Positions 1-64,000 of a stretch of 64,000 nucleotides of DNA are shown in pieces. The stretch comes from Pirellulales bacterium (GTDB lineage Bacteria > Planctomycetota > Planctomycetia > Pirellulales > Lacipirellulaceae), in assembly GCA_019636345.1 (NCBI GenBank), contig JAHBXQ010000005.1:124001-188000 (forward strand), written 5' to 3'. Below the pieces are notes generated by a model. It searched no databases. It was not told where the DNA came from and saw only the letters and a program-made list of their open reading frames with translations. The position numbers and the translations under genes are program-made. Position 1 is the first letter of the stretch. Every line of letters begins with the position of its first letter.

Positions 1-1940
1 GACATGATCGCTCCCGCGCCTTGGACATAGTCGCCGTCGATGTCGATCCGTCCAATGCCCGACAGCCCGTTTCCCGGGGAAATCGATCCGCCCGCGTTGT
101 TGACCGAGCCGACGACTCTCCCCGATCCTTCCAGGAATCCGGTGCTCAGAACGGTCAACCCGTTGGTCGCGGTCAAATCGCCGCCAGGCTGCAATCTCAA
201 CTCGGCCGCGGCGAACGTCCCGCCGATGGACAGGCTCTTGACGGTCGTCGGCGCCGCAGGGCCGGTGACGAATTCGCGATTCGGACCGCCGATCGAAACG
301 TCGTGCACAAGGGCCGGTTTGAGCCCGAGAGTCCAGTTCGGAACGTCGTCCCAATCGCCGAACGTCGGACCGCGCCACTTGAGATCGGGCGTGAACAGCA
401 CCGCCGCGTTGCCGGCGGCGGGATCGTTCGGGCCGACCAGATACGCCAGTTGGCCGTAGTCGTTCAGCACCCGCGGGCGGCCGTCCTCGACGCCGGTTCC
501 GCTGCTGAAGATCGCGACCTCGACCGGAACTCCGCCAAGGGTCGTCCCCGTGCGGGCCACGAGGACCTGCTCCCCGCTCGCGTCGGCGAGCCAGATCCCT
601 TGGTCGTTCGTGTCGTCGACGACGCCGGCCTGATGGGCGAGCCTCGCGGCGAAGGCTAACTGCCCCGTGCCGTTCATCGTGTAGCGGAGAAAGTCGGAGT
701 AACTGGCTCCGGTGATCCCGCCGACGCCCCCCGACCCGGTGCGGGCGACGAGCTTCGCGGGGGCTCCGAGGGGGGCGAGCCAGATCCCTTCGGCGTCGGC
801 CGCCGTGACGCCGCCGACGCCCGGCTGCAACTCGGCGCTGTAGAGCACGGCGCCATCGCTGCCCAACAGCGGATCCTCCAAAGCGGCGACGACTCCCCCC
901 GGGACGCCGACCGGATCGACGCCGCCGACTCGCTGCACAAGTTCTCCCGCGCCGCCATCGTACCGCCAGATGCCGCCGGCCCCGGCGGCGGTCGCGTGGA
1001 AGGCAACCTGCCCTGCGGCGTTGATCGTGGGATCGCGAAACGCCGTGAACGACGCCGCGGGGATCCCGGGAACGTTTCCCGACCCAGTGCGCCCCAGCAA
1101 TTGGCCGACTCCTGCCGCGTCGTACTGCCAGATGCCGGCGCTGTTGGTCGAATTGACGCTCCCCCCGGTTTGCAGCGAGGCTCGGAACGCGTAATCGCCT
1201 CCCACGTTCATGGCCGGGGCGTTGAAGGCAAAGAACTTGGCGCTGCCGGCGCCGGGGACGGCAGTAATCCCCTCGCGGATAAGCAGCGCTTCCCCTCCGA
1301 GGCCGAAGTTCCACACGCCGCGATCATTGAGCGACGTGACGCCGCCCCCCAAGGCAAGCTGCGGCGTCAACGGCAGCCGGCCGTTCGCCGTGGCCCGCAG
1401 GCGAAAGACGCCCGTGGTGAATACGGCGCCAGGGACGCCTGGCGCCGAGGTCGTGGCGGAACGAGCGACCACGTCGCCCTCATCAGCGAACTTCCATACT
1501 CCCAGGCGACTTTCGGACGTCACGTCCCCGATCCCTGGGACGAGATCGGCTTCGACGAACACGGTTCCGTCGTCGACAATCAGCGTGCGACTGAATCCGT
1601 TGAAGTCGGTCCCCGCGGCGCCCGGCACGCCGCCGACCCCGGCACGGGCCAGCATGGCAGTCGCCCCGTCGCGCCAGCGCCAGATCGTCGACGAGCTGCT
1701 TGACGTCACCCCGCCGCTTCCCTCGACCAACAGGCCCGCCATGGCGACTTGCCCGTGCGGATTCAGCACGATCTCGCCCACCGATGCGACGACTCCGCCG
1801 GGGAGCTGCGGGGCGGCGTCGCCCGTGGCGATCAGCACCTGATTGCCCGCGCGACCGGTCGAAGTCGCCAGCGTCACGAACAGGAGACCAACAGCGGCGA
1901 ACCGCTGCGCCTGCAGCGAGAAACTCAAAGTGCGGATCAT
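1..1940 (-). CDS. Exported NxxGxxAF-repeat surface protein (C-terminus cut by window edge)
   Basis: The minus-strand frame is open from an ATG at 1940 to the left edge, at least 646 codons, so the gene is incomplete. The N-terminus is a signal peptide (MIRTLSFSLQ, then a hydrophobic stretch ending near Gly-Arg-Ala). About five to six imperfect modules of roughly 70-80 residues follow. Each has a 'VPGxPG' turn and an 'N-x-x-G-x-(V/L)-A-(F/M/Y)' signature, for example LNPHGQVAM, INAAGQVAFHA, MNGTGQLAFAA and LNDYGQLAYLV. This resembles the 'choice-of-anchor tandem repeat NxxGxxAF' proteins of planctomycetes. The last ~120 residues turn into a Gly/Asn-rich beta-solenoid-like segment (WRGPTFGDWDDVPNW, then SLSIGG and ISPGNGLSGIG), like the autotransporter-associated strand repeats that precede a PEP-CTERM anchor. 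The anchor itself would lie outside the window. The role is unknown; it is probably on the cell surface or secreted. Confidence 0.85.
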   Translation of the reverse strand, partial: MIRTLSFSLQAQRFAAVGLLFVTLATSTGRAGNQVLIATGDAAPQLPGGVVASVGEIVLNPHGQVAMAGLLVEGSGGVTSSSSSTIWRWRDGATAMLARAGVGGVPGAAGTDFNGFSRTLIVDDGTVFVEADLVPGIGDVTSESRLGVWKFADEGDVVARSATTSAPGVPGAVFTTGVFRLRATANGRLPLTPQLALGGGVTSLNDRGVWNFGLGGEALLIREGITAVPGAGSAKFFAFNAPAMNVGGDYAFRASLQTGGSVNSTNSAGIWQYDAAGVGQLLGRTGSGNVPGIPAASFTAFRDPTINAAGQVAFHATAAGAGGIWRYDGGAGELVQRVGGVDPVGVPGGVVAALEDPLLGSDGAVLYSAELQPGVGGVTAADAEGIWLAPLGAPAKLVARTGSGGVGGITGASYSDFLRYTMNGTGQLAFAARLAHQAGVVDDTNDQGIWLADASGEQVLVARTGTTLGGVPVEVAIFSSGTGVEDGRPRVLNDYGQLAYLVGPNDPAAGNAAVLFTPDLKWRGPTFGDWDDVPNWTLGLKPALVHDVSIGGPNREFVTGPAAPTTVKSLSIGGTFAAAELRLQPGGDLTATNGLTVLSTGFLEGSGRVVGSVNNAGGSISPGNGLSGIGRIDIDGDYVQGAGAIM

Positions 1941-2278
1941 CTCGGAAGCACCGTCAGCGTCTGGTAAATTGATCAGGCGGCGGCGAGTCGAAGGGCTCGC
2001 CACGCCGCACGCCAAATAGCGGCCTTCCGTGGATCGGTCGTCAGTCTAGGGGGCGCCGCAGGAGGGTGCAAATTCTTTTCGGTTTATTTGGGGACTTTGC
2101 ACCTGGAGTGAACCGATGGCGACAGCAAGGGCGTTCCCACAGCGCCAGAGCGGAGTGCAAAACGCCACGTGTCGCAATCTAGTGCGAAGAACCCTAAATC
2201 CGTCGTCGACCACGACTTGCGACATTTTGAGTTACGTCTGTGTTTGCTTTTGGACCGTCTCAGCCTGCGTCTCGCCCG
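1941..2278. other. Divergent intergenic region with two inverted repeats
   Basis: This space separates the minus-strand surface protein from the plus-strand EEP protein. It holds the 8-bp inverted repeat GGTGCAAA/TTTGCACC (2065-2072 and 2096-2103) around an A/T-rich core, and a second repeat TGTCGCAA/TTGCGACA (2170-2177 and 2217-2224). No convincing ORF and no clear -35/-10 pair were seen. Confidence 0.5.
2065..2103. repeat. Inverted repeat with A/T-rich core
   Basis: Perfect 8-bp arms GGTGCAAA (2065-2072) and TTTGCACC (2096-2103) flank a 23-nt A/T-rich spacer, which is unusual in this GC-rich sequence. It could be an operator or a hairpin in the leader of either divergent gene. The function is not known. 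Confidence 0.5.
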
Positions 2279-3010
2279 ATGCACTTTCGCCTCCTCACGT
2301 ACAATATCCACAAAGGAATCGGCGGGGTCGATCGGCGCTACGACCTGGGGCGGATCATCGAGACGATCGCCCATTACGCCCCGGACGTGGCGCTGTTGCA
2401 GGAGGTCGACGACGGGGTCCCCCGCTCGCGGCGCGAACGGCAGGTCGATTTGCTTGCTGCGGCGACCGGGCTGACGCACGTCGCCTACCAGCACAACGTT
2501 CGGCTGCGATTGGGGCACTACGGCAACGCGATCCTCAGCCGGGCGCCTCTCCACGAGGTCGCCGACTGCGATCTCACCGTGCCGCTCAAGAAACGCCGCC
2601 AAGCGCTGCTCGCCCGCTGCGAGTTCCACTTTCAGGGGCATCGGCGCACCGTCGCCGTGGCGTGCGTCCACCTGGGTCTCGCCGGGTACGAACGGCAGAT
2701 CCAACTGCGCAGGTTGCTCGCCCAGCCGTTCTTCACGCACCTGCACGCGGCGACCCCCGCGATCGTCGGCGGCGACTACAACGACGTGTGGAACTCGCTG
2801 GGCCGCAAGGCGCTCCGGGACCACGGGTTCGCCGCGGCGGGCAAACGGGTCCGGACCTTTCCGGCAATCATGCCGGCACGACCGCTCGACCGCGTCTACT
2901 ACCGTGGCGACCTTGAGGCGATCGCCGCGTACGCCGGTCATACTCAGACCGCCCGACTGGCGTCGGATCATCGCCCGCTGGTGGTCGATTTCCGACTCAA
3001 GGGGACCTGA
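2279..3010 (+). CDS. Endonuclease/exonuclease/phosphatase (EEP) family protein
   Basis: Predicted metal-dependent hydrolase of the EEP superfamily, 243 aa. The motifs run in order: TYNIHKG near the N-terminus (metal-binding Asn), PDVALLQEVD (catalytic Glu, about residue 45), the central VACVHLGLAG and VGGDYNDVW (Asp and Asn), and the terminal SDHRPLVVDF (Asp-His pair). The substrate cannot be read from sequence; the family includes nucleases, sphingomyelinases and inositol phosphatases. No signal peptide is visible, so it is probably cytoplasmic. I chose ATG 2279 because it starts directly at the conserved first strand; an in-frame GTG at 2240 would add 13 residues. Cardiolipin synthase follows in the same direction 176 nt downstream, and a link to lipid turnover is possible but speculative. 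Confidence 0.85.
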   Translation: MHFRLLTYNIHKGIGGVDRRYDLGRIIETIAHYAPDVALLQEVDDGVPRSRRERQVDLLAAATGLTHVAYQHNVRLRLGHYGNAILSRAPLHEVADCDLTVPLKKRRQALLARCEFHFQGHRRTVAVACVHLGLAGYERQIQLRRLLAQPFFTHLHAATPAIVGGDYNDVWNSLGRKALRDHGFAAAGKRVRTFPAIMPARPLDRVYYRGDLEAIAAYAGHTQTARLASDHRPLVVDFRLKGT

Positions 3011-3186
3011 TTCGGGCGACATTGGTCAAGGCCGCGACGCGCGAATCGGCTACGATGGCAGAACCAAAGGGAGCCGGAGTCCCTATCGTGTTCTTATGCG
3101 CAGTCTCGTTCGTCCGATTCGGGCCCCCCCGTCAACTTACGACTGCCGATCCCGGCTTGCCCGCCCCCTGACACCGATTCACCAGC

Positions 3187-4674
3187 ATGGCTACGATCGC
3201 TCACTTCTTTGAAGAGCACACGTTCGGCGCCTGGGCGACTCTCGTGTCGGTGCTGGTGCATCTGGGGATCCAGATCACCCTGGCGGTCAAGCTGATTCTG
3301 CAGCGACGATCGACCGGCGAATCGCTCGCTTGGCTGATGATCCTGTTCGTCTTCCCGATCGTCGGCCCGCTCTTGTTCTTCGTCGTCGGCGAATCACGGC
3401 TGGGCCGGCGGCGCGAACGGCGATTCGTGCAACTGCAGCCCCCGTTCAAACGTTGGCTGGCGCAGATCCCCGAGCGGAGCCAGGTCGACTGGTCGAAAAT
3501 CGACGAGGAATTCGAGCCGGTGTCGCAAATGTGCGAGCGAACGATCGGCGTGCCGGCGCTAGGGCGCAACCGGCTGGAACTGCTGCCCGACTGGCAGCAC
3601 GTGTTCGCTCGGTTGGTGGCCGACATCGACGCGGCCCGCGAGACGTGCCACCTCGAGTTCTACATCTGGAACAACGGCGGCGAGGTCGATCGAGTGGTCG
3701 AGGCCCTGTTGCGAGCGGTCGCGCGAGGCGTCACCTGTCGAGTGCTGGTCGACGCCTTGGGGAGCAATCGGTTTCTGCGGAGCGAAGTCGCCGCGAAGCT
3801 CAAAGCCGGAGGCGTGCAGGTGCATGCCGCGCTGCCTGGGGGATTGTGGCGGCTCCCCTTTGTGCGAATCGATCTGCGTCTGCATCGCAAGATTGTCGTC
3901 ATCGACGGCGCGATCGGCTACACAGGCAGCCTGAATCTGGTCGATCCGCGCTACTTCAAACGCAACGCCGGGGTGGGCGAGTGGGTCGACGCAATGGTCC
4001 GCGTCGAGGGCCCCGCAGTCGAGGCGCTCGCCATCACGTTTCTGGCCGACTGGTTCGTCGAGACCGAGGACACGCTCGAGCATTTGCAGGAGACAGGAGG
4101 CGCCCGATCGCAGCCGGGCCGGGGCGACGCGGCCGTGCAGGTCATGCCCTCGGGACCCGATTTGCCGCCGCAGGCGGTCGAGCACGTGCTGATCACCGCG
4201 ATCTACTCGGCCCGGCGCGAGATCGTGTTGACGACTCCGTACTTCGTCCCCAGCGAACCGCTGACGATGGCCCTGGTGGCCGCCGCCCGGCGCGGGGTCA
4301 ACGTCATCCTCGTCGCGCCGCGTCAGGTCGACTCGGTGTTGGTCCGCTACGCCAGCGGAGCCTTCAAGGGGGAGTTGCTCGAAGCGGGCGTGCGAATCGC
4401 CCTGTTCACGGGGGGGCTGCTCCACACCAAAAGCGTCACCGTGGACGGCAGCCACGCGCTGTTCGGCTCAGTGAACCTCGACCCGCGCAGCTTCCGACTC
4501 AACTTCGAAATCCTGCTGGGCGTTTACAACCCCGCGTTTACCGCCGAGCTGCGCGCGTTGCAACAACAGTACATCGATCAATCGGAACTGATGGATTTGG
4601 AGACCCACCGCGCCCGACCGGCCGGTCGGCGCGCGGCGGAAAGCTTCGCCCGTTTGCTTGGACCTCTGTTGTAG
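3187..4674 (+). CDS. cls: Cardiolipin synthase (phospholipase D family)
   Basis: Membrane enzyme joining two phosphatidylglycerol molecules into cardiolipin, 495 aa, a usual length for bacterial Cls. Two N-terminal transmembrane segments (about residues 12-32 and 45-66, 'PLDc_N' type, containing RRSTGESLAWLMIL) precede two phospholipase D domains. Each PLD domain has an intact HxK(x4)D motif: H233/K235/D240 in HRKIVVIDGAIGYTGSLN and H413/K415/D420 in HTKSVTVDGSHALFGSVN. The ATG at 3187 begins directly before the first membrane segment. The 3' end overlaps the convergent esterase gene by 97 bp, so the C-termini of both proteins are written on opposite strands of the same DNA. Confidence 0.93.
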   Translation: MATIAHFFEEHTFGAWATLVSVLVHLGIQITLAVKLILQRRSTGESLAWLMILFVFPIVGPLLFFVVGESRLGRRRERRFVQLQPPFKRWLAQIPERSQVDWSKIDEEFEPVSQMCERTIGVPALGRNRLELLPDWQHVFARLVADIDAARETCHLEFYIWNNGGEVDRVVEALLRAVARGVTCRVLVDALGSNRFLRSEVAAKLKAGGVQVHAALPGGLWRLPFVRIDLRLHRKIVVIDGAIGYTGSLNLVDPRYFKRNAGVGEWVDAMVRVEGPAVEALAITFLADWFVETEDTLEHLQETGGARSQPGRGDAAVQVMPSGPDLPPQAVEHVLITAIYSARREIVLTTPYFVPSEPLTMALVAAARRGVNVILVAPRQVDSVLVRYASGAFKGELLEAGVRIALFTGGLLHTKSVTVDGSHALFGSVNLDPRSFRLNFEILLGVYNPAFTAELRALQQQYIDQSELMDLETHRARPAGRRAAESFARLLGPLL

Positions 4675-5774
4675 ATTCGAGCGACGACCGGCGCTGCGGC
4701 GATCAGAAGCAGGAGATCCGGCTCGGGAACGGCAGTCGTCGCTGCCGCAGCGGCGATCGAGCGGCCCAATTCGCGCTGCCAGACGAGAAAATCCGACCCG
4801 TCGACGCGGTTGTCGTCGTTCGCGTCGCCGGTCGCATGCGATCCCGCCGCGACGCCGGGGCCGCGGCCGAAGCCCGACTTCCAAATCGTCAGGTCGGCGC
4901 CGTCGACCGTTCCGCCGCCGCTGAAATCGCCGGCGAGCAGATTTACCAGCGGCGCCAACTCGGGCACGCTCAGCGGCGCCAGGGGCGTCGCGCCTTGCGG
5001 GTCGTACGCCGCGGAGATTGCGGCCAGCGCCTCGTTGGCGATGACGCCCTGAATGTACGCCGAGGGATGAATGTTGTCGGCGAACACGTCGAACTGCCCG
5101 CCGAACTGCGGGCCAAGGCTCACCGGCCGGTCGAGGATCGCAAACGCCTGCGGATCGGCCAGCCGCTGGTTGAACAGGCTGAACACGTCGACCACCGTCG
5201 CCCCGTGTTGGGCGGCGAGTTGATCGAGCCGCGCACCCCACGCGGCGGACGACGCGGTGAAATTGTTCAGGATCGCTTGCCGCAGAATGTTGAACGGCGT
5301 GACCGCGGCGACCGTCGTCTGAATCAACGGCACCTGAGCCATGTCGGGCAGGTTGAACACGACGACGTCCATCCCCGCGCTGCGCAAGGTCCCGAGGATC
5401 TCGTCGACGTTCGCGGCCAAGTCGTCGACGATCCCCTGTCCGCCGAAGCCGATGCCGATCGAGGCGTAGAAGAAGTCGTTTCCGCCGATCCACAGCAGCG
5501 CAAGATCTCCGGGGCCGAAGTTCGCCGCGGCGGTCGAATGCTGGCCGTCGGCAAGCAGCGAGTCGGAGGTCGATCCGCTCTTGGCAAGCTGGACGAGCGG
5601 CGCCCCCAGTCGATCCGCAACCTGCTCCGAGGCGAGCGGGCTGCGCGTCCCCGCGGGATCGTCCATGAGACTGTCGCCCAACGTCACGACGCGGTTGAAC
5701 AACGCCGCCGCCGCGCCCTCAGGCATGGCGCACGCAACCAGAGCAGTCAACGCGACCAAATACCAGCGAATCAT
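4578..5774 (-). CDS. Exported SGNH/GDSL-type esterase with dockerin-like repeats and PEP-CTERM anchor
   Basis: Predicted secreted lipase or esterase, 398 aa. The order is a signal peptide (MIRWYLVALTALVACAMPEG), block I TLGDSLMD with nucleophile Ser35, the oxyanion block IGGNDFF, and the block V Asp-x-x-His in DNIHPSAYIQG. Two calcium-loop-like repeats follow (DFSGGGTVDGADLTIW and DANDDNRVDGSDFLVW), as found in planctomycete dockerin-like modules. The end carries the VPEP motif, a hydrophobic helix and basic residues, a PEP-CTERM sorting signal. ATG 5774 has GGAG about 9 nt upstream; a longer frame from 5822 lacks any feature. The protein is probably anchored to the surface and acts on extracellular esters. 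Its C-terminus overlaps the convergent cls gene. Confidence 0.88.
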   Translation of the reverse strand: MIRWYLVALTALVACAMPEGAAAALFNRVVTLGDSLMDDPAGTRSPLASEQVADRLGAPLVQLAKSGSTSDSLLADGQHSTAAANFGPGDLALLWIGGNDFFYASIGIGFGGQGIVDDLAANVDEILGTLRSAGMDVVVFNLPDMAQVPLIQTTVAAVTPFNILRQAILNNFTASSAAWGARLDQLAAQHGATVVDVFSLFNQRLADPQAFAILDRPVSLGPQFGGQFDVFADNIHPSAYIQGVIANEALAAISAAYDPQGATPLAPLSVPELAPLVNLLAGDFSGGGTVDGADLTIWKSGFGRGPGVAAGSHATGDANDDNRVDGSDFLVWQRELGRSIAAAAATTAVPEPDLLLLIAAAPVVARIYNRGPSKRAKLSAARRPAGRARWVSKSISSD

Positions 5775-5807
5775 CGGGCAAGACTCCAACGGCGTCGCAT
5801 GCGGGAC

Positions 5808-5827
5808 CCGCATTGTATGCAATGCGG
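5808..5827. promoter_or_regulatory. 8-bp perfect dyad over a putative -10 box of the GDSL esterase
   Basis: The arms CCGCATTG (5808-5815) and CAATGCGG (5820-5827) flank TATG. On the minus strand a TACAAT hexamer (5817-5812) sits inside the dyad, about 38 nt before the esterase ATG. A repressor site covering the -10 element is plausible but untested. Confidence 0.4.
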
Positions 5828-5893
5828 CTAGGCGTGCCCAATCGCCTCCGCGATCGTCCCTTCGTGCCTTTGCGGCTTGGCGCGAGATCCGGC

Positions 5894-6580
5894 TCAGCGC
5901 GCCGGCGGCAACGGTTCCAGGACCTGGCCGCCGGGGGGAAGGACGCCGGCGCCGGGGGTCGTCGGCACAGGCACTCCGGGGGAGACTTGCTCCGGCGGAG
6001 CGAGCGTCGGCGCCGGAATCCCCTGCGGCGCGAGCACTGATTGCCCGCCGGGGGTGACGATGCTCGGCGGCCCCAGCGGACCCGCGCCCAGCGTCGGCGA
6101 CACGAGCGGCCCCGCGTCGATTGGAATCGGCCCGCCGGTCTGCGCGGCTTGTCGCAACTGATTGGCGCGCGAGACGAGCGTATCGCTTGGGACGACTGCC
6201 TGCGGGCTCATCGTGTAGCTGACCGTGCGGTAGTCCTGGATCTCGTTGGGCAGCACGTTCTCGCTGATGAAATCGATCCCCGGCAGTTCAAACCAGGGGG
6301 CCGGGATCGGTTGGTTGATCGTCAGCGTCTCGTAGCCCGGCTTCACCAGCCGAATCTCGCGCGTCCCGTAGTAAACGAAGCTGGTCGCGCACGGCGTGAC
6401 GCCAATCGGTTGGTTGTCGACGTAAACCGTGGCGCCGGGCGGATTGCTGCGGATGAGCAATCGGCGCCGCACGCACCCCGGCGCCGAAAGCACCAGGGCC
6501 GCCAGCGCGACAGCGCACCCCCAGCGCGGCAGCCAAGCTGCGAAGCGGAGCGACGAAGACTCCGACGCGGGAGTCGCCAC
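5894..6580 (-). CDS. PEGA-domain lipoprotein
   Basis: Predicted outer-surface lipoprotein of about 228 aa. A hydrophobic signal (CAVALAALVLSAPGC) ends at a lipobox-like Cys, near residue 36 from the GTG at 6580. Next comes a PEGA carbohydrate-binding-like module (RSNPPGATVYVDNQPIG, TPCATSFVYYGTREIRLVKPGYE), and then a long Pro/Gly-rich tail (IPAPTLAPPEQVSPG). PEGA modules are thought to hold surface proteins to polysaccharide or peptidoglycan. The start is uncertain: no in-frame ATG exists, and the frame can be extended to a GTG at 6712, but that stretch does not resemble a signal peptide. A TATACT -10-like box lies about 54 nt upstream of the chosen GTG, inside the longer reading, which favours the shorter form. 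Confidence 0.75.
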   Translation of the reverse strand: MATPASESSSLRFAAWLPRWGCAVALAALVLSAPGCVRRRLLIRSNPPGATVYVDNQPIGVTPCATSFVYYGTREIRLVKPGYETLTINQPIPAPWFELPGIDFISENVLPNEIQDYRTVSYTMSPQAVVPSDTLVSRANQLRQAAQTGGPIPIDAGPLVSPTLGAGPLGPPSIVTPGGQSVLAPQGIPAPTLAPPEQVSPGVPVPTTPGAGVLPPGGQVLEPLPPAR

Positions 6581-6633
6581 GGGCGGTTCCAATGAACGAG
6601 GAGCCGGTTCATGACCCAAGATTCGGGGCGGGG

Positions 6634-6639
6634 AGTATA
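6634..6639 (-). promoter_or_regulatory. TATACT -10-like element upstream of the PEGA lipoprotein
   Basis: The minus strand reads TATACT followed by CCCCGCCCC about 54 nt before the GTG at 6580. The same hexamer with a C-rich downstream flank recurs upstream of the genes at 50842-52140 and 56945-57607, and in a variant form before ruvB. No good -35 was recognised. Confidence 0.45.
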
Positions 6640-6783
6640 GGGCTCGTCCCGGCGCGCGGCCATGGCGAATTGGGGCCGCGAGCCGGGTCGCCGGGCCGAA
6701 GGCGACGAGCACCTCCCCTGGAATCCTCCCGCCCGGGCGCCGGCGCCGGAGAGTGCTGTCGCCGGGACGGCCGGGGGGTTAAG

Positions 6784-8175
6784 ATGACCCGTCTGGCCCG
6801 CGACGCCCCGCCCTCCCCTGCTTTCTCCCTATCCGCCCTCGCATCCGCCGTGGCTCAACCCTCGCGAAAGCTCGAACAAGCGGTCGGAGGGGTCCGCTGC
6901 GCCGCCGCGAGCGACGTCGGGATGCGCCGCAGCAGCAATCAGGACGCGTTGGCCGTGTCGCTGGCCGACGGCGAGCGGCAATTCCGTTGCGGGGGGCACC
7001 TGTTTCTGGTCGCCGACGGCATGGGCGCCCACGCCGCGGGAGAGCTCGCCAGCCAGATCGCGGCCGACAACATACCGCACGCCTTCCGCAAGCAGCGCGA
7101 CATGGCCCCGTGCGAAGCGATCGTCGCAGCGATCGAGGACGCCAACGCCCGGATTTACGCAAAGGGACAAAACAGCGTCGACTTCCAGGGAATGGGCACG
7201 ACCTGCAGTTGCCTCGTGCTGCTCGAACAGGGCGCCCTGGCCGCCCACATTGGCGACAGCCGCATCTACCGGCTGCGGGGGGGGGTGTTCGAGCAGCTCA
7301 CCTTCGACCACAGTTTGGTCTGGGAAATGGCCGCCGCGGGACAAGCGACCGAAGAGCAAGTTCCCCCTTACGTCCCCAAGAACGTCATCACCCGCTCGCT
7401 CGGCCCTCATCCCCAAGTGAAGGTCGACCTGGAAGGCCCCTGGCCGATCGCCGCAGGCGATCGCTACGTCCTCTGCAGCGACGGCCTCACCGGTCCGCTG
7501 ACCGCGGAGTTGATCGGGCTGGTCGTCGAAACGCTTCCCCCGGCCGAGGCGGCGCAGACGCTCGTCGACTTGGCGAACCTGCTGGGAGGGCCCGACAACA
7601 TCACCGTCATCGTCGTCGAGACAACCAACCCCGAGCGACTCGCCGCGACCGGCAGTTGCGAGCTGCCGACGGGGTCGGACAAGGGGACCGCTTCGTTGCC
7701 GGCGGCCGACGTCGCCGCGCTGGTCGGGTGCGGCGGCGCGAGCGTCGGGGCCGTGCTGGCAGGCCTCGCCGGCAAGCTGGTCGCCGCCGCGGGGCTGGGG
7801 GCGCTCGCGCTGGGATTGGGGCTGCTGGCAGTCGTTCGCTGGGCCGCCCGCTCCGGGGACGCCGCTGGAAAGGCGGTCCGCGGCAAATACGGCAAGGGTC
7901 CCTATCGCCGCCATCAGGCCGCCCCCAGCGCGCAAACCATCGGGCTGCTGAGCGACATCGTCCGGCAACTCGAGGACCTGGAAAGCCAGCGGCAGTGGAA
8001 GTTCGACTGGCAGCCGATCCACGCCGAGCGCCAACGAGCCCACGAGGCGATTGCTAGCGGCGATTTCCGCACGGCGACGACCGCGTACTGCGGCGCGGTC
8101 CGGCTCCTCATGCAACGGATCCGCGACCTGCGGCAACCAGCGAGCGACTCGTCGATCAATCTCGGTGTGGACTGA
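6784..8175 (+). CDS. PP2C-family serine/threonine phosphatase with C-terminal membrane segment
   Basis: Metal-dependent protein phosphatase, 463 aa. The PP2C domain fills about residues 35-280. It shows SDVGMRRSSNQD (Asp54), FLVADGMG (Asp78-Gly), GMGTTCS, AHIGDSRIYRLR, LTFDHSLV, NVITRSLG, CSDGLTGPL and GGPDNITVIVVE, so all metal ligands appear present. A Gly/Ala/Leu-rich hydrophobic stretch around residues 315-345 looks like a membrane anchor. A roughly 100-residue charged C-terminal domain follows, so the phosphatase and the tail would lie on opposite sides of the membrane if the segment spans it once. It probably reverses Ser/Thr kinase signalling. ATG 6784 was chosen; the upstream in-frame extension to 6592 is low-complexity and overlaps the divergent promoter region. 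Confidence 0.92.
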   Translation: MTRLARDAPPSPAFSLSALASAVAQPSRKLEQAVGGVRCAAASDVGMRRSSNQDALAVSLADGERQFRCGGHLFLVADGMGAHAAGELASQIAADNIPHAFRKQRDMAPCEAIVAAIEDANARIYAKGQNSVDFQGMGTTCSCLVLLEQGALAAHIGDSRIYRLRGGVFEQLTFDHSLVWEMAAAGQATEEQVPPYVPKNVITRSLGPHPQVKVDLEGPWPIAAGDRYVLCSDGLTGPLTAELIGLVVETLPPAEAAQTLVDLANLLGGPDNITVIVVETTNPERLAATGSCELPTGSDKGTASLPAADVAALVGCGGASVGAVLAGLAGKLVAAAGLGALALGLGLLAVVRWAARSGDAAGKAVRGKYGKGPYRRHQAAPSAQTIGLLSDIVRQLEDLESQRQWKFDWQPIHAERQRAHEAIASGDFRTATTAYCGAVRLLMQRIRDLRQPASDSSINLGVD

Positions 8176-8359
8176 GCCGGAATCGCCGGCAATCCCGCGC
8201 GCCGGGCGGACTGGACTTGGCGCCAGGGGGCTTCGCTGCGCTACTTCCCCAGCCGCGGGGTCCGCGGGTTGCGATTCCCCCAGCGGCGGCGCGTTGCTAC
8301 AGTTCGCGACCTTTTGCCGCCCCCCTCGCCGGGCGCCCCCAGGTCTGCGGCCGACGACG

Positions 8360-9544
8360 ATGCGCATCCTCACTCGCTACATCCTGCTGGAGATGGGGCA
8401 AACGTTCCTCGTCACCCTGGCGAGCATGACGACCTTCGTCTTTCTCGTGCTCATCGGGCGCGAGGCGGTCGAGAACGGCGTGGGGCTGTCGCCAATCCTG
8501 AAAATGCTTCCCTACATCCTGCCGCAGGCGATGCAGTTCGCCGTGCCGGGAGCGATGCTGCTGGCGGCCACCAGCGTTTACGGACGCGTGGCGAGTTCCA
8601 ACGAGATCGTGGCGATCAAATCGCTGGGGGTCTCGCCGATGACGCTTATGTGGCCCACCTTCGGCTTGGCCGCGGCGGTGAGTTTGGGGGCGGTCGCGCT
8701 GAACGATCTGGCCGTCTCCTGGGGTTACGACGGCGTGAAGCGGGTCGTTCTCGAATCGCTCGAGGAGGTCGCCTACGGTCGGCTGAGCACGACCCGGCGA
8801 TTCCGCACCGATCGTCTGCAGGTGAACGTCCGCGGCGTCGACGGCCAACGGCTGATCGGCCCGATCATTCAGGTGGTCGCTCGCGACGGCGGCCAACCTT
8901 CGCTGATCACCGCCGACGAAGCGGAACTGCGCACCGACGTCGAGCACGGAGTAGTGACCGTCTCGCTGGTGAACGCCGAGGGGGATCTCGACGGCTGGTC
9001 GATCCTGTACCCGGGGAAGCTGGAGCGATCGTTCCCGATCGCCGACTTCACCGGACAGAGCAACGGCGCCAAGAGTCCCTCGAACTTCGCCCTGCGCGAA
9101 ATCGGTCCGGCCGTCGAAGCCCAACGCACCAAGGTCGTGAGGTATCGCCAGGAAATGGCGGCCGACGCGGGCCTAGCGCTGCTGACGGGTCGCACGGTGC
9201 AACTGTCGCAGGCCAAGTGGGGCCCGCGGGTCAATCGCGTGGTCAACGCCGAACGGACGCTCCACCGTTTGCGGACCGAGCCGCAGCGACGGTGGGCCAA
9301 CGGATTCAGTTGCCTGGGGTTTGTGCTCATCGGCGCCCCGATGGCGGTCCGACGGCGGCACGGCGAGTTCTGGGGGAGTTTCTTCGCCTGCTTTCTGCCG
9401 ATCCTGCTGCTGTACTATCCCATGCTCGTGGGGTGCGTCGACTTGGCCAAGGACGGCAACCTGCCGCCGACGGCCGTGTGGATCGGCAACATCGTGCTAG
9501 CAGGGCTCGGGGGGCTGTTGATGCGGAAAGTGATTCGCTTCTAG
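8360..9544 (+). CDS. LptF/LptG-family permease (YjgP/YjgQ)
   Basis: Membrane subunit of the lipopolysaccharide-exporting ABC transporter family, 394 aa. The N-terminus MRILTRYILLEMGQTFLVTL is characteristic of LptF/G. Three membrane helices come first, with the conserved stretch PYILPQAMQFAVPGAMLLA and SNEIVAIKSLGVSP. A periplasmic beta-jellyroll region (about 135-280) follows, then three C-terminal helices (FSCLGFVLIGAPMAVRR through the end). The length fits the family. It cannot be assigned to LptF or LptG from this alone, and no partner gene is adjacent. ATG 8360 begins exactly at the conserved N-terminus. A 10-bp GC hairpin follows the stop. Confidence 0.9.
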   Translation: MRILTRYILLEMGQTFLVTLASMTTFVFLVLIGREAVENGVGLSPILKMLPYILPQAMQFAVPGAMLLAATSVYGRVASSNEIVAIKSLGVSPMTLMWPTFGLAAAVSLGAVALNDLAVSWGYDGVKRVVLESLEEVAYGRLSTTRRFRTDRLQVNVRGVDGQRLIGPIIQVVARDGGQPSLITADEAELRTDVEHGVVTVSLVNAEGDLDGWSILYPGKLERSFPIADFTGQSNGAKSPSNFALREIGPAVEAQRTKVVRYRQEMAADAGLALLTGRTVQLSQAKWGPRVNRVVNAERTLHRLRTEPQRRWANGFSCLGFVLIGAPMAVRRRHGEFWGSFFACFLPILLLYYPMLVGCVDLAKDGNLPPTAVWIGNIVLAGLGGLLMRKVIRF

Positions 9545-10148
9545 ACGCGGGCAAGCGGGCTCGCCGGCGGCCCCCGCTTGCCGGCTGCTCCCCCCTACTC
9601 CCTACGCGCAGTTTCGGACATTGGTCTTGACCCCCTTCGAAGCGGCGGCCTACGATCGGCCGACGGCCGGGGAACGAACCGCCGGGCGATTGTCGGCGTA
9701 CATTCCGATGACGCCCTCCGCTCGTCACGACCGTTGCAGCATAATCGGCGCAGGCCGCTCCCAGGGCACGGGGCGGACGCACGACCGGCCGCTTGTGCAG
9801 CACGCGCACAGCCGGTACAGCAGTTGCTTGCTTTGCGACCCGTTGCGTGAAGAAATTGGTCGGGCCTCCGCTGCCTGCAAGTCGATGACAGCATTGTTCT
9901 CGCTGTCGCGCTTGCGAGGTCGATCGGTTCGCCCCAATAGACACGGACTGCGGCGCAAAGTTAGACCCCTACAATCGACACCCCCGAAATCCCGCGACCC
10001 TCCGCGTCGCGGTCATTGCCCAGCACCGATTGGCCTCGCTCAGCACCTTGCGGTCCCCCGGATTGTCATAACCGGTCGCCTTGTCGCGACCACGCTGTGA
10101 CGACCGGCCCGGAGGTGAAACGTATTTTCAGAGGCGGGAGAACGACCC
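9545..10148. other. 604-bp intergenic region without a supported gene
   Basis: It begins with a GC hairpin after the LptF/G gene and ends at the ribosome-binding site of the FlgM-like gene. Frames here (for example 9621-10100) show no family motif and composition typical of non-coding GC-rich DNA. A TACAAT hexamer (9970-9975) could be a -10 box for the downstream gene, but no convincing -35 sits at the correct distance. Confidence 0.4.
9550..9582 (+). terminator. GC hairpin after the LptF/G-type gene, no U-tract
   Basis: Perfect 10-bp arms GGCAAGCGGG (9550-9559) and CCCGCTTGCC (9573-9582) start a few nt after the stop codon. There is no T-run, so it may be a 3'-end stabilising structure rather than a true intrinsic terminator. 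Confidence 0.4.
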
Positions 10149-10427
10149 ATGCAAATCTACGGCCCCTCGCAAGTTCACGGTCCGCACGGCGTGAAAGGTC
10201 CCCATTCCTCGCGCGGCGTCTCGTCCGCCGGGTCGGCTTCGGCCAACCGCGGCTCCGACGAGGTGCAGTTCTCGGCCGCGGCCGAAGCGGCCGCTAGCGC
10301 AGCCGAGGCGGGCGACGTTCGGGCTGATCTCGTGGCTCGCGTCCGAGCCCAAATCGCCGACGGTTCGTACGAGACGCCCGACAAACTCGATGCGGCCCTC
10401 AGCCGGCTGCTCGACGAAATCGGTTGA
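10149..10427 (+). CDS. FlgM-like flagellar anti-sigma factor
   Basis: Small protein of 92 aa. Its first half is Gly/Ser/His-rich and probably disordered. Its C-terminal half (about residues 38-90) matches the FlgM sigma-28-binding region: DEVQFSAAAEAA, then VRADLVARVRAQIADGSYE and a final amphipathic helix LDAALSRLLDEI. FlgM binds FliA and is exported through the flagellar hook-basal body once that is complete. GGGAG lies 5-10 nt before the ATG. No flagellar gene is nearby, so it stands alone here, followed by a strong intrinsic terminator. No sigma-28 promoter was recognised upstream. Confidence 0.75.
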   Translation: MQIYGPSQVHGPHGVKGPHSSRGVSSAGSASANRGSDEVQFSAAAEAAASAAEAGDVRADLVARVRAQIADGSYETPDKLDAALSRLLDEIG

Positions 10428-10481
10428 CCTCTCCGCTGGGGCGCAAACCTCGCGTCCGCCCGACTCGCATTGCTCCCTCCG

Positions 10482-10508
10482 CCGGCGACGTAAGTCGCCG
10501 GTTTTTTT
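10482..10508 (+). terminator. Rho-independent terminator of the FlgM-like gene
   Basis: The stem CCGGCGAC (10482-10489) / GTCGCCGG (10494-10501) closes a GTAA tetraloop and is followed by seven T residues. It lies about 55 nt after the stop codon and is one of the cleanest terminators in the window. Confidence 0.92.
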
Positions 10509-10608
10509 GCGCGCTGACGGGGGACAGCCGTTTCCGGCCGCCGCTTGCGAGGCTCGGCTGCATCAAGTTTCCTGGGCCAAACGGATAGTGATATCGTTTG
10601 CCAAATTT

Positions 10609-10688
10609 AAGGGTGGCTGGGGTCGAACGAAGTGAGCCCCCAGCGGATCCCCTGGGGGCTCCGCTGCGCTGCGACCTCAGCCACCCTT
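10609..10688. repeat. 80-bp nested palindromic element
   Basis: The outer arms AAGGGTGGCTGGGGTCG (10609-10625) and CGACCTCAGCCACCCTT (10672-10688) match at 16 of 17 positions. The inner perfect arms GAGCCCCCAG (10634-10643) and CTGGGGGCTC (10652-10661) enclose CGGATCCC. The whole can fold as one long hairpin on either strand. It carries no ORF and has no T-run, so it looks like a REP- or MITE-like repeat rather than a terminator. It ends about 40 nt before the putative fur promoter. Confidence 0.8.
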
Positions 10689-10729
10689 GCAAGGGCGCAA
10701 ATGGTATCACGACTGTCAAACGAGGCAAC

Positions 10730-10758
10730 TTGAGACTGGCGGCTGCGGCGGGTAGAAT
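10730..10758 (+). promoter_or_regulatory. Putative sigma-70-type promoter of the fur-family gene
   Basis: TTGAGA (10730-10735), a 17-nt spacer and TAGAAT (10753-10758) give a good housekeeping promoter. It would produce a leader of about 135 nt before ATG 10901. It is the best -35/-10 pair in this region. Confidence 0.55.
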
Positions 10759-10900
10759 CAAGAGGGCGGTTCCCAGCACAGCCAACTCTCGTGATTTCAG
10801 GCACTTAACGTCGAGCGGAACGCTCGGCGGCCAGTCTCAACACCAAGGCACGGCCCGGCTTGTTGAGATTCAGCCCGTTCCTCTCCGAAGCGAGGTCATC

Positions 10901-11404
10901 ATGTCCAGCGGTTTCGCCCTCGGCGAGGTGCAGGTCTCCAGCAGCCCCCAGGAGCGGTTCGCCGAGTATCTGCAAAGCCGGGGCAAGCGGATTACCAGCC
11001 AGCGCCGGGCGCTGATCGACCACATCTTCGAGCGGCACGACCACTTCGACGCCGAAGAGCTGATTCTTAATCTCAGCCGGCTGGAACGTGACGAGCGCAT
11101 CAGCCGCCCGACCGTCTACCGCACCCTCAACGAACTGGTCGAGGCGGGACTGTTGCGGCGGTTCAATCTGCGCGGCCGCGCCGTTTACGAGCACGACTAC
11201 GGCTACCCCCAGCACGATCACCTCCACTGCACGATCTGCGACGAGTTGATCGAGTTCAAGATCGACGAACTCCGCCCCTTGCGCGAGGCCGTCGCCGCCG
11301 AGCACGGCTTCCGGGTCACGGGACACCGACTGATCATCACCGGCGTGTGCAAAGAGTGCGCTTCGAAACGCCACCGTCGGCAGAGCCCGTTGGATTTGGT
11401 GTAG
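10901..11404 (+). CDS. Fur-family transcriptional regulator
   Basis: DNA-binding metalloregulator, 167 aa. An N-terminal winged helix (RGKRITSQRRALIDHIFE, then RISRPTVYRTLNELVEAGLL) precedes a dimerisation domain. That domain has the His-rich QHDHLHCTIC (H105, H107, H109, C110, C113) and the second zinc pair VCKECASK (C150, C153). The two CxxC pairs fit a structural zinc site. Whether it senses iron, zinc or peroxide cannot be told from sequence. The ATG has GAGG 6-9 nt upstream. In-frame sequence upstream to 10598 runs through the palindromic repeat and the putative promoter, and is not coding. purB converges from the other side with only 8 nt between stop codons. Confidence 0.9.
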   Translation: MSSGFALGEVQVSSSPQERFAEYLQSRGKRITSQRRALIDHIFERHDHFDAEELILNLSRLERDERISRPTVYRTLNELVEAGLLRRFNLRGRAVYEHDYGYPQHDHLHCTICDELIEFKIDELRPLREAVAAEHGFRVTGHRLIITGVCKECASKRHRRQSPLDLV

Positions 11405-11412
11405 GCGGCGAT

Positions 11413-12837
11413 TCACACTTTGAGCGCATCGTCGGCAGCAACGAGATTCTCGTACCGCTCTCGAATCGGCGCCACGACTTCGGCCAGGAACTCGTCGACT
11501 TGCTCGGGGGCGCGTCCGACGAGTCCGCGAGCGTCGACCGCGGCGGCTAGGTCGACGCCGGCAAACGCCGGGTCGGCAGCCAAGCGGTCAAGCAGATCGT
11601 TCGATCGGCCGTGCCGCTTCACCTCGGCAGCGGCGGCTTGGCTGTGCACGCGAATTCGTTCGTGAAGGTCCTGTCGATCGCCCCCCGCGGCGACCGCGGC
11701 CATGAGAATGTTCTCAGTCGCCATGAACGGCAGCTCTTCACGAAGGTTCTTGGCGATCACCTCGGGGTACGCGACCAACCCGTCGGCCACGTTGCGGTAA
11801 AGCAACAGCACCGCGTCGATCGCCAAGAACGCCTGCGGCAGGACAAGTCGGCGATTCGCGCTGTCGTCCAGCGTGCGCTCCATCCACTGCGTGGCGAGCG
11901 TGGCGCCGGGATTGGCCTGCAGGCTGAGCACGAATCTTGCGAGCCCGCACATTCGCTCGCACCGCATGGGATTGCGTTTGTACGCCATCGCGGAGGAGCC
12001 GATCTGGTTCTTCTCGAACGGCTCCTCCAGCTCTTTGCGGTGGGCGAGAATGCGGACGTCGCTCCCCGCTTTGTGGGCCGAGCCGGCGATCCCGGCCAGC
12101 ACGTCGAGCACCTGGGCGTCGATCTTGCGGGGATAGGTTTGCCCAGTGACGGCGTAGGTGGCGTCGAACCCCATCTTACGGGCGACGATCTCCTCAAGCC
12201 GACGGACCTTGGCATGGTCGCCGTCGAACAAGGCCAGAAAGCTGGCCTGCGTGCCGGTGGTCCCCTTGGTGCTTCGGGCGCGCAGCGACGCGATGCGGCG
12301 CTCGACCTCTTCCAAATCGAGTGCGAGATCGTAACACCACAGCGTCGCCCGTTTGCCGACGGTCGTCGGTTGAGCAGGCTGCAAGTGGGTGAACCCGAGC
12401 GTCGGGAGCGCGCGATGCTCGGCGGCGAACGTCGCCAGCGCGTCGATCACCGCCGCCAGTCGCCGGGCCACGAGTTGCAGCGACTCGCGCAGCAGCATCA
12501 GTTCGGCGTTGCAGTTGACGTACTGGCTCGTCGCCCCCAGGTGGATGATCGGCCGGGCCGTCGGGCACTGGTCTCCGTAGGCGTGGATGTGGGCCATCAC
12601 GTCGTGCCGCAGTTCGCGTTCGTACCGCTCGGCGGCGGCGAAGTCGACGTCGTCGACATGCGCGGCCAGTTCGGCGATCTGGTCACGGGTGATCGGCAAC
12701 CCCAACTCGGCCTCCGCTTCGGCCAGCGCGACCCACAGCCGCCGCCATGTCGAGTGCTTGCGCTGAGCGCTCCAGATTTCGCTCATTTCGGCCGAGGCGT
12801 AACGCGTATTCAGCGGATTCTCGTAACGGTCGTGCAT
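11413..12837 (-). CDS. purB: Adenylosuccinate lyase
   Basis: Purine biosynthesis enzyme that removes fumarate from adenylosuccinate and from SAICAR, 474 aa. It belongs to the fumarase/aspartase superfamily. Visible motifs are [32 protein letters not shown] (catalytic His), [18 protein letters not shown], and the signature loop [14 protein letters not shown] with the catalytic Ser. A C-terminal all-helical domain follows. ATG 12837 starts at [15 protein letters not shown], the conserved N-terminus; the extension to 12927 has no family match. TACAAT lies upstream on the minus strand near 12957 as a possible -10 box. It is a single gene, convergent with fur. Confidence 0.95.
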
Positions 12838-13036
12838 GGAACGGCGGGGGGAATTCAAGAAGACGATGCAAGTGGTGACCGGCGGTCGACAGTCGCGGCA
12901 ACGCGACCAGAACCTCAAGAACGCCAAGCGTCAGTTCGCTCGCGCCCCTGCCATTGTAGTCTCTGCAGCCAGAGCGCTGCCGGGGAATCTATTGCGTTGG
13001 ATCGCAGTGCGGCGACCGCCGGCGCGGCTCCGCACG

Positions 13037-14458
13037 CTACATGTTCGTCAGGTCGTCGTCCCCAGGACCGCCGATGAGCGCGTCGAGTGCGGCGCCGACG
13101 GCTGCGGCATGCTCCCGCGGGGCGCCCTTCTGCAGATACACCCGGCAAAATCGATGGGCCACGGGCATGTGCTTGAACAGCCAATCGTCAGTCAACGGGC
13201 GAATCTCGCCGGTCCCCGAACGCTGCAGAAAGTTCTGCCCGGCCGTCGCTTTGCGTGCATCGGGCCGATAAATGTGCCGGGGCAAATCGACCTGCAACGG
13301 GATGTCGCCCAGCTCGCGCGGCAGCTTCTCGCGGAGCGCCCGCTCGACGAACTCGGGACTGCTGAAGATGCTGCTCGCTTCGGACTGCTCGGCCGTCACC
13401 AGCAGGTTCCGTTCGTAGACCGATTCCCAATCGACTTGTCGCAGGATCAACCGGCGCCACCGTTCGCCCAGGGCCCGTGTCGCCACGTTCTCGCTGCGAT
13501 GCCATCGCCCGACATCGACCAACAGCGACCATTCGGTGAACCCTTGGTAATCGTCCAATCGCTCGAGCGGATTGCCGGGGAACAGCTTGTCGCGGCTGTC
13601 GCGGAACAAGCCTTCGAGCGTCTTGTCGATCGCCCGCACCGTGCGGTGGAAGTAGACGGCCCGGAACAGTTCGCTCTTGGTCTGCATGAACCGCAACAGC
13701 GCGTTCAGCCCGCGATGGTGAATCGTCAGCCCCCGCTCGCTGAAAAAGCTGTATCGCAACAGCCGGTCGAGATCGTAGGCCCGCTCGCTGTAGCCGCTCA
13801 TAAACGCATCGCGAAGGACGAAGTCCATGTTGTCGACCGTGTAGAGGCCGCAAAACAGGCTGCGCAGCATGGCCAGCCAGCGGGGCTGGTTTGCGGCGTC
13901 GTCGGCCTTAGGACGCTGGATGAGCCAGGCGATTTGCTCGGGGTCGATCCGCTCGCCCGGCTCCAATTCGCGATTCGGACAGCGCCGCACGCCGCGGAGC
14001 AAGTCGCCCAACTCGTGCCGAATGATATGGGCGCCGAGCGTTTCGTGAGTCAGCGGGCCGCCGTCGGGGCTCGGAAAACGACTTAAGAAATGGGCGTCGA
14101 AAAAGTGCCCGAACGGCCCGTGCCCCACGTCGTGCAACAGGGCGGCCAACCGCATCGTGCACTCGACGAACCCCCGGCTGGGGACGTCGGAGCACGTTTC
14201 AGCCAAGCTGCCGTACAGAGCGTCGACCGCGCGGCTGGCCATATGCATGGCCCCCACGACGTGCTGAAATCGGGTGTGCTCGGCCGACGGATAGACCCAC
14301 CACGCGGTCTGCAGTTGGTGAATTTGCCGCAGCCGCTGCAGCCATGGGTGATCGAGCAACGTCCGCTCGGCCGTCTCGCCGGGTGCGACGATCGAGACGA
14401 ACGGAATGTACCCGTGAAGCGGGTCGTGAATGAGGCTCTCGCGCTGAATCTGCTTCAT
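13037..14458 (-). CDS. HD-domain phosphohydrolase (dGTPase-like / YdhJ-type)
   Basis: Predicted metal-dependent phosphohydrolase of the HD superfamily, 473 aa. It begins with IHDPLHGYIPF, typical of the COG1078 group. The metal site is built from H66 (HTRFQHVVGAMHMA), H109-D110 in ALLHDVGHGPFGH and a later Asp (TVDNMDFVLRDAF). Relatives act on (d)NTPs, but the substrate here is unknown. ATG 14458 opens at MKQIQRESLIHDPLHG; the 38-residue upstream extension has no conservation. It sits between purB and a small membrane protein on the same strand, and no operon partner is obvious. Confidence 0.88.
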   Translation of the reverse strand: MKQIQRESLIHDPLHGYIPFVSIVAPGETAERTLLDHPWLQRLRQIHQLQTAWWVYPSAEHTRFQHVVGAMHMASRAVDALYGSLAETCSDVPSRGFVECTMRLAALLHDVGHGPFGHFFDAHFLSRFPSPDGGPLTHETLGAHIIRHELGDLLRGVRRCPNRELEPGERIDPEQIAWLIQRPKADDAANQPRWLAMLRSLFCGLYTVDNMDFVLRDAFMSGYSERAYDLDRLLRYSFFSERGLTIHHRGLNALLRFMQTKSELFRAVYFHRTVRAIDKTLEGLFRDSRDKLFPGNPLERLDDYQGFTEWSLLVDVGRWHRSENVATRALGERWRRLILRQVDWESVYERNLLVTAEQSEASSIFSSPEFVERALREKLPRELGDIPLQVDLPRHIYRPDARKATAGQNFLQRSGTGEIRPLTDDWLFKHMPVAHRFCRVYLQKGAPREHAAAVGAALDALIGGPGDDDLTNM

Positions 14459-14603
14459 GCGGCCATTGTCGGGAGGACGCCGAGAGTGACAAGGGGCGTG
14501 GCGGGGATGTTCAACGTGTGACGGAGGTTTGCCGATCTGCCGCCGGCGTTGCAGCCTTGCCTCAACAATCAAACGTCAAGCACCCGTGAGGACTGCCGCT
14601 TGT

Positions 14604-14879
14604 TCAGGCGTCGTCGGCTTCGTGCTCGTGCTCGTGTTCGCAGCACTCGTCGCCGGCGGAGGTGACGTCGAGATACACGGCCGCCAGCGCGACGACCAAG
14701 GCTGCGAGTCCGGCGAGCCACACGACGGCCACCCCCAGCGTGACCCGATCGGCGATGCGTGCGCCGGCAGGATCGCCCATCGCCCCCAACAGGACTCGGA
14801 CCCAGACCAGGATCGCCACGAGCACCGGCGCCCCCAGCGACAGGCCGAGCAGCGATTTCACCGTGCTTCGCAAGTTCAT
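14604..14879 (-). CDS. Small two-helix membrane protein with Cys/His-rich tail
   Basis: Unrecognised protein of 91 aa. Two hydrophobic helices (about residues 13-33 and 47-70) are joined by a short polar loop (MGDPAGARIADR). The C-terminal tail reads DECCEHEHEHEADDA, combining two adjacent Cys with three His and acidic residues, a likely soft-metal-binding site. ATG 14879 starts just ahead of the first helix; the longer frame to 14996 is not supported. The gene may be co-transcribed with something outside its immediate surroundings, but both flanking spaces are non-coding. Function unknown; a metal-sensing or metal-buffering role is only an inference from the tail. Confidence 0.65.
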   Translation of the reverse strand: MNLRSTVKSLLGLSLGAPVLVAILVWVRVLLGAMGDPAGARIADRVTLGVAVVWLAGLAALVVALAAVYLDVTSAGDECCEHEHEHEADDA

Positions 14880-15253
14880 CGCGTGGCGGCCTCGTAAGCA
14901 AGCAAAAAGGGGAACGATCCCTGTGGATTGGCCTTCTGCAGCGAGCGCAGGCGGCGCCTGGAATCGGGCTCGGGCAAGCCCGCCCAAATTGCGCAACCGC
15001 TACATTCCTGCAGCCGTGCGGAAATCTTGGACCGCCTCGCAGGGCCTGTCAACCTGCGGCAAGCCCCTGAAGTGCGGGAGAAGCCGGATTTGAGCGGCAA
15101 ACGCCCCGCGGACTCCGAAATTGACCTGCCGCGACCAGGGTCCACAATGAAACGTATCGACTCGAACTCGCCCTCGTCGAGCTTGCTGCGACGATTGCGG
15201 GTCGTATTCCATCACCAGTTCCACCAGGGCGGCCCCTCTGGCACGTGCGATCC
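14880..15253. other. Divergent intergenic region
   Basis: It lies between the minus-strand small membrane protein and the plus-strand hydrolase-fold protein. It contains a short hairpin (GGGCT/AGCCC near 14963-14978). Promoters for both genes must lie here, but I could not identify a convincing -35/-10 pair. Confidence 0.35.
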
Positions 15254-17647
15254 ATGCGACGACGGACTCCCTCGCTCTGCCGAGTCCTGAGCATCGTCGC
15301 GGCCGTTGCGACGGTTTGGGGGCCGTCGCGTCCGGCGTTTGGCCAGAAGTTGCTGCTCTCGGACGGGCGGGTTCTGACGGGCAAACTGAACCAAACGGCC
15401 GGCATCGCCGAGACTCCCGACAAGCAAGCGCCGCAGGCCGGGCAGGTTCCGGTCCGGCCGATCCTGATCGTCGACGACGATCTGCGCCGCACCTTTGTCC
15501 CGAAGTTCAGCGTCCAGGACATCCTCGACGCCGCCCCGGAGAAACTTGTCCGCGTCAAGCTCGATCAACAGGTCGCCAGCGGCGGGGGAAAGCTGATGAG
15601 CGTCGGCCCGGCGCTCAACATCACCCCGTTCGACAAGTACGGTCGGCGAATCTACGAAATGGTCACCGGCGACGGCCCGCTGGCGATTGTGCAGGGGATC
15701 AGCGAACTGACCCCGAGGTACGCCAAGGTCGAGGGACTGTACGGCCAGCCGCGTCCGATCGTGTGGGACATGCGACTGGCCACCAGTTCGATCCCCGCCG
15801 ACACGCTCGCGGGGATGCTCGAAAACGCCATTCCGCAGGACGACGTCCAGGCACGGTTGCAGGCGGTGCGCTTCTACGCCCAGGCGCAGCGATTTCATGA
15901 AGCGCGGCGCGAGCTCGAGCAGATTCTGATTGACTTTCCCGATCAGCAGGCCCTGGCCGGCGAACTGAAGCAACTGCGGCAGATGGGCGCCCGACGAGTG
16001 CTCGCCGAAATCGAACTGCGCAAGGCCGCAGGGCAACATCAACTTGCTCGGACGTTGCTCGACCGTTACCCGACCGACGAAGTGAGCGGCGAAACTCTGC
16101 AGGAGGTGCGCGAGTTGGCCACGTCGTACGAGACGGGCGCCGCGCGGATTAAGCGGATTGCCGCTGAACTGCGCCGCGTCGTCGCCGAAATCGCCGATCC
16201 CGACGACCGGGGGATCGCGGCGCCGTTGGCCGAAGAAGTGATCGCCTTGCTCACCCACAACAACGCCGACCGGCTGGCGCCGTTCGTGCAATTGCTGGAC
16301 GACCCCGGGATGGGCGCCGACGAGAAGGCGGCCCTGGCGATCAGCGGCTGGATCCTCGGCCCCGAGGAAGCCAAGACCAGCTTGCCGCTGGCCGTCGAGT
16401 TGGTCAAGGTGCGCGACGCGGTCCGGCGTTATCTCCGCGAGTCGGCCCCCGCGGAGCGGGAGCAAATTCTTGTCTCGCTCGGCAGCTACGACGCGGCCAA
16501 GGTCGAGAACCTCGCCAAGATTGTCGCCCGGATGACGCCGCCGTGGCACGACAAGAAGTATCTTGATCCGAAGCAAGCCGGGGACTTCGTCATCGGCGCG
16601 CCGGGGCTGACGGCCGACGGCGACTTTCGCTACCACGCGCAGCTTCCCCCCGAGTACGACCCGACGCGGCGCTATCCGCTCATCGTGGCGCTCAACGGCC
16701 AATACAACGATCCGACCGACGAATTGGAATTTTGGGCCGGCGAGCGCACCGCGAGCGCCGACGGCTCGGCCCCGCCTCGCAACGGCCAAGCGATGCGGCA
16801 CGGTTACATCGTGATGGCCGTGTTGTGGCAGAAGCCGCACCAACTGGCGTACGAATACTCGGGTCGCGAGCACGTGGCGGCGCTTACCTGCGTGCGCGAC
16901 GCGATGCGACGATTCGCCGTCGACAGCGACCGAGTGTTTCTCGCCGGGCACGACATTGGAGGAGACGCGGCGTGGGATCTGGGACAAGCTCACCCCGACA
17001 TGTGGGCGGGGGTGGTTCCGATCGTCGCCGCCGCCGGCGACACCTACGTACGGCACTACTGGGACAACGCGATCCACGTTCCCTACTACTTCGTCTGCGG
17101 CGAGCTCGACGGGCTGCGGATGAGCGCCAACGCCCCGGTGCTTGATCTTTATCTGCGGCGGCGGTTCGACGCGACGGTCGTCGAGTACCTGGGCCGGGGC
17201 CACGAACCGTTCGGGGACGAGATCCTGCATTTGTTCGATTGGATGGCGCGCAAAGTCCGCTCTCCGGCGCCGCAGGAGTTCACGTGCAAGACGCTGCGCC
17301 CCTGGGACAATTGCTTCTGGTGGGTCGAATGCCACGCGCTGCCCGAGGACAAGATGGTGTTTCCCAGCGAGTGGGAGATCCGCAAGCCGCGCCCGGTGAA
17401 GATCAGCGGCAAGAAGCTCCCGAACGGAACCGTCACCGCCCAGGTCCCGTCCGCCGCGGCGACGCTGTGGCTCAATCCCGACGTGGTCGACTTCGCGAAG
17501 CCGATTCGCCTGGAAGTGAACGGCCGCCGCGTGACGACCGCGGGGCAATCGATTACGCCGACGGCAAACGCACTGCTTGAGGACGTCCGCACTCGGGCCG
17601 ACCGGCAGCGGCCCTACTGGGCGAAGGTCGAGTGGCCGGCCAAATGA
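15254..17647 (+). CDS. Large exported protein with alpha/beta-hydrolase domain and Asp in the nucleophile position
   Basis: Exported protein of about 797 aa. A signal peptide (RVLSIVAAVATVWG...AFGQ) precedes an N-terminal region of about 430 residues. That region has a beta-rich part followed by helical, TPR-like sequence (VQARLQAVRFYAQAQRFHEA). The C-terminal part is an alpha/beta hydrolase of the PHB-depolymerase/dienelactone-hydrolase type: PLIVALNGQYNDP (oxyanion), the elbow FLAGHDIGGDAAWDLGQ, and YLGRGHEPFGDE with a putative catalytic His650. The elbow carries Asp567 where serine hydrolases have Ser, so it is either inactive or an Asp-nucleophile enzyme as in epoxide hydrolases and dehalogenases. 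ATG 15254 was preferred over GTG 15245. No operon partner is seen. Confidence 0.78.
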   Translation: MRRRTPSLCRVLSIVAAVATVWGPSRPAFGQKLLLSDGRVLTGKLNQTAGIAETPDKQAPQAGQVPVRPILIVDDDLRRTFVPKFSVQDILDAAPEKLVRVKLDQQVASGGGKLMSVGPALNITPFDKYGRRIYEMVTGDGPLAIVQGISELTPRYAKVEGLYGQPRPIVWDMRLATSSIPADTLAGMLENAIPQDDVQARLQAVRFYAQAQRFHEARRELEQILIDFPDQQALAGELKQLRQMGARRVLAEIELRKAAGQHQLARTLLDRYPTDEVSGETLQEVRELATSYETGAARIKRIAAELRRVVAEIADPDDRGIAAPLAEEVIALLTHNNADRLAPFVQLLDDPGMGADEKAALAISGWILGPEEAKTSLPLAVELVKVRDAVRRYLRESAPAEREQILVSLGSYDAAKVENLAKIVARMTPPWHDKKYLDPKQAGDFVIGAPGLTADGDFRYHAQLPPEYDPTRRYPLIVALNGQYNDPTDELEFWAGERTASADGSAPPRNGQAMRHGYIVMAVLWQKPHQLAYEYSGREHVAALTCVRDAMRRFAVDSDRVFLAGHDIGGDAAWDLGQAHPDMWAGVVPIVAAAGDTYVRHYWDNAIHVPYYFVCGELDGLRMSANAPVLDLYLRRRFDATVVEYLGRGHEPFGDEILHLFDWMARKVRSPAPQEFTCKTLRPWDNCFWWVECHALPEDKMVFPSEWEIRKPRPVKISGKKLPNGTVTAQVPSAAATLWLNPDVVDFAKPIRLEVNGRRVTTAGQSITPTANALLEDVRTRADRQRPYWAKVEWPAK

Positions 17648-17696
17648 CGCCAAGCGCGTGCGAAGCCGCCGACGAATCCGTCAAACACGATCTGCC

Positions 17697-17900
17697 ATGA
17701 CCGAATTCCGAACGGCGGCGTCTTCGCCGGCGAATCCATCGACTTGCCCGACAGGCAGTTGCACCGCCGTCACGGGGGAAACGACTTCTCAACCGACGGA
17801 CGTCCTGGAACGCCGGCGCGCGGCGTTCGCCGAAATCTGCGCGATCGCGGCGAAGGAGAACTCCGAGTACGACCTTTCGAAGTCGGCGCTCGTTACCTGA
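17697..17900 (+). CDS. Possible small protein, 67 aa
   Basis: A short frame opens 47 nt after the preceding gene and overlaps the convergent gene by 8 bp. It reads MTEFRTAASSPANPSTCPTG, then a helical, charged end (LERRRAAFAEICAIAAKENS). There is no Shine-Dalgarno site and no family is recognised. It is listed because the space is otherwise empty and its second half has protein-like composition. Confidence 0.35.
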   Translation: MTEFRTAASSPANPSTCPTGSCTAVTGETTSQPTDVLERRRAAFAEICAIAAKENSEYDLSKSALVT

Positions 17901-19863
17901 CAGTCGTCTCGACCGCCGACGTTCCGGCGTTGGCCCGGGCTTGCGCGGGTTGCTTGGTCAGGGTCGCGCCGACGACGAACCAACCGTCATCGTCGGCCCG
18001 CACCAGGGTCCCCGCGGGGCTGAAGTACCGGCGGACCATCTCGAAACTCGGCAGCTCGCGGCCGTCGATCTTCTGCTGCCGCAGGCGGCCCTCCTCCTCG
18101 TCCTCGGGCGGAGTCAGCAATCGGTTCAGAAACCGGCCGAGCAGCGTTTCGGACTCGGGCATTTTGCCCTGCCGCAGGAGTTCGTACGTCGGGCGATACG
18201 CTTCGTCGGTTCGCACGAAGCAGCGGGCGCACACGGGGTCGTCGATGAGCTGGTTGAGGGCCGCGTCGACCTGGTGGAAGTCGCCGGAACCGACGAGCGC
18301 CTCCTGCTGGTTCCGCACGCTGAGGATCTCCTGCAGGAAGTTCATGTGCGAAGCGATCAGCAGGTGTCCGTCGGTCACGCACACGGCCGAGGCGGGGGCG
18401 TGTTTCTGATTGGCGTCGTTCGCGTCGCCTGACTCCGGGCCCAGCGGTTCGAACCCGCCGATCTCGATCTCCAGTTCAGGAACGTCGTTTTTCGGCTCAG
18501 CGATTTCCCAGATCGACTTCCCCTCGAAATCGCGGTGGAACGCATTGGGGTCCGCCTTCATGAACCGGTTGACCGCGTCGGCGACCTTCGCCTCGTCCTT
18601 CACTTCGACGGCGAACAGAAATCGCTCGCTCTTGGTGGTGATCGGCACGTTGTAGTCGGTCACCAGCGAAACGCGATTGCCGAGATACGCCACGAAGTCC
18701 TGCTCGACGTCGACCTGCGGTCCATAGGGATCCTTGCGGAGCCCCTCGATGACGTCGGCAAACGCGTTCTCATAGCCGGCGATCGCGTCGAAGAGCGTGT
18801 CGACATGGGCGAAAGCGTTCTTCAAATCCATGTTGAACGTGCGGTAACTGGCCAATCCGCGGGGAATCCACGGTTGGGGCTGCAACTCGCCGCCGTTGGG
18901 AAATTGCAGCATCCGCATCGCGAGCCGGTACTTGTCCTTCTCGCCAGGGATCGGCGGGGCGTACACGGCCGTGCGATGAACCACCTCGTACGTCCCGGCC
19001 ACCAGCAAATTGACGTAACCTCCGGCGCCCTGGACGGCGTCGAAGCCCTGGCTCCGCAAAATCTCGACGTAGTCCTTGCCCGCGGGGCGCTCGCCCGGCT
19101 TAGCCAGCGAGCGGGCGGCCCGAGCGTATCCGAACGGATCGGCGAACCACCGGACTTCGGGGGCGAGCAAACGAGCCTCGGCCGCGCAACGCCGCATCGT
19201 CTGCTTGTAGCTCTCGACCGTCGCCAGACTGTCGCTCCCCTGCCCTTTGATGCGCGCGATCATCGCGTCGGCTTCGGCCCGATTGTCGACTCCGCAGAGG
19301 AGGTCGTTCTCGATGAAGAAGATCGCGTCGTGGGCGACGTCCCCGTCGCGACGGGAGGGGATGCGGTAGATCGTCAGCGTCACGCCGCCGGAAGCGGCAG
19401 TCGACTTGGTCGCGTTGCGCTTGGCCAAATCGGAATCGATTTTGGCGAGCATGGCGTCGGCGGCCTCGCGCCGGCCGGTCACGTCGACCGTGACGGCCAG
19501 GGCGGCCCGGTCCCCTTTGCGCTCGACAATCCCCATGCCGATTTCGCCGGCGGCGACGTCACGCAGGTCCTCGAACGTCAGCCCCAGCTTCTCCTGCATG
19601 CCCGACAGCTTGCGCTGCATCTGGCGTTTGACGTCCTCGACGAACGGCCGCATAGCCGGGTCGTGCATCAACTGGCCGAGTTGGGTCTGTTCCCAGTTCT
19701 TTTCCAGGGTCGCCAAATCGGCGATCGAGGCGAATCCGCGCGTGGCTTGCGACATGACGGCGTCGCTCGCCGGGGCGGCGGACGCCGAGCGGGCGAGCGC
19801 TGCGGCAAGGGCGCACGCGGCCAGCAAGGCGCACGAACCGAACCTTCGGTCAAGCAAAAGCAT
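17893..19863 (-). CDS. Long exported protein of unknown function (DUF3352-like)
   Basis: Exported protein of 656 aa. A signal peptide (LAACALAAALARSASA) is followed by a mixed alpha/beta region with recurrent 'ALAVTVDVTG', 'FFIENDLLCGVDNRAEADAMI' and 'FLFAVEVKDEAKVADAVNRF' blocks. Such blocks occur in planctomycete and cyanobacterial DUF3352-type proteins, where each repeats a substrate-like barrel fold. There are no enzymatic motifs and no C-terminal anchor, so it is probably periplasmic. The terminal 50 residues are polar (SPAGTLVRADDDGWFVVGATL). ATG 19863 directly precedes the signal peptide. The gene is isolated: 341 bp separate it from the VWA gene upstream. Function unknown. Confidence 0.82.
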   Translation of the reverse strand: MLLLDRRFGSCALLAACALAAALARSASAAPASDAVMSQATRGFASIADLATLEKNWEQTQLGQLMHDPAMRPFVEDVKRQMQRKLSGMQEKLGLTFEDLRDVAAGEIGMGIVERKGDRAALAVTVDVTGRREAADAMLAKIDSDLAKRNATKSTAASGGVTLTIYRIPSRRDGDVAHDAIFFIENDLLCGVDNRAEADAMIARIKGQGSDSLATVESYKQTMRRCAAEARLLAPEVRWFADPFGYARAARSLAKPGERPAGKDYVEILRSQGFDAVQGAGGYVNLLVAGTYEVVHRTAVYAPPIPGEKDKYRLAMRMLQFPNGGELQPQPWIPRGLASYRTFNMDLKNAFAHVDTLFDAIAGYENAFADVIEGLRKDPYGPQVDVEQDFVAYLGNRVSLVTDYNVPITTKSERFLFAVEVKDEAKVADAVNRFMKADPNAFHRDFEGKSIWEIAEPKNDVPELEIEIGGFEPLGPESGDANDANQKHAPASAVCVTDGHLLIASHMNFLQEILSVRNQQEALVGSGDFHQVDAALNQLIDDPVCARCFVRTDEAYRPTYELLRQGKMPESETLLGRFLNRLLTPPEDEEEGRLRQQKIDGRELPSFEMVRRYFSPAGTLVRADDDGWFVVGATLTKQPAQARANAGTSAVETTVR

Positions 19864-20204
19864 GAGTAATCCTGCCTGGGACGGCCGCCGCGGCAGCCTG
19901 TCGAGGGGAGAGGGGGACCAAGCGCGGGGACTTTACGAGGTTATCGGCGAATCGGCAAGGTTTATCCTCCCCGGCGACTCGCCAAGCGTAGAGCTTACCC
20001 AATGCTAGCGACATGCCCCAGTCGTCCCCGCCGATCCCGGGAAAATGGGCTGGCTTTGCGGGTCGTTTCGCCAATCAACAGCGGAAAACCGCAGTGGATT
20101 GTTACCCGTGCGAATCTCGCGACGGGCCCCGGCAGGCGTTCCGTCGCGTCACGTCTTACGCAGCACGCGAAGAAAACTGCCGAGACTGCGGACCGCAAGA
20201 GCTG
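19864..20204. other. Intergenic region, no gene recognised
   Basis: This 341-bp stretch lies between two minus-strand genes. It should hold the promoter of the 17893-19863 gene and the end of the VWA transcript. No hairpin followed by a T-run, and no strong promoter, was recognised. Confidence 0.35.
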
Positions 20205-21905
20205 TCACCCGACGATCTCCCGTCGGCGGCTCACGTAGTCCCACACGACGTACCGATCGAGGTCCTTCCCAGCCGTGAAGAACACCCGACCCTTGGTCGA
20301 TTCGGCCAGCCTGTGGGCGAATCGAACGTCCTCCTCGGTTTGCGACCAACTGGGGAGCAGAAACAGGTTGATCGTGATCCCGTCGCGCCCGCACAGGGCG
20401 CCTTCGCGCATCGTGGCCCCCTCGGTCCGCGGATCGGGGGGGTAGAGCAGGTACAGCATCTGCTGCTCGAAGTGGGCCGTCGGCAGCCCGTCGGTGATCA
20501 GCACGATTTGGCGATTCGGGGTGTCCTGCGTCGCCAGCAACCGCCGGGCGGTCGACAGGCCGTGCTGGATGTTTGTGAAGTGGGGCGGGACTTGATACTC
20601 GCTCACCTCGGCCCGACTCATGTCAGCCCGCAGCCGCACGACGGGGTCGTACACGGTGACCGGCTTTGGCATGAGCTCGACGATCCGCCCCCGCTCGACC
20701 ACCTTGGCGAAGCTGGACATCTCGATGAACTGGAGATAGTCGCCTGGGTATTCGCTGCGGATGAGCCCCTCGAGCGCCAACGCCATCCGCTTCACGTTGA
20801 CGTACTGCCCGTCGTAGCGCATCGAACCGCTCATGTCCATCACGACGCAGGTGGCGCACTTGGGGGCGTTGCGGGTGCGATGGATCACGATGTCGTCTTG
20901 ATGAATCCGCACCGGGGCGTGCGGCCCCTGCCGCACCAGCGCGTTGACGAACGTGCCGGGAATGTCCATGTGAGCGACCGAGTCGCCGAACTCGAACGGC
21001 CGAGTCGCCTGTAACTCGACCGCCCCTTCGCCGACGACAGGCCCGACGTGCCGACCAGTCCGCGAGGCTTGCAAGCTGCTGAACAGCCGCTCGAGCAGCT
21101 TCCCCTGGAAGATGCGATACGCCTTGGGGGTCAGTTGAAAAGCGCCGTCCCGCTCCTGCAGACCCTGCCGCTCGGCTAGCTCGCGGAGGTAGTCCTGCAC
21201 CTGCTGCTGCAACGCGCTCAGTTGCTCAATGTCCCCCGGCTCGGCGAACTCGGCGAGCGCCTCCATGTCGATCACCGCGATCTCCGCCGTCTCGCGGGCC
21301 TCCTCGAGTTGCTTGATCAACTCGTCGATCCTCTCCAGTTCGTCTTTCACGGCCAGCGCTTGAGGCACTGTCAGGGCCTCGCGACCGGTGAATTCATACT
21401 TGGCGGACAGTTCGTCCACTTGGTATTTGTCGCCCAGCGCCTCGATGACGCCGACCAGTCCGCGGGCGAAGGGGGACTGGTCGTCTCCCACGGCGTACCA
21501 CAGACGTTCCAGCTCGCGAATTTGCTCCTGCTCGACCGCCTGACGGAAGCAGTCGCGGTGCGCGCGGGGCGGCTTGACCTGCTGAGCTTGCCGGCGGTAG
21601 GCCGCGTCGGCTCGCCCGCGGACCTTGCGAGTCTCGTACTTGTCGAAAATCTTGCGTTTCCGCTCGCGGAGCATCGCCAGCAGCGCGTCGAGACTGGGGC
21701 CCAGCCCGGCAATTTGGCTGGGGTCGAGCCGCACCGCCCGGGCCAACTCCTCAGGGGTCAGCTCGCGACGCTGGCCGAACATCAGCATGTGCTCAAAGGC
21801 CGAACTCACCAAATCCGGCGGCGGCTGCGTCGGACTCGGGAACCGCCTCGGGTCGTACTTCTGATAGGCGTGAATGACGCCGCCGAGCGTCTCGCGATTG
21901 GCCAT
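20205..21905 (-). CDS. VWA-domain protein (COG4867-like)
   Basis: Soluble protein of 566 aa. The first ~300 residues are mainly helical and charged (ELTPEELARAVRLDPSQ, LKQLEEARE-like coiled segments). The last ~220 residues form a von Willebrand factor A domain with the MIDAS motif CVVMDMSGSMRYDG (Asp-x-Ser-x-Ser), then IQHGLSTARRLLA and IVLITDGLPTAHFE. The domain binds a divalent cation and normally mediates protein interaction. Related proteins usually accompany MoxR or magnesium-chelatase-type AAA ATPases, but none is adjacent here. ATG 21905 was chosen; the extension to 22040 is not conserved. TACAAT lies 32 nt upstream. Confidence 0.85.
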   Translation of the reverse strand: MANRETLGGVIHAYQKYDPRRFPSPTQPPPDLVSSAFEHMLMFGQRRELTPEELARAVRLDPSQIAGLGPSLDALLAMLRERKRKIFDKYETRKVRGRADAAYRRQAQQVKPPRAHRDCFRQAVEQEQIRELERLWYAVGDDQSPFARGLVGVIEALGDKYQVDELSAKYEFTGREALTVPQALAVKDELERIDELIKQLEEARETAEIAVIDMEALAEFAEPGDIEQLSALQQQVQDYLRELAERQGLQERDGAFQLTPKAYRIFQGKLLERLFSSLQASRTGRHVGPVVGEGAVELQATRPFEFGDSVAHMDIPGTFVNALVRQGPHAPVRIHQDDIVIHRTRNAPKCATCVVMDMSGSMRYDGQYVNVKRMALALEGLIRSEYPGDYLQFIEMSSFAKVVERGRIVELMPKPVTVYDPVVRLRADMSRAEVSEYQVPPHFTNIQHGLSTARRLLATQDTPNRQIVLITDGLPTAHFEQQMLYLLYPPDPRTEGATMREGALCGRDGITINLFLLPSWSQTEEDVRFAHRLAESTKGRVFFTAGKDLDRYVVWDYVSRRREIVG

Positions 21906-21936
21906 GAAAGGGCTCTCCCCGGGGTGCCGACTGCGT

Positions 21937-21942
21937 ATTGTA
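21937..21942 (-). promoter_or_regulatory. TACAAT -10-like box before the VWA gene
   Basis: On the minus strand GGTACAATACG precedes ATG 21905 by about 32 nt. A matching -35 was not convincing, so this is a weak call. Confidence 0.35.
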
Positions 21943-22099
21943 CCGCAGAACGGCGCGGGGAGGTCACGGGCTGGATACGAAGTGCGGGACGCTGTGATGT
22001 TGGGACACGAGGACCACAGGACCCGTCGACCCGGAGCCAAAACGTCCCCGGGTCAAGTTGACCCCTTGTCCCCTGATCCAATCATCCCCTAGTCCCCCC

Positions 22100-23218
22100 T
22101 CATCGCTGGATCGCATTCAACGGCGTTTCTCGGTTGACCACGCCCCTCAGCGCTCGAGCCGGGTCGCGTTGCAGCTTGTCGGTCAGCACCCAGATGTTGT
22201 CCAGGATCATCCGGATGCGCCGCTGGACGAATTCGTCCGAGACGAGCGCCCGCACGTCGGCGATCATCCCCTGGGCGTCGGACGCCGCCGCGTTGATTTT
22301 GTCGTACAGCTCGCGGTCGCGGATCAACAGGCCGATCGTCCCCTGACTGTTGTTGATGTTCGCGCTCAACTCGGCGACGTTCCCTAGCAGTTCCTGCAGG
22401 TTGGTGACGCTCTGCTCCATCGAGGCCACGATGCGATCTCCCCGCTCGCCGAGCGGCTTGGTCAGTCCTGTGAGGTTCTTGAGATTCTCATCGGCCGATC
22501 CCGCTACCCGCTCCAACCCCTGCATGATCGCACGAGCGTCCTCGACCAGGGACGGCAATTGGGCGAGCCCCTCGCGCAAGTTTTCTTGCAGCTTTTCGTC
22601 GCCGACGATCTTGTTGACGTTGGTCATCGTCTCGCGAAACTCGACGAGGGCTGAATCCAGCGATTCGACCATGCGCGTCACTCGTTCAAGATCATTTTCG
22701 CCCAACACCGTATTGAGCCGCTCGGCGAGTTGGGCGACCTCGGACCCGGCTTGGCCGAGCGCCTGAATTGTTTGCTTGAGATCCCCCTGGATGTCCCCCA
22801 ACATGTCGACGGGGCTGGGAACGTACATCCCCTCGATTTCCTCTCCCGGCTTGAACGCGACGCTCCCCGCCGACGGACGCATCGGGACGAACTCGATTGT
22901 CGCGTCGCCGATGAGCGAGGTGACGATGCGCGCCCGCTCGTTCGACTTCACCTCGCGGCCCTGGTTGATGTTGAGCGTAATCACGGCCCCCTCGTCGGTC
23001 GGCTCGACGTCCTCGACGCGCCCGATCAGAATCCCCCTTCGTCGCACCGGCGTATTCGGCGAGACCCCAGGGGCTTGGTCGGCGACGACCTTGAGTTGAT
23101 AGTTGCCCGAAAAGGGGAGCGACGAAAAGTCGCTGTGCCAAGCGATGAGGATGGCCGTGATGACGACCGTGGCGACTGCCACCACCCCGACGCGGAATTG
23201 TTTATTGCGTTCGTTCAT
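22100..23218 (-). CDS. mlaD: MlaD/MCE-family substrate-binding protein of a lipid ABC transporter
   Basis: Periplasmic lipid-binding component, 372 aa, longer than E. coli MlaD (183 aa). One N-terminal membrane helix (FRVGVVAVATVVITAILIAW) is followed by the MCE domain (YQLKVVADQAPGVSPNTPVRRRGILIGRVEDVEP...). The remaining ~250 residues are a long helical, coiled-coil-like tail (LNTVLGENDLERVTRMVESL, ITNLQELLGNVAEL), typical of longer MCE proteins that form tunnels or needles across the periplasm. It is the third gene of a minus-strand mlaE-mlaF-mlaD set, with a gap of about 105 nt after mlaF. No mlaB or mlaC is present here. Confidence 0.9.
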   Translation of the reverse strand: MNERNKQFRVGVVAVATVVITAILIAWHSDFSSLPFSGNYQLKVVADQAPGVSPNTPVRRRGILIGRVEDVEPTDEGAVITLNINQGREVKSNERARIVTSLIGDATIEFVPMRPSAGSVAFKPGEEIEGMYVPSPVDMLGDIQGDLKQTIQALGQAGSEVAQLAERLNTVLGENDLERVTRMVESLDSALVEFRETMTNVNKIVGDEKLQENLREGLAQLPSLVEDARAIMQGLERVAGSADENLKNLTGLTKPLGERGDRIVASMEQSVTNLQELLGNVAELSANINNSQGTIGLLIRDRELYDKINAAASDAQGMIADVRALVSDEFVQRRIRMILDNIWVLTDKLQRDPARALRGVVNRETPLNAIQR

Positions 23219-23323
23219 GGCAAAACCTCAGGGCCGGTCGATGCCGGCGCAAAGTGTCGTGCGCGGGGGCTTGCGGTCCGGACCGCACGGCGGCCCGGCT
23301 GGAGGCGGAGTTGCCGGAGTCCG

Positions 23324-24130
23324 CTATCTCCCCTCCGCCAGTTCGCTGATTCGGTCGCCCGCTTCGCCGCGAATGAACTGCGTGACGCGGCGATCGGGGG
23401 ATTTGTCGATCTGCTCCGGCAGGCCGTCGTACAGCGTCTGCGACTCGTCCGTCTCCAGCCGCGCCAGCGGGTAGAGCATCACGATGCGGTCCGCCACCTT
23501 GCGAGCCGAGAGCATGTCGTGAGTCACGATGATGCTGGTGACGCCAAAGGCGTCGCGGACGCGGATCATCAGTTCGTTGATGACGTCGCTCATGATCGGG
23601 TCGAGCCCGGTGGTGGGCTCGTCGTACAAAACCGCCTCGGGCTGCAGCATCAGCGCCCGTGCCAGTCCGACGCGTTTGCGCATGCCGCCGGACAGTTCCG
23701 CGGGGTATTTTCGCAGCGCGGTTTTGGGGAGCCCCACCTCGCCCAACAGTTCCATCATCCGCCGCTCATGCTGCGGAGCCTCGCTTCGCGGCCGGTGTTG
23801 CCGCAACGGGAAGAGAATGTTCTCGGCGACGTTGAGACTGTCGAACAAGGCCGCGTTCTGGAAGACGAACCCGAATCGCGTACGAAGTTGCGACAGCTCC
23901 TGCTCGCTGAGCCCGTCGAGCGACTGGCCGTCGAACGCAACCGAACCGACGGTCGGCTCGATCAGCCCGATGATGGTCTTCAACAGCACGGTCTTGCCGC
24001 AACCGCTCTCGCCGATGATCGCCAGCGTCTCTCCCCGCGGCACGACGAGGTCGACGTCGCGCAACACCTGCTGCCGCCCGAACGTAACGCCGAGGGCGCG
24101 AACTTCGATCAGCGGCGCGGCGGAGACCAT
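23324..24130 (-). CDS. mlaF: MlaF-type ABC transporter ATP-binding protein
   Basis: Cytoplasmic ATPase driving lipid transport between inner and outer membranes, 268 aa. It has Walker A IIGESGCGKT (residues 38-47), Q-loop FVFQNAALFDSL, the signature LSGGMRKR (146-153), Walker B AVLYDEPTTGLDP and the H-loop IIVTHDM. The 'SGGMRKRVGLARAL' context and the NAALFDSLNVAENI stretch are typical of the Mla/Ttg2/MCE-associated ATPases rather than of importers. It lies between mlaE (upstream, gap about 165 nt) and mlaD on the same strand, and probably forms one transport unit with them. Confidence 0.93.
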   Translation of the reverse strand: MVSAAPLIEVRALGVTFGRQQVLRDVDLVVPRGETLAIIGESGCGKTVLLKTIIGLIEPTVGSVAFDGQSLDGLSEQELSQLRTRFGFVFQNAALFDSLNVAENILFPLRQHRPRSEAPQHERRMMELLGEVGLPKTALRKYPAELSGGMRKRVGLARALMLQPEAVLYDEPTTGLDPIMSDVINELMIRVRDAFGVTSIIVTHDMLSARKVADRIVMLYPLARLETDESQTLYDGLPEQIDKSPDRRVTQFIRGEAGDRISELAEGR

Positions 24131-24295
24131 GGATTGGGGGGCGAGGGGGTGTGGCGTTTGGGGAGGTCAGGCCGGGTGATTGGAGCGACGACTGGTGAAC
24201 GTGGACAGGGCCGTCGCATGGGATCAGCTGCGCCGCTAGCGGATGCATTGCATGGCGACATTCAACCCCTTGCAGCCTCGTCCCTCGCGGTCTTG

Positions 24296-25162
24296 CTACG
24301 TTCCGAACAGCACCGGCGCAGCGGGCCAGATCGCCAGGTAGATCTGGTCGAGCACGATGCTCAGGCCCAGATCGATTACGATGATCGCGACAAACGAATA
24401 AACGAACGCGGTCGTGGCGGCCTGGCCGACGCCTTCGGCCCCCGGTCGGCAGTGGAACCCGCGGTAACAACTGACGATGCCGATCGTGGCGCCGAAGAAG
24501 ACGCTCTTCGTCACGCCGTAGAACATGTCCCAGGTCTCGACGAACCGGTTCGCGTTGGCCCAGTAGTGGTGGTCGTCGATCCCCAGCATTTGCGTGCAGT
24601 AGAGGTTGCCTCCCAGCACCCCCATGAACATCGCCATGACCGTGAGCGAAGGGATCAGCAACAAGCATCCCAAGAACCGCGGCACGACAAGGTAGTGAAT
24701 CGGGTTGGCGCCCATGCTGGCCAGCGCGTCGATCTGTTCGGTGACGCGCATCGTGCCGACTTCGGCGGCGATGGCGCTGCCGACGCGGCCGGCGAGCATC
24801 GTGGCCGCCAGCACGGGTCCCAGCTCGCGGAACATCGACTTGTTGATCACGCCCCCCAGTTGCGTCTCGAGCCCGAACGCGCGGAACTGGGTGAACGACT
24901 GCACCGCGAGCACCATGCCGATGAACGTGCCGATCACCGCGACGACCGGCAGGCTCTCGACCCCGATCTGATACATGCTGCGGACCAACGTGCCGGGGCG
25001 CGGCGCGCGGGTGAATAGCCAAGCGAGGGTCCGCCAGAAAAACAGCGTCAGCCCTCCCGCTCCGTCAACCGCTCGGAGGATGCCGGCGCCCAAGCCGGCA
25101 ATCGACTCGCTGACGGCGTCGATGGAGCCGCGATTCGCGGCACTGGAGCTGGCAGTGGACAT
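24296..25162 (-). CDS. mlaE: MlaE-family lipid ABC transporter permease
   Basis: Inner-membrane permease, 288 aa. The MlaE/YrbE fold is clear: ESLPVVAVIGTFIGMVLAVQS, FRELGPVLAATMLAGRVGSAIAAEVGTMRVTEQIDAL (the conserved coupling region), NPIHYLVVPRFLG, and five or so hydrophobic helices to the end. It begins the E-F-D set and probably pairs with MlaF. ATG 25162 was chosen; the upstream frame to 25225 overlaps the intergenic space and lacks conservation. The following gap (24131-24295) contains no gene. Confidence 0.92.
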   Translation of the reverse strand: MSTASSSAANRGSIDAVSESIAGLGAGILRAVDGAGGLTLFFWRTLAWLFTRAPRPGTLVRSMYQIGVESLPVVAVIGTFIGMVLAVQSFTQFRAFGLETQLGGVINKSMFRELGPVLAATMLAGRVGSAIAAEVGTMRVTEQIDALASMGANPIHYLVVPRFLGCLLLIPSLTVMAMFMGVLGGNLYCTQMLGIDDHHYWANANRFVETWDMFYGVTKSVFFGATIGIVSCYRGFHCRPGAEGVGQAATTAFVYSFVAIIVIDLGLSIVLDQIYLAIWPAAPVLFGT

Positions 25163-25268
25163 GGCGACGAGCCGGCGGCCTTGCGGGACCGCTCGATCGG
25201 CGAGCGGCAGACGAAGGGCGCGCACGCAACAGACGCACTCCTTCCCCGCTCATCATCGACGTTGCCGA

Positions 25269-26270
25269 TTATGCCGCTTGAGAGAACCTTGCCGCCCCGA
25301 CGGCGATCGCCGTCAGGGCCAGCGCCGCTAGCGTCGCCGCCGCGGGCTCGGGGACGACTGTCGCGATCGGCGTCACGACGAACTCGCGCTGCCAGACGAG
25401 AAAGTCGCGCCCGTCGACCGCGCCGTCGCCGGTCGCATCGCCCGTGGACTTGGCCGCTCCGCCGGCCGCGCCGAAGTTGGCGGACCAGATTCCCAGATCG
25501 TCGCCCGTCGTCGCGTTGTCGCGGTCGAAGTCGGCAGCCAGCGCCGCCCCATACAGAAACTGGATCCCCGCAATGTCGTCGGGGTCGAGTTCGCGATTCA
25601 CGTACTGAAAGCACTCGAACTCGATCGACATCACCGAACAGAAGTCCGAATGGGCCATCCCCAAGGCGTGTCCCGCTTCGTGCAAGAGGAGACTCTCGAA
25701 GTCGTTGAAGATTTGGATCGGGTCCCCTTCGCCGCCTGGGTCGAAGAAGAACGTGTTGTCCGCGTTGAGAAGCACGTCTCCCTCCAGCGAACCGCCGTTG
25801 GGGGGCGGCGCAAAGCCGACGCCGCCGACGAAGCCGGCGATCGAGAACGCACCGAACCGAATCTGCCCCGTGTCCGGCGACTGGGCCGCCGTGCTGCTGA
25901 ACGGGGCGCCTGAGTCGGGGACCTGCACGAAGTAGATGTTGGCGACCGCCGACCACTTGTCGAGCACCCGCTCGATCGTGGCCAGCGCCTGGGCGTGTCC
26001 CAGGCCGGTCATAATCGCTTCCAGGCTGCTGGTCCCCGTGATGTTGGGATCGCTCCAGGAGGGATCGATCGTCGTCCCGTCGGGCATGATGCTCCAAGTG
26101 ATCGTCCCCCCCGTCGATCCGGGGGTGAAGATGTCGCCCCACTTGTTGTAGTAGGTCGCCTCGTCTCCCCACGGATAGGGACCGAACAGGTTGTACGCTG
26201 CGACTCGACCGCCGCCGACCGCCGTCAGCACGATCGCGACCGCCGCAAGGGAGCAAGAAGCCTTGGACAT
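25269..26270 (-). CDS. Matrixin-like metalloprotease with dockerin-like repeats and PEP-CTERM anchor
   Basis: Predicted exported zinc protease, 333 aa. After a signal peptide (SCSLAAVAIVLTAVGGGRVAA) comes a catalytic domain with the metzincin site HEAGHALGMAH (H197, E198, H201, H207) and a Met-turn in FCSVMSIEF. Two dockerin-like loops follow (DFDRDNATTGDDLGIW and DATGDGAVDGRDFLVW), then VVPEPAAATLAALALTAIAV plus basic residues, a PEP-CTERM signal. The domain order matches the GDSL esterase at 4578-5774, so both probably share one surface-sorting route. ATG 26270 opens at the signal peptide; a longer frame to 26327 exists. No Shine-Dalgarno site is visible. Confidence 0.88.
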   Translation of the reverse strand: MSKASCSLAAVAIVLTAVGGGRVAAYNLFGPYPWGDEATYYNKWGDIFTPGSTGGTITWSIMPDGTTIDPSWSDPNITGTSSLEAIMTGLGHAQALATIERVLDKWSAVANIYFVQVPDSGAPFSSTAAQSPDTGQIRFGAFSIAGFVGGVGFAPPPNGGSLEGDVLLNADNTFFFDPGGEGDPIQIFNDFESLLLHEAGHALGMAHSDFCSVMSIEFECFQYVNRELDPDDIAGIQFLYGAALAADFDRDNATTGDDLGIWSANFGAAGGAAKSTGDATGDGAVDGRDFLVWQREFVVTPIATVVPEPAAATLAALALTAIAVGAARFSQAA

Positions 26271-26397
26271 GGGACGAAATCCAGAACGGCAAATTGGCGA
26301 GCAGGCGTCTCGGGGACGCATCTTCAAACCGGCCGCATTCTCCCCTGCCCCCCTTCAGCCGTCCAGAAATTTCGATCACGGCCGCGATCGGGTCGGG

Positions 26398-26403
26398 TAG
26401 AAT
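26398..26403 (+). promoter_or_regulatory. TAGAAT -10-like box immediately before the DUF1569 gene
   Basis: TAGAAT ends 8 nt before ATG 26412, so transcription would begin almost at the start codon and the mRNA could be leaderless. No Shine-Dalgarno site is present, in agreement with that. The -35 is poor. Confidence 0.4.
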
Positions 26404-26411
26404 CGCGAGCT

Positions 26412-26912
26412 ATGATCGACACCCGCAAGGCGATCGACCGTCGCGAGCTTGGCTTCGAGTCCTTCGCCGAGGTCCTCGCCGACGCCGAGTCGCTCGCCGC
26501 GGCGGAGCGGCGCGGGGCGCTCCGCGCCACAGGGAACTGGCAACTGGGACAAGCCATCGGGCACTTGGCGTTCTGGGCCAACGCCCCGTTCGACGGCTAT
26601 CCGCCGATGCCGCGCGTGCCGTGGTTCATGCGGTTCTTGCTCAAACTGTGGAAGAACGAGATCCTCGACGGCTCGATGCCCGCAGGAATGAAGATTCCCC
26701 GCGTCCCCGGCGGCACATTCGGCACGGAGTCGATGGCGACCGACGAGGCGATCGGCCAACTGCTCGTCGCGTTGGCCCGGCTCGAGGCTCAGGCGCCGAC
26801 GGAGCCGAATCCCGCTTTCGGACTCTTGACGCACCAGGAGTGGATCAAGCTCAACCTCCGCCACGCAGAGCTGCACCTGGGATTCTTTCATCCCGAGGGC
26901 GAAGGGGGTTGA
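26412..26912 (+). CDS. DUF1569 (DinB-like) protein
   Basis: Small soluble protein of 166 aa. It matches the DUF1569 pattern: an N-terminal helix (RELGFESFAEVLADAESLA), the motif NWQLGQAIGHLAFWAN with a conserved His, MPAGMKIPRVPGGTFG, and the terminal HQEWIKLNLRHAELHLGFF with two His that could complete a metal site as in the DinB four-helix fold. The biochemical function of the family is unknown; DinB relatives include thiol-dependent transferases. The gene lies alone between divergent and convergent minus-strand genes. It is likely leaderless (see the -10 box). Confidence 0.8.
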   Translation: MIDTRKAIDRRELGFESFAEVLADAESLAAAERRGALRATGNWQLGQAIGHLAFWANAPFDGYPPMPRVPWFMRFLLKLWKNEILDGSMPAGMKIPRVPGGTFGTESMATDEAIGQLLVALARLEAQAPTEPNPAFGLLTHQEWIKLNLRHAELHLGFFHPEGEGG

Positions 26913-26937
26913 CCGCGTCCGCCCCTACTCCGAGCCC

Positions 26938-27720
26938 CTATTGCGGCAGCTTCCCTTCGACCAGCTCCCGCTCCCAATCGTCCATCAGCGGCCAGTCGAC
27001 GGCGCAGGTGCCGAAGTCGGCCATGTGGAGATAACTCTCGAGCCGGGCAAGCGTGCGGTCGATCAGGGCGTCGTCCTTGCGAAAGGCGGGGCCGTGGCTG
27101 GGGAGCAGCCATTCGACGTCGCTGGACTTGATCCGTTCGAGCGACTTGATGAAATCGGGGATGCTGCTGCCGTGATGAGCGTCGATCGCCCCCACGCACC
27201 CGTCGCGGAACAGATTGTCGCCCGAGAACAAGAGCTTGCCGAGCCGGAAGCTGAGCTGCCCGTCGGTGTGCCCCGGAGTGTGCCAGACCTCGAGCTTAAG
27301 ATCGCCGACGGCCAGCGTATCGCCGTCGTCGACGGTTCGGTCGACTTCGATCGGGGGCATGGCCAGGTCGATCCCCTGCGCCTCGATGTGGGCAAAAGTC
27401 GCCACCCGGTCCCCTTGTTCCAACAGCTTGGCGGCCAACGGGTGGGCGATCACCGGGGCCTTGAGGACCTGCTTCGCCTTGGCAAGCCCCTGGATGTGGT
27501 CGACGTCGGCGTGCGAAGCGATCAGCCCGGCGCACTTGCTGAACGGGAAATCGAGTTGGCGAATCAACTCGATGCACTCGTCGGCCGCGTCTTCGTAGCC
27601 GATGTCAATGAGCGCCCACTGGTTGTCGTCGTAGATTAGGTAGACGCTGCAGGTAAACCGGCGGCGTGCCTGGTGGTTCAACTCAATGACGTGGGGAAAC
27701 AGGGGCGTCCGGGAAAGCAT
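26938..27720 (-). CDS. Metallo-beta-lactamase-fold hydrolase with HxDxDH metal motif
   Basis: Predicted metal-dependent hydrolase, 260 aa. The core motif reads [11 protein letters not shown], so the usual HxHxDH is H70-x-D72-x-D74-H75. The other ligands are present: [17 protein letters not shown] and LPSHGPAF. The second His replaced by Asp may change metal choice, as in the HxExDH family of flavodiiron proteins, or simply mark a subfamily. Substrate unknown; relatives include glyoxalase II and persulfide dioxygenases. ATG 27720 starts at [16 protein letters not shown]; a longer start at 27750 adds ten residues. The neighbours give no pathway hint. Confidence 0.85.
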
Positions 27721-27864
27721 CGGTTCGCGACGGCTGAGGCGTAGTGGCAAGAGTTCGACGCATACACGCGACCCACACCGCAGGCCGCCGCAGCGTCCGC
27801 GATTCTAAAGCGGCACGTCGCTCGCCTGCAACTGTGGCGAGCGAGGACGCGGGGAAAGAGCCCG

Positions 27865-28764
27865 CTAACGAGATTGGTTCTCAACAGAACCCATGATCGC
27901 CGCCAACCCTGCGCGATAGTCCGGATAAGCCAATTTGACTCCCAGCGACGCAAGCATTTTGCGATTGGAGATCCGGCGGTCCGCCCCCGCGCGGGCAAGC
28001 GCCGGCGAGTCGGGGGCCGGATCGGCGAACCGCGGCTTCACGGCGCCCAAGAGCCGCGCCGCTTCGGCGTAATAGTCGCCGCGAACGACCGGCGACCCGT
28101 CGCTGACGCAGAACGTGTGGGGCCCGCGCCCGGCGACCTCGAGCCACCGCTCGGCCGCAAGGACCGCGGTCGCACCGTCGTCGACATGGATCAGATTGAG
28201 CCACCCCGCGCTGGGAGCGGGAATCGGCTCGCCTGCCTGGAGCGAGGCCAGATAGGGGATTCGCCCCGGGCCGTAGATCCCAGCCAACCGCAGCACCGCT
28301 GCGCGCCCCCCCAACGGGTGGTCGGCAATCGCTCGCTCGGCGGCCAGCGACGCGATTCCTCCCGGCCGCTGCGGATCGGGCGGGGTCAGCTCGTCGACCT
28401 CGCCCCCGCGCGCGTCGCCGTACACGCCGGTCGTGCTGACGTAGATCAACCGCCCGATCTCGGCAGGCAGCGTCGCCAGGACGTTCCGGACGCCGCCCGC
28501 GTAGACCTCGTCGATGGTCGCTGAATCGCTCCGATCGAACCCGACGGCGAACAACACCGTATCGAACGCGGCAAACTGCGGCAGCCTGCGCGCATCGACG
28601 ACGTCCCCTACGAGCGGCCGGAGGCCCTGGCGTTCCAACTCCGCGGCTCGGGCTGCCGTCCGGGTGAGCGCGGAGACCTCGTCCCCGGCCGCAAGCCATC
28701 GCCGCGCGACGCGGATGCCAAGATACCCGCAGCCGATGACAAGTTTGCGCGCGGGCGATGTCAT
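27865..28764 (-). CDS. NAD(P)-binding SDR/epimerase-like protein (YeeZ type)
   Basis: Extended SDR-like protein of 299 aa. The nucleotide-binding start is KLVIGCGYLGIRVARRW (GxGxxG variant). LIYVSTTGVYGD contributes the Ser/Tyr part of an epimerase-like site, followed by LRLAGIYGPGR and NLIHVDDGA. The catalytic Lys of YxxxK is not obvious, so activity is uncertain. The group (COG0451, YeeZ-like) is annotated as sugar epimerase or nucleoside-diphosphate-sugar-binding. ATG 28764 was chosen since the longer frame has no conservation. It is followed 49 nt downstream in the map by ruvX on the same strand, but transcription runs from ruvX towards this gene. Confidence 0.85.
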   Translation of the reverse strand: MTSPARKLVIGCGYLGIRVARRWLAAGDEVSALTRTAARAAELERQGLRPLVGDVVDARRLPQFAAFDTVLFAVGFDRSDSATIDEVYAGGVRNVLATLPAEIGRLIYVSTTGVYGDARGGEVDELTPPDPQRPGGIASLAAERAIADHPLGGRAAVLRLAGIYGPGRIPYLASLQAGEPIPAPSAGWLNLIHVDDGATAVLAAERWLEVAGRGPHTFCVSDGSPVVRGDYYAEAARLLGAVKPRFADPAPDSPALARAGADRRISNRKMLASLGVKLAYPDYRAGLAAIMGSVENQSR

Positions 28765-28813
28765 GGGAGTCCTCTGGCATTTTGCGCGGCGGCCCGCCTG
28801 GAGTATGCGCCGG

Positions 28814-29257
28814 CTACTCCAACCCTTGCGGAGGATCTTGGCTGCGGGCGCCCGCCTCAAGGTACGCGGTCAGCATGATCTGGGCGGCAAGTTGGTCGAT
28901 TCGCGCCTTGCGCCGTTTCTTCGTCAGCCCCGCGGCGAGCAACTGCTCCTCCGCCTCGGCCGAGGTGTATCGTTCGTCGAAGTACTCGACGGGCACGCCG
29001 GTGATTTGCTCGAGCCAAGCGCCGAACGCGCGAGCCTCGCGCGACTTCTGACTCTCGTCGCCGCTGGTGTGGACCGGCAAGCCGACGACCCACTTTTCGA
29101 GCCGTTCCTCTTGGGCGAGTTGCTTGAAGTAGGCGGCGTCGAATCGCTCGCTCCGCCGAACGTATGTTTCCAGCGGCCCGGCGATCCGCACCGACAAATC
29201 GGCCACGGCAATGCCGATCCGCACGGTCCCGTAATCAACGCCGGCGATGCGGGACAT
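28814..29257 (-). CDS. ruvX: YqgF/RuvX family putative Holliday-junction resolvase / pre-16S rRNA nuclease
   Basis: RNase H-fold protein, 147 aa, of normal family length. It starts at MSRIAGVDYGTVRIGIA (first catalytic Asp). GLPVHTSGDESQKSREARAFG holds the family-typical loop, and PVEYFDERYTSAEAEEQL carries the Glu/Asp region. A final ITYL-like strand and helix (IDQLAAQIMLTAYLE) end the fold. In E. coli YqgF matures the 5' end of 16S rRNA. The next gene in the direction of transcription is the epimerase-like gene. Confidence 0.92.
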   Translation of the reverse strand: MSRIAGVDYGTVRIGIAVADLSVRIAGPLETYVRRSERFDAAYFKQLAQEERLEKWVVGLPVHTSGDESQKSREARAFGAWLEQITGVPVEYFDERYTSAEAEEQLLAAGLTKKRRKARIDQLAAQIMLTAYLEAGARSQDPPQGLE

Positions 29258-29373
29258 AGTTCGGCAACCAGCGCGTGACTTGGCGACGTCGGCAAAGACG
29301 TACTGGCAAAGCGAAACGGAAAGGGAGCGGCGCGGCTGCCGTGATCCGGCACGCGCGACGTATCGGCGGCGGG

Positions 29374-30456
29374 CTACAGATACTCTTTCCAACCCCGCGC
29401 TTCGAGCTGTTTGACGACCTCGCGGACAGCTTCTTCGTCATGCTTGTTCGCCACGAGGGTCGCATTGGGGGTATGCACCACGAGACAATCCTTCAGCCCC
29501 ACGGTGACGACCAGATGCTCGTCCTCGGTGCAGACGATCGTCCCCCTGGTGTTGACCCCCAAATGCCGGCCGACGATCGTGTTGTCGTTGTGATCAGTCC
29601 CCACGAGCCGCCCCAAGGCTTGCCAACTGCCCAGGTCGTCCCAGTCGTACGGCGCCTCGATGACCGCCACGTTGCGGGCGTGCTCCATGACGGCGTAGTC
29701 GATCGAGATCCCCTTGATCGCCGTGAACTCGCGATCGAAGACCTCCTGCTGCTCGGGCGTCCCCCACGCGGCGCCAATCGCCTGCAAATGGACCAGCATC
29801 TCGGGCTGACGAGCTTTGATGGCATCGAGGATCGTCTTGGCCTTCCAGACGAATATTCCCGAATTCCAGTAGAAATCGCCGGAAGCCAAGTAATCGGTCG
29901 CGGTGGCGGCGTCGGGCTTCTCGCGGAACCGTTTGACGACGAACGCCGGAGCGTCTCCCTCGCGGACGTCGATCCGGGCGCCCCGCTGGATGTAACCGAA
30001 GATCTCTGCCGGGTAATTGGGACGAATGCCGAACGTGACGATCCGGTCCGGCTGCTTCTCGACCAACTCGGCCGCCTGCTGCAGCGCGTCCTGAAACCGA
30101 TCCGCCCAGCGAATGACGTGGTCGGCCGGCAGCACGGCCATCGTCGCGTCGGGGTCGTCGCGGCTCACCAGCAGGGCGGCCAACCCGATGCACGGAGCCG
30201 TGTCGCGTTTGCACGGCTCGCCGACGATCGATTCGGGGGGGAGTTCGGGAAACTGTTCGCCGATCGTGGCCACGAGCCGACGATTGGTGACGATCAGCGT
30301 CTGCTGGGGCGTCACGAGATCGCCGAGCCGATCGACCGTCTGCCGGAGCATCGATTGCTTGCCGATCAGCGTGAGCAGTTGTTTGGGTTTGTCGGCTCGG
30401 CTGGCCGGCCAAAACCGGGTGCCGGAACCGCCGGCCATAATGACGGCGTGAAGCAT
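29374..30456 (-). CDS. manC: Mannose-1-phosphate guanylyltransferase
   Basis: Makes GDP-mannose from mannose-1-phosphate and GTP for glycans, 360 aa. The single-domain form lacks the C-terminal isomerase half of bifunctional ManC. Motifs: the nucleotide loop VIMAGGSGTRFWPASRADKPKQ (GGSGTRxWP), the FVEKP-equivalent VVKRFREKPDAA, YWNSGIFVWKA, and IDYAVMEHARNVAVIEAPYDWDDLGSW. ATG 30456 starts directly at the first strand; the upstream extension to 30534 lacks conservation. The gene lies between thiE and ruvX on the same strand without obvious pathway partners. Confidence 0.92.
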   Translation of the reverse strand: MLHAVIMAGGSGTRFWPASRADKPKQLLTLIGKQSMLRQTVDRLGDLVTPQQTLIVTNRRLVATIGEQFPELPPESIVGEPCKRDTAPCIGLAALLVSRDDPDATMAVLPADHVIRWADRFQDALQQAAELVEKQPDRIVTFGIRPNYPAEIFGYIQRGARIDVREGDAPAFVVKRFREKPDAATATDYLASGDFYWNSGIFVWKAKTILDAIKARQPEMLVHLQAIGAAWGTPEQQEVFDREFTAIKGISIDYAVMEHARNVAVIEAPYDWDDLGSWQALGRLVGTDHNDNTIVGRHLGVNTRGTIVCTEDEHLVVTVGLKDCLVVHTPNATLVANKHDEEAVREVVKQLEARGWKEYL

Positions 30457-30603
30457 AGCGGGCGGGGAAAGGCGAGAGTTCGGAGGTCGGGGGCTGCCGG
30501 CGCCAAGTGGCGCCGGACGGGAACCTGCCAGCATACCACGCCCGCCCCGCCCCGCGCAGGGCGCAACGCGCGGCGCGAACTCTGCTGAAACCGGCGATCA
30601 GGA

Positions 30604-31650
30604 TCAATCGCCCCAGGCGGTGCGGAGGCGTTCGACGGCCGCCCGGGGGTCGGAGGCCTTCGTCACGGCCCCGCTGACGGCGATTCGAGCGACCCCGGTC
30701 TCGCGGACTTGGCTCGCGTTCTCCGGGGCAATCCCGCCGATCGCGAACGCGGGGAGCGAGATCTCCGCTGCCACGACCCGCAGGTACTCCAACCCTGCGA
30801 AGACGTCGAACGACTTGGTCGACGTGGGAAAGGTCGGGCCGGCGCCCAGATAGTCGGCTCCGTCGAGGACCGCTCGCCGCGCCTGGTCGAGCTCGTGCGT
30901 CGAGACGCCGATCAGTTTGTGCGGGCCAAGGATTGCCCGGGCCGAGGCGACCGGCAAATCGTCCTGCCCCAGGTGGACTCCGTCGGCGTCGACAGCCGCG
31001 GCAACGTCGGGTCTGTCGTTGACGATCGCCAGCGTGCGACGGGGCGCCTGCGCTCCCCTCGTTGCGGCGACCAGCAATTGGGCCCGGTCGAGCAGCTCTC
31101 GGTCGGCAAGTCGCTTCTCGCGCAATTGGATCGCGTCAACCCCCGCGGCGAGGAGCGGATTCAGCATCGCGAAGAACTCCTGCCGCGTGGCGCCCCCCTC
31201 GATCAGCACCATCAGCCGCACGTCGGCGAGTCGCTCGGCGGCGTCCACCGAACGGCGCAACGCGGCCTCAACCACGTAGAACCGATACCGCAGCGACTCG
31301 ATCGTCTCGCTCGCCAGCGAATCGAAGCACTTGCCGTACTCTTCCAAACTGCGGAGCGACTGCTTGACCCGCTCGCAACTCGCTTTGCAGACGTGCCAGG
31401 CGTCTGTGCGAGCAAGTTCGGCGGGGGTCGAGATCGTCGTGCCGACGTCCCCTGCCGTGTCGCGGGCTGCGTACCGCCGGGCGAGCGGGCTGACTGCGAC
31501 CGCCGCAGCCAAGGCGTGCCGCAATTCTTTCACCTCACGAGACAAGTGCCGATCCTCGAGCACGAATCGGGCGAAGTCCTCGACGACGCGCAGCCCTTCG
31601 GCGGCCCGATTGAAGGATGCGTCGAGGATGCGGTGCATGGGGGCGGACAT
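30604..31650 (-). CDS. thiE: Thiamine phosphate synthase with N-terminal ThiD2-like domain
   Basis: Couples the pyrimidine and thiazole halves of thiamine, 348 aa. The C-terminal ThiE domain (about residues 140-348) shows LREKRLADRELLDRA, TLAIVNDRPDVAAAVDADGVHLGQDDLPV, LIGVSTHELDQA, YLGAGPTFPTSTK and FAIGGIAPENA, all typical TMP synthase sites. The N-terminal ~135 residues (RILDASFNRAAEGLRVVEDFARF, DVGTTISTPAELAR, SCERVKQSLRSLEEYGK) match the short ThiD2-like domain fused to ThiE in planctomycetes, cyanobacteria and others. An internal ATG at 31638 is an alternative start. No TPP riboswitch was recognised upstream. Confidence 0.92.
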   Translation of the reverse strand: MSAPMHRILDASFNRAAEGLRVVEDFARFVLEDRHLSREVKELRHALAAAVAVSPLARRYAARDTAGDVGTTISTPAELARTDAWHVCKASCERVKQSLRSLEEYGKCFDSLASETIESLRYRFYVVEAALRRSVDAAERLADVRLMVLIEGGATRQEFFAMLNPLLAAGVDAIQLREKRLADRELLDRAQLLVAATRGAQAPRRTLAIVNDRPDVAAAVDADGVHLGQDDLPVASARAILGPHKLIGVSTHELDQARRAVLDGADYLGAGPTFPTSTKSFDVFAGLEYLRVVAAEISLPAFAIGGIAPENASQVRETGVARIAVSGAVTKASDPRAAVERLRTAWGD

Positions 31651-31692
31651 CAGCGGCGGTTCCGGCGACAGTGACGGGCCAGGCTGGCGAAT

Positions 31693-31926
31693 TCACCTGA
31701 TCTGCGGTCCGAACAACCGCCAGTACGTGAGGACGACCGCGGTGGCGGCCAGCATGGCCGGCCCGGTACGCCCCCGCAAGCGATCGATCTCGGCCCCCGC
31801 GATGAGCAGCATCAACGCCCCCGTGGCGGCCATCGGCCAATGTTGCCAGCGTGAGATCCCCATGGTCGCCGCGGCGACGGTGGTCCACGCTAGCATGCGT
31901 TTCAGGCTGAATTGGAACGGGGACAA
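31693..31926 (-). CDS. Small planctomycete-type membrane protein (uncertain start)
   Basis: Short protein of about 77 aa. The first residues FQFSLKRMLAWTTVAAATMG resemble the 'FSLRxLL' plus hydrophobic helix opening seen in many planctomycete membrane proteins. Three hydrophobic segments follow (one with MAATGALMLLIAGAE). I suggest the TTG at 31926, directly before this opening, because the upstream frame to ATG 32103 reads as charged low-complexity sequence; ATG 31896 would remove the typical start. No Shine-Dalgarno site is seen for any choice. It follows a gap of about 360 bp from the divergent TPR gene and precedes thiE. Confidence 0.5.
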   Translation of the reverse strand: MSPFQFSLKRMLAWTTVAAATMGISRWQHWPMAATGALMLLIAGAEIDRLRGRTGPAMLAATAVVLTYWRLFGPQIR

Positions 31927-32289
31927 CGTCGGAGGATGCCAGGGAAGGACGCGGGGGCTCGGCGGCGCGAAGCTGGCGAACCGGCCTCGTCGCAAGCCGT
32001 TATTATCGTTATCTTTCCTCCGACCACACGCCCTGGTTTCCCGCTTTTTGTCGTCCAGGCCGGCGCCGCTCGTACGTCCTCCGCTCCAGGGCCGGAATCG
32101 CACGCTCGGTCGGCTCGTAACTGCCTATCCCGCCCGCAGTTGCCTTGAATTGACAAGGTCGCGGGCTAGACTTTGCCAACCGTCAGGATCGCCGGCAGGC
32201 GAGCGCCGCGTGAGGCTCGAGCGGATCGACCGCTTGCGCTCCGCTTGGCGCGCTGCTCGCTCGCCGGCCCTCGGCAAGGATTGCCGCGC

Positions 32290-33003
32290 GTGACTCCTCC
32301 CAAACTCCACTGGTCGGCTTACTTGTGGCCCGGGCTGCCGCATGTGTGGACCCGGGGGTCTTGGGCGGGTTTGGGGCTGGCGGTAGGATTTACGGCGCTG
32401 GGGAACCTGCTGGCGGTCGCCACCTTGGTCTGGACCGAGTGGCTCCCCGAGCGAGTTCGCGCCGGGGGTTGGCTGCTGCTGGGAGTCGTGTGGCTCGCGG
32501 CGTGGCTTGACGCCCGGGCCGATTGGCGACGCTACCTGGCCGAGTGGGCCAGCGGCGAGGGGGGCGATCCGCGGCAGCGGGCCGACCGGCTCTACCGCGA
32601 AGCCCTCGGGCACTACCTCGCCGGCGACCACGTCGCTGCCGAGCAGACCGTTCAGAAGATATTGAAGATCGATCGTCGCGACCCAGAGGCCCGCCTGCTG
32701 ACGGCGACGCTCCTGCGCCGCACCGGACGAACCGACGAAGCTTTCCAACAACTCGCGGAGTTGGAACGGCTTGAAACCGCCGCCCCCTGGCACGCCGAGA
32801 TTGCCGCGGAGCGACGGTTGCTTACCATTACGGTGTCTCAGCTTGCAACCGATCTGCCCCGCCGCGGGAAAGACGAGTCGCAAGCGGAGTCCGACGACGC
32901 GACCGCACACGACCGCAACGACGCGACGACACTGACGATTCACGCTCGGGACGAGCGACCTGACACTAAGGCCGACCCCGCCGCACGGAACAGAGCCGCT
33001 TAG
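32290..33003 (+). CDS. Membrane protein with TPR-like domain
   Basis: Two hydrophobic helices near the N-terminus (about residues 25-45 and 58-74) are followed by a tetratricopeptide-like stretch (ADRLYREALGHYLAGDHVAA, PEARLLTATLLRRTGRTDEA, roughly residues 95-165). A polar Asp/Ala/Thr-rich tail ends the protein (237 aa). Function unknown; the TPR portion suggests scaffolding at the membrane. The start is the GTG at 32290, because AAGGA at 32276-32280 sits 9 nt upstream and codons before it have no protein-like features. It ends 80 nt before clpC on the same strand and could share its transcript. Confidence 0.78.
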   Translation: MTPPKLHWSAYLWPGLPHVWTRGSWAGLGLAVGFTALGNLLAVATLVWTEWLPERVRAGGWLLLGVVWLAAWLDARADWRRYLAEWASGEGGDPRQRADRLYREALGHYLAGDHVAAEQTVQKILKIDRRDPEARLLTATLLRRTGRTDEAFQQLAELERLETAAPWHAEIAAERRLLTITVSQLATDLPRRGKDESQAESDDATAHDRNDATTLTIHARDERPDTKADPAARNRAA

Positions 33004-33083
33004 CTTCGCCCCCGCGGCGAGCACGACCCCCGGCCCGTTTGCGACCCCGGCGAGCCAGCAGCATCACGACAGGAGAGAGGGCC

Positions 33084-35645
<2,562 letters not shown>

Positions 35646-35678
35646 GCGATCGTTCGACGGAATTCGGAAATCTTCGAA

Positions 35679-35717
35679 AGAGCCTCCGGTCGATATCGAC
35701 CGGGGGCTCTTTGTTTG
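35679..35717 (+). terminator. Rho-independent terminator of clpC
   Basis: The arms AGAGCC-T-CCGGTCG (35679-35692) and CGACCGG-GGGCTCT (35697-35710) form a long stem with a tiny loop and one mismatch, followed by TTTGTTTG. It lies about 35 nt after the clpC stop. Confidence 0.88.
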
Positions 35718-35945
35718 CGCCCGCGCATCCGCCTCTCGACGTCCTCGTGTTTCAATTGCGCAATAAAGAATCGAAGACGCTCCCGCGCGTGGACTCCACC
35801 GAGAGTGCCGAGCACACTACATGCGCCGACGTGGAACCGCCCGCTGTCGGCGCCAATCCCATGCGGGGCCGCCGGCAGCGCTCGCCGTTCTAGCGCCCCC
35901 CTGGCGACTGCTCTTTTCTCTCTAGTCCTCTGAGGAGTACGACTC

Positions 35946-36662
35946 ATGAAACGATTTCTTTGGGCGGTCGGTCTGGCCGTCGGCCTGACGGCCAGTTCCC
36001 GCGCAGCGATCGTCTACGTCGATGCGACGCACGACGTCGGCGGCAACACGGCCGTGGCGCCCTCGGCCGGCGGCGGGGTGTTCAACACCTCCGGCGCACT
36101 CAACAGCCAAGGCCCGGCCAACGACGGTCTGTGGGACGTCCGCGCCTTCGGCAACGCCGCGACAATCTATCAGAACGCCGGGTTCGGCAACGTCGACAAC
36201 GCTCATCGACTGGTCACGACCGTCAGCGTTCCGACGAACACGTATAACGTCTACGCCTACTTCTGGAGCGACACCAGCGCCTGGCGGATGGGCGCATCGC
36301 TGACGGACGACCAAGGCGAACTCCCTCTCTATCAGTACAATCCCACGACTGCAGGCGTCGTCCAGTACTGGACCGGTTCGGACGGCACGCAACTCAGCAA
36401 CGTCTTGGCTCCTAATCCTTTCACCACCGACGTGATGATCGCCGAAGGAAATCGCCGGTTGTTCCAGATCCCGCTCGGGCAGGTCAGCGGGTCGAGCATC
36501 TCGGTCTTTGTCGACGACGACGCCATGATGGCCGACGGCAATCAGCGGACATGGTTCGACGGCATCGGCTACGAGCCGGTCCCCGAGCCGAGCACAATTA
36601 TGCTGGCGGGACTCGCGCTGGTCGGTGCAGCGGGTCGATTCCGGCGTCGCATGCTTGGTTAA
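35946..36662 (+). CDS. Exported PEP-CTERM protein of unknown function
   Basis: Exported protein of 238 aa. Signal peptide MKRFLWAVGLAVGLTASSRA, then a beta-rich body with WDVRAFGNAATIYQ and TYNVYAYFWSDTSAWRMGAS, and a C-terminal VPEPSTIMLAGLALVGAAGR plus RFRRRM, a complete PEP-CTERM signal that would be cleaved by an exosortase. No catalytic motif was recognised; it could be a structural or matrix protein. GAGGAG lies 9-14 nt before the ATG. It follows clpC after its terminator and is itself followed by a very strong terminator, so it is a single transcription unit. Confidence 0.88.
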   Translation: MKRFLWAVGLAVGLTASSRAAIVYVDATHDVGGNTAVAPSAGGGVFNTSGALNSQGPANDGLWDVRAFGNAATIYQNAGFGNVDNAHRLVTTVSVPTNTYNVYAYFWSDTSAWRMGASLTDDQGELPLYQYNPTTAGVVQYWTGSDGTQLSNVLAPNPFTTDVMIAEGNRRLFQIPLGQVSGSSISVFVDDDAMMADGNQRTWFDGIGYEPVPEPSTIMLAGLALVGAAGRFRRRMLG

Positions 36663-36697
36663 TCCGCAACGTGTGAAAACTTCCGAGAAACGGCAGT

Positions 36698-36730
36698 TAG
36701 CCCCCGGTCGCCGACCGGGGGCTATTTTTT
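36698..36730 (+). terminator. Rho-independent terminator of the PEP-CTERM gene
   Basis: Perfect 12-bp stem TAGCCCCCGGTC (36698-36709) / GACCGGGGGCTA (36713-36724) with a 3-nt loop, followed by six T residues. Confidence 0.93.
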
Positions 36731-36798
36731 GCGCAACTGAGTAAAATGCCCGGTCGCCGCCTCCCTCCCGCCGTGTCTCGACCGGAGATTACAGACCC

Positions 36799-37368
36799 AT
36801 GGCCAAGATCCTTGCCTTCGCCGGCAGCGCTCGCCGCGATTCCTTCAACAAGAAACTCGTCGCTACGGCCGTCGCGCAAGCCCGCGAGTTGGGAGCCGAG
36901 GTGACGCACGTCGATCTGCGCGACTTTCCGATGCCGCTGTACGACGGCGACCTGGAGGAGGCGGAAGGGTATCCCGAGGCGGCCGACCGCCTCTACGCTC
37001 TCATGAAGGAGCACGCAGGGCTGCTCCTGGCCTGTCCCGAGTACAACAGTTCGATTACGCCGCTCCTCAAGAACACGATCGACTGGGTCTCGCGCCCGCG
37101 CTCGGGCGACGGGCGACTGGCCGCGTATCAAGGCAAAGTGGCGACCCTGCTGGCCGCATCGCCCGGCGAACTCGGCGGCCTGCGGGGGCTGGTGACGGTC
37201 CGCTCGATCTTGGGCAACATCGGCGTCACCGTACTGCCGACGCAGGTGGCCGTGGCGAAGGCGGACAAGGCGTTTGCGGAAGACGGCGCGCTCATCGACG
37301 AGTCGGCGGCGAAGCGCGTTGCGGCAGCGATGGCGACGTTCGTCGCGACAGTTCGCAAATTGGCGTAG
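36799..37368 (+). CDS. NADPH-dependent FMN reductase family protein
   Basis: Flavodoxin-fold oxidoreductase of 189 aa, similar to chromate/quinone reductases such as ChrR/YieF. It has the FMN phosphate loop FAGSARRDSFNKKLV and the flavin-binding PEYNSSITPLLKNTIDWVSR. The substrate is unknown; NAD(P)H-dependent reduction of quinones or azo compounds is usual. A TAAAAT -10-like box (36742-36747) sits about 50 nt upstream. The Imm27-like gene starts only 9 nt after the stop and is probably co-transcribed. Confidence 0.9.
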   Translation: MAKILAFAGSARRDSFNKKLVATAVAQARELGAEVTHVDLRDFPMPLYDGDLEEAEGYPEAADRLYALMKEHAGLLLACPEYNSSITPLLKNTIDWVSRPRSGDGRLAAYQGKVATLLAASPGELGGLRGLVTVRSILGNIGVTVLPTQVAVAKADKAFAEDGALIDESAAKRVAAAMATFVATVRKLA

Positions 37369-37377
37369 GGGCACAGC

Positions 37378-37587
37378 ATGTCTGAATGCAGGTGCGGACA
37401 ACATCACGTATTTCGGGGCAATGAGGCGACAGACGACGCCGACGCCCATCTTCGCGAAGTGCAAGCCGACTTGGCGAACTGGAGGTGCGAGTACGTGTGT
37501 CCGGACACTGGCGCGCGATGGCTGCTGGATCATCCGTTTCCTGAAGCACACGGCGGCGGACCTCCCCGTCTACGCCAAATTCAATGA
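37378..37587 (+). CDS. Imm27-like immunity protein
   Basis: Small protein of 69 aa with a compact acidic fold. The C-terminal part reads WRCEYVCPDTGARWLLDHPF, ending in HGGGPPRLRQIQ. The 'YxxPetGxxW' and 'HGGGPPxL' elements are what I know as the hallmarks of the Imm27 family (polymorphic-toxin immunity proteins). The N-terminal CRCGQHHVF pairs Cys with His. No toxin gene is adjacent: it follows the FMN reductase by 9 nt, with AGGGG as ribosome-binding site. It may be a leftover or a solitary immunity gene protecting against toxins of neighbours. Confidence 0.72.
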   Translation: MSECRCGQHHVFRGNEATDDADAHLREVQADLANWRCEYVCPDTGARWLLDHPFPEAHGGGPPRLRQIQ

Positions 37588-37930
37588 GCCGATCGCATCG
37601 GGTGAGGACGGGACGTTCGCCCCGCTTGGGGCTAACGGACTTATGTCCGTCTCGACCTGCGGCTGACGCCGCAGGCCATAGACTGTCGGCCCGTTAGGCC
37701 TGAAGCCGCGCGGCTGCGCCGCTGGAGAGTGAAGGATGGTCAGTCAGCCGCAACGCGGCGGCAATCAATAGCCTGGAGCGGTCCGCGACCGTCCCCCGGT
37801 TCCGTTTATTCCGATCGTAACGAATATTCCCTCAACCGCCGTCCCTTGGCGGCCGATTCTTACTCCCAGACGAACACTGCTCGCCGGCGCCAGCATTGCG
37901 CCGGTTTATCGCTCTTGAGGGGGGAATCTC
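37588..37930. other. Intergenic region with clustered hairpins
   Basis: 343 bp without a supported gene. The first half carries a dense block of short perfect palindromes (37635-37721). The second half contains the ribosome-binding site for the next gene. Confidence 0.45.
37635..37721. repeat. Cluster of short perfect palindromes (REP-like)
   Basis: In order: ACGGAC/GTCCGT (37635-37650, loop TTAT), CCTGCGGC/GCCGCAGG (37656-37675, loop TGAC), a GGCC-CGTTA-GGCC pair, and the self-complementary AGCCGCGCGGCT (37704-37715), within about 87 bp. Such clusters are typical of REP-like intergenic repeats. No T-run supports a terminator. Confidence 0.65.
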
Positions 37931-38257
37931 ATGGCGCGTCGGATTCTGTTTGCCATTTGCCTCGGCATGGCGTTTTGCGCATTGAGCCAAGGCACGCGCG
38001 CCGAAGCCCAGCAGGCCTACGGCCGCCAGTGGGCCGGCTCGTACACGACCCAGGACTGGAACCGGTTCTATCACTATCCGTACGTGTACTACCCCCAAAA
38101 CTTCTGGGGCAGCGAGTACTACCGCAGCGCGGACAGTCTGTACCACCGGTACCCGCCCGAGATGCGGATCCCCGTGTACAACGCCCGCTGGCACAACTAC
38201 TACCCCAATCGCCGCAAGTTCCACTCCGGGCATCACTTCGTGCTGGACGTGTTCTGA
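37931..38257 (+). CDS. Small exported Tyr-rich protein
   Basis: Exported protein of 108 aa. A signal peptide (RILFAICLGMAFCALSQGTRAEA) is followed by a mature part very rich in Tyr, Trp, His and Arg: WNRFYHYPYVYYPQNFWG, YYRSADSLYHRYPPEM, HNYYPNRRKFHSGHHFVLDVF. It is the style of a conserved planctomycete secreted family whose role is not known. GAGGGGGG lies about 8 nt before the ATG. A converging hairpin follows the stop. There are no cysteines in the mature part; aromatic-rich surfaces may bind peptidoglycan, glycans or redox-active compounds, but that is guesswork. Confidence 0.82.
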   Translation: MARRILFAICLGMAFCALSQGTRAEAQQAYGRQWAGSYTTQDWNRFYHYPYVYYPQNFWGSEYYRSADSLYHRYPPEMRIPVYNARWHNYYPNRRKFHSGHHFVLDVF

Positions 38258-38292
38258 GACGGGGGATGCGAGATTGCTGATAGGAAAGCCGG

Positions 38293-38331
38293 GAAACGTC
38301 GAGAATCAATCTCTTTGATCTCCGACGTTTC
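38293..38331. terminator. Hairpin between convergent genes (possible bidirectional terminator)
   Basis: The arms GAAACGTCG (38293-38301) and CGACGTTTC (38323-38331), with an inner ATCAA/TTGAT pair, lie between the Tyr-rich protein (plus) and the M20 peptidase (minus). There is no long T-run, so the terminator call is tentative. Confidence 0.45.
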
Positions 38332-38364
38332 GCCGCTGGCCGCTTCACCATCTGCAATCCAACA

Positions 38365-39627
38365 TCAATGATCGGGCGTCGCCGCGGCCCCAGTCGCGAT
38401 TGCGACGAGCACCTCGACCGCGCGATCGAGCTGATCGACGGCGATAAACTCGTCAATCGTGTGGGCTTGCTCGATCGAACCGGGGCCGAAGACCGCGGCG
38501 GGGATCCCCGCCGCGGCCAGGGTCGCGGCGTTCGTGCCGTACGGCACCCCGACGATGCGGCTCGCGACTCCGCACGCGTCGACAATGGCTGCCAACCGCT
38601 CGGCCCAACGTTGCGATTCGCCCCCGGCTAGCCCGTAGCTCTGCATCCAGGGCGGGTCGTGAGTCAGTCGGCAGGGACCGAGGTCGACCGCTCGCTCCAA
38701 CTCGGCGACGACGCCGGCGTAGGCGGTCTCGGGACTCTCGCCCGGAGCAAGTCGTCGATCGAGGTCGATCACCGCCGCGTCGGGCACCGTGTTGGGTCCC
38801 GCTCCTCCTTGGATCGTCGTGACGCAAATGGTCGGAGGGCCGCACTCGCCCGCGAGTCCGGTCGCCGTCGCGTTGAACCCCCGCCCCAGTTTGTCGTGCA
38901 TCGCCTCGAGCGCCTGGACGACCCGCGCCATCGCGTAAATTGCATTGGCGCCGCCCGCGGGTCGCGAGGAATGAGCCGCTCGCCCCGCCGTCCGAGCCTG
39001 CCAACGAACCACTCCGCGGTGAGCCGCCACGACGTTCAAGTCGGTCGGCTCGGCGACGATCGCGGCCCGCGGCTTGAACCGACGAAGTTCTGCCAGGGAG
39101 AGCGGCCCCTGGATCGTCGTCGCCGCGAGTTCGCCGGATCGCTCATCCCAGAATCGTGCCAGTGCGCGAACCCCCGTGAAACCGCACTCCTCGTTCACGG
39201 TCGAAGCGAATACGATCGTCGGCCGGCGGGCGAGCGGGGCGTCGCCGGCTGCAACCAGCGCCGCGAGCATGGCCGCCAGGCCCCCCTTCACATCGCACGC
39301 CCCGCGGCCATAGATGAGACCCTGGGACTCGCGAGCGATGAACGGGGCGTTCATCCCGGCCACGGCGACCGTATCCTGGTGGGCCTCCCAAAGGAGACAA
39401 TCGCTGCGGCCCCCGGGGACCACGGCGACAACGTTGGACCGGCCTGGGTGGACCTCCTGGGTCAGCCAAGGCCAGCCCTGTCTGCCGAGGAAATCGATAA
39501 GCCACTCAGTCACTTGCTTTTCGCCCGAAATATCGTCCGTTGACGGGTCCCCTGCGGGGACCAAGCGCGGGTTCACGCTGGGGCGGGCAATGAGTTGCCC
39601 CAGGATTTCTCGGACTAAATGAGCCAC
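38365..39627 (-). CDS. M20-family peptidase / amidohydrolase (ArgE/DapE type)
   Basis: Zinc hydrolase of 420 aa. Metal and catalytic motifs: LLWEAHQDTVAVAG (His and Asp), GRGACDVKGGLAAM (bridging Asp), VNEECGFTG (catalytic Glu and ligand Glu), AEPTDL (Glu/Asp) and a late His in IEQAHTIDEF. The middle third is the dimerisation domain. Similarity is to acetylornithine deacetylase and succinyl-diaminopimelate desuccinylase, but the substrate cannot be chosen from sequence. The start is the GTG at 39627: GGAGG lies 6 nt upstream, far better than the ATG at 39681. Confidence 0.88.
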   Translation of the reverse strand: MAHLVREILGQLIARPSVNPRLVPAGDPSTDDISGEKQVTEWLIDFLGRQGWPWLTQEVHPGRSNVVAVVPGGRSDCLLWEAHQDTVAVAGMNAPFIARESQGLIYGRGACDVKGGLAAMLAALVAAGDAPLARRPTIVFASTVNEECGFTGVRALARFWDERSGELAATTIQGPLSLAELRRFKPRAAIVAEPTDLNVVAAHRGVVRWQARTAGRAAHSSRPAGGANAIYAMARVVQALEAMHDKLGRGFNATATGLAGECGPPTICVTTIQGGAGPNTVPDAAVIDLDRRLAPGESPETAYAGVVAELERAVDLGPCRLTHDPPWMQSYGLAGGESQRWAERLAAIVDACGVASRIVGVPYGTNAATLAAAGIPAAVFGPGSIEQAHTIDEFIAVDQLDRAVEVLVAIATGAAATPDH

Positions 39628-39706
39628 AATCCCCCTCCGCGAGCCGTCCCGACCCCGCCGCAGCGGGGGGCCCGACCCCATTTCGTCGCGATTTTTCGCC
39701 GACTAT

Positions 39707-39735
39707 TTGCAATCATGGAACACACTGGTTAAGAT
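39707..39735 (+). promoter_or_regulatory. Sigma-70-type promoter of the candidate sRNA
   Basis: TTGCAA (39707-39712), a 17-nt spacer and TAAGAT (39730-39735). The spacing is ideal and the transcription start would be about 39742, directly before a hairpin. Confidence 0.65.
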
Positions 39736-39741
39736 GCACGT

Positions 39742-39810
39742 CGGCGTGGAGAAAATCCACGTCGACCTCCCCCTCGCGGGTCGCTGCCCCACCCGCGAGG
39801 GGATTTTTTT
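39742..39810 (+). ncRNA. Candidate small RNA of about 70 nt
   Basis: A promoter-like pair precedes a compact unit. A first hairpin (arms around 39740-39749 and 39757-39766, loop AGAAAAT, with one G-T wobble) is followed within a few nt by a strong intrinsic terminator (39770-39810). The unit has no plausible reading frame inside it and lies between the divergent M20 peptidase gene and mrp. The exact 5' end is inferred from the -10 box. No family could be assigned; it could also be a short leader transcript. Confidence 0.55.
39770..39810 (+). terminator. Strong Rho-independent terminator of the candidate sRNA
   Basis: Perfect 12-bp stem CCCCTCGCGGGT (39770-39781) / ACCCGCGAGGGG (39791-39802) with a 9-nt loop, followed by A and seven T residues (39804-39810). 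Confidence 0.92.
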
Positions 39811-40275
39811 GCGCCGACGAATTCGCGCAACATTTCGGCGGTTCTGCGCAGCACTTCTCGCTGGCGCCCCAGCCTGCATAAGCCGACAGGGAGCCGATTC
39901 ACGGCCCCGTTTCAAGCCGCGACGTTCGGCTCCGGCTTGGCGATCGTCGCCTTCATGGTCGCAGTAATTTACCAAAGCGGCAGGCCCCGCGCGAGGGTCG
40001 CTTTCGCGAGAATCAAGGGCAGATCTCGCGATCTCGTCGACAGCGGGCGCTTCAGCTCGCGCCGACGAGCCCGACGCCAGGAAATCGCCGGCCGCGTCGA
40101 GGCGATCTCCGCGGATCCACCGCGAATCCTTTCGATGCGACGCCTTGGAAAGCTCCGTCGCGTGCGTCACGATAACGGGTCGACATCGCACGCGCTGCGG
40201 CCCCTACAGCGACGACGATTCGTCGCCGGGCGATACCAAGCGATACATTACACCACGAATGCGAGTTGGCCCCTG
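39811..40275. other. 465-bp intergenic region upstream of mrp
   Basis: The frame of mrp is open upstream to 39937, but the translated part lacks any family similarity. I read it as non-coding leader and promoter DNA. No strong promoter was recognised. Confidence 0.4.
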
Positions 40276-41349
40276 ATGAGCGTGTTGGATCGAGAAGCGG
40301 TGATGCGCGTCCTTGGCGACTTCCAAGATCCCGAGTCCGGCCGCAGCGTCGTGACCATGGAGCAGGTCAAGGAGGTCCGCGTCGCCGACGACCGCGTGCA
40401 GGTGACGCTTGGACTGACGACCTTCGCGGCGCCGCTGCGGGAGGAGACGCGGCAGGCGCTGGCAGACCGTTTGCGGGCGAAGCTCCCCGGTGCGCCGAAG
40501 GTCGAGGTCGACTTGGTCGAACATCCTCGGCCGGCCCAGCCGATCGGTTCGGTCGGGCTGACGGCCAAGGCGGTCATCGCAGTCGGCTCCGGCAAGGGGG
40601 GCGTCGGCAAGAGCACCGTTGCTGCGACGCTAGCCTTGACGCTCAAGCACGCCGGCTGCAAGGTAGGGCTCATGGACGCCGACGTTTACGGCCCCAGCGT
40701 GCCGCACCTCTTGGGGCTGGAAGGGCAGCCGCACATCGTCGATCAGCGGCTGCAGCCGGTCGTCGACCAGGGCATGCCCGTGATGAGCATGGGCTTTCTC
40801 GTCCCCAAGGGCGAGGCGGTCGTGTGGCGGGGGCCGATGCTGCACGGGGCGATCACGCAATTCTTGCGAGATACGGCCTGGGGCGATCTCGATTTTCTGA
40901 TCATCGACATGCCCCCCGGCACGGGCGACATCGCGCTGACGTTGTCTCAACTCTTGCCGCTCACCGGGGCGGTGGTCGTCTGCACGCCGCAGGACGTCGC
41001 CCTGCTGGACGCAGTGAAAGCGATCGCCATGTTCCGCAAGGTGAACATCCCCGTCCTGGGGCTCGTCGAGAACATGAGCTACTTCGAGTGCCCAGACAAC
41101 GGCAAGCGGTACGACATTTTCGGCACCGGCGGCGCCCGGGCCAAAGCCGAAGAGCTTGACGTGCCGTTCCTCGGCGAACTGCCGATTCAGATTCCGATCC
41201 GCGAACGGGGAGACGCGGGATCGACCGCGGGGAACGTCACCGATGCCCAGTCGGGCCCCTACTTCCAGCGGATCGCGGCGAACCTCGTCCGCGGTCTCGC
41301 CCAAGCGCGAGTCGCCGCTCCGCCGATGCCGACGTTGTCGGTGTTGTAG
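40276..41349 (+). CDS. mrp: Mrp/NBP35-family Fe-S cluster carrier ATPase
   Basis: P-loop ATPase that carries or assembles iron-sulfur clusters, 357 aa. An N-terminal DUF59/MIP18-like domain (MSVLDREAVMRVLGDFQDPE) precedes the deviant Walker A GSGKGGVGKSTVAATLA. Switch-like motifs follow: LMDADVYGPSVPHLLGL, LIIDMPPGTGDIALTLSQ and the family-typical ENMSYFECPDNGKRYDIFG. In this last site the usual CxxC cluster ligand pair is reduced to one Cys (CPDN), so cluster binding may differ. ATG 40276 begins at the DUF59 domain; the upstream in-frame extension is unsupported. It stands alone. Confidence 0.93.
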   Translation: MSVLDREAVMRVLGDFQDPESGRSVVTMEQVKEVRVADDRVQVTLGLTTFAAPLREETRQALADRLRAKLPGAPKVEVDLVEHPRPAQPIGSVGLTAKAVIAVGSGKGGVGKSTVAATLALTLKHAGCKVGLMDADVYGPSVPHLLGLEGQPHIVDQRLQPVVDQGMPVMSMGFLVPKGEAVVWRGPMLHGAITQFLRDTAWGDLDFLIIDMPPGTGDIALTLSQLLPLTGAVVVCTPQDVALLDAVKAIAMFRKVNIPVLGLVENMSYFECPDNGKRYDIFGTGGARAKAEELDVPFLGELPIQIPIRERGDAGSTAGNVTDAQSGPYFQRIAANLVRGLAQARVAAPPMPTLSVL

Positions 41350-41477
41350 GGGACCAGGGGCAACAAGCAGACATGCGGGGCGCCGCGGCGTCCGGAGAGC
41401 GCCGCCTGGATGCGATTAAATCCACGCGCCCCGAGAATCACCACGTCGATTCGCGTGATCCACGGTCTTCAAGCCCG

Positions 41478-42227
41478 CTACCCCCCCAGCGCCGCCATCT
41501 CTTCGTCGGGGATGTCGAAGTTCGCCGAGGCGGATTGGACGTCGTCGTGGTCGTCGAGCGCTTCCATCAGCTTGAGGATCTTGCGCACATCGTCCCCCGC
41601 GACCGTGACGGTGTCCTTCGGCAACCAGGCGATTTCGCGCGACTCGATCGGCAGGCCGGCCGCCTCGACGGCGTCGCCCACGGCGTTGAAGACGTCGACG
41701 GACGAGATGATCTCGAAGAGATCCCCCTCGCGGACGACGTCGTCGGCGCCCGCTTCCATGCCCAGTTCCAAGAGCGACTCCTCGTCGGTCTTGTCGGCGG
41801 GGACGCGCACGATCCCCTTGCGGTCGAACATCCACGCGGCGCAACCGGTGGAGCCGAGTTTGCCGCCGTTAATCTCGAACAGCTTGCGAATTTCAGGGGC
41901 CGTGCGATTGCGGTTGTCGGTGAGGATCTCGCACATCACCGCGACGCCGCTTGGTCCGTGGCCTTCGTAGAGGACCGACTCGAGGTTGCCCCCTTCGAGT
42001 TCCCCAGTCCCCTTCTTGATCGCCCGTTCGATGTTGTCCTTGGGAAGACTGACCGCTTTGGCGTCGTTGATCGCGTAACGCAGCCGGAGATTCGTGTCGG
42101 GGTCCCCTCCGCCGGTCTTGGCGGCGACGATGATCGCCCGCGACAGCTTGCTCCACAGCTTGCCGCGTTTGGCGTCGATGAGCGATTTTTTGTGGGCGAT
42201 GTTCGCCCAGTGGGAATGACCAGCCAT
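41478..42227 (-). CDS. yebC: YebC/PmpR family transcriptional/translational regulator
   Basis: Conserved 249-aa protein (TACO1-like). It opens with MAGHSHWANIAHKKSLIDAKRG, the family's N-terminus, followed by KLSRAIIVAAKTGGGDPDTN and DNIERAIKKGTGE. The acidic C-terminal region includes FEIISSVDVFNAVGDAVEAAG. Recent work links YebC proteins to relief of ribosome stalling as well as to transcription. It follows the endonuclease III-like gene by about 150 nt on the minus strand and may be the last gene of the translation-related run that starts at nusA. Confidence 0.95.
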   Translation of the reverse strand: MAGHSHWANIAHKKSLIDAKRGKLWSKLSRAIIVAAKTGGGDPDTNLRLRYAINDAKAVSLPKDNIERAIKKGTGELEGGNLESVLYEGHGPSGVAVMCEILTDNRNRTAPEIRKLFEINGGKLGSTGCAAWMFDRKGIVRVPADKTDEESLLELGMEAGADDVVREGDLFEIISSVDVFNAVGDAVEAAGLPIESREIAWLPKDTVTVAGDDVRKILKLMEALDDHDDVQSASANFDIPDEEMAALGG

Positions 42228-42379
42228 ATCTCACGCTCGCATGTCCGAAAACGGTCGCCGCGAACGCTCGCGAGATCGACCGAAGTTGTCGCGGTATCGC
42301 CCCGGTCGCGCCGCGGACCGGCGGGTGCTGCCTGCCGTCGAGAGTCGCGAGTGTTCCGTCGCGCTTCCCCGTGTCGCGC

Positions 42380-43381
42380 TCAGCGCGGTTTGCGCTTCGT
42401 GATCGACTTGCCCGCGGGCTTCTTCTTTTTCGGAGCCTCCGCGGCCTTTTTCACGACCTTCTTGACGGGGGGTTTCTTCGCCGGCTTCTTGGCCGGGGGA
42501 ACGGGTTTCTTGGCGCTTGCCGACTTTGCGGCGGGGGCCTTTTTGGAAGGCGCCTTCTTGGCCCCGCTGCCGGCCACAGGGGCCGGTTTGGCGGTCGTCT
42601 GCGGTTTGGCGGCGCCGGGGGTCGTCTTTCCCTTGGTCGCCGGCTTGGCAGGCGGCTGCGGCGGAGTCGGACGAGCCGGCTCGGGGGGTTGTTCCTTCAC
42701 GGCCCGCTTCGGCAGCCGATCCTTGCAGTCCGGGTCGATCTCCAACAGCAACTTGCGGATCGTCGGCCCGAGCGGGCTGCGGTGCATCTCGACCCCAAGC
42801 TGATGCAACAGGCTGGCGGCCTCGACTCCCTTGCTCTTCGCGACGGCTCGTTCCAAACCAGGGGCCTGCCCCTTGGCCGCCTCGGAGTCCGAGACGATCC
42901 CCACGATCCGCAGCGACTCGAGCAGTCCCGGGCTCACAGGGATCGAGTGGCCCCCCAGTCCGTGCTGCACGACGTACGCCACGGTGAACGGCGTGCTGCC
43001 GTTGTACTTTTCGATTTGCTTCACCGCGGCGCCGATGTTCTGCTTCCGCATCGCCTCGAGGTCAAACGAGTAGTGGGTCTCGAAGACGCTTTGCAGGACT
43101 CGCTTGAGCCGCGTGGCCGTCTCCTCGGGATCGTTGAGCGGCTTGACCGCCTCGGCGAGCTCGCGAACGGTGCTGACGCGGACTTCGTTCCAGTCGAAAT
43201 AGTCCGACTTGAGCGTCTCGAAAGCGCGATCGGCGGCTTCCTGCGAGGAGTTCTCGGCACAGCAGGCGACCAACAACGTGTCCAGCACGCTGCGGTCCTT
43301 GGCAGGCGGAGTCGGCTTGAAGTGCTTCTTGAGGATCTTCAGCGCGTGATTGATCAGCGAAGCGCGGTTCTTGGTTGCCAT
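42380..43381 (-). CDS. Endonuclease III-fold protein with histone H1-like Lys/Ala/Pro tail
   Basis: Protein of 333 aa with two parts. Residues 1-220 resemble the helical HhH-GPD fold of endonuclease III (LDTLLVACCAENSSQEAADR, then FTVAYVVQHGLGGHSIPVSP). The position of the catalytic Asp is Ser150 (PVS instead of PVD), the hairpin-helix Lys is not evident, and the C-terminal Fe-S cysteine quartet is missing. It is therefore probably not a glycosylase. Residues 235-333 are almost only Lys, Ala and Pro (KKAPSKKAPAAKSASAKK), as in histone H1 tails, and would bind DNA or RNA nonspecifically. It lies between rbfA and yebC on the same strand. A nucleoid-associated role is an inference. Confidence 0.75.
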   Translation of the reverse strand: MATKNRASLINHALKILKKHFKPTPPAKDRSVLDTLLVACCAENSSQEAADRAFETLKSDYFDWNEVRVSTVRELAEAVKPLNDPEETATRLKRVLQSVFETHYSFDLEAMRKQNIGAAVKQIEKYNGSTPFTVAYVVQHGLGGHSIPVSPGLLESLRIVGIVSDSEAAKGQAPGLERAVAKSKGVEAASLLHQLGVEMHRSPLGPTIRKLLLEIDPDCKDRLPKRAVKEQPPEPARPTPPQPPAKPATKGKTTPGAAKPQTTAKPAPVAGSGAKKAPSKKAPAAKSASAKKPVPPAKKPAKKPPVKKVVKKAAEAPKKKKPAGKSITKRKPR

Positions 43382-43496
43382 ATCGTCTGCATGCGGTGGT
43401 AAGCGTGGTCGTCAGCCAAACTCGGAGCCTTGGCTCCTGCGGCCCAGGCGTCAGAGGGACCGCCCTGTCTTGTCGAGTCGTTCCTAGTCTCGGAGC

Positions 43497-43994
43497 CTAG
43501 TCTCGGAGGATCGAGTCCTCGCCTTCCTCGTCATCGTCGTCGAAATAGTCGGCGTCGGTCCAACTGTCGTCGGGAGGCGTCTCCTCGTCGGCGTCGTCGT
43601 CCTCGGCGTCGGTATCAACATCGTCGTCCTCGGCCGCGACGAGCGGGTCGTCGCTTGGCAGCACGTCCCCCAGCAGGCGAGCGATTTCGATCGACCGTTT
43701 GACCCCCATATCGAGCACAAACAGCAGCTTGGGGGTGTAGCGAGTGTCGATCCGCGCCGCCACTTTCTGCTGCAGGTAACCCGCGGCGCTGTTGAGGCCG
43801 TGCAGGCACAACTGCTGAGCTTGCTCGCTCCCCATGACCGACACGTTGACCTTGGCTTGGCGCATGTCCCCTGAAACCTCGACCGACGTCACCGTGACCC
43901 CCGCGATCCGCGGATCGCGTAAATCGGTCAAGATGGCCATGCTGACCACCTCGCGAATCGCCTCGGCGGCTTTGAGAGTGCGGCGGGAGGACAT
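43497..43994 (-). CDS. rbfA: Ribosome-binding factor A with acidic C-terminal extension
   Basis: Matures the 30S subunit by acting on the 5' end of 16S rRNA; 165 aa. The KH-like RbfA core is clear ([57 protein letters not shown]). The last ~45 residues are strongly acidic ([19 protein letters not shown]...), longer than in E. coli RbfA (133 aa). It follows infB by about 200 nt, the classic nusA-infB-rbfA order. Confidence 0.95.
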
Positions 43995-44198
43995 GAATGA
44001 AGGCCGAAGGGAGACAGGCGAGGCGGAAAGGGAGCGTGGGCGGAAGCGGTTTGCGGAGCGATGCGGTCGGCGTTGTCGGTCGGAAAAAGGGAATGTGCGT
44101 CACGGAAGACTTGCGTCACGATCTCAGCGGCTCATCGCCGCCCTGCACATCGTCCTGACGTCCCACGGCCCCATCGTCCCGACATGCCGACCCGGCGT

Positions 44199-46913
44199 TC
44201 AATCGTCGAACTTGCGGCCAACCTCTTCCATGCGGTAGACCTCGAGAATGTCGGCCTCCTTCAGGTCGTTGAAACCGGAGAGCTTGATGCCGCACTCCAG
44301 GCCTTCGCGGACTTCCTTGGTGTCGTCCTTCTCGCGCCGCAGGGTGTCGATCGGATAGTCTCCCACGACCGTGTTGTCGCGGATGACCCGAGCCCGAGCG
44401 TTCCGCTCGACCGTGCCGGCCAGCACGCGGCACCCGGCCACAGTGCCGACCCGACTGATCTTGAACAACTGCTGCACCAGGGCCCGGCCGAGGTCGACCT
44501 CGCGCTGCTCGGGCCTGAGCATTCCTTCGAGGGCCGCCTTCAAGTCTTCGGTGATCTTGTAAATGATCTCGTACCGGCGAATCTGCACGCCCCGTTTGTC
44601 GGCCAGCGAGCGGGCCTTCTCGTCCGGCACGACGTTGAAACCGATGATGATCGCGTCCGACGCATCGGCGAGCGTGACGTCCGCCTCGCTGATCCCGCCG
44701 ACCGTGGCCTGCAGGATGCGGATCTTGACCTCGGGGTGTTCGAGCTTGCTGAGTTCCTTCTGAATCGCCTCGATCGAACCGCGGACGTCGGCCCGCAGGA
44801 TGACATTGAGCGTCTGCACCTCGGCGGCGCCTTCGAGTCGCTCGAACAGGTTTTCGAGCGTGACGTGCTCAGGGCCGGAGCCAAGGGCGCGGCTGCGGAG
44901 CGCGTGAGCCCGATCTTCGGCAATCTGGCGGGCCTGGGCGATGTCGTCGATCACGTAGAAGTGCTCGCCGGCGATTGGCGCCACGTCGAACCCGGAAATC
45001 GTCACCGGCATGCTCGGCCCGGCCGACTCGTGACGCGTCCGTCCGTCGAGCGTGTCGTAGAGCGCCTTGACGCGACCGTAGGAGTCGCCGCAGACGACCA
45101 CGTCGCCCACCCGCAGCGTGCCGTTGCCGACGATGCACTTGGCCATGACGCCGCGATCGGCGTCCAACTGGGCTTCCAAGCAGGTGCCGATGGCCGCCCG
45201 ATTCGGGTTCGCTTCGTACTCGTGCAGTTCCGCGACGGTGAGCAGCGTCTCGAGCAGGTCGTCGATCCCGTCCCCCTTCAGGGCGCTGGTCTTCACGACT
45301 TCCGTCTCGCCCCCCCACTCGCTGGGGAGCAAATCGGCGGCGGCGAGCTGCTGGTAGATGCGGTCGAAATCGGCTCCCGGCAGGTCGCATTTGTTGAGCG
45401 CAACGACGATCGGCACCTCGGCCGCGCGGGCGTGGCTGATCGCTTCCTCGGTCTGGGGCATGATGCCGTCGTCGGCGGCGACGACCAGCACCGCGATGTC
45501 GGTGACGTTGGCGCCGCGCGCCCGCATTTCGGTGAACGCTTCGTGGCCCGGGGTGTCGACGAAGGAGATCTTCCGACCGCCCTTGTCGATCTGATAGGCG
45601 CGGATGTGCTGCGTGATGCCGCCGCTCTCGCCGCTGACCACATTGATGCCGATGATCCGGTCCAACAGCGAAGTCTTGCCGTGGTCGACATGGCCGAGGA
45701 ACGTGATGACCGGCGGCCGCGGCAGCAAATCGGAATCCGCGTCGACCTGCTCGCGGATCGCATCGAGCATCTCGTCTTCAAGCGACTTCGCCTCGACGAA
45801 GTCCACGTTGGCGCCCAACTCGGCGACGATGAACTCGGTCAACTCGGGGTCGATCTGAGCGGTGATCGTCGTCATGACCCCTTCCTGCATCAGGAGACGC
45901 AGAATTTGGGCCGCGGGGACGCCGGCGGCCTCGGAGAGGTCGCGCACCGTACAGGGAAGCTCCAGCGTGACGCGGTCCTTGCGCGGGGCTGCGGTGCTGA
46001 CGCCGCTGCGGCGGGTGCGGCTCAGCCGACGCGACGGCCGGGACGAACCGGATTCATCCTCGCCGCTGCGGCCTCCCGTGCGACGCCGATTAAGCTGGCG
46101 CTGTTCGCGCCCGCCGAGCATGGGGGTTCCGTCTTCTTTGGCTTTGACCGTTCCCTTGCCCTTCTTGCCGCGGGACGCGTCCTTAGCCTCGGCCTCGCGT
46201 TCCTGCTTCGCCTTGTCGAGGGCATCCTCGTGACGCCGCAGGTGGGCGGCCAACGGCTTTGAACCCGCCTTGCTCGCCCGCAGGGCGTCGGCCGGGAGCT
46301 TCATGTCCGGTTTCTGCGCCGGCGGCTCGTTGCTGCGGGCGGCAGGGGTCGGCGGCTCGACGCTCGGAAGCGGCGCGAGCTTGATCGCGGGACGAGCCCG
46401 CGGCCCGCTCCCCGAGGGCTTGGCCGGTCGGCTCGTCGGCTTCGGTTCCGACAACACGGGGGGCCTGCCCATGGCGCCGCCTGGGCCGATGTAGTCGTCG
46501 CGGCGCATGACGCCGGCCAGCGGACCAGGCGATCGCGGACCGTCGTCGGCCTCGGCAGGGGTCTCCGCGACCTCCGGGGATTCCGCCTCGGCGGCGGGCG
46601 CCGGTTCCTCCGGCTCTTCCGACGGCTCGGCGCGCGGCGGAGTCGCCGGCTTAGGAGCGCTCAGCACCGGCATCTTCCCGACCCGGGCTCGCTCGCGCGG
46701 CCGTTCGGGAGCCAGCGGGGCCCCAGGTTCGTTTCGCGGAGCGGAACCGCCGCTCGGCTTGCTGAAGTGATCCTTGAGCTTGGCCACCTCGTCGTCGCTC
46801 AGGCTGGCCAATGCCGAGCCCTTGCCGCGGATGCCAATCTGCGTGCAGATATCGACCAGCTCTTTGCTGTCGACGTTCAGATCCTTCGCGAGGGAATAAA
46901 TTCGAACCGCCAA
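44199..46913 (-). CDS. infB: Translation initiation factor IF-2
   Basis: GTPase that places initiator tRNA on the 30S subunit, 904 aa. An IF2-N domain ([20 protein letters not shown]) is followed by a long Pro/Ala/Ser-rich linker to about residue 330. The G domain has G1 [15 protein letters not shown]3 DTPGHEAF and G4 NKCD, and domains II-IV run to the end. The start is a TTG at 46913 (coding MAVRIYSL), with GGAGAG 6-11 nt upstream; the nearby ATG is in another frame. It lies between nusA and rbfA, with about 140 nt to nusA. Confidence 0.96.
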
Positions 46914-47055
46914 GTTGTTCTCTCCATGTCGCCGGCCTACGGCGAGCTGCGCCCCGCGGGACGTCTCGGCCGGCGATCAACACCAGTAATTATCAACTCA
47001 CCATGAAAGGCGTCCTCCAAAAGCTGCGGCGCCAGCACGGCGACGCTCCTGTAGC

Positions 47056-48411
47056 TTACGACCCTTCCCTGTCGGCCGCTTCGTCCCCACCCTCGCTCGG
47101 GGAGGATTCCCCGTCCGATTGAGCGGCTTCTTCCGATTGTTCGTCCGGCTCGGGTTCGCCGCGGGCGGCCCGAGCGGCCGCCTCCTGGGCGGCGATTTCC
47201 GCCTCGATCGCATCCAGCCGATCCTGCTCCCGCTTCGCCCGGCGAGCCTCCGCGGCCGCAGCCTCGGCCTCTTCGGCCCGGGAGTCCGCCTGCTCGACGA
47301 TCAGATCGACCTGCTCCTCGGTCAGCCCCCCCATCGCCATCAGAGCGTCAGGTTCGATCACCGCCAAGTCGTCGTAGCTGAGGAAGCCTTCTTCCACCAG
47401 TCGTTCGGCAAGTTCAACAGTCATCCCCTCGAGCGAACTGAAGCCCGTGACCGCGCGATCGATCGACTCGGCCAGTTCGTCCTGGGTCATAATCTCAATG
47501 TCCCAGCCCGAAAGCTTGGTCGCCAGCCGAACGTTCTGCCCGCGACGACCGATCGCCAACGACAATTGATCCTCGCGCACTAGGACGATCGCTCGGCCCA
47601 TCATGCGGCAGAGGATGACCTGCTCGACCTCGGCCGGCTGCAGGGCGTTGGGAATGAGGTTTTCGACGTTGTCGTCCCAGCGGACGATGTCAATCCGCTC
47701 CCCCCCGAGTTCGTCGACGATATTCTTGATGCGATTGCCCCGCACGCCGACGCACGCCCCTACGCAATCGACGCGCGAGTCGCTGCTGCTGACGGCGACC
47801 TTGGAACGATACCCTGGCTCGCGAGCCAGGGCCCGGACCTCGATCACCCCGTCGGCGATTTCGGGAATCTCTTGCTCGAACAGCCGTTGCACGAGCGCGG
47901 GATGGGCCCGGCTGAGAATCACCTTCACCCGGCTGCCGCTCTTGCGGACCTCGTACACGGTGCACCGCACCCGTTCGTTGACGTGGTGCGTCTCGCCGGG
48001 AATTTGCTCGCTGCGCGGGAGGATCGCCTCGACGTTGCTCAGCGTGACGGTCGCGGCGCCGCCGTCGTACCGATGAACGACCCCGCTGATCATCTCGCCG
48101 ATCAACTCGGTGTATTCGTCGAACAGGGCGTCGCGTTCCGCTTCGCGAATCTTTTGGATCATCACCTGCTTGGCGGTCTGGGCGCCAATGCGCCCGACGG
48201 TCTCTTCCGAGTCGAGCGGCTCGCCGTCGCAGGAGGCGGTGATCTGACCGCTGGCGCGGTCGATAATCACCTGGATGTCGGACTCTTCGCCGTAATGCTT
48301 CTTCGCCGCCGAGACGAGCGCAGCCTCGATCCCCTCGAAGACAATCTCTTTGTCAATGTTCTTGTCGCGGTGGATCGCGTCGACGATCCGCAACACTTCG
48401 GCGGCATTCAT
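47056..48411 (-). CDS. nusA: Transcription termination/antitermination factor NusA
   Basis: RNA polymerase-associated factor, 451 aa. The N-terminal domain ([20 protein letters not shown]) precedes an S1 domain, two KH domains ([43 protein letters not shown]) and a helix-hairpin-helix-like acidic repeat ([20 protein letters not shown]). A highly charged tail ends it (Ala/Glu-rich). ATG 48411 was chosen over the frame to 48456. The usual upstream rimP is absent. A 29-bp dyad lies about 225 nt upstream. Confidence 0.95.
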
Positions 48412-48811
48412 GGGCGGGGCTTTCTCGCGGCGTATTTCGCCCGCCGCGCGGGCCAATCAAGTTGTCCGAATTGTCCGATCCAGGCTTCTAGTTTCGCAAA
48501 CTCTTCGCATCCTGCGGCGAGAGCGGCTGGTGCGCAGACCGCAAGCGCCAAGCCGGAGCGACCGGCTCGCGCTTCGCGTCATGCACTACTGCTGCAAACC
48601 GAGGCCGGAAGGCCCCGTTTGTCGCGAAACTTCTTTTACCAACGGCACTTAGTGCAATTGGTAATCTGGTTAGGTTATCGGGGCAAATTGCGAGTGTCAA
48701 GCGGCCGAAACCGGGCTGCGCACGCTGTTTACGCCCCACGCGACGCTTCTACCAACCGACGGCTCACTTGACGCCGGCGAGGGCAGTGCGTCGCGTTTCG
48801 CTGTGGCTTGC
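48412..48811. other. 400-bp intergenic region upstream of nusA
   Basis: Holds the presumed nusA promoter region, including an A/T-rich patch around 48630-48690 with a 29-bp dyad. No rimP-like frame is found here. Confidence 0.4.
48636..48664. promoter_or_regulatory. 29-bp dyad upstream of nusA
   Basis: Outer arms TTACCAA (48636-48642) / TTGGTAA (48658-48664) and inner GCAC (48645-48648) / GTGC (48652-48655) around TTA. It could be an operator or an RNA structure in the nusA leader. Confidence 0.45.
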
Positions 48812-50113
48812 TCAGCCGCGGCCGACGACTAACGCCGCGGCTTGTCCCTGCGGCGTTGCACTGAGTTTGAGAAACGTCTCGCCGCACGGATCGCCATGGC
48901 GGCTCGCCCGCACCGGGCAGGCCGGGTCGGCCTCGGTGAAATTGAGCGTGCCGAACAGCGACCCGGCCGGCCACGACAGCAGGCTGGCGATGAGCTCGAC
49001 CACTCCGCTGCCGGCGCCCAGGTTGCCGAAATAGCTCTTGGCCGCGGCGACCGGAGCGGTCGCGGCAGCCGTCCCCAGGAGCCGGCCGATCGCGGTCGCC
49101 TCGGCCTCGTCTCCTGCGCGATCGCCCAGGGCGTGGGCGTTCACGTGCCCCAGCGCAGCGCCGTCGATCCCCGCGTCGGCCAGCGCCTGCCGCCCTGCCG
49201 CGGCGAAGGCGTCCGCCTTGCGCGCAACCAAGTTCGCGTCGGCCACCGCGGCGCTGCCGGTGCCAAGGATCTCGCCGTAGATCGTCGCCCCGCGGGCGAG
49301 CGCGGCCTCGCGCTCTTCCAGCATCACGGCGCCGGCGCCTTCGCCGCAGACCATGCCGGTGCGGCGGCGATCGAACGGCCGGCAAGCCGTGGCGGCGTCC
49401 AACGCGGGATCAGCCAGTTCTTCGGTCTGGGTCGCATGGATCGTCTTGAACGAATGAATGCGCGTCCCCGTGGCGCCGGCCAGCATCGCATCGGCGTGGC
49501 CGCGCTCGATCGTCTGGGCCGCTTCGCGAATCGCCAACACCCCCGACGCTTCCCGCATTGTGAGCGAGTTGTTCGGTCCGCGCAGGTCGTTGAAGATCGC
49601 AATGTGGCTGGCGGGCATGTTGGGCAGGTAATTGAGCATCCACAGGGGATTCATCTCCCTGAGGCCCTCGGTCCCCCACTGCTCGTAGACCAGCCCTCCG
49701 GCAGCGACGCCGCACTTGATCATCCCCGCGAGCAAGTCGTCGGGGGGGCTGAGCATGTAGTCGCTGCCGAACACGACGCCGACTCGCTCCGGGACGCGCT
49801 CGACCAGAGCCGAGCGCGCCAGCGCCTGCTGCGCCGCGGCGACGGCCATCATCGATTCGCGGCACATCATTTTGAGCGCCTTGCGGATCGACTTCTTCAT
49901 GTCCTTGTCGAGTTCGCCGAAGTTGTCGATGTCGCCGGTGAACTCGCGGGCCTCGCCTCCGTAGGTCACAAGCCCTTCGAGCGGGGGGATTGTCGTCAGC
50001 GGGGCGACGCCGCTCGTCCCCGCTGCCAGCGCGGTCGCCAGCGCTTCGGCGGAATTGCCCAGCGGCGAGACGACCCCCAGCCCGGTGATGACGACGCGGC
50101 GACCAGCGGACAT
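48812..50113 (-). CDS. Beta-ketoacyl synthase-like protein with altered active site
   Basis: Thiolase-fold protein of 433 aa, clearly homologous to FabF by its start (RRVVITGLGVVSPLGN) and its end. Aligned on FabF, the acyl-accepting Cys163 is Glu188 (LTMREASGV for TACASAT). The first His is kept as H327 (VNAHALGD), while the second His is Asn364 (KSYFGNLGAG for KSQLGH). Loss of the nucleophile with one His retained recalls chain-length factors and KSQ decarboxylases, which carry Gln there. It should be unable to condense acyl groups alone. It lies about 2.1 kb from fabF on the same strand, with a hypothetical gene on the opposite strand and an exported protein between them. Confidence 0.88.
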   Translation of the reverse strand: MSAGRRVVITGLGVVSPLGNSAEALATALAAGTSGVAPLTTIPPLEGLVTYGGEAREFTGDIDNFGELDKDMKKSIRKALKMMCRESMMAVAAAQQALARSALVERVPERVGVVFGSDYMLSPPDDLLAGMIKCGVAAGGLVYEQWGTEGLREMNPLWMLNYLPNMPASHIAIFNDLRGPNNSLTMREASGVLAIREAAQTIERGHADAMLAGATGTRIHSFKTIHATQTEELADPALDAATACRPFDRRRTGMVCGEGAGAVMLEEREAALARGATIYGEILGTGSAAVADANLVARKADAFAAAGRQALADAGIDGAALGHVNAHALGDRAGDEAEATAIGRLLGTAAATAPVAAAKSYFGNLGAGSGVVELIASLLSWPAGSLFGTLNFTEADPACPVRASRHGDPCGETFLKLSATPQGQAAALVVGRG

Positions 50114-50302
50114 GGCAGTGTTCGTAGGGAGAGGGCAGGCGATCCAACAGCACGAACCGCCCAAGATACCCCGCCCGGGAAGGCAGGACTAGGTCGCGAC
50201 GGGGGCGGCCTCTGCGGCGTGCGAGCAAGCTTCTCGGGTGAATCGCACCTTGATTGTCCGCCGCCGCGAACCTCCGTCGCGGCCGGCGCCTCCTCCCCGG
50301 CT

Positions 50303-50698
50303 ATGGAACCGCACGTCGAAACCCGCCCGAAACGTACTCGCCGCGGCCCGGCTCTTGCCAAGCCGCTGGCGCCAGAGGACGTGCGCCTCGGGGACTTCGT
50401 GGCCGTGCTGAGTTGCACGGTGCAATGGCCGTCGTGGCTTTGGAACTGCGGCTCCGCGTGGGACGGCGCCCGCTCCGAAGTCGTCCGGACGGACTGCCTG
50501 CCTCCGAGCGAACAGCAGACGCCGCTGAAGGTTCTGGCGGCCTGCCTGCCGTTTGTGCTCGTGAAGGACCCGGTCGGCGAAGTGCAGACGCTCGACCTGC
50601 GGCAAGTCCGCATCGCGCGCCTGGACGAGCCCTATGCTCGGTGCGCGTGGAGGAAACTCAAACGGCACGCGAAGCGGTCGAAGAAACTGCGGCTGTAA
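50303..50698 (+). CDS. Conserved-looking basic protein of unknown function
   Basis: Protein of 131 aa. The body reads LAPEDVRLGDFVAVLSCTVQ, SWLWNCGSAWDG, LPPSEQQTPLKVLAACLPFV, then LDLRQVRIARLDEPYARCAW and a very basic end (KRHAKRSKKLRL). It may be a small beta-barrel like those in planctomycete hypothetical proteins. No family was recognised. ATG 50303 was taken because upstream codons belong to the antisense of the ketoacyl-synthase-like gene. No Shine-Dalgarno site. Confidence 0.65.
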   Translation: MEPHVETRPKRTRRGPALAKPLAPEDVRLGDFVAVLSCTVQWPSWLWNCGSAWDGARSEVVRTDCLPPSEQQTPLKVLAACLPFVLVKDPVGEVQTLDLRQVRIARLDEPYARCAWRKLKRHAKRSKKLRL

Positions 50699-50841
50699 AG
50701 AAACGTGACTTCGCGTCAGAGGAGCCGCTGGCGCCGCACACGGCGAGTCTCGAAGAACCGCCTTTCATGGTTCCTCGGGAGCTAGCGCCCGCCGCTCACG
50801 GAAAACTTCTCGGAGGAAACCGGACCGGTCCGCCGCGACGC

Positions 50842-52140
50842 TCAATACCGCCCGTGGAACGTCCGCTCCAGCCGCGACGCCGTGGCAGGCGTCGTCGGGG
50901 CGGACGCGGCGCCGGGGGCCGCTTGGACGCTTGTGGCCGGGCCGGTGCTTTCGACCATCAACAACGCGTCGGCGCGAGGGGCCGTCTTGGGAAGCGGCAG
51001 CATGTCGGTCACCACGTTCGGCTTGTCGGGCCCGGGCGCGGCGACCACTCCCATCGACAACAGCAGCACGCTGTCGGTCGGCCAGCGGAATCGCTCGTGC
51101 AATTCGACCATGGTCATCTGCGGCACTTCGATCTGGGCCCGTTGATTCGGCGCCACGGGCGAAGGGACCTCGAGTTGCACGGGGATCATCTTCTCGACCT
51201 GGCAAAGCCGCAGCTTGACGACCGCGTCGGTCGTGCGGGTGTCGAGCGACAACAGCGGACTGAACTCCAACGAGAATCCCTCGTCGAGCTGCCCCAGTTC
51301 GGGCTGATAGCCGGGCCAAGCGTTCTGCGTTCGGAGCACCCCCTTGGTGTACGAGCGGGGCTGCATCGTCGAGATCACAAGCGACTGGCCGTTCAGCACC
51401 ACTTGGTGCGGGATGTTGTGCTCGCGAAAATCGGTCCGGCGGCGCATTTCGCCCAAGAGGACGGCGGCATCTTCGCGAGCCATGATCCAACCCTGCACCC
51501 CCGGCGACTGGACCGAGATCGGCGTCATCAGCGGCAGCGCCCGGGCCCGCCAATTGGGATACTTCAGCGTCACGATTCGCAGCCCGAAGCCGTGACTCTC
51601 GGCCTGATTGTTCACGAACCGGTCGACCACGTCGGCGACCACGCCGTGCATCTGCGGCGTGTGGTAAACCCGCAGCGACTTACGATCGGCCGACAACAGC
51701 CCCACGGGAGTGGTGTGCCAAGTCTCGTAGCCGGTTTCGCGCAAGATCCAGTCGACGATCGCCTGCTCGGGCTGAGCTGATCCAGTCATCCGCACCGTAT
51801 ACGGAGTGATGTCGTACTCGCGCCACACTTGGCCGTGCTCGTCGGGAAGCTTCGCGGGACCGCCCGTGACCTGAGCCCGCGTCGGCTGCGGACCCGACGG
51901 GGTCGCCGTCGGCGCCAGAGGCTGAGCCGGATCGGTCCCTGGAGCAACCGCCGGTTGCGCCGCGGGCTGCTGTTGAGGAGCCGCCTGATAGGGCGTGTTC
52001 GTCGGCGCCTCGCCGTAGCGGCTGGCCGCGTCGGCGACCAACTGCCCCTCGGCCGGCGGTCGCCAACTCGACGATTGTCCCCAGACGGTCTCGGCGACGA
52101 GCGTTAGCGACGCGACGAAAACAGCGCAGCGCACGAGCAT
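50842..52140 (-). CDS. Exported protein of unknown function with Pro/Gln-rich linker
   Basis: Exported protein of 432 aa. A signal peptide (RCAVFVASLTLVAETVWG) is followed by a Pro/Gln/Ala-rich linker (residues ~30-90, with YQAAPQQQPAAQPAVAPG). The globular part contains YDITPYTVRMTGSAQPEQAI, LSADRKSLRVYHTPQMHGVV and NGQSLVISTMQPRSYTKGV, suggesting alpha/beta secretin-N-like modules; this is a weak impression. No anchor is visible. ATG 52140 has GGGAG 9-13 nt upstream. A TATACT box with a C-rich flank lies about 51 nt upstream. Confidence 0.75.
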   Translation of the reverse strand: MLVRCAVFVASLTLVAETVWGQSSSWRPPAEGQLVADAASRYGEAPTNTPYQAAPQQQPAAQPAVAPGTDPAQPLAPTATPSGPQPTRAQVTGGPAKLPDEHGQVWREYDITPYTVRMTGSAQPEQAIVDWILRETGYETWHTTPVGLLSADRKSLRVYHTPQMHGVVADVVDRFVNNQAESHGFGLRIVTLKYPNWRARALPLMTPISVQSPGVQGWIMAREDAAVLLGEMRRRTDFREHNIPHQVVLNGQSLVISTMQPRSYTKGVLRTQNAWPGYQPELGQLDEGFSLEFSPLLSLDTRTTDAVVKLRLCQVEKMIPVQLEVPSPVAPNQRAQIEVPQMTMVELHERFRWPTDSVLLLSMGVVAAPGPDKPNVVTDMLPLPKTAPRADALLMVESTGPATSVQAAPGAASAPTTPATASRLERTFHGRY

Positions 52141-52190
52141 CAACAGCACTCCCTACCCACAAGAACTCGGGGGCCCGAAATTGGGGCGGG

Positions 52191-52196
52191 AGTATA
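52191..52196 (-). promoter_or_regulatory. TATACT -10-like element before the 50842-52140 gene
   Basis: The minus strand reads TATACTCCCGCCCC about 51 nt before ATG 52140, close to the sequences upstream of the PEGA and 56945 genes. Confidence 0.5.
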
Positions 52197-52256
52197 GGAA
52201 GCCCAGGCAGCGCCGACAAGGGCGGCGGCGGGTGCTAGCGGCGACGGGGCGCCGCG

Positions 52257-53495
52257 CTACTCGATCGCTCCGGCGATGATCGACGCGTTGTGCCCGCCGA
52301 AGCCGAAACTGTTGCTCATCACCCGCGAGATCTTCCGCTGTTGCGGCTCGTTGGGGGTGTAATTGAGATCGCAGTCGGGATCGGGGGTTTGCAGATTGAT
52401 CGTCGGCGGGCAAACCTGATCGCGGATCGCCAGCACGCTCAGGACAAGCTCGACCCCGCCGCTGGCGCCCAGCAGGTGGCCAAGTTGGCTTTTCGTGCTC
52501 GACACGTTCAGTTCGTAGGCGTGGCCGTTGAAGACTCGCTTCACGGCCCCGGTTTCGGCCTTGTCCCCCAGCGGGGTGCTCGTGCCGTGGGCGTTGATGT
52601 AGTCAATCGCCGTGGGGTCGAGCCGGGCGTCGCGGAGCGCCCCGGACATGGCCCGGGCGGCGCCAGTCCCCTCGGCGTCAGGCTGGGTGATGTGCCCCGC
52701 GTCGGCGCTGGCGCCGTAGCCCAGCACCTCGGCCAGGATGTTCGCCCCGCGGGCGCGGGCGTGCTCCAGCTCCTCGAAGACCAGGATCCCGGCGCCCTCG
52801 CTCAGCACAAATCCGTCGCGGTCGGAATCGAACGGCCGGCTCGCCCGTTGGGGATCGTCGTTGCGTTCGGAGAGGGCCTTCATGTTCATGAATCCCGACA
52901 AACCGATCGGCGTCACGGCGGCCTCGGCGCCGCCGGTGACCATCACGTCGGCGTCGTCGTACTGGATCGCTTTGAAGGCGTCCCCCATGGCGTTGGTGGC
53001 GCTGGCGCAGGCGGTGGCGACGGCGTAGTTGGGACCGCGCAAACCGAAGCGGATCGAGATATGCCCGCTCGCCGCGTTGAGCATGAGCTTGGGAATCGTG
53101 AAGGCGCTGACCCGGTCGGGGCCCTTGAGGATCAGCCGCCGCTCCTGCTCTTCGATTTCGTTGAGCCCGCCGATCCCCGAGCCGACGATCGCCCCGCAGC
53201 GAAAGGGGTCTTCCTTGGAGAAATCAAGCCCCGATTGAGCGACCGCATCGATGGCGGCGACCAGCGCGAACTGCGTGAAGCGGTCGATGCGCTTCGCATC
53301 CTTGGCCTCGACGTAACCGTCGGTCGACCAATTGCGCACCTCGCCGCCGAAGTGCACCTTGTAGTCGGACGTGTCAAAGCATTCGAGCGGCCCGATGCCG
53401 CTCTCGCCCGCCAGACAACGCTTCCACAGGTCGGCGACGTTGTTGCCCAGCGGGGTGACGACGCCCGTTCCAGTAATGACGACGCGACGCTTCAT
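52257..53495 (-). CDS. fabF: Beta-ketoacyl-ACP synthase II
   Basis: Condensing enzyme elongating acyl-ACP with malonyl-ACP, 412 aa. The catalytic triad fits E. coli numbering exactly: Cys163 (TACASATNAM), His303 (NAHGTSTPLG) and His340 (KSQLGHLLGA). It is downstream of acpP by about 240 nt, with a strong hairpin-T terminator between them, so it may have its own promoter or depend on partial read-through. Confidence 0.96.
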   Translation of the reverse strand: MKRRVVITGTGVVTPLGNNVADLWKRCLAGESGIGPLECFDTSDYKVHFGGEVRNWSTDGYVEAKDAKRIDRFTQFALVAAIDAVAQSGLDFSKEDPFRCGAIVGSGIGGLNEIEEQERRLILKGPDRVSAFTIPKLMLNAASGHISIRFGLRGPNYAVATACASATNAMGDAFKAIQYDDADVMVTGGAEAAVTPIGLSGFMNMKALSERNDDPQRASRPFDSDRDGFVLSEGAGILVFEELEHARARGANILAEVLGYGASADAGHITQPDAEGTGAARAMSGALRDARLDPTAIDYINAHGTSTPLGDKAETGAVKRVFNGHAYELNVSSTKSQLGHLLGASGGVELVLSVLAIRDQVCPPTINLQTPDPDCDLNYTPNEPQQRKISRVMSNSFGFGGHNASIIAGAIE

Positions 53496-53650
53496 GATGC
53501 AATGGGGAGGCTGGATTGGCGGCCGGTGAATCGACTACGGAGACGCAAAGAGCACGGTGTCGTCGCCTAGGACGGGGGAGCGCGAAATCTCGCCGGACCT
53601 CGGTGTTCCCGCAATCTCCGCAGCGTTCGCTCGGTTCGGCAAAATGTTCC

Positions 53651-53689
53651 AAAAAAACACGGCGGCGCGAAAACTTTCGCGCCGCCGTG
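53651..53689 (-). terminator. Strong terminator on the minus strand between acpP and fabF
   Basis: On the minus strand the arms CACGGCGGCGCGAAA (53689-53675) and TTTCGCGCCGCCGTG (53672-53658) form a near-perfect stem and are followed by seven T residues. It lies about 50 nt after the acpP stop. Confidence 0.9.
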
Positions 53690-53737
53690 GGGAGATCGAG
53701 TCGTGTGGCGCGGCGTTCGCAGTGAACGCGGGGATCG

Positions 53738-53977
53738 CTACTTGCCGGAGTTCTTCTCAATGAATTCCACGGCCTGACCGACGGTCTGAATCTTCTCCGC
53801 CGCGTCGTCGGGAATGTTGATGTCGAACTCCTCTTCGAGCTCCATGACCAACTCGACAGTGTCGAGCGAGTCGGCGCCCAGGTCGTTCACGAACGAGGTG
53901 TCAGGCGTGATCTTGTCTTTGTCGACGCCAAGCTGCTCAGAAACGATGTCGGTCACGCGCTCAAGGACTGAGGCCAC
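53738..53977 (-). CDS. acpP: Acyl carrier protein
   Basis: 79-aa carrier of acyl chains. The phosphopantetheine site is [19 protein letters not shown] (Ser in DSL). It lies between fabG and fabF in the fab cluster on the minus strand and ends at a strong terminator. GGAGG lies 7-11 nt before the ATG. Confidence 0.97.
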
Positions 53978-54265
53978 GATATGGTCCTCCTTGGAACCCC
54001 AGGATGTGTCAGCGGCCGCAGGCCGGCAGGAATCAGCGGACTTCGCCCGCAGCGGCGTCGAAGAGCCCCAAGGGACCGCGACGGATGCGGAAGCTCATTA
54101 AAATAGAGCGGTTGTGCGAAGGAGGTCAAGTTGTAGCGTCTCGCCGGGGGGCTGTCCAGGTCGCCCCGTCGGCGCCAGGAGCCGTGTTTGGGCGCTGTGG
54201 TCGCGGCTCTCGGAGACGCGATTCCGGTCTCGGAGAGACCGGGCTGCAGCAGCGGTCAGGCCGTT

Positions 54266-55042
54266 TCAGGCGGTCAAGCCCCCGTCGACGACGAGGACTT
54301 GACCGGTCATGTAGCTGGCCGAGTCGCTCGCCAGGTAGAGAACCGCGTCGGCAATCTCGCTCGCTTGGCCGAGCCGCTGGGCGGGGATCCGCAGCTTCAC
54401 CTGCTCGTCGAGGGCCGGGCCGAGAGCGTCGGTCATTTCCGTGGCGATGAACCCGGGGCAGATCGCGTTGACGGTGATCTTGCGCTTTCGGCTGGCCATC
54501 TCCCGGGCCACGGTTTGCGTGAATCCGATGATTCCGGCTTTCGAGGCGGAGTAGTTCGCCTGCCCAGGATTGCCCATGATTCCCGAGACGCTCGAAATGT
54601 TGATGATCCGCCCGGTTTTCTGCCGCATCATCACCTGCGTGGCGGCCCGGGTCAGCAGGAACACCGACCGCAGATTCGTGGCGATCACTTGGTCCCAGTC
54701 CTCGTCCGTCATCCGCGGGATGAGCCCGTCGCGGGTGATCCCCGCGTTGTTGACGACGATGTCGACCCGCTCGTGAGCGGCGACGACCGCTTCAAAGACC
54801 TGTTCGACGGCCGCGCTGTCGGCGACATCGCACTCGAAGGCGCCCGCTTCGCCGCCGGCAGCCTTGATCTGGGCGACGACCTCGGCAAGCTTCGCCGCAT
54901 TGCGGGCGACGCAAGCCACTTTGGCGCCGCTGGCGCCAAGGGCAAGCGCGATCTCCCGCCCAATGCCCCGCGACGCGCCCGTGACCAGCGCCACCTGTCC
55001 GGAGAGGTCCGCCTTGATCCGCCGTTCGCCTGCTTCGCTCAT
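54266..55042 (-). CDS. fabG: 3-oxoacyl-ACP reductase
   Basis: NADPH-dependent reductase of the second step of fatty-acid elongation, 258 aa. It has VTGASRGIGREIA (cofactor loop), NNAGITRDGL, the catalytic Ser-Tyr-Lys in NISSVSGIMGNPGQANYSASKAG and the C-terminal YMTGQVLVVDGGL. ATG 55042 starts shortly before the fold; the frame to 55141 extends into the repeat region. It lies downstream of fabD. Confidence 0.96.
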   Translation of the reverse strand: MSEAGERRIKADLSGQVALVTGASRGIGREIALALGASGAKVACVARNAAKLAEVVAQIKAAGGEAGAFECDVADSAAVEQVFEAVVAAHERVDIVVNNAGITRDGLIPRMTDEDWDQVIATNLRSVFLLTRAATQVMMRQKTGRIINISSVSGIMGNPGQANYSASKAGIIGFTQTVAREMASRKRKITVNAICPGFIATEMTDALGPALDEQVKLRIPAQRLGQASEIADAVLYLASDSASYMTGQVLVVDGGLTA

Positions 55043-55077
55043 GCCGTGGGTCTTTCTTGGATCATTGGTTTGAACGA

Positions 55078-55253
55078 GGCAACCGCGAAGGGACGAAAGA
55101 CGCGAAGCTGGTTTCGTCGTCACGACGAGGCGGCAGCTCACGAGGAACGCTCATGGACGCTCGTCTTCGCTCACTCTGGATGAGCGAAGATCTGCGTTCC
55201 CCCACTGCCGTATCGTGCTTCGTATCCTTCTCCTTCGTGCCTTCGTGGTTGCC
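55078..55253. repeat. Inverted repeat between fabD and fabG
   Basis: The left arm (55078-55107, GGCAACCGCGAAGGGACGAA...) and right arm (55227-55253, reading GGCAACCACGAAGGCACGAA on the minus strand) are imperfect inverted copies. Between them lie TCGTCGT-C-ACGACGA and CGCTCA/TGAGCG hairpins. 'Cacgaaggacacgaagg'-like repeats of this kind occur in many environmental genomes. The unit interrupts the fab cluster without a gene inside. Confidence 0.65.
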
Positions 55254-55273
55254 TGGGATGGTAAACCGTCGGT

Positions 55274-56182
55274 TCACGCCGAGACGTTTTCGCACGGGAA
55301 CTTGCGGTCGATGCGTTTGAGCAGCCCCTTGAGCACGCGGCCCGGGCCGATTTCGTAGCACTCGGTCGCCTTGAAGTCGTCGATGAGCCACCGCATCGAG
55401 TCCTCCCACCGCACGGGGTTGGTGAGCTGCTCCTCGAGCAGGCGGCGGATCTCCGTCGGGTCGTCGTGGGGGCGGGCGTCGACGTTCGAGACGACGGGAA
55501 TTCGCGGCTTGGAAATCGCGACGTCCGCCAGCGCCTTGGCGAGTCGTTCCCGGGCCGGGGACATCAGCGACGTGTGAAATGCCCCCGCGACCGCCAGCGG
55601 GATCACCTTCATCGCCCCGGCCGCTTCGGCCGCGGCGGCGATCCGGGCGCACGCGTCATCGTCCCCCGAGACGACGATGTTGCCCGGGCAGAGCATGTTG
55701 GCGACCTGCAGCACTTGGCCCTCGCGACATTGGTCGCAAAGTTCCTGGACCTGCGGCAGCTCGAACCCCAGCACGCTCACCATGCCGCTGGGCGCCAGAT
55801 CGGACGCGGCCTGCATCGCGCTGCCGCGCTGCTGGACCAGTCGCAGGCCCGACTCGAAATCGAGCGCCCCGGCGAACGCCAGCGCGGTGTATTCGCCCAG
55901 CGAGAGCCCCGCGGCGATCGCGGCGCCGTCCACGAGGGCCGGGTTCTCGCCCCGCAGCTTTTCCAGCGCCGCAAGGCTGCAGACATAGAGCGCCGGCTGG
56001 CTGTGATCGGTCGCGTCGAGCGACTCGGCTGGGCCGTTGGTGCAGAGTTCCAGGAGATCGTAGCCCAGGATCTCGCCGGCGCGATCGAACAGCGACTTGG
56101 CCGCCGGCAACGAGGCGGCAAGCTCAGCGCCCATCCCAACCGACTGGGCGCCCTGGCCGGGAAAAAGAAAGGCGGTGGGCAT
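55274..56182 (-). CDS. fabD: Malonyl-CoA:ACP transacylase
   Basis: Loads malonyl groups onto ACP, 302 aa. It shows FLFPGQGAQSVGMG, the nucleophile elbow GLSLGEYTAL (Ser), catalytic His in VAGAFHTSLM, and QPALYVCSLAALE. ATG 56182 opens at MPTAFLFPGQG; the frame to 56242 is not conserved. It is separated from fabG by the inverted repeat (55078-55253) and preceded by rpmF, a common order in bacteria (rpmF-fab). Confidence 0.95.
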   Translation of the reverse strand: MPTAFLFPGQGAQSVGMGAELAASLPAAKSLFDRAGEILGYDLLELCTNGPAESLDATDHSQPALYVCSLAALEKLRGENPALVDGAAIAAGLSLGEYTALAFAGALDFESGLRLVQQRGSAMQAASDLAPSGMVSVLGFELPQVQELCDQCREGQVLQVANMLCPGNIVVSGDDDACARIAAAAEAAGAMKVIPLAVAGAFHTSLMSPARERLAKALADVAISKPRIPVVSNVDARPHDDPTEIRRLLEEQLTNPVRWEDSMRWLIDDFKATECYEIGPGRVLKGLLKRIDRKFPCENVSA

Positions 56183-56347
56183 GCGAAGGCCGCAGGGGAC
56201 GAGGCCGCGGGAAATGAGACAGGGATCGACGGAGCAAACCACGAGGCCGGAAGCGTCTTGAAATGGGAAGGGTCGGCCGCGTTCACGAGATGACGCGATC
56301 GCCTTGGCCCCTCGACTCCTAACGCCAAAGCCCCCCTCTCGCCCAGC

Positions 56348-56527
56348 CTACTCCTCTGTCTCGACCATCGTCCGACCCATGTAGTGGCCGCAGTTGCTGC
56401 AAGCGACGTGGGACGGCGTGGCCGTGCCGCACTTGGGGCACGATTGGAGCTGTTTGCGCTTCAGAGCGTCGTGCGAACGACGCATGCCAGTGCGGGAATT
56501 GGAATGCTTGCGCTTGGGAACGGCCAT
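56348..56527 (-). CDS. rpmF: Ribosomal protein L32 (zinc-finger form)
   Basis: 59 aa. Starts MAVPKRKHSNSRTGMRRSHD, and has the zinc finger CPKCG...CSNCG (two CxxC pairs) in the second half. ATG 56527 was chosen. The gene lies just upstream of the fab cluster, as in many bacteria. Confidence 0.97.
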   Translation of the reverse strand: MAVPKRKHSNSRTGMRRSHDALKRKQLQSCPKCGTATPSHVACSNCGHYMGRTMVETEE

Positions 56528-56944
56528 GGCCGGGGCCCTCGGATGCGGCCGGGGATCGCCCAGCCAAGACGGATCAGAGTCAAACGAATCGAACAAGGTA
56601 CCCCGAGCAGCCCGCCATCGTCAACCGGGGGGAATTCGGCGCACGGCCGCTGCAGGTTCAAGCTGCGTCATTCCAAGTGGTCGATCGGCGGCTCGCCGGG
56701 AGCCGGAAACGGCGAGGTTTCCGGAGACCGACGGTCTTCCCGCGGCTGGCGGGCCGGCGGCTAGGCAGGCGGGACCTCGGCCCGACGGGAGGAGCCGCAT
56801 CGGCGCGGGTCCGCCGCGACGGGGCTTACGTTATACTCCCCGGCGCCGAATCGCGTCCTGCCGGGCAATTTGCCCACGGCATTGGGAGACTCCCCTCCCG
56901 CGTTCTGAACTCCGACCTCCCCCTCTCCCACCTCTCCCCTTCCC
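56528..56944. other. Divergent intergenic region between rpmF and the membrane-protein operon
   Basis: 417 bp with no gene. It must contain the rpmF promoter (minus) and that of the operon starting at 56945 (plus); a TATACT box (56832-56837) is a candidate for the latter. Confidence 0.45.
56832..56837 (+). promoter_or_regulatory. TATACT -10-like element before the 56945 operon
   Basis: TTACGTTATACTCCCCGGCG lies 107 nt before ATG 56945. A -35 was not identified. Confidence 0.45.
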
Positions 56945-57607
56945 ATGACTGACCGCCTCTGGTTCATCGCCCAGCGCCGCCTGCAGTTTGAAGGCGAGGC
57001 CCGGGCCAACGTGCTGCGACTGGTCGCGATCGGAGTATTCTATCTGATCCACCTCGGGAGCTATCTGGCCAGCGAGGGGAAGCTGCCGCGCTGGGACCTC
57101 CTGCAACTGGCGGAATCGGGCGAGATTGATCGCCGGTTCCACTTGCTGGTGACGCTGCTGGCCGGCTCCTGGGCGGCGGCGGCAGCGGCGGTCCACTTGC
57201 TGCTCACGCAGCGCGTCTTTCCCCGCTGGATTTCGCAGGCGACGACCATCGTCGACCTGCTGATGCTCACCAGCCTGCTGGCGATCTCTCGCGGACCGCA
57301 AAGCCCGCTGGTCGTCGGCTACTTTCTGGTGATCGCGCTGGCGGCCCTGCGATTCAGCCTTCCGCTGGTCTGGACCGCGGCCGGCGGAGCGATCGCGGGG
57401 TACGTCTGCCTGCTGGGGGTCGCCAAGTGGCCCCTGGCGTTCGGCCGGCCGGCCGATCTCGACATGCATGTGCCGCGGTACGAGCAACTGATCATGCTCG
57501 CGGCCTTGGCGGTCGCCGGGGCCGTGACCGGCCAGGTGGTGCGCCGCGTGCGGTCGCTCGTGAGGCGCGTCGACGTGCGGCTCGGCAACGCGGAGGGCGC
57601 CTCGTGA
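56945..57607 (+). CDS. Polytopic membrane protein, first gene of a lipid-enzyme-like operon
   Basis: 220 aa with about six hydrophobic helices (one is LVTLLAGSWAAAAAAVHLLL, another TIVDLLMLTSLLAI). The C-terminal end is basic (VVRRVRSLVRRVDVRLG), likely cytoplasmic. The N-terminus (RLWFIAQRRLQFEGEARANV) resembles the sensor regions of MASE-like membrane modules, but no signalling output domain is attached. The stop overlaps the start of the zinc-ribbon gene by 4 nt (GTGA), a sign of coupled translation. No Shine-Dalgarno site is visible. Function unknown. Confidence 0.8.
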   Translation: MTDRLWFIAQRRLQFEGEARANVLRLVAIGVFYLIHLGSYLASEGKLPRWDLLQLAESGEIDRRFHLLVTLLAGSWAAAAAAVHLLLTQRVFPRWISQATTIVDLLMLTSLLAISRGPQSPLVVGYFLVIALAALRFSLPLVWTAAGGAIAGYVCLLGVAKWPLAFGRPADLDMHVPRYEQLIMLAALAVAGAVTGQVVRRVRSLVRRVDVRLGNAEGAS

Positions 57608-58215
57608 GCGACGACCTGTCGAGCCAATTCATCCGCTGCCCCCAGTGCGGGGCGGAGTGCGATCGCTCGCGCAGCAAGTGCTGGGTGTGCGAGTCGGAAT
57701 TGCGAGGCGCCACTGCAGGGGATGCCGCCGCCACGATTCCGGACGGCGTCGCCGCCATCGCCAATGATGCAGCAGGGACGAATCTCTCGTTCTCCACCGC
57801 GACGCTGCTGTTGATCATGACGATCGGTGCGTTGGTGCTGGGAGTCGCGGCGGAGGCGCCGGGGCTGGCCGTGTTCATCGCCATCGTGCTCGCGCCGATT
57901 TGCTTCCGGACGATCGGTCTCGTGCGGCGGCGGGAGCGCGCCGGCGAGCGGGTCTCGACCCTCGAAAAGGCGTCGCTGATCGGCGCCTCGTTCGTCACCG
58001 CCGTCACGTTCCTGATCGTCGTTTGCTGTGCGCTGTTTTGCAGCTTCTGCGGCGTGTGTCTCATCGTCGTCTCGGCGGGAGGTCCTCCGCGCGATCGCGG
58101 CTTCTCGATGGTCGGCGTGGCCGTGGCTGCGCTCGGCGTCGCTTGTTGCTTCCTGACCGTGAAGATGTACCGCTGGATGAAGCAGAAACGCAAAGCGGGC
58201 GAGCTGCCGCTCTGA
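57604..58215 (+). CDS. Zinc-ribbon membrane protein
   Basis: 203 aa. The N-terminus carries a zinc ribbon, CPQCGAECDRSRSKCWVC, with two CxxC pairs, then a linker and three or four hydrophobic helices (TATLLLIMTIGALVLG, AVFIAIVLAPICF, FVTAVTFLIVVCCALFCSFC), and a basic end. The GTG start at 57604 overlaps the previous stop by four bases. The role is unknown; the cytosolic ribbon could dock a partner. It stands in front of the radical-SAM gene by 31 nt. Confidence 0.85.
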   Translation: MSDDLSSQFIRCPQCGAECDRSRSKCWVCESELRGATAGDAAATIPDGVAAIANDAAGTNLSFSTATLLLIMTIGALVLGVAAEAPGLAVFIAIVLAPICFRTIGLVRRRERAGERVSTLEKASLIGASFVTAVTFLIVVCCALFCSFCGVCLIVVSAGGPPRDRGFSMVGVAVAALGVACCFLTVKMYRWMKQKRKAGELPL

Positions 58216-58246
58216 CCCCGGGCCATGCTGCGCCGCAGGAGATTCG

Positions 58247-59881
58247 ATGACCGCAGTTTACCGTGACCATGCGTTCTTGGGCGTCACGCAGTCGTTGTGC
58301 CCCGAGTGCTTCGCGCTTGTCCCCGCGAAGATCGTCGAACGCGGCGGGCGGATCTACTTTCAAAAACGGTGCCGCGAGCACGGGCCCCGCGAGGACTTCG
58401 TCTGCAGCGACGCCCGGTGGTGGGACAAGCTCGAGTACAGCCTGCCGGGCAAAGTTCCCGTGGCGTTCGGGGTCGACGACTCCCGCGGCCCGCTGCGCGG
58501 CTGTCCCTACGACTGCGGGCTGTGCACCGAGCACGAACAGCATACCTGCATCGGCATCGTCGAGATCAACTCGGCCTGCAATCTCGAGTGCCCGATGTGC
58601 TTCGCATCAAGCGGCCCCGGCGGGTCGCATTTGTCGTTCGACGATTGCCGGCGGGCGATCGACCGACTCGTCGAGGTCGAGGGCCGACCCGAAATCCTGC
58701 AGCTCTCGGGAGGCGAGCCGACGATCCACCCTCGGTTTCTCGACGTGTGGCGGTACGCCGTCGAACGGCCGATCGACATCGTTATGATCAACACCAACGG
58801 CGTGCGGCTGGCGAACGACCGAGCGCTGGTCGACGCCCTGGCCGAACGCCGGACGCGGACCGAGATCTACCTGCAGTTCGACGGGTTCGCCGACGACGGC
58901 TGCCGCACACTGCGGGGGGAGTCGTTGGTCGAGACGAAGTTGCGGGCCGTCGAGCGGCTCGGCGAGGCGGGGTTGCGGACGATCCTCGTCTGCACGGTCC
59001 AGAGCGGCGTCAACGACGGCGAATTGGGGGCGATCGTCCGGTATGCCGTCGAGCGACCCTGGATTACGGGTGTGAGCCTTCAGCCGGCGTGCTACGTGGG
59101 GCGGCGCGTGCTGCCCGCGGAGATGACCCGGCGGTCGACCTTTCCCGAAGCGATTCGCCAAGTGTGCGAGCAAACCGCCGGCGACGGCGAGAACGCTTGG
59201 CGAGAGAGCGACTTTACGCCGCTGCCGTGCGCTCACCCCAACGCCCACACGCTGGCGTACGCCTATCGGCGCAAGGGGCGACTCTTGCCGCTGGCGCGGT
59301 TCGTGAACCTCGACGAGCACCTCGATTTGCTGTCGGGACGAATCACGTTCGACCGCCCGCGGGCCAAAGCCCTCATTGGCGAGTACCTGTCGCGGCTCGC
59401 CTGCGGCGGCGGCGACTGCGGCTGCGCTCCCCCGGCGGATTTTGCGGCGCTCAGTTCGAGCGCCGGGCCGCCTAGCCCCGTCCCTGCGAATGAGCCGCGG
59501 GCGCTAGCCCCGGGCGCGCTGCAGGTCTTGGATTCCCTCGAGGGTCGCCCGAGGCCAGCGCCTTCGGCTCAAGTTGCGGGACAACGCTTCGACGAAGACG
59601 ATCTCGCGGCGGAGTTCTTCGCCCGCGCCGTCGCCGAGGAACTCGCCCCCGAAGACGTGTTCCGCATCACGACGACCAGCTTCATGGACGCCTATAACTT
59701 CGACGTCCGCCAGGCGATGAAGGAATGCGTCCACTTCGTGTTGCCTACGGGCCACGTCGTCCCCTTCTCGGCCTACAACCTCCTATACCGCACGGGCCGC
59801 GCACCGTTGCCGGAATTGCGCACCGCAGAGGCTGCGGAGGTCGCAGCGCTGGCGGGGGCGGCCCCAGTCATGCAGGCATGA
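58247..59881 (+). CDS. Radical SAM protein of the Tes-like (tetraether lipid synthase, COG1964) group
   Basis: Radical SAM enzyme, 544 aa. The N-terminal Cys-rich segment holds CPEC (C18, C21), KRCREHG (C42) and GCPYDCGLC (C86, C90, C93). The radical SAM site NSACNLECPMCFA (C111, C115, C118) and SGGEPTIHPRF follow. The C-terminus has ITTTSFMDAYNFDVRQAMK and HVVPFSAYNLLYR. This N- and C-terminal arrangement resembles the archaeal tetraether lipid synthase (Tes, MJ0619-like), which joins lipid tails by C-C coupling; this is my recollection of the family. A Gly/Cys-rich insert (ACGGGDCGCAPP) lies near residue 385. AGGAG precedes the ATG. The stop overlaps the next start (ATGA). Confidence 0.82.
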   Translation: MTAVYRDHAFLGVTQSLCPECFALVPAKIVERGGRIYFQKRCREHGPREDFVCSDARWWDKLEYSLPGKVPVAFGVDDSRGPLRGCPYDCGLCTEHEQHTCIGIVEINSACNLECPMCFASSGPGGSHLSFDDCRRAIDRLVEVEGRPEILQLSGGEPTIHPRFLDVWRYAVERPIDIVMINTNGVRLANDRALVDALAERRTRTEIYLQFDGFADDGCRTLRGESLVETKLRAVERLGEAGLRTILVCTVQSGVNDGELGAIVRYAVERPWITGVSLQPACYVGRRVLPAEMTRRSTFPEAIRQVCEQTAGDGENAWRESDFTPLPCAHPNAHTLAYAYRRKGRLLPLARFVNLDEHLDLLSGRITFDRPRAKALIGEYLSRLACGGGDCGCAPPADFAALSSSAGPPSPVPANEPRALAPGALQVLDSLEGRPRPAPSAQVAGQRFDEDDLAAEFFARAVAEELAPEDVFRITTTSFMDAYNFDVRQAMKECVHFVLPTGHVVPFSAYNLLYRTGRAPLPELRTAEAAEVAALAGAAPVMQA

Positions 59882-60750
59882 ACAATTGCGAGCGAGTGGG
59901 CAAGTTGTTCGAGATCAACCAAGCCATCGGGACGATTGTCGATTCTGCGATTGCCGTGAATCTCGCATATACCCTGGTGATGCTTGCCGCGGTCGGGACG
60001 GGATTCGTCCTGTCTCGGCGGTCGCAGGCGCGATTGGATGTGTCGGCGAGCCAGCGTCTGGGGGTCGCGGTCGGCGCCTTTTGCGGGGCGATGCTCGGGG
60101 CGAAGTTGCCGTTCGTGCTGTCTGACTGGAACGCCTTCCTCTCTGGCGCCGCGTGGTTCGCCGACGGCAAGACGATTCTCTGCGGGCTCGCGGGGGGATA
60201 CCTCGGCGTCGAGATCGCCAAGTGGGCCCTCGAGGTGCGCGTGAAGACCGGCGATTCGTTCGCCGTCCCCGTGGCTGCGGCCATCGGCGTCGGACGTCTC
60301 GGGTGCTTCATCGGCGGCTGCTGCTACGGCACGCCGACCGGGCTGCCCTGGGGCGTGCGGTTCCCGACCGCCGGCGACGAGTTGCCGCGGCACCCGACCC
60401 AACTCTACGAGGCGGCGTTCCACCTTGCCGCGGCGGTCGTGCTATGGCAGCTTCAGCAGGAGGGCCGTTTCCGCGGGCAGTTGGTGAAGCTCTACTTCTT
60501 GGCGTACTTCGCGTATCGGTTTGGAAGCGAATTCATTCGCCCCGAGGCACGTCAGTGGGGCGGCCTGACCGGTTACCAGTGGGCCTGCTTGGCCCTGGCG
60601 GCGCTGTTCGCGTGGCTGTGGCGCCGTGACGCCCGCAGCCTATTCTCTCAGAGAATAGACCCGCCGACCGTAACCGCTACTCGAACAACGAGCGCTGCCC
60701 GGACTCGTCCGGCGGCGTCGCGCCGAGATGTTCGTAACCCTTCGCCGTGA
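59878..60750 (+). CDS. Lgt-family (prolipoprotein diacylglyceryl transferase-like) membrane protein
   Basis: 290 aa with about seven hydrophobic helices. The Lgt signature is visible: GRLGCFIGGCCYG (Arg140 corresponds to the essential Arg of GRxGN), RHPTQLYEAA and YRFGSEFIRPEA with Arg. The upstream histidine of the HGG motif in canonical Lgt is absent (ILCGLAGGYLG), so it is probably a divergent, non-housekeeping family member. The start overlaps the radical-SAM stop by four bases, so the two are co-translated. The last ~35 residues (after LFSQRID) are a basic Ser/Arg/Thr-rich tail that overlaps ruvB on the opposite strand by 74 bp. Confidence 0.85.
   Translation: MNNCERVGKLFEINQAIGTIVDSAIAVNLAYTLVMLAAVGTGFVLSRRSQARLDVSASQRLGVAVGAFCGAMLGAKLPFVLSDWNAFLSGAAWFADGKTILCGLAGGYLGVEIAKWALEVRVKTGDSFAVPVAAAIGVGRLGCFIGGCCYGTPTGLPWGVRFPTAGDELPRHPTQLYEAAFHLAAAVVLWQLQQEGRFRGQLVKLYFLAYFAYRFGSEFIRPEARQWGGLTGYQWACLALAALFAWLWRRDARSLFSQRIDPPTVTATRTTSAARTRPAASRRDVRNPSP
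60640..60658. repeat. Perfect 19-bp palindrome near the end of the Lgt-like gene
   Basis: CTATTCTCT-C-AGAGAATAG, in-frame in the codons for SLFSQR, just where the family domain ends and the extension overlapping ruvB begins. Confidence 0.6.
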
Positions 60751-61738
60751 GCTTCCGCCCTCGCGGGCTGCGGATCACCAACTCAGCCCGCAAGAGAAAC
60801 GGCTCGACCTCGTCGGTCAGCGTATCGACCGCCGTGTTGAGCGTGTGGGCGATCGCCTCGACCCCGACCGGGCCGCCGTGGAAGACTCGCAGAACGGTCT
60901 CCAGGTACTTGCGGTCTTGGCCGTCGAGCCCCTGCAGGTCGACCCCCAGCATGGCCAGCGCCGCCTCGGCCACGGCCAGCGTGATCCGCCCGTCCGCCTT
61001 GGTCGTCGCATAGTCGCGGACCCAGCGGAGGCGGTTGTTGGCGATCCGCGGCGTCCCGCGACTGCACGCTGCGATCTTCAGCGACGCGTCGCGCTCGATC
61101 TCGACTTTGAGCTTGTTCGCGTTCCGTTCGACGATCTGCCGCAGTTCGTCGTGAGAGTAGAACTCGAGATGTTCGCGCACCTGGAACCGATCGCGGAGCG
61201 GCGCCGACAACAACCCGGTGCGAGTCGTGGCGCCGATCACGGTGAACGGCCGGAGCGCCAAATTGACGGTTCGGGCGCTCACCCCCTCGCCCAGCGTGAT
61301 GTCGACCCGAAAGTCCTCCATCGCCGGGTACATGAACTCTTCGACCGCTTTGGGAAGCCGGTGGATTTCATCGATGAACAGCACCGACCCCTCCTCAGCG
61401 TTGGTGAGGTAAGGGAGCAGGTCCTTCGGCGCCGACAGGGCCGCGCCGCTGGCGATCTGCAGCGGCACGTCGAGGGCGCGCGGGATGCAGGTGGCGAAGG
61501 TCGTCTTCCCCAGCCCCGGCGGGCCGTCAAGCAACACATGCCCCAGCGGTTCCTGGCGAATGCGGGCCGCGTCGACCGCGATCTTCAGCCGCTCGTACAC
61601 CGCCCGCTGGCCGATCATGTCCTCCATCCGCTGCGGCCGCAGCGCGGCATCCTCCTCGCGGGTGAGCGAGGCGTAGCGGGCCGGCGGCTCGCCGGCCGGT
61701 TCCATGTCGTCGCCATTGTAAAGAGCTTCGCGAGCCAT
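60677..61738 (-). CDS. ruvB: Holliday junction branch migration ATPase
   Basis: AAA+ motor of the RuvAB complex, 353 aa. It shows the N-terminal extension LRPQRMEDMIGQRAVYERL, Walker A LLDGPPGLGKTTFATCIP, Walker B SVLFIDEIHRL, sensor 1 and the arginine finger region GATTRTGLLSAPLRDRF, and a winged-helix C-terminus ending in SLFE. ATG 61738 was chosen; the frame to 61867 adds unconserved residues. A TATACT box is 60 nt upstream. ruvA is 2 kb away and transcribed in the same direction, with two hydrolase genes in between. Confidence 0.95.
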   Translation of the reverse strand: MAREALYNGDDMEPAGEPPARYASLTREEDAALRPQRMEDMIGQRAVYERLKIAVDAARIRQEPLGHVLLDGPPGLGKTTFATCIPRALDVPLQIASGAALSAPKDLLPYLTNAEEGSVLFIDEIHRLPKAVEEFMYPAMEDFRVDITLGEGVSARTVNLALRPFTVIGATTRTGLLSAPLRDRFQVREHLEFYSHDELRQIVERNANKLKVEIERDASLKIAACSRGTPRIANNRLRWVRDYATTKADGRITLAVAEAALAMLGVDLQGLDGQDRKYLETVLRVFHGGPVGVEAIAHTLNTAVDTLTDEVEPFLLRAELVIRSPRGRKLTAKGYEHLGATPPDESGQRSLFE

Positions 61739-61797
61739 GCGGATGCCGTGCCGTCCGTGAGAATGCCGTTGCTGAAAGTCGTCGTCGCGGGCCGGGC

Positions 61798-61803
61798 AGT
61801 ATA
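61798..61803 (-). promoter_or_regulatory. TATACT -10-like element before ruvB
   Basis: The minus strand reads GCGGTATACTGCCC about 60 nt before ATG 61738. Fourth occurrence of the TATACT hexamer in the window, here with a GCCC flank. Confidence 0.45.
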
Positions 61804-61850
61804 CCGCGCCGCCCTCGGCGAGTCTCGGCATCCGAGCGAGCGATCGCGTC

Positions 61851-62753
61851 CTACGGCTCTGCGACATCCGTTGACGTCGGCAAGCCGTCGAACCAGTCTT
61901 GCAGGGCCGCCTCGTACTCGGGGGGCTCGGGATCGTTGTGGCCTCCCCCTTCGATCGTGAAAAACTGCTTGTCCTCGCTGGGGCAAGCGTCGAACAATCG
62001 CCGCCCGTGCGAGTACGGGACCAGCCGATCGGCCGTGCCGTGACTCTGCAAAAGCGGGCCTTGGTACGTGCTGATCCGCTGCTCCGAGGGATAGCGATTC
62101 CGCATGAGCCAGCGCACAGGCAGCCAGGGATAGTGCGTCGCGGCCGTCGCGCTCATGTCGGCGAACGTATTCTGCAGAACGAGTCCCCGCGCTCCTTGTC
62201 GCGCGGCGAGATTGGTCGCGACGCCCCCTCCCAGCGAGCGGCCGATGAGGACAATCTGGTCGGGGCGACATTGGCTTCGCTCGGCGAGCCAACGCTGCGC
62301 GGCGAGACCGTCCTGCAGCACTCCGTCCTCGTCGGGGGTTCCTTCGCTCCGACCGTAACCGCGATAGTCGAAGAGAAAGACGTTGGCGCCGAGTTGGGAC
62401 CGCAAACGATTCCCAAGCGAAAGTCCTTGCGCCACGTCCTCGCCGTTGCCGTGACAATACAGCACGACCGTCTGCGATTCCGGCGCCGGAAAGAACACCC
62501 CGTGGAGCTTGGTTCCGTCGGCCGCTGAAAACCAAACATCCTCGCACGAACTGCTTGTCAGGGGTGCGAATCGACGGGGGGGCGGCTGATAGACCAATCG
62601 CCTTTCCAGCAGCATCATGGCAAGGCACACGCCGACGTACATGACAAGCAACGACCGGGCTGCTCGTTTCGCCTTCCCGGGCAGCGTTCGCCGAGGAGGG
62701 TCGTTCGGGCTCTCCGTCGACGAACGCGCGGCTTCGCTCTCCATGCCGATCAT
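61851..62753 (-). CDS. Membrane-anchored alpha/beta hydrolase (BEM46/ABHD13-like), copy A
   Basis: 300 aa. One hydrophobic helix (LLVMYVGVCLAMMLLERRLVY, about residues 35-55) precedes an alpha/beta hydrolase with VVLYCHGNGEDV, FDYRGYGRSEG, the nucleophile elbow LIGRSLGGG (Ser173), the acid in SHGTADRLVPYS and the His of GGGHNDPE. It belongs to the BEM46-like group, often lipid-related. Its start overlaps the stop of copy B (ATGA). Copy A is about as long as the typical family and probably active. The two copies share nearly identical stretches, pointing to a tandem duplication between ruvA and ruvB. Confidence 0.9.
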   Translation of the reverse strand: MIGMESEAARSSTESPNDPPRRTLPGKAKRAARSLLVMYVGVCLAMMLLERRLVYQPPPRRFAPLTSSSCEDVWFSAADGTKLHGVFFPAPESQTVVLYCHGNGEDVAQGLSLGNRLRSQLGANVFLFDYRGYGRSEGTPDEDGVLQDGLAAQRWLAERSQCRPDQIVLIGRSLGGGVATNLAARQGARGLVLQNTFADMSATAATHYPWLPVRWLMRNRYPSEQRISTYQGPLLQSHGTADRLVPYSHGRRLFDACPSEDKQFFTIEGGGHNDPEPPEYEAALQDWFDGLPTSTDVAEP

Positions 62754-63571
62754 CCCTCGCTCGCTTGAAGGCTTTGCCCGTTCCTTTCCGCTCGCGTCCC
62801 GCGGGGGGGCAAACGGTCGAGCCAGTCGGCCAGTGTCGCGTCATACTCCGGCGGCTGCGGGTCGTTGTGACGACCCTCCGGAATCGTGAAAAACTCCTTC
62901 CAGGGACTGGGACAGGCGTCAAACAACTCGCGGCCCATCGCGTAGGGGACGACTTCGTCCTGCGTGCCATGGCTCGCGAGGAGCGGACCGCAGTAACGGC
63001 GAATGTCCTCAATCGACGGAAACTCGTTGCGCATCAGCCACCGCACCGGGAGCCACGGGAAGTGATACGCCGCGGCGTCCTGCAGTCGGGCGAAGGTCCG
63101 CTCGAGCACCAGCCCCCGCACTTCGTGCCGAGCCGCGAGCCCGACCGAGACCCCGCCCCCCAGCGAATGACCAACCGCGACGACCTCGGCAGGGTCGATC
63201 CCCGCACGCGCAGCCAGGACAAGTTGCGCCCGCCGGGCGTCGGCGATCGTCAATTCGGCAGTCGGTCGTCCTTGGCTTTTGCCGTAACCGCGGTAGTCCC
63301 AGGCAAAGGCTGCGACCCCGACCCGCTCGCGCAATTCCAGCAGCCGCGGGGCGAGTCGGGCGACGTGCTCGCCGTTGCCGTGGCTGTACAACAGGAAGGC
63401 CCGCGGCGCCGGATGCAGCATGTACCACCCGTGAAGCCGCGTGCCGTCCTCGCCCGTGAAGACGAGGTCTTCGTAGGGCAAGTCCGCAGGCTCCCAGTCC
63501 CCCGAGCGACGGCTCGGGGCGGGGAAGACGAGCATGCGTTCCAAGAGGTGAATCATCGGGCCGGCGAGCAT
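62750..63571 (-). CDS. Alpha/beta hydrolase (BEM46/ABHD13-like), copy B
   Basis: 273 aa. Without a strong N-terminal helix; begins MIHLLERMLVFPAPSRR. Motifs parallel copy A: FLLYSHGNGEHVARL, WDYRGYGKSQGRP, VAVGHSLGGG (Ser136), SHGTQDEVVPYAM and EGRHNDPQPPEY. The stretch 'FPWLPVRWLMRN' is shared almost word for word with copy A. It is the first gene of the pair in transcription order (ruvA, copy B, copy A, ruvB), and its stop overlaps the start of copy A. Confidence 0.9.
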   Translation of the reverse strand: MLAGPMIHLLERMLVFPAPSRRSGDWEPADLPYEDLVFTGEDGTRLHGWYMLHPAPRAFLLYSHGNGEHVARLAPRLLELRERVGVAAFAWDYRGYGKSQGRPTAELTIADARRAQLVLAARAGIDPAEVVAVGHSLGGGVSVGLAARHEVRGLVLERTFARLQDAAAYHFPWLPVRWLMRNEFPSIEDIRRYCGPLLASHGTQDEVVPYAMGRELFDACPSPWKEFFTIPEGRHNDPQPPEYDATLADWLDRLPPRGTRAERNGQSLQASEG

Positions 63572-63692
63572 TCAGGATGAACGAAGGACGCCTCGGCGTC
63601 GCATCATTCTACGCAGGCCGACCGGGGAAGATGAGCCTGCGAAACGACGCACTTTCGGACGCTGCCGACCGATTTCCCCGGCCGTTCGCGGT

Positions 63693-64000
63693 CTAGCGAA
63701 TCGTCCGCTGCTCGTACACGGCGCGCAGCAATTCGTCGACGTCCTTATATTTCTTCTTCCGCTCGAGGGCCGCTTCGACAAGCCGCCGGGCGTCGGCCTC
63801 GCTGTGACCCAGGGTGCGGAGCGCTTCGAAGGTCTCGGCGGCGACGTCGCGAGCGACGCCATCGACCTCGGGGAGTTCGCGGCCGACGAGCAGGGCGAAC
63901 TTCGGCATCTTGCGGCGCAATTTGGCGATGACGCGATCCGCCGTTGCGGGGCCGATGCCCGGGAGCGCCGCCAAACCCTTTGAGTCCTGGTCCTCGATCA
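63693..64000 (-). CDS. ruvA: RuvA, C-terminal part (5' end outside window)
   Basis: The minus-strand frame is open to the right edge (102 visible codons before the stop), so the N-terminal OB domain is missing. It reads IEDQDSKGLAALPGIGPATA, the second helix-hairpin-helix of RuvA, followed by VIAKLRRKMPKF, a short acidic linker and the C-terminal domain III (AAETFEALRTLGHSEADARRL), which contacts RuvB. No canonical start is expected in the window; the TTG at 63974 is internal. Confidence 0.85.
   Translation of the reverse strand, partial: IEDQDSKGLAALPGIGPATADRVIAKLRRKMPKFALLVGRELPEVDGVARDVAAETFEALRTLGHSEADARRLVEAALERKKKYKDVDELLRAVYEQRTIR

Follow-up and report, generated by a model that had tools for sequence, protein, structure and literature searches.

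Two adjacent genes of a Pirellulales bacterium (Lacipirellulaceae), one encoding a radical SAM protein predicted to fold like the archaeal tetraether-lipid synthase Tes (GDGT-MAS) and the other a membrane paralogue of Lgt, probably act as one unit that changes membrane lipids. The evidence consists of predicted folds, the pairing and co-occurrence of the genes across genomes, and the gain and loss of motifs. The genes lie in the window, a stretch of 64,000 nucleotides (GCA_019636345.1, contig JAHBXQ010000005.1, positions 124,001 to 188,000), as the last two of four plus-strand genes that we term A to D:

56945..57607, + strand: gene A, 220 amino acids; polytopic membrane protein with about six hydrophobic segments; accessory; present in some Pirellulales-type loci
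57604..58215, + strand: gene B, 203 amino acids, GTG start; N-terminal zinc ribbon (CxxC pairs, recognized by eye); accessory
58247..59881, + strand: gene C, 544 amino acids; radical SAM protein with the GDGT-MAS (Tes) fold; core of the pair
59878..60750, + strand: gene D, 290 amino acids, or 264 if the start is the GTG at 59956; Lgt-fold membrane paralogue; core of the pair

The four reading frames and their junctions are as an earlier note on this DNA had described them: A and B overlap by GTGA (57604-57607), B and C are separated by 31 nt (58216-58246), and C and D overlap by ATGA (59878-59881). The last overlap may not mark the true start of D, because homology to its relatives begins only near residue 27 (the GTG at 59956, 'VNLAYTLVM'); several of these relatives begin 'MNxAYTLIM'. 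A promoter scan found none.

Among 59 Pirellulales genomes, 19 have both C and a D-type Lgt and the remaining 40 have neither, a pattern that links the two functionally on firmer ground than the earlier note had. They co-occur even where they are unlinked (G003, G016, and G050), and they agree in all four genera with mixed presence. D is near C in 42 of 56 Pirellulales-type loci, and the pair is also found in Bacteroidota, Cyanobacteriota, Pseudomonadota, Bacillota, Actinomycetota, and other Planctomycetota, mostly with the opposite gene order. Because the pair is kept across phyla and co-occurs exactly in the 59 genomes, these features of C and D go beyond chance.

One set of loci of relatives comprised the best 80 of 565 and is biased towards the query; the survey count is at least 56 of 392, with at most three candidates scored per genome. 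In genomes that were drawn evenly, D was near C in 16 of 18 loci from Bacteroidota, 9 of 9 from Pseudomonadota, and 6 of 9 from Cyanobacteriota (three of these D matches are weak, at 65, 92, and 95 bits, and each draw includes its seed genome). We reduced 199 C loci to 144 at 95% identity, and four groups used for column comparisons hold 137 of these 144 rows (L082, L084, and L144 were omitted as short, and L091, L110, L120, and L222 were handled apart). Among D-upstream rows, C is accompanied by D in 27 of 28 rows of the clade defined by the tree and in 33 of 34 rows of the full group, but the latter figure is partly circular because six rows (L147, L153, L155, L156, L227, and L228) lie outside that first C tree, which holds 73 of the 144 rows, and were assigned by gene order and scores. 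Seventeen genomes have C without an adjoining D (14 with Pirellulales-type C and no nearby D, plus G179, G551, and G1016; this search did not extend to L084, L144, L120, L245, L263/L264, or the unpaired group). A D-type protein (above 240 bits) is encoded elsewhere in 13 of them, 3.7 kb away in G254, and none was found in G179, G1016, G1159, and G1163 (4 of 17, some of which may be incomplete).

The predicted model of C aligns with GDGT-MAS (7tom) over 440 residues (Z 49.2, rmsd 3.5); the next other protein reaches Z 20.9, and in the best 50 rows of the VIA-align search all matches besides GDGT-MAS are other radical SAM proteins. The earlier description of C as Tes-like thus stands for the whole fold but not for membership in Tes. 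When C is compared to the Tes model NF045702, a kind of check that the earlier note had recommended, it scores 255.2 bits, below the 450-bit cut-off, whereas 57 of 61 genomes from a single archaeal phylum have a match above it. Also, in a quick tree C falls outside the archaeal Tes clade (SH-aLRT 100) on a long branch (1.71). The thaumarchaeal loci L115 and L119 were considered as a Tes reference and discarded: the genome of L115 has an above-cut-off Tes elsewhere (L216), and L115 seems to be an additional copy that scores lower. The best NCBIfam score of C is to the TrsS radical SAM (seleno)protein model NF045646 (294.8 bits), yet this is far under its 490-bit cut-off, and TrsS had no match above cut-off in 244 Planctomycetota genomes.

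We compared the metal-ligand columns of C to the rubredoxin and cluster ligands of MJ0619 (excerpts of PMC9433317). The assignment is based on alignment rather than on an experimental structure of C, all archaeal rows of the comparison belong to one phylum, and the three cysteines of the Tes cluster [Fe4S4]C were taken to be the only other invariant cysteines of those rows:

58274..58408, + strand: rubredoxin-like domain PF23545, N-terminal; ligand columns C18, C21, C42, and H45 kept
58502..58534, + strand: N-terminal auxiliary cluster; columns C86, C90, C93, and H96 kept
58577..58600, + strand: radical SAM cluster CX3CX2C (C111/C115/C118)
59228..59245, + strand: C328 and A333; bacterial-type Cys gained, archaeal Tes Cys lost at 333
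59402..59419, + strand: C386 and C391; bacterial-type extra Cys pair
59675..59770, + strand: T477, E493, and S508, at Met439 and two of the three Cys of Tes [Fe4S4]C; C494 kept

C shares with Tes/GDGT-MAS (MJ0619; NF045702; 7tol, 7tom) the whole fold, the rubredoxin-like domain, the N-terminal auxiliary columns, the radical SAM site, and the C-terminal FMDxYNF...PFxxYN segment. (C111/C115/C118, FMDAYNFD at 479-486, and PFSAYN at 506-511 had all been pointed out before, and all are there.) It differs in forming a separate clade on a long branch, in its score below the cut-off, in having A/T/E/S at the [Fe4S4]C site, in its extra cysteines C101, C328, C386, C391, and C494, and in having the partner D. 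The [Fe4S4]C columns, which hold Cys or Met in 25 of 25 archaeal rows, are A333, E493, and S508 (the three cysteines) and T477 (Met439) in C; column 333 is Cys in all 25 archaeal Tes rows. Of 56 Pirellulales-type rows, 20 have other residues at all four, including the window's C, and both C493 and C508 are replaced in 34 of 34 D-upstream rows. However, all three cysteines are retained in 33 of the 56 Pirellulales-type proteins, and D is nearby in 23 of those 33, so altered chemistry is not common to all of the paired enzymes. A statistical link between the loss of these columns and pairing was sought and given up: about three loss events on the tree yield two or three independent contrasts, which is too few.

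At the column of C328, Cys is present in every row of the three bacterial groups (112 of 112) and in 0 of 25 archaeal rows. We considered a simple hydrogen donor formed by a Cys pair (C328 and C494) and rejected it, as further cysteines are present (C386/C391, or CC in 'LLCCLP', or CxxC); with these, a four-Cys site is at least as likely. C328, C386, C391, and C494 are therefore a possible candidate for a four-Cys metal site, as judged from the aligned columns.

D is Lgt-like, as had been proposed: it matches the Lgt superfamily PF01790 with 114.6 bits (gathering score 24.9), and its predicted fold aligns with that of E. coli Lgt with PG (5azb) over 230 residues (Z 14.7, rmsd 4.2; the next row has 6.7). 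The features that we discuss are:

60169..60222, + strand: K98-T99 ... E112 ... K115; signature that separates paired D from other Lgts
60292..60330, + strand: GRLGCFIGGCCYG; R140 (E. coli R143) kept, C143 at N146
60388..60411, + strand: RHPTQLYE; Lgt motif

D is not the housekeeping Lgt, a role that we considered and dismissed. It scores 52.5 bits with the Lgt equivalog TIGR00544, below the cut-off of 118.9, and a stronger Lgt is encoded elsewhere in the same genome; a further Lgt besides the associated one was present in 11 of 11 bacterial genomes tested, plus G000. D shares with Lgt (PF01790; 5azb) the fold, the R143, R239, G154, Y235, and E243 columns, and RHPxQLYE. Of the residues essential in E. 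coli, D keeps the Y26, R143, G154, and R239 columns but not those of H103 and N146, where the other Lgt of this genome also departs, with Tyr and Cys. D differs from Lgt in being an extra copy in the genome, tied to a radical SAM gene, with Leu at H103, Cys at N146, and K/R98-E112-K115. This signature is found in 73 of 75 paired D and in 0 of 14 other Lgts from the same genomes (L175 was excluded). The D tree held 72 of 92 rows, with the Pirellulales type thinned.

The earlier note had picked out GRxGCF and RHPTQLYE, both of which are present (GRLGCF at 139-144, RHPTQLYE at 171-178), and the lack of the upstream His. The position of E. coli His103 is indeed taken by Leu in D, and 71 of 75 paired D have Leu, Val, Met, Ile, or Ala there. 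But the lack of His is not peculiar to D: the other Lgt of the same genome (L031) has Tyr at this column, and 'GRIGCLLNGCCYGG', with Cys at N146. Because the Cys-rich stretch GCCYG and the absence of His103 are common to the other Lgt of this and of four additional planctomycete genomes, we rejected them as signs of a new activity. Some Lgts are described with Tyr, Trp, or Phe at H103 and Cys at N146 (excerpts of PMC13251419). The same excerpts describe MSMEG_5408, the second Lgt of Mycobacterium smegmatis, whose activity as an Lgt is presumed to be low (PMC13251419); D-upstream-type D shares its Y26H and N146C, a comparison made by description alone.

Gene A has no Pfam or NCBIfam match, and neither database offers an informative family for A or B. 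B has about three hydrophobic segments behind its zinc ribbon and is present in two or more copies in several relatives. The four-gene order is kept in relatives, contrary to what the earlier note had named as grounds for refutation: 19 of 56 Pirellulales-type loci have all four genes (A and B are on the far side in one of them, L076). The earlier suggestion of A and B as partners does not hold up in general, as A is seen in only 1 and B in 0 of 34 D-upstream loci. Neither was seen in 22 unpaired loci. (The sequence upstream of C is shorter than 2.5 kb in 20 of the 34 D-upstream and 7 of the 22 unpaired loci, which limits these absences.) Judged by gene content, A and B are local additions to the C-D pair. 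We also considered the adjoining fatty-acid gene cluster as a functional partner and rejected it: fabD is nearby in 11 of 48 loci longer than 8 kb (six different genomes), and as all of these loci are from the window's own family, the neighbourhood looks like a shared position.

We lean, somewhat beyond even chances, towards the view that C and D are two parts of a radical SAM system that modifies membrane lipids; we infer the lipid, PG, the complex, and the altered reaction. D would bind a phospholipid in the membrane and present it, with its R143 and R239 columns matching the residues that position the PG phosphate in E. coli Lgt (excerpts of PMC13251419 and PMC4728403). C, as a peripheral protein with the GDGT-MAS fold, would take the lipid tail into its tunnel; GDGT-MAS was crystallized with phospholipids in its tunnel, and it forms an S-C intermediate on one of its clusters (excerpts of PMC9433317). 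C would then cleave SAM at C111/C115/C118 and remove hydrogen from an unactivated carbon of the tail. The outcome would be another radical change of the tail, rather than the joining of two saturated tails via a sulfur-bound intermediate. In Tes coupling, [Fe4S4]C carries the first lipid chain, and because these chain-carrying ligand residues are gone in this branch, C probably does not perform the Tes reaction. Our best reading, drawn from sequences and models, is that C and D form an obligate radical enzyme of two parts: D may bind the phospholipid and C may attack its tail. A link of the pair to lipids is likely. A difficulty is that Lgt has its active site on the periplasmic side and radical SAM enzymes are cytoplasmic, so a direct hand-over of lipid needs an explanation.

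A different account, which follows the earlier note's idea of bridged lipids and to which we give perhaps half the weight, sees C as a bacterial Tes. It would couple two fatty-acyl tails as Tes does, yielding membrane-spanning or macrocyclic lipids, with C328/C386/C391/C494 as a replacement cluster and D presenting or re-attaching the lipid. This would fit the predicted whole-length fold, the kept radical SAM, N-terminal auxiliary, and rubredoxin sites, the bacterial-type four-Cys set, and the three Tes cysteines retained in 33 of 56 Pirellulales-type rows. Also, Met439 and Tyr459 are dispensable in MJ0619 (excerpts of PMC9433317), and synthesis of brGDGTs by bacterial homologues has been proposed by Zeng 2022 (PMC8941075) and by a Black Sea study (PMC11868695; excerpts of both). 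Against it stand the replaced [Fe4S4]C columns, in the numbers of Pirellulales-type and D-upstream rows given above, and the position of C under the Tes cut-off and outside the archaeal clade. From its fold alone it does not follow that C bridges lipids like Tes, because of these same features, and judged by sequence such bridging is doubtful. Furthermore, the window's genome has no match to PF09989, a domain of the ether-forming PlsA/Ger proteins, and the carriers include a strain of Nostocaceae, which are not known for membrane-spanning lipids.

It is unlikely, in our estimate, that D is instead a working diacylglyceryl transferase of altered specificity, for which C prepares a special PG whose diacylglyceryl group then goes to particular (lipo)proteins or another acceptor. 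The kept R143, R239, G154, Y235, and E243 columns and RHPTQLYE would suit this, as would the Tyr/Trp/Phe at H103 and Cys at N146 of some Lgts (excerpts of PMC13251419), including the other Lgt of this genome, but the aliphatic residues at H103 in 71 of 75 paired D and the presumed low activity of MSMEG_5408, with its Y26H and N146C, would not. Also, no acceptor gene recurs beside the pair in the 19 loci with gene calls that we examined. We regard it as very improbable that C acts on a non-lipid, such as a pterin or another small molecule, with D as a membrane anchor. The matched domain PF23545 (HMPTM) is named after the pterin annotation first given to MJ0619, TrsS is the best NCBIfam model of C, and related radical SAM genes adjoin methyltransferase genes in M. 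vanbaalenii and Halorarius. However, the pterin role first proposed for MJ0619 could not be corroborated and its tunnel is hydrophobic (excerpts of PMC9433317), and C shares its distribution exactly with an Lgt-fold protein, which speaks for lipids.

The most far-reaching version of the lipid-modifying pair, which taken jointly with its steps we think has only a slim chance of being right, is a widespread lipid-tail enzyme that uses a one-SAM reaction where Tes has a two-SAM coupling carried by a cluster. Lipid tails are often unsaturated in bacteria, in contrast to archaea. In C, a radical formed on one tail could add to an unsaturated neighbouring tail, with [Fe4S4]C unneeded, and the products would be macrocyclic, ring-bearing, or membrane-spanning lipids. 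The R143/R239 pair of D would hold PG headgroups in the membrane, and its E112-K115 pair, on a helix matching TM3, would meet C on the cytoplasmic side.

The C-D pair may be functionally undescribed apart from a passing mention in PMC12010503 that is not tied to these families. It was the one place where radical SAM and lgt genes were mentioned as neighbours among the matches listed in open-licence PMC full text, a search whose silence is weak evidence. In the excerpts of PMC12010503, a 3.5-kb region with radical SAM and lgt genes is missing as a block from one of four single-cell genomes of Pseudarthrobacter; it has a single gene of either kind and is mentioned alongside a nitrate reductase cluster, and its likeness to the window is by gene kind alone. 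Bacterial coupling of lipids by a radical SAM enzyme is known for Mss (PMC13274423, PMC11868695), which we compared by description alone; the excerpts of these two papers mention no Lgt-like partner.

Two lipid-handling enzyme superfamilies are tied as a pair in six bacterial phyla, and as several of these phyla include cultivated strains, the probable lipid modification is directly testable. Bacterial 'Tes homologues' are counted in paleoclimate work as possible evidence of membrane-spanning lipids (excerpts of PMC8941075 and PMC11868695), and the Black Sea study found them in 110 of 684 Planctomycetota MAGs (PMC11868695, excerpts). Because part of the Planctomycetota relatives and all 34 D-upstream relatives examined are without cluster ligands on which Tes chemistry presumably depends, such counts may overstate the producers. 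Among genes with the annotation 'prolipoprotein diacylglyceryl transferase', some probably do not act on lipoproteins. Among the best 80 of 565 loci, which lean towards the query, is that of the Nostocaceae strain, and a plasmid of Mycobacterium branderi carries a radical SAM gene with an Lgt-family gene upstream of it.

The four consecutive plus-strand ORFs that the earlier note described, and the junctions between them, are present in the window sequence. We call them genes A to D; C is the radical SAM protein and D resembles prolipoprotein diacylglyceryl transferase (Lgt).

56945-57607, plus strand, ORF of gene A
57604-58215, plus strand, ORF of gene B
58247-59881, plus strand, ORF of gene C
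59878-60750, plus strand, ORF of gene D

Because the homology of D to its relatives starts only around residue 27, its true start may be the GTG at 59956. The operon is flanked by minus-strand genes on both sides. Those upstream (48812-56596, divergent from the operon) are members of the rpmF, fabD, and fabG families and two genes of the beta-ketoacyl synthase family; ruvB and a gene for an alpha/beta hydrolase follow downstream. This position between rpmF and ruvB is common to close relatives only. The genome (G000) is of the Pirellulales type (5.18 Mb, 95.9% complete).

The predicted fold of C is that of the archaeal tetraether synthase (Tes, or GDGT-MAS). The closest solved relative of C is GDGT-MAS from Methanocaldococcus jannaschii (MJ0619, PDB 7tom; E 6e-68), and an AlphaFold model of C (78-row alignment, mean pLDDT 87) matches 7tom with a Z score of 49.2 (440 residues, rmsd 3.5), versus 20.9 for the next other protein. 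C has Pfam matches to a Zn_ribbon_HMPTM domain and to Radical_SAM. Among the NCBIfam models, TrsS scores best (294.8 bits against a cut-off of 490), followed by Tes (255.2 bits against 450); as both scores are below the cut-offs, C belongs to neither family as curated. Bacterial homologues of Tes are already known and have been proposed, without a test, to make branched tetraethers, and the accessible text of these reports mentions no Lgt-like partner for them (PMC8941075, PMC11868695, PMC10087280).

D passes the Pfam threshold for LGT, and its model (pLDDT 91) matches E. coli Lgt with a Z score of 14.7 (rmsd 4.2 across 230 residues), compared with 6.7 for the next row. D is thus predicted to have the Lgt fold, but it is the second Lgt of its genome: a different contig of G000 encodes another Lgt, which scores higher than D. 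Among 13 genomes that we checked through their loci, all 11 bacterial genomes had at least one Lgt besides the one associated with the radical SAM gene, and neither of the two archaeal genomes had any Lgt. The non-paired Lgts of planctomycetes (L031 in G000, L166, L167, L169, and L170) have GRIGCxxNGCCYGG-like motifs, and hence Cys instead of E. coli N146 and E151, with Tyr at the H103 column; they are probably the main Lgts of these genomes.

Lgts paired with C carry a signature of their own. K or R at position 98, E112, and K115 are combined in 73/75 paired D proteins versus 0/14 other Lgts from such genomes, and the combination is also absent from three Lgt-like neighbours that we treated apart (L091, L092, and L110). 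E. coli numbers were set on the D columns by reading of motifs. D retains the columns of R143, R239, and G154, which are essential in E. coli Lgt, where both arginines position the PG phosphate (PMC13251419 and PMC4728403). The H103 column is Leu, Val, Met, Ile, or Ala in 71/75 paired D proteins; the N146 column is Cys in all 75 and likewise in 6 of the 14 other Lgts. The second Lgt of M. smegmatis, which PMC13251419 describes as having Y26H and N146C, may be a D-type protein. The helix of the D model that corresponds to TM3 (model residues 74-92) is preceded by K98-T99 and contains E112-K115. H103 lies at the start of TM3, close to the periplasm (PMC4728403), so E112-K115 should lie closer to the cytoplasm.

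We are nearly certain that C and D are partners. C was found in 19 of 59 relatives of the window genome (E at most 1e-80), and exactly those 19 had a D-type Lgt, which the remaining 40 lacked (D-type matches were at or above 179.9 bits and all other Lgt matches were at or below 78 bits). The chance of this agreement is 7e-16 if kinship is disregarded, and kinship makes that figure too small. Carriers and non-carriers are mixed in four genera, with agreement in all four, which shows repeated joint gain or loss. In three genomes (G003, G016, and G050), C and the D-type gene are unlinked (separate contigs, or a distance of about 470 kb), so the agreement is more than physical linkage. In 17 genomes, no D was found beside C; 13 of these have a D-type gene elsewhere (above 240 bits; in G254 it is merely 3.7 kb away) and none was found in 4. 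Also, a Pseudarthrobacter region with radical SAM and lgt genes is missing as a block from one of four genomes (PMC12010503); if these genes are relatives of C and D, the missing block would be a further, independent instance of joint loss.

The pair is not confined to Pirellulales. We scanned named genomes for relatives of C (the best 80 of 565), and C-like proteins were present at E 1e-40 in at least 56 of 392 drawn Planctomycetota. In the Pirellulales-type loci, D is downstream of C in 42/56 (within 300 nt in 40). A second type, with D upstream, includes Bacteroidota, Cyanobacteriota, Alphaproteobacteria, Paenibacillaceae, and other Planctomycetota. D is near C in 27/28 rows of the clade as defined by the tree, or 33/34 after adding six rows placed by gene order; it is 5' of C in all paired rows except L050, within 300 nt in 28/34 and at 0.8 to 3.9 kb in four. 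(Some MAG names are doubtful: L128, labelled Limnohabitans, clusters with Bacteroidota.) Among genomes drawn evenly, C was present in 18/198 Bacteroidota, 9/299 Pseudomonadota, and 8/146 Cyanobacteriota, with D nearby at 16/18, 9/9, and 6/9 loci, respectively (three of these D matches are weak, including one at a contig end).

A and B look like local additions, because they are nearly absent from the D-upstream loci (A in 1/34, B in 0/34; 20/34 have short flanks) and from the 22 unpaired bacterial loci (neither gene; 7/22 have short flanks). Both accompany C and D in 19/56 Pirellulales-type loci, on the far side in L076. B is repeated in several Pirellulales-type loci. At L045, up to eight B-like matches (zinc ribbon plus membrane) lie in a single stretch upstream of C.

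By alignment, the columns of the C-terminal metal site of C differ from those of Tes. According to PMC9433317, MJ0619 carries, besides its radical SAM cluster, a rubredoxin site (C9, C12, C33, and H36), an N-terminal cluster (C73, C77, C80, and a His), and a cluster at the C-terminus in which Met439 is labile. Its chemistry proceeds via substrate bound to cluster sulfur, and M439A and Y459F/L variants are still active. Outside the rubredoxin, N-terminal, and radical SAM sites, the 25 archaeal Tes rows, all of one phylum, share exactly three invariant Cys, at window columns 333, 493, and 508, and Met at 477; the window C has A, E, S, and T, respectively. All three Cys are present in 22/22 unpaired bacterial, 33/56 Pirellulales-type, and 0/34 D-upstream rows. 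The remaining Pirellulales-type rows keep one (3 rows) or none (20, including the window C), and the tree needs three changes to account for the pattern. C101, C328, and C494 are present in 112/112 rows of the three bacterial groups and in 0, 0, and 2 of the 25 archaeal rows. The Pirellulales type has paired Cys at 386 and 391 (51/56 each), and the other bacterial groups have Cys pairs elsewhere in this region. (Exceptions exist outside these groups, such as L222 and L245.) From these columns, we read C as having a putative bacterial-type four-Cys site, with the Tes-type site lost in the window's branch. A small radical SAM group (L110, L120, L243, and L244) has T477, E493, and S508 like the window C (CRTECS pattern) and seems to have lost these cluster columns separately.

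Our trees were built with a quick method and have SH-aLRT support only. In the C tree (73 rows), a branch of length 1.71 (support 100) splits the archaeal Tes, plus L222, from the rest, and a 52-row group (support 99) includes 46 of the 47 Lgt-associated enzymes. A separate set lacks Lgt (Acidobacteriota, Chloroflexota, Thaumarchaeota, and others), with L092 as the sole exception; the Lgt-like gene near it is not of the D kind. At two Chloroflexota loci, L091 and L092, the radical SAM gene has a nearby Lgt-like gene of another type, which keeps Asn at N146 and is possibly an independent recruitment. In the D tree, a branch with support 97 separates off the D proteins of both gene orders together with L110. 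A single origin of paired D proteins is likely but not proven, because support drops to 42 for the set that excludes L110.

Our proposal for how the pair most likely works builds on two conserved predicted folds, the strict partnership, the retained radical SAM machinery and PG-phosphate residues, and the lost Tes-cluster columns. D would bind PG in the membrane, and C would attack the tail of the D-bound PG, with an outcome that would differ from the coupling by Tes.

In records of Mycobacterium branderi and Nonomuraea, an Lgt-family gene precedes a radical SAM gene that is more distantly related (in M. branderi, two small genes lie between them). No D match was found near the radical SAM relatives of M. 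vanbaalenii and Halorarius; instead, a methyltransferase gene is directly 3' (L265, 5977-8345, and L269, on a Halorarius plasmid, 5980-8143). CcdA and disulfide oxidoreductase genes are also close by in M. vanbaalenii. These loci represent a different, possibly TrsS-like system. Three distant Lgt-associated radical SAM proteins (L246, L267, and L268; two Actinomycetota records and one genome from the Bacteroidota draw) lack the Cys of the N-auxiliary cluster and keep the C-terminal Cys set, which is the reverse of the D-upstream type.
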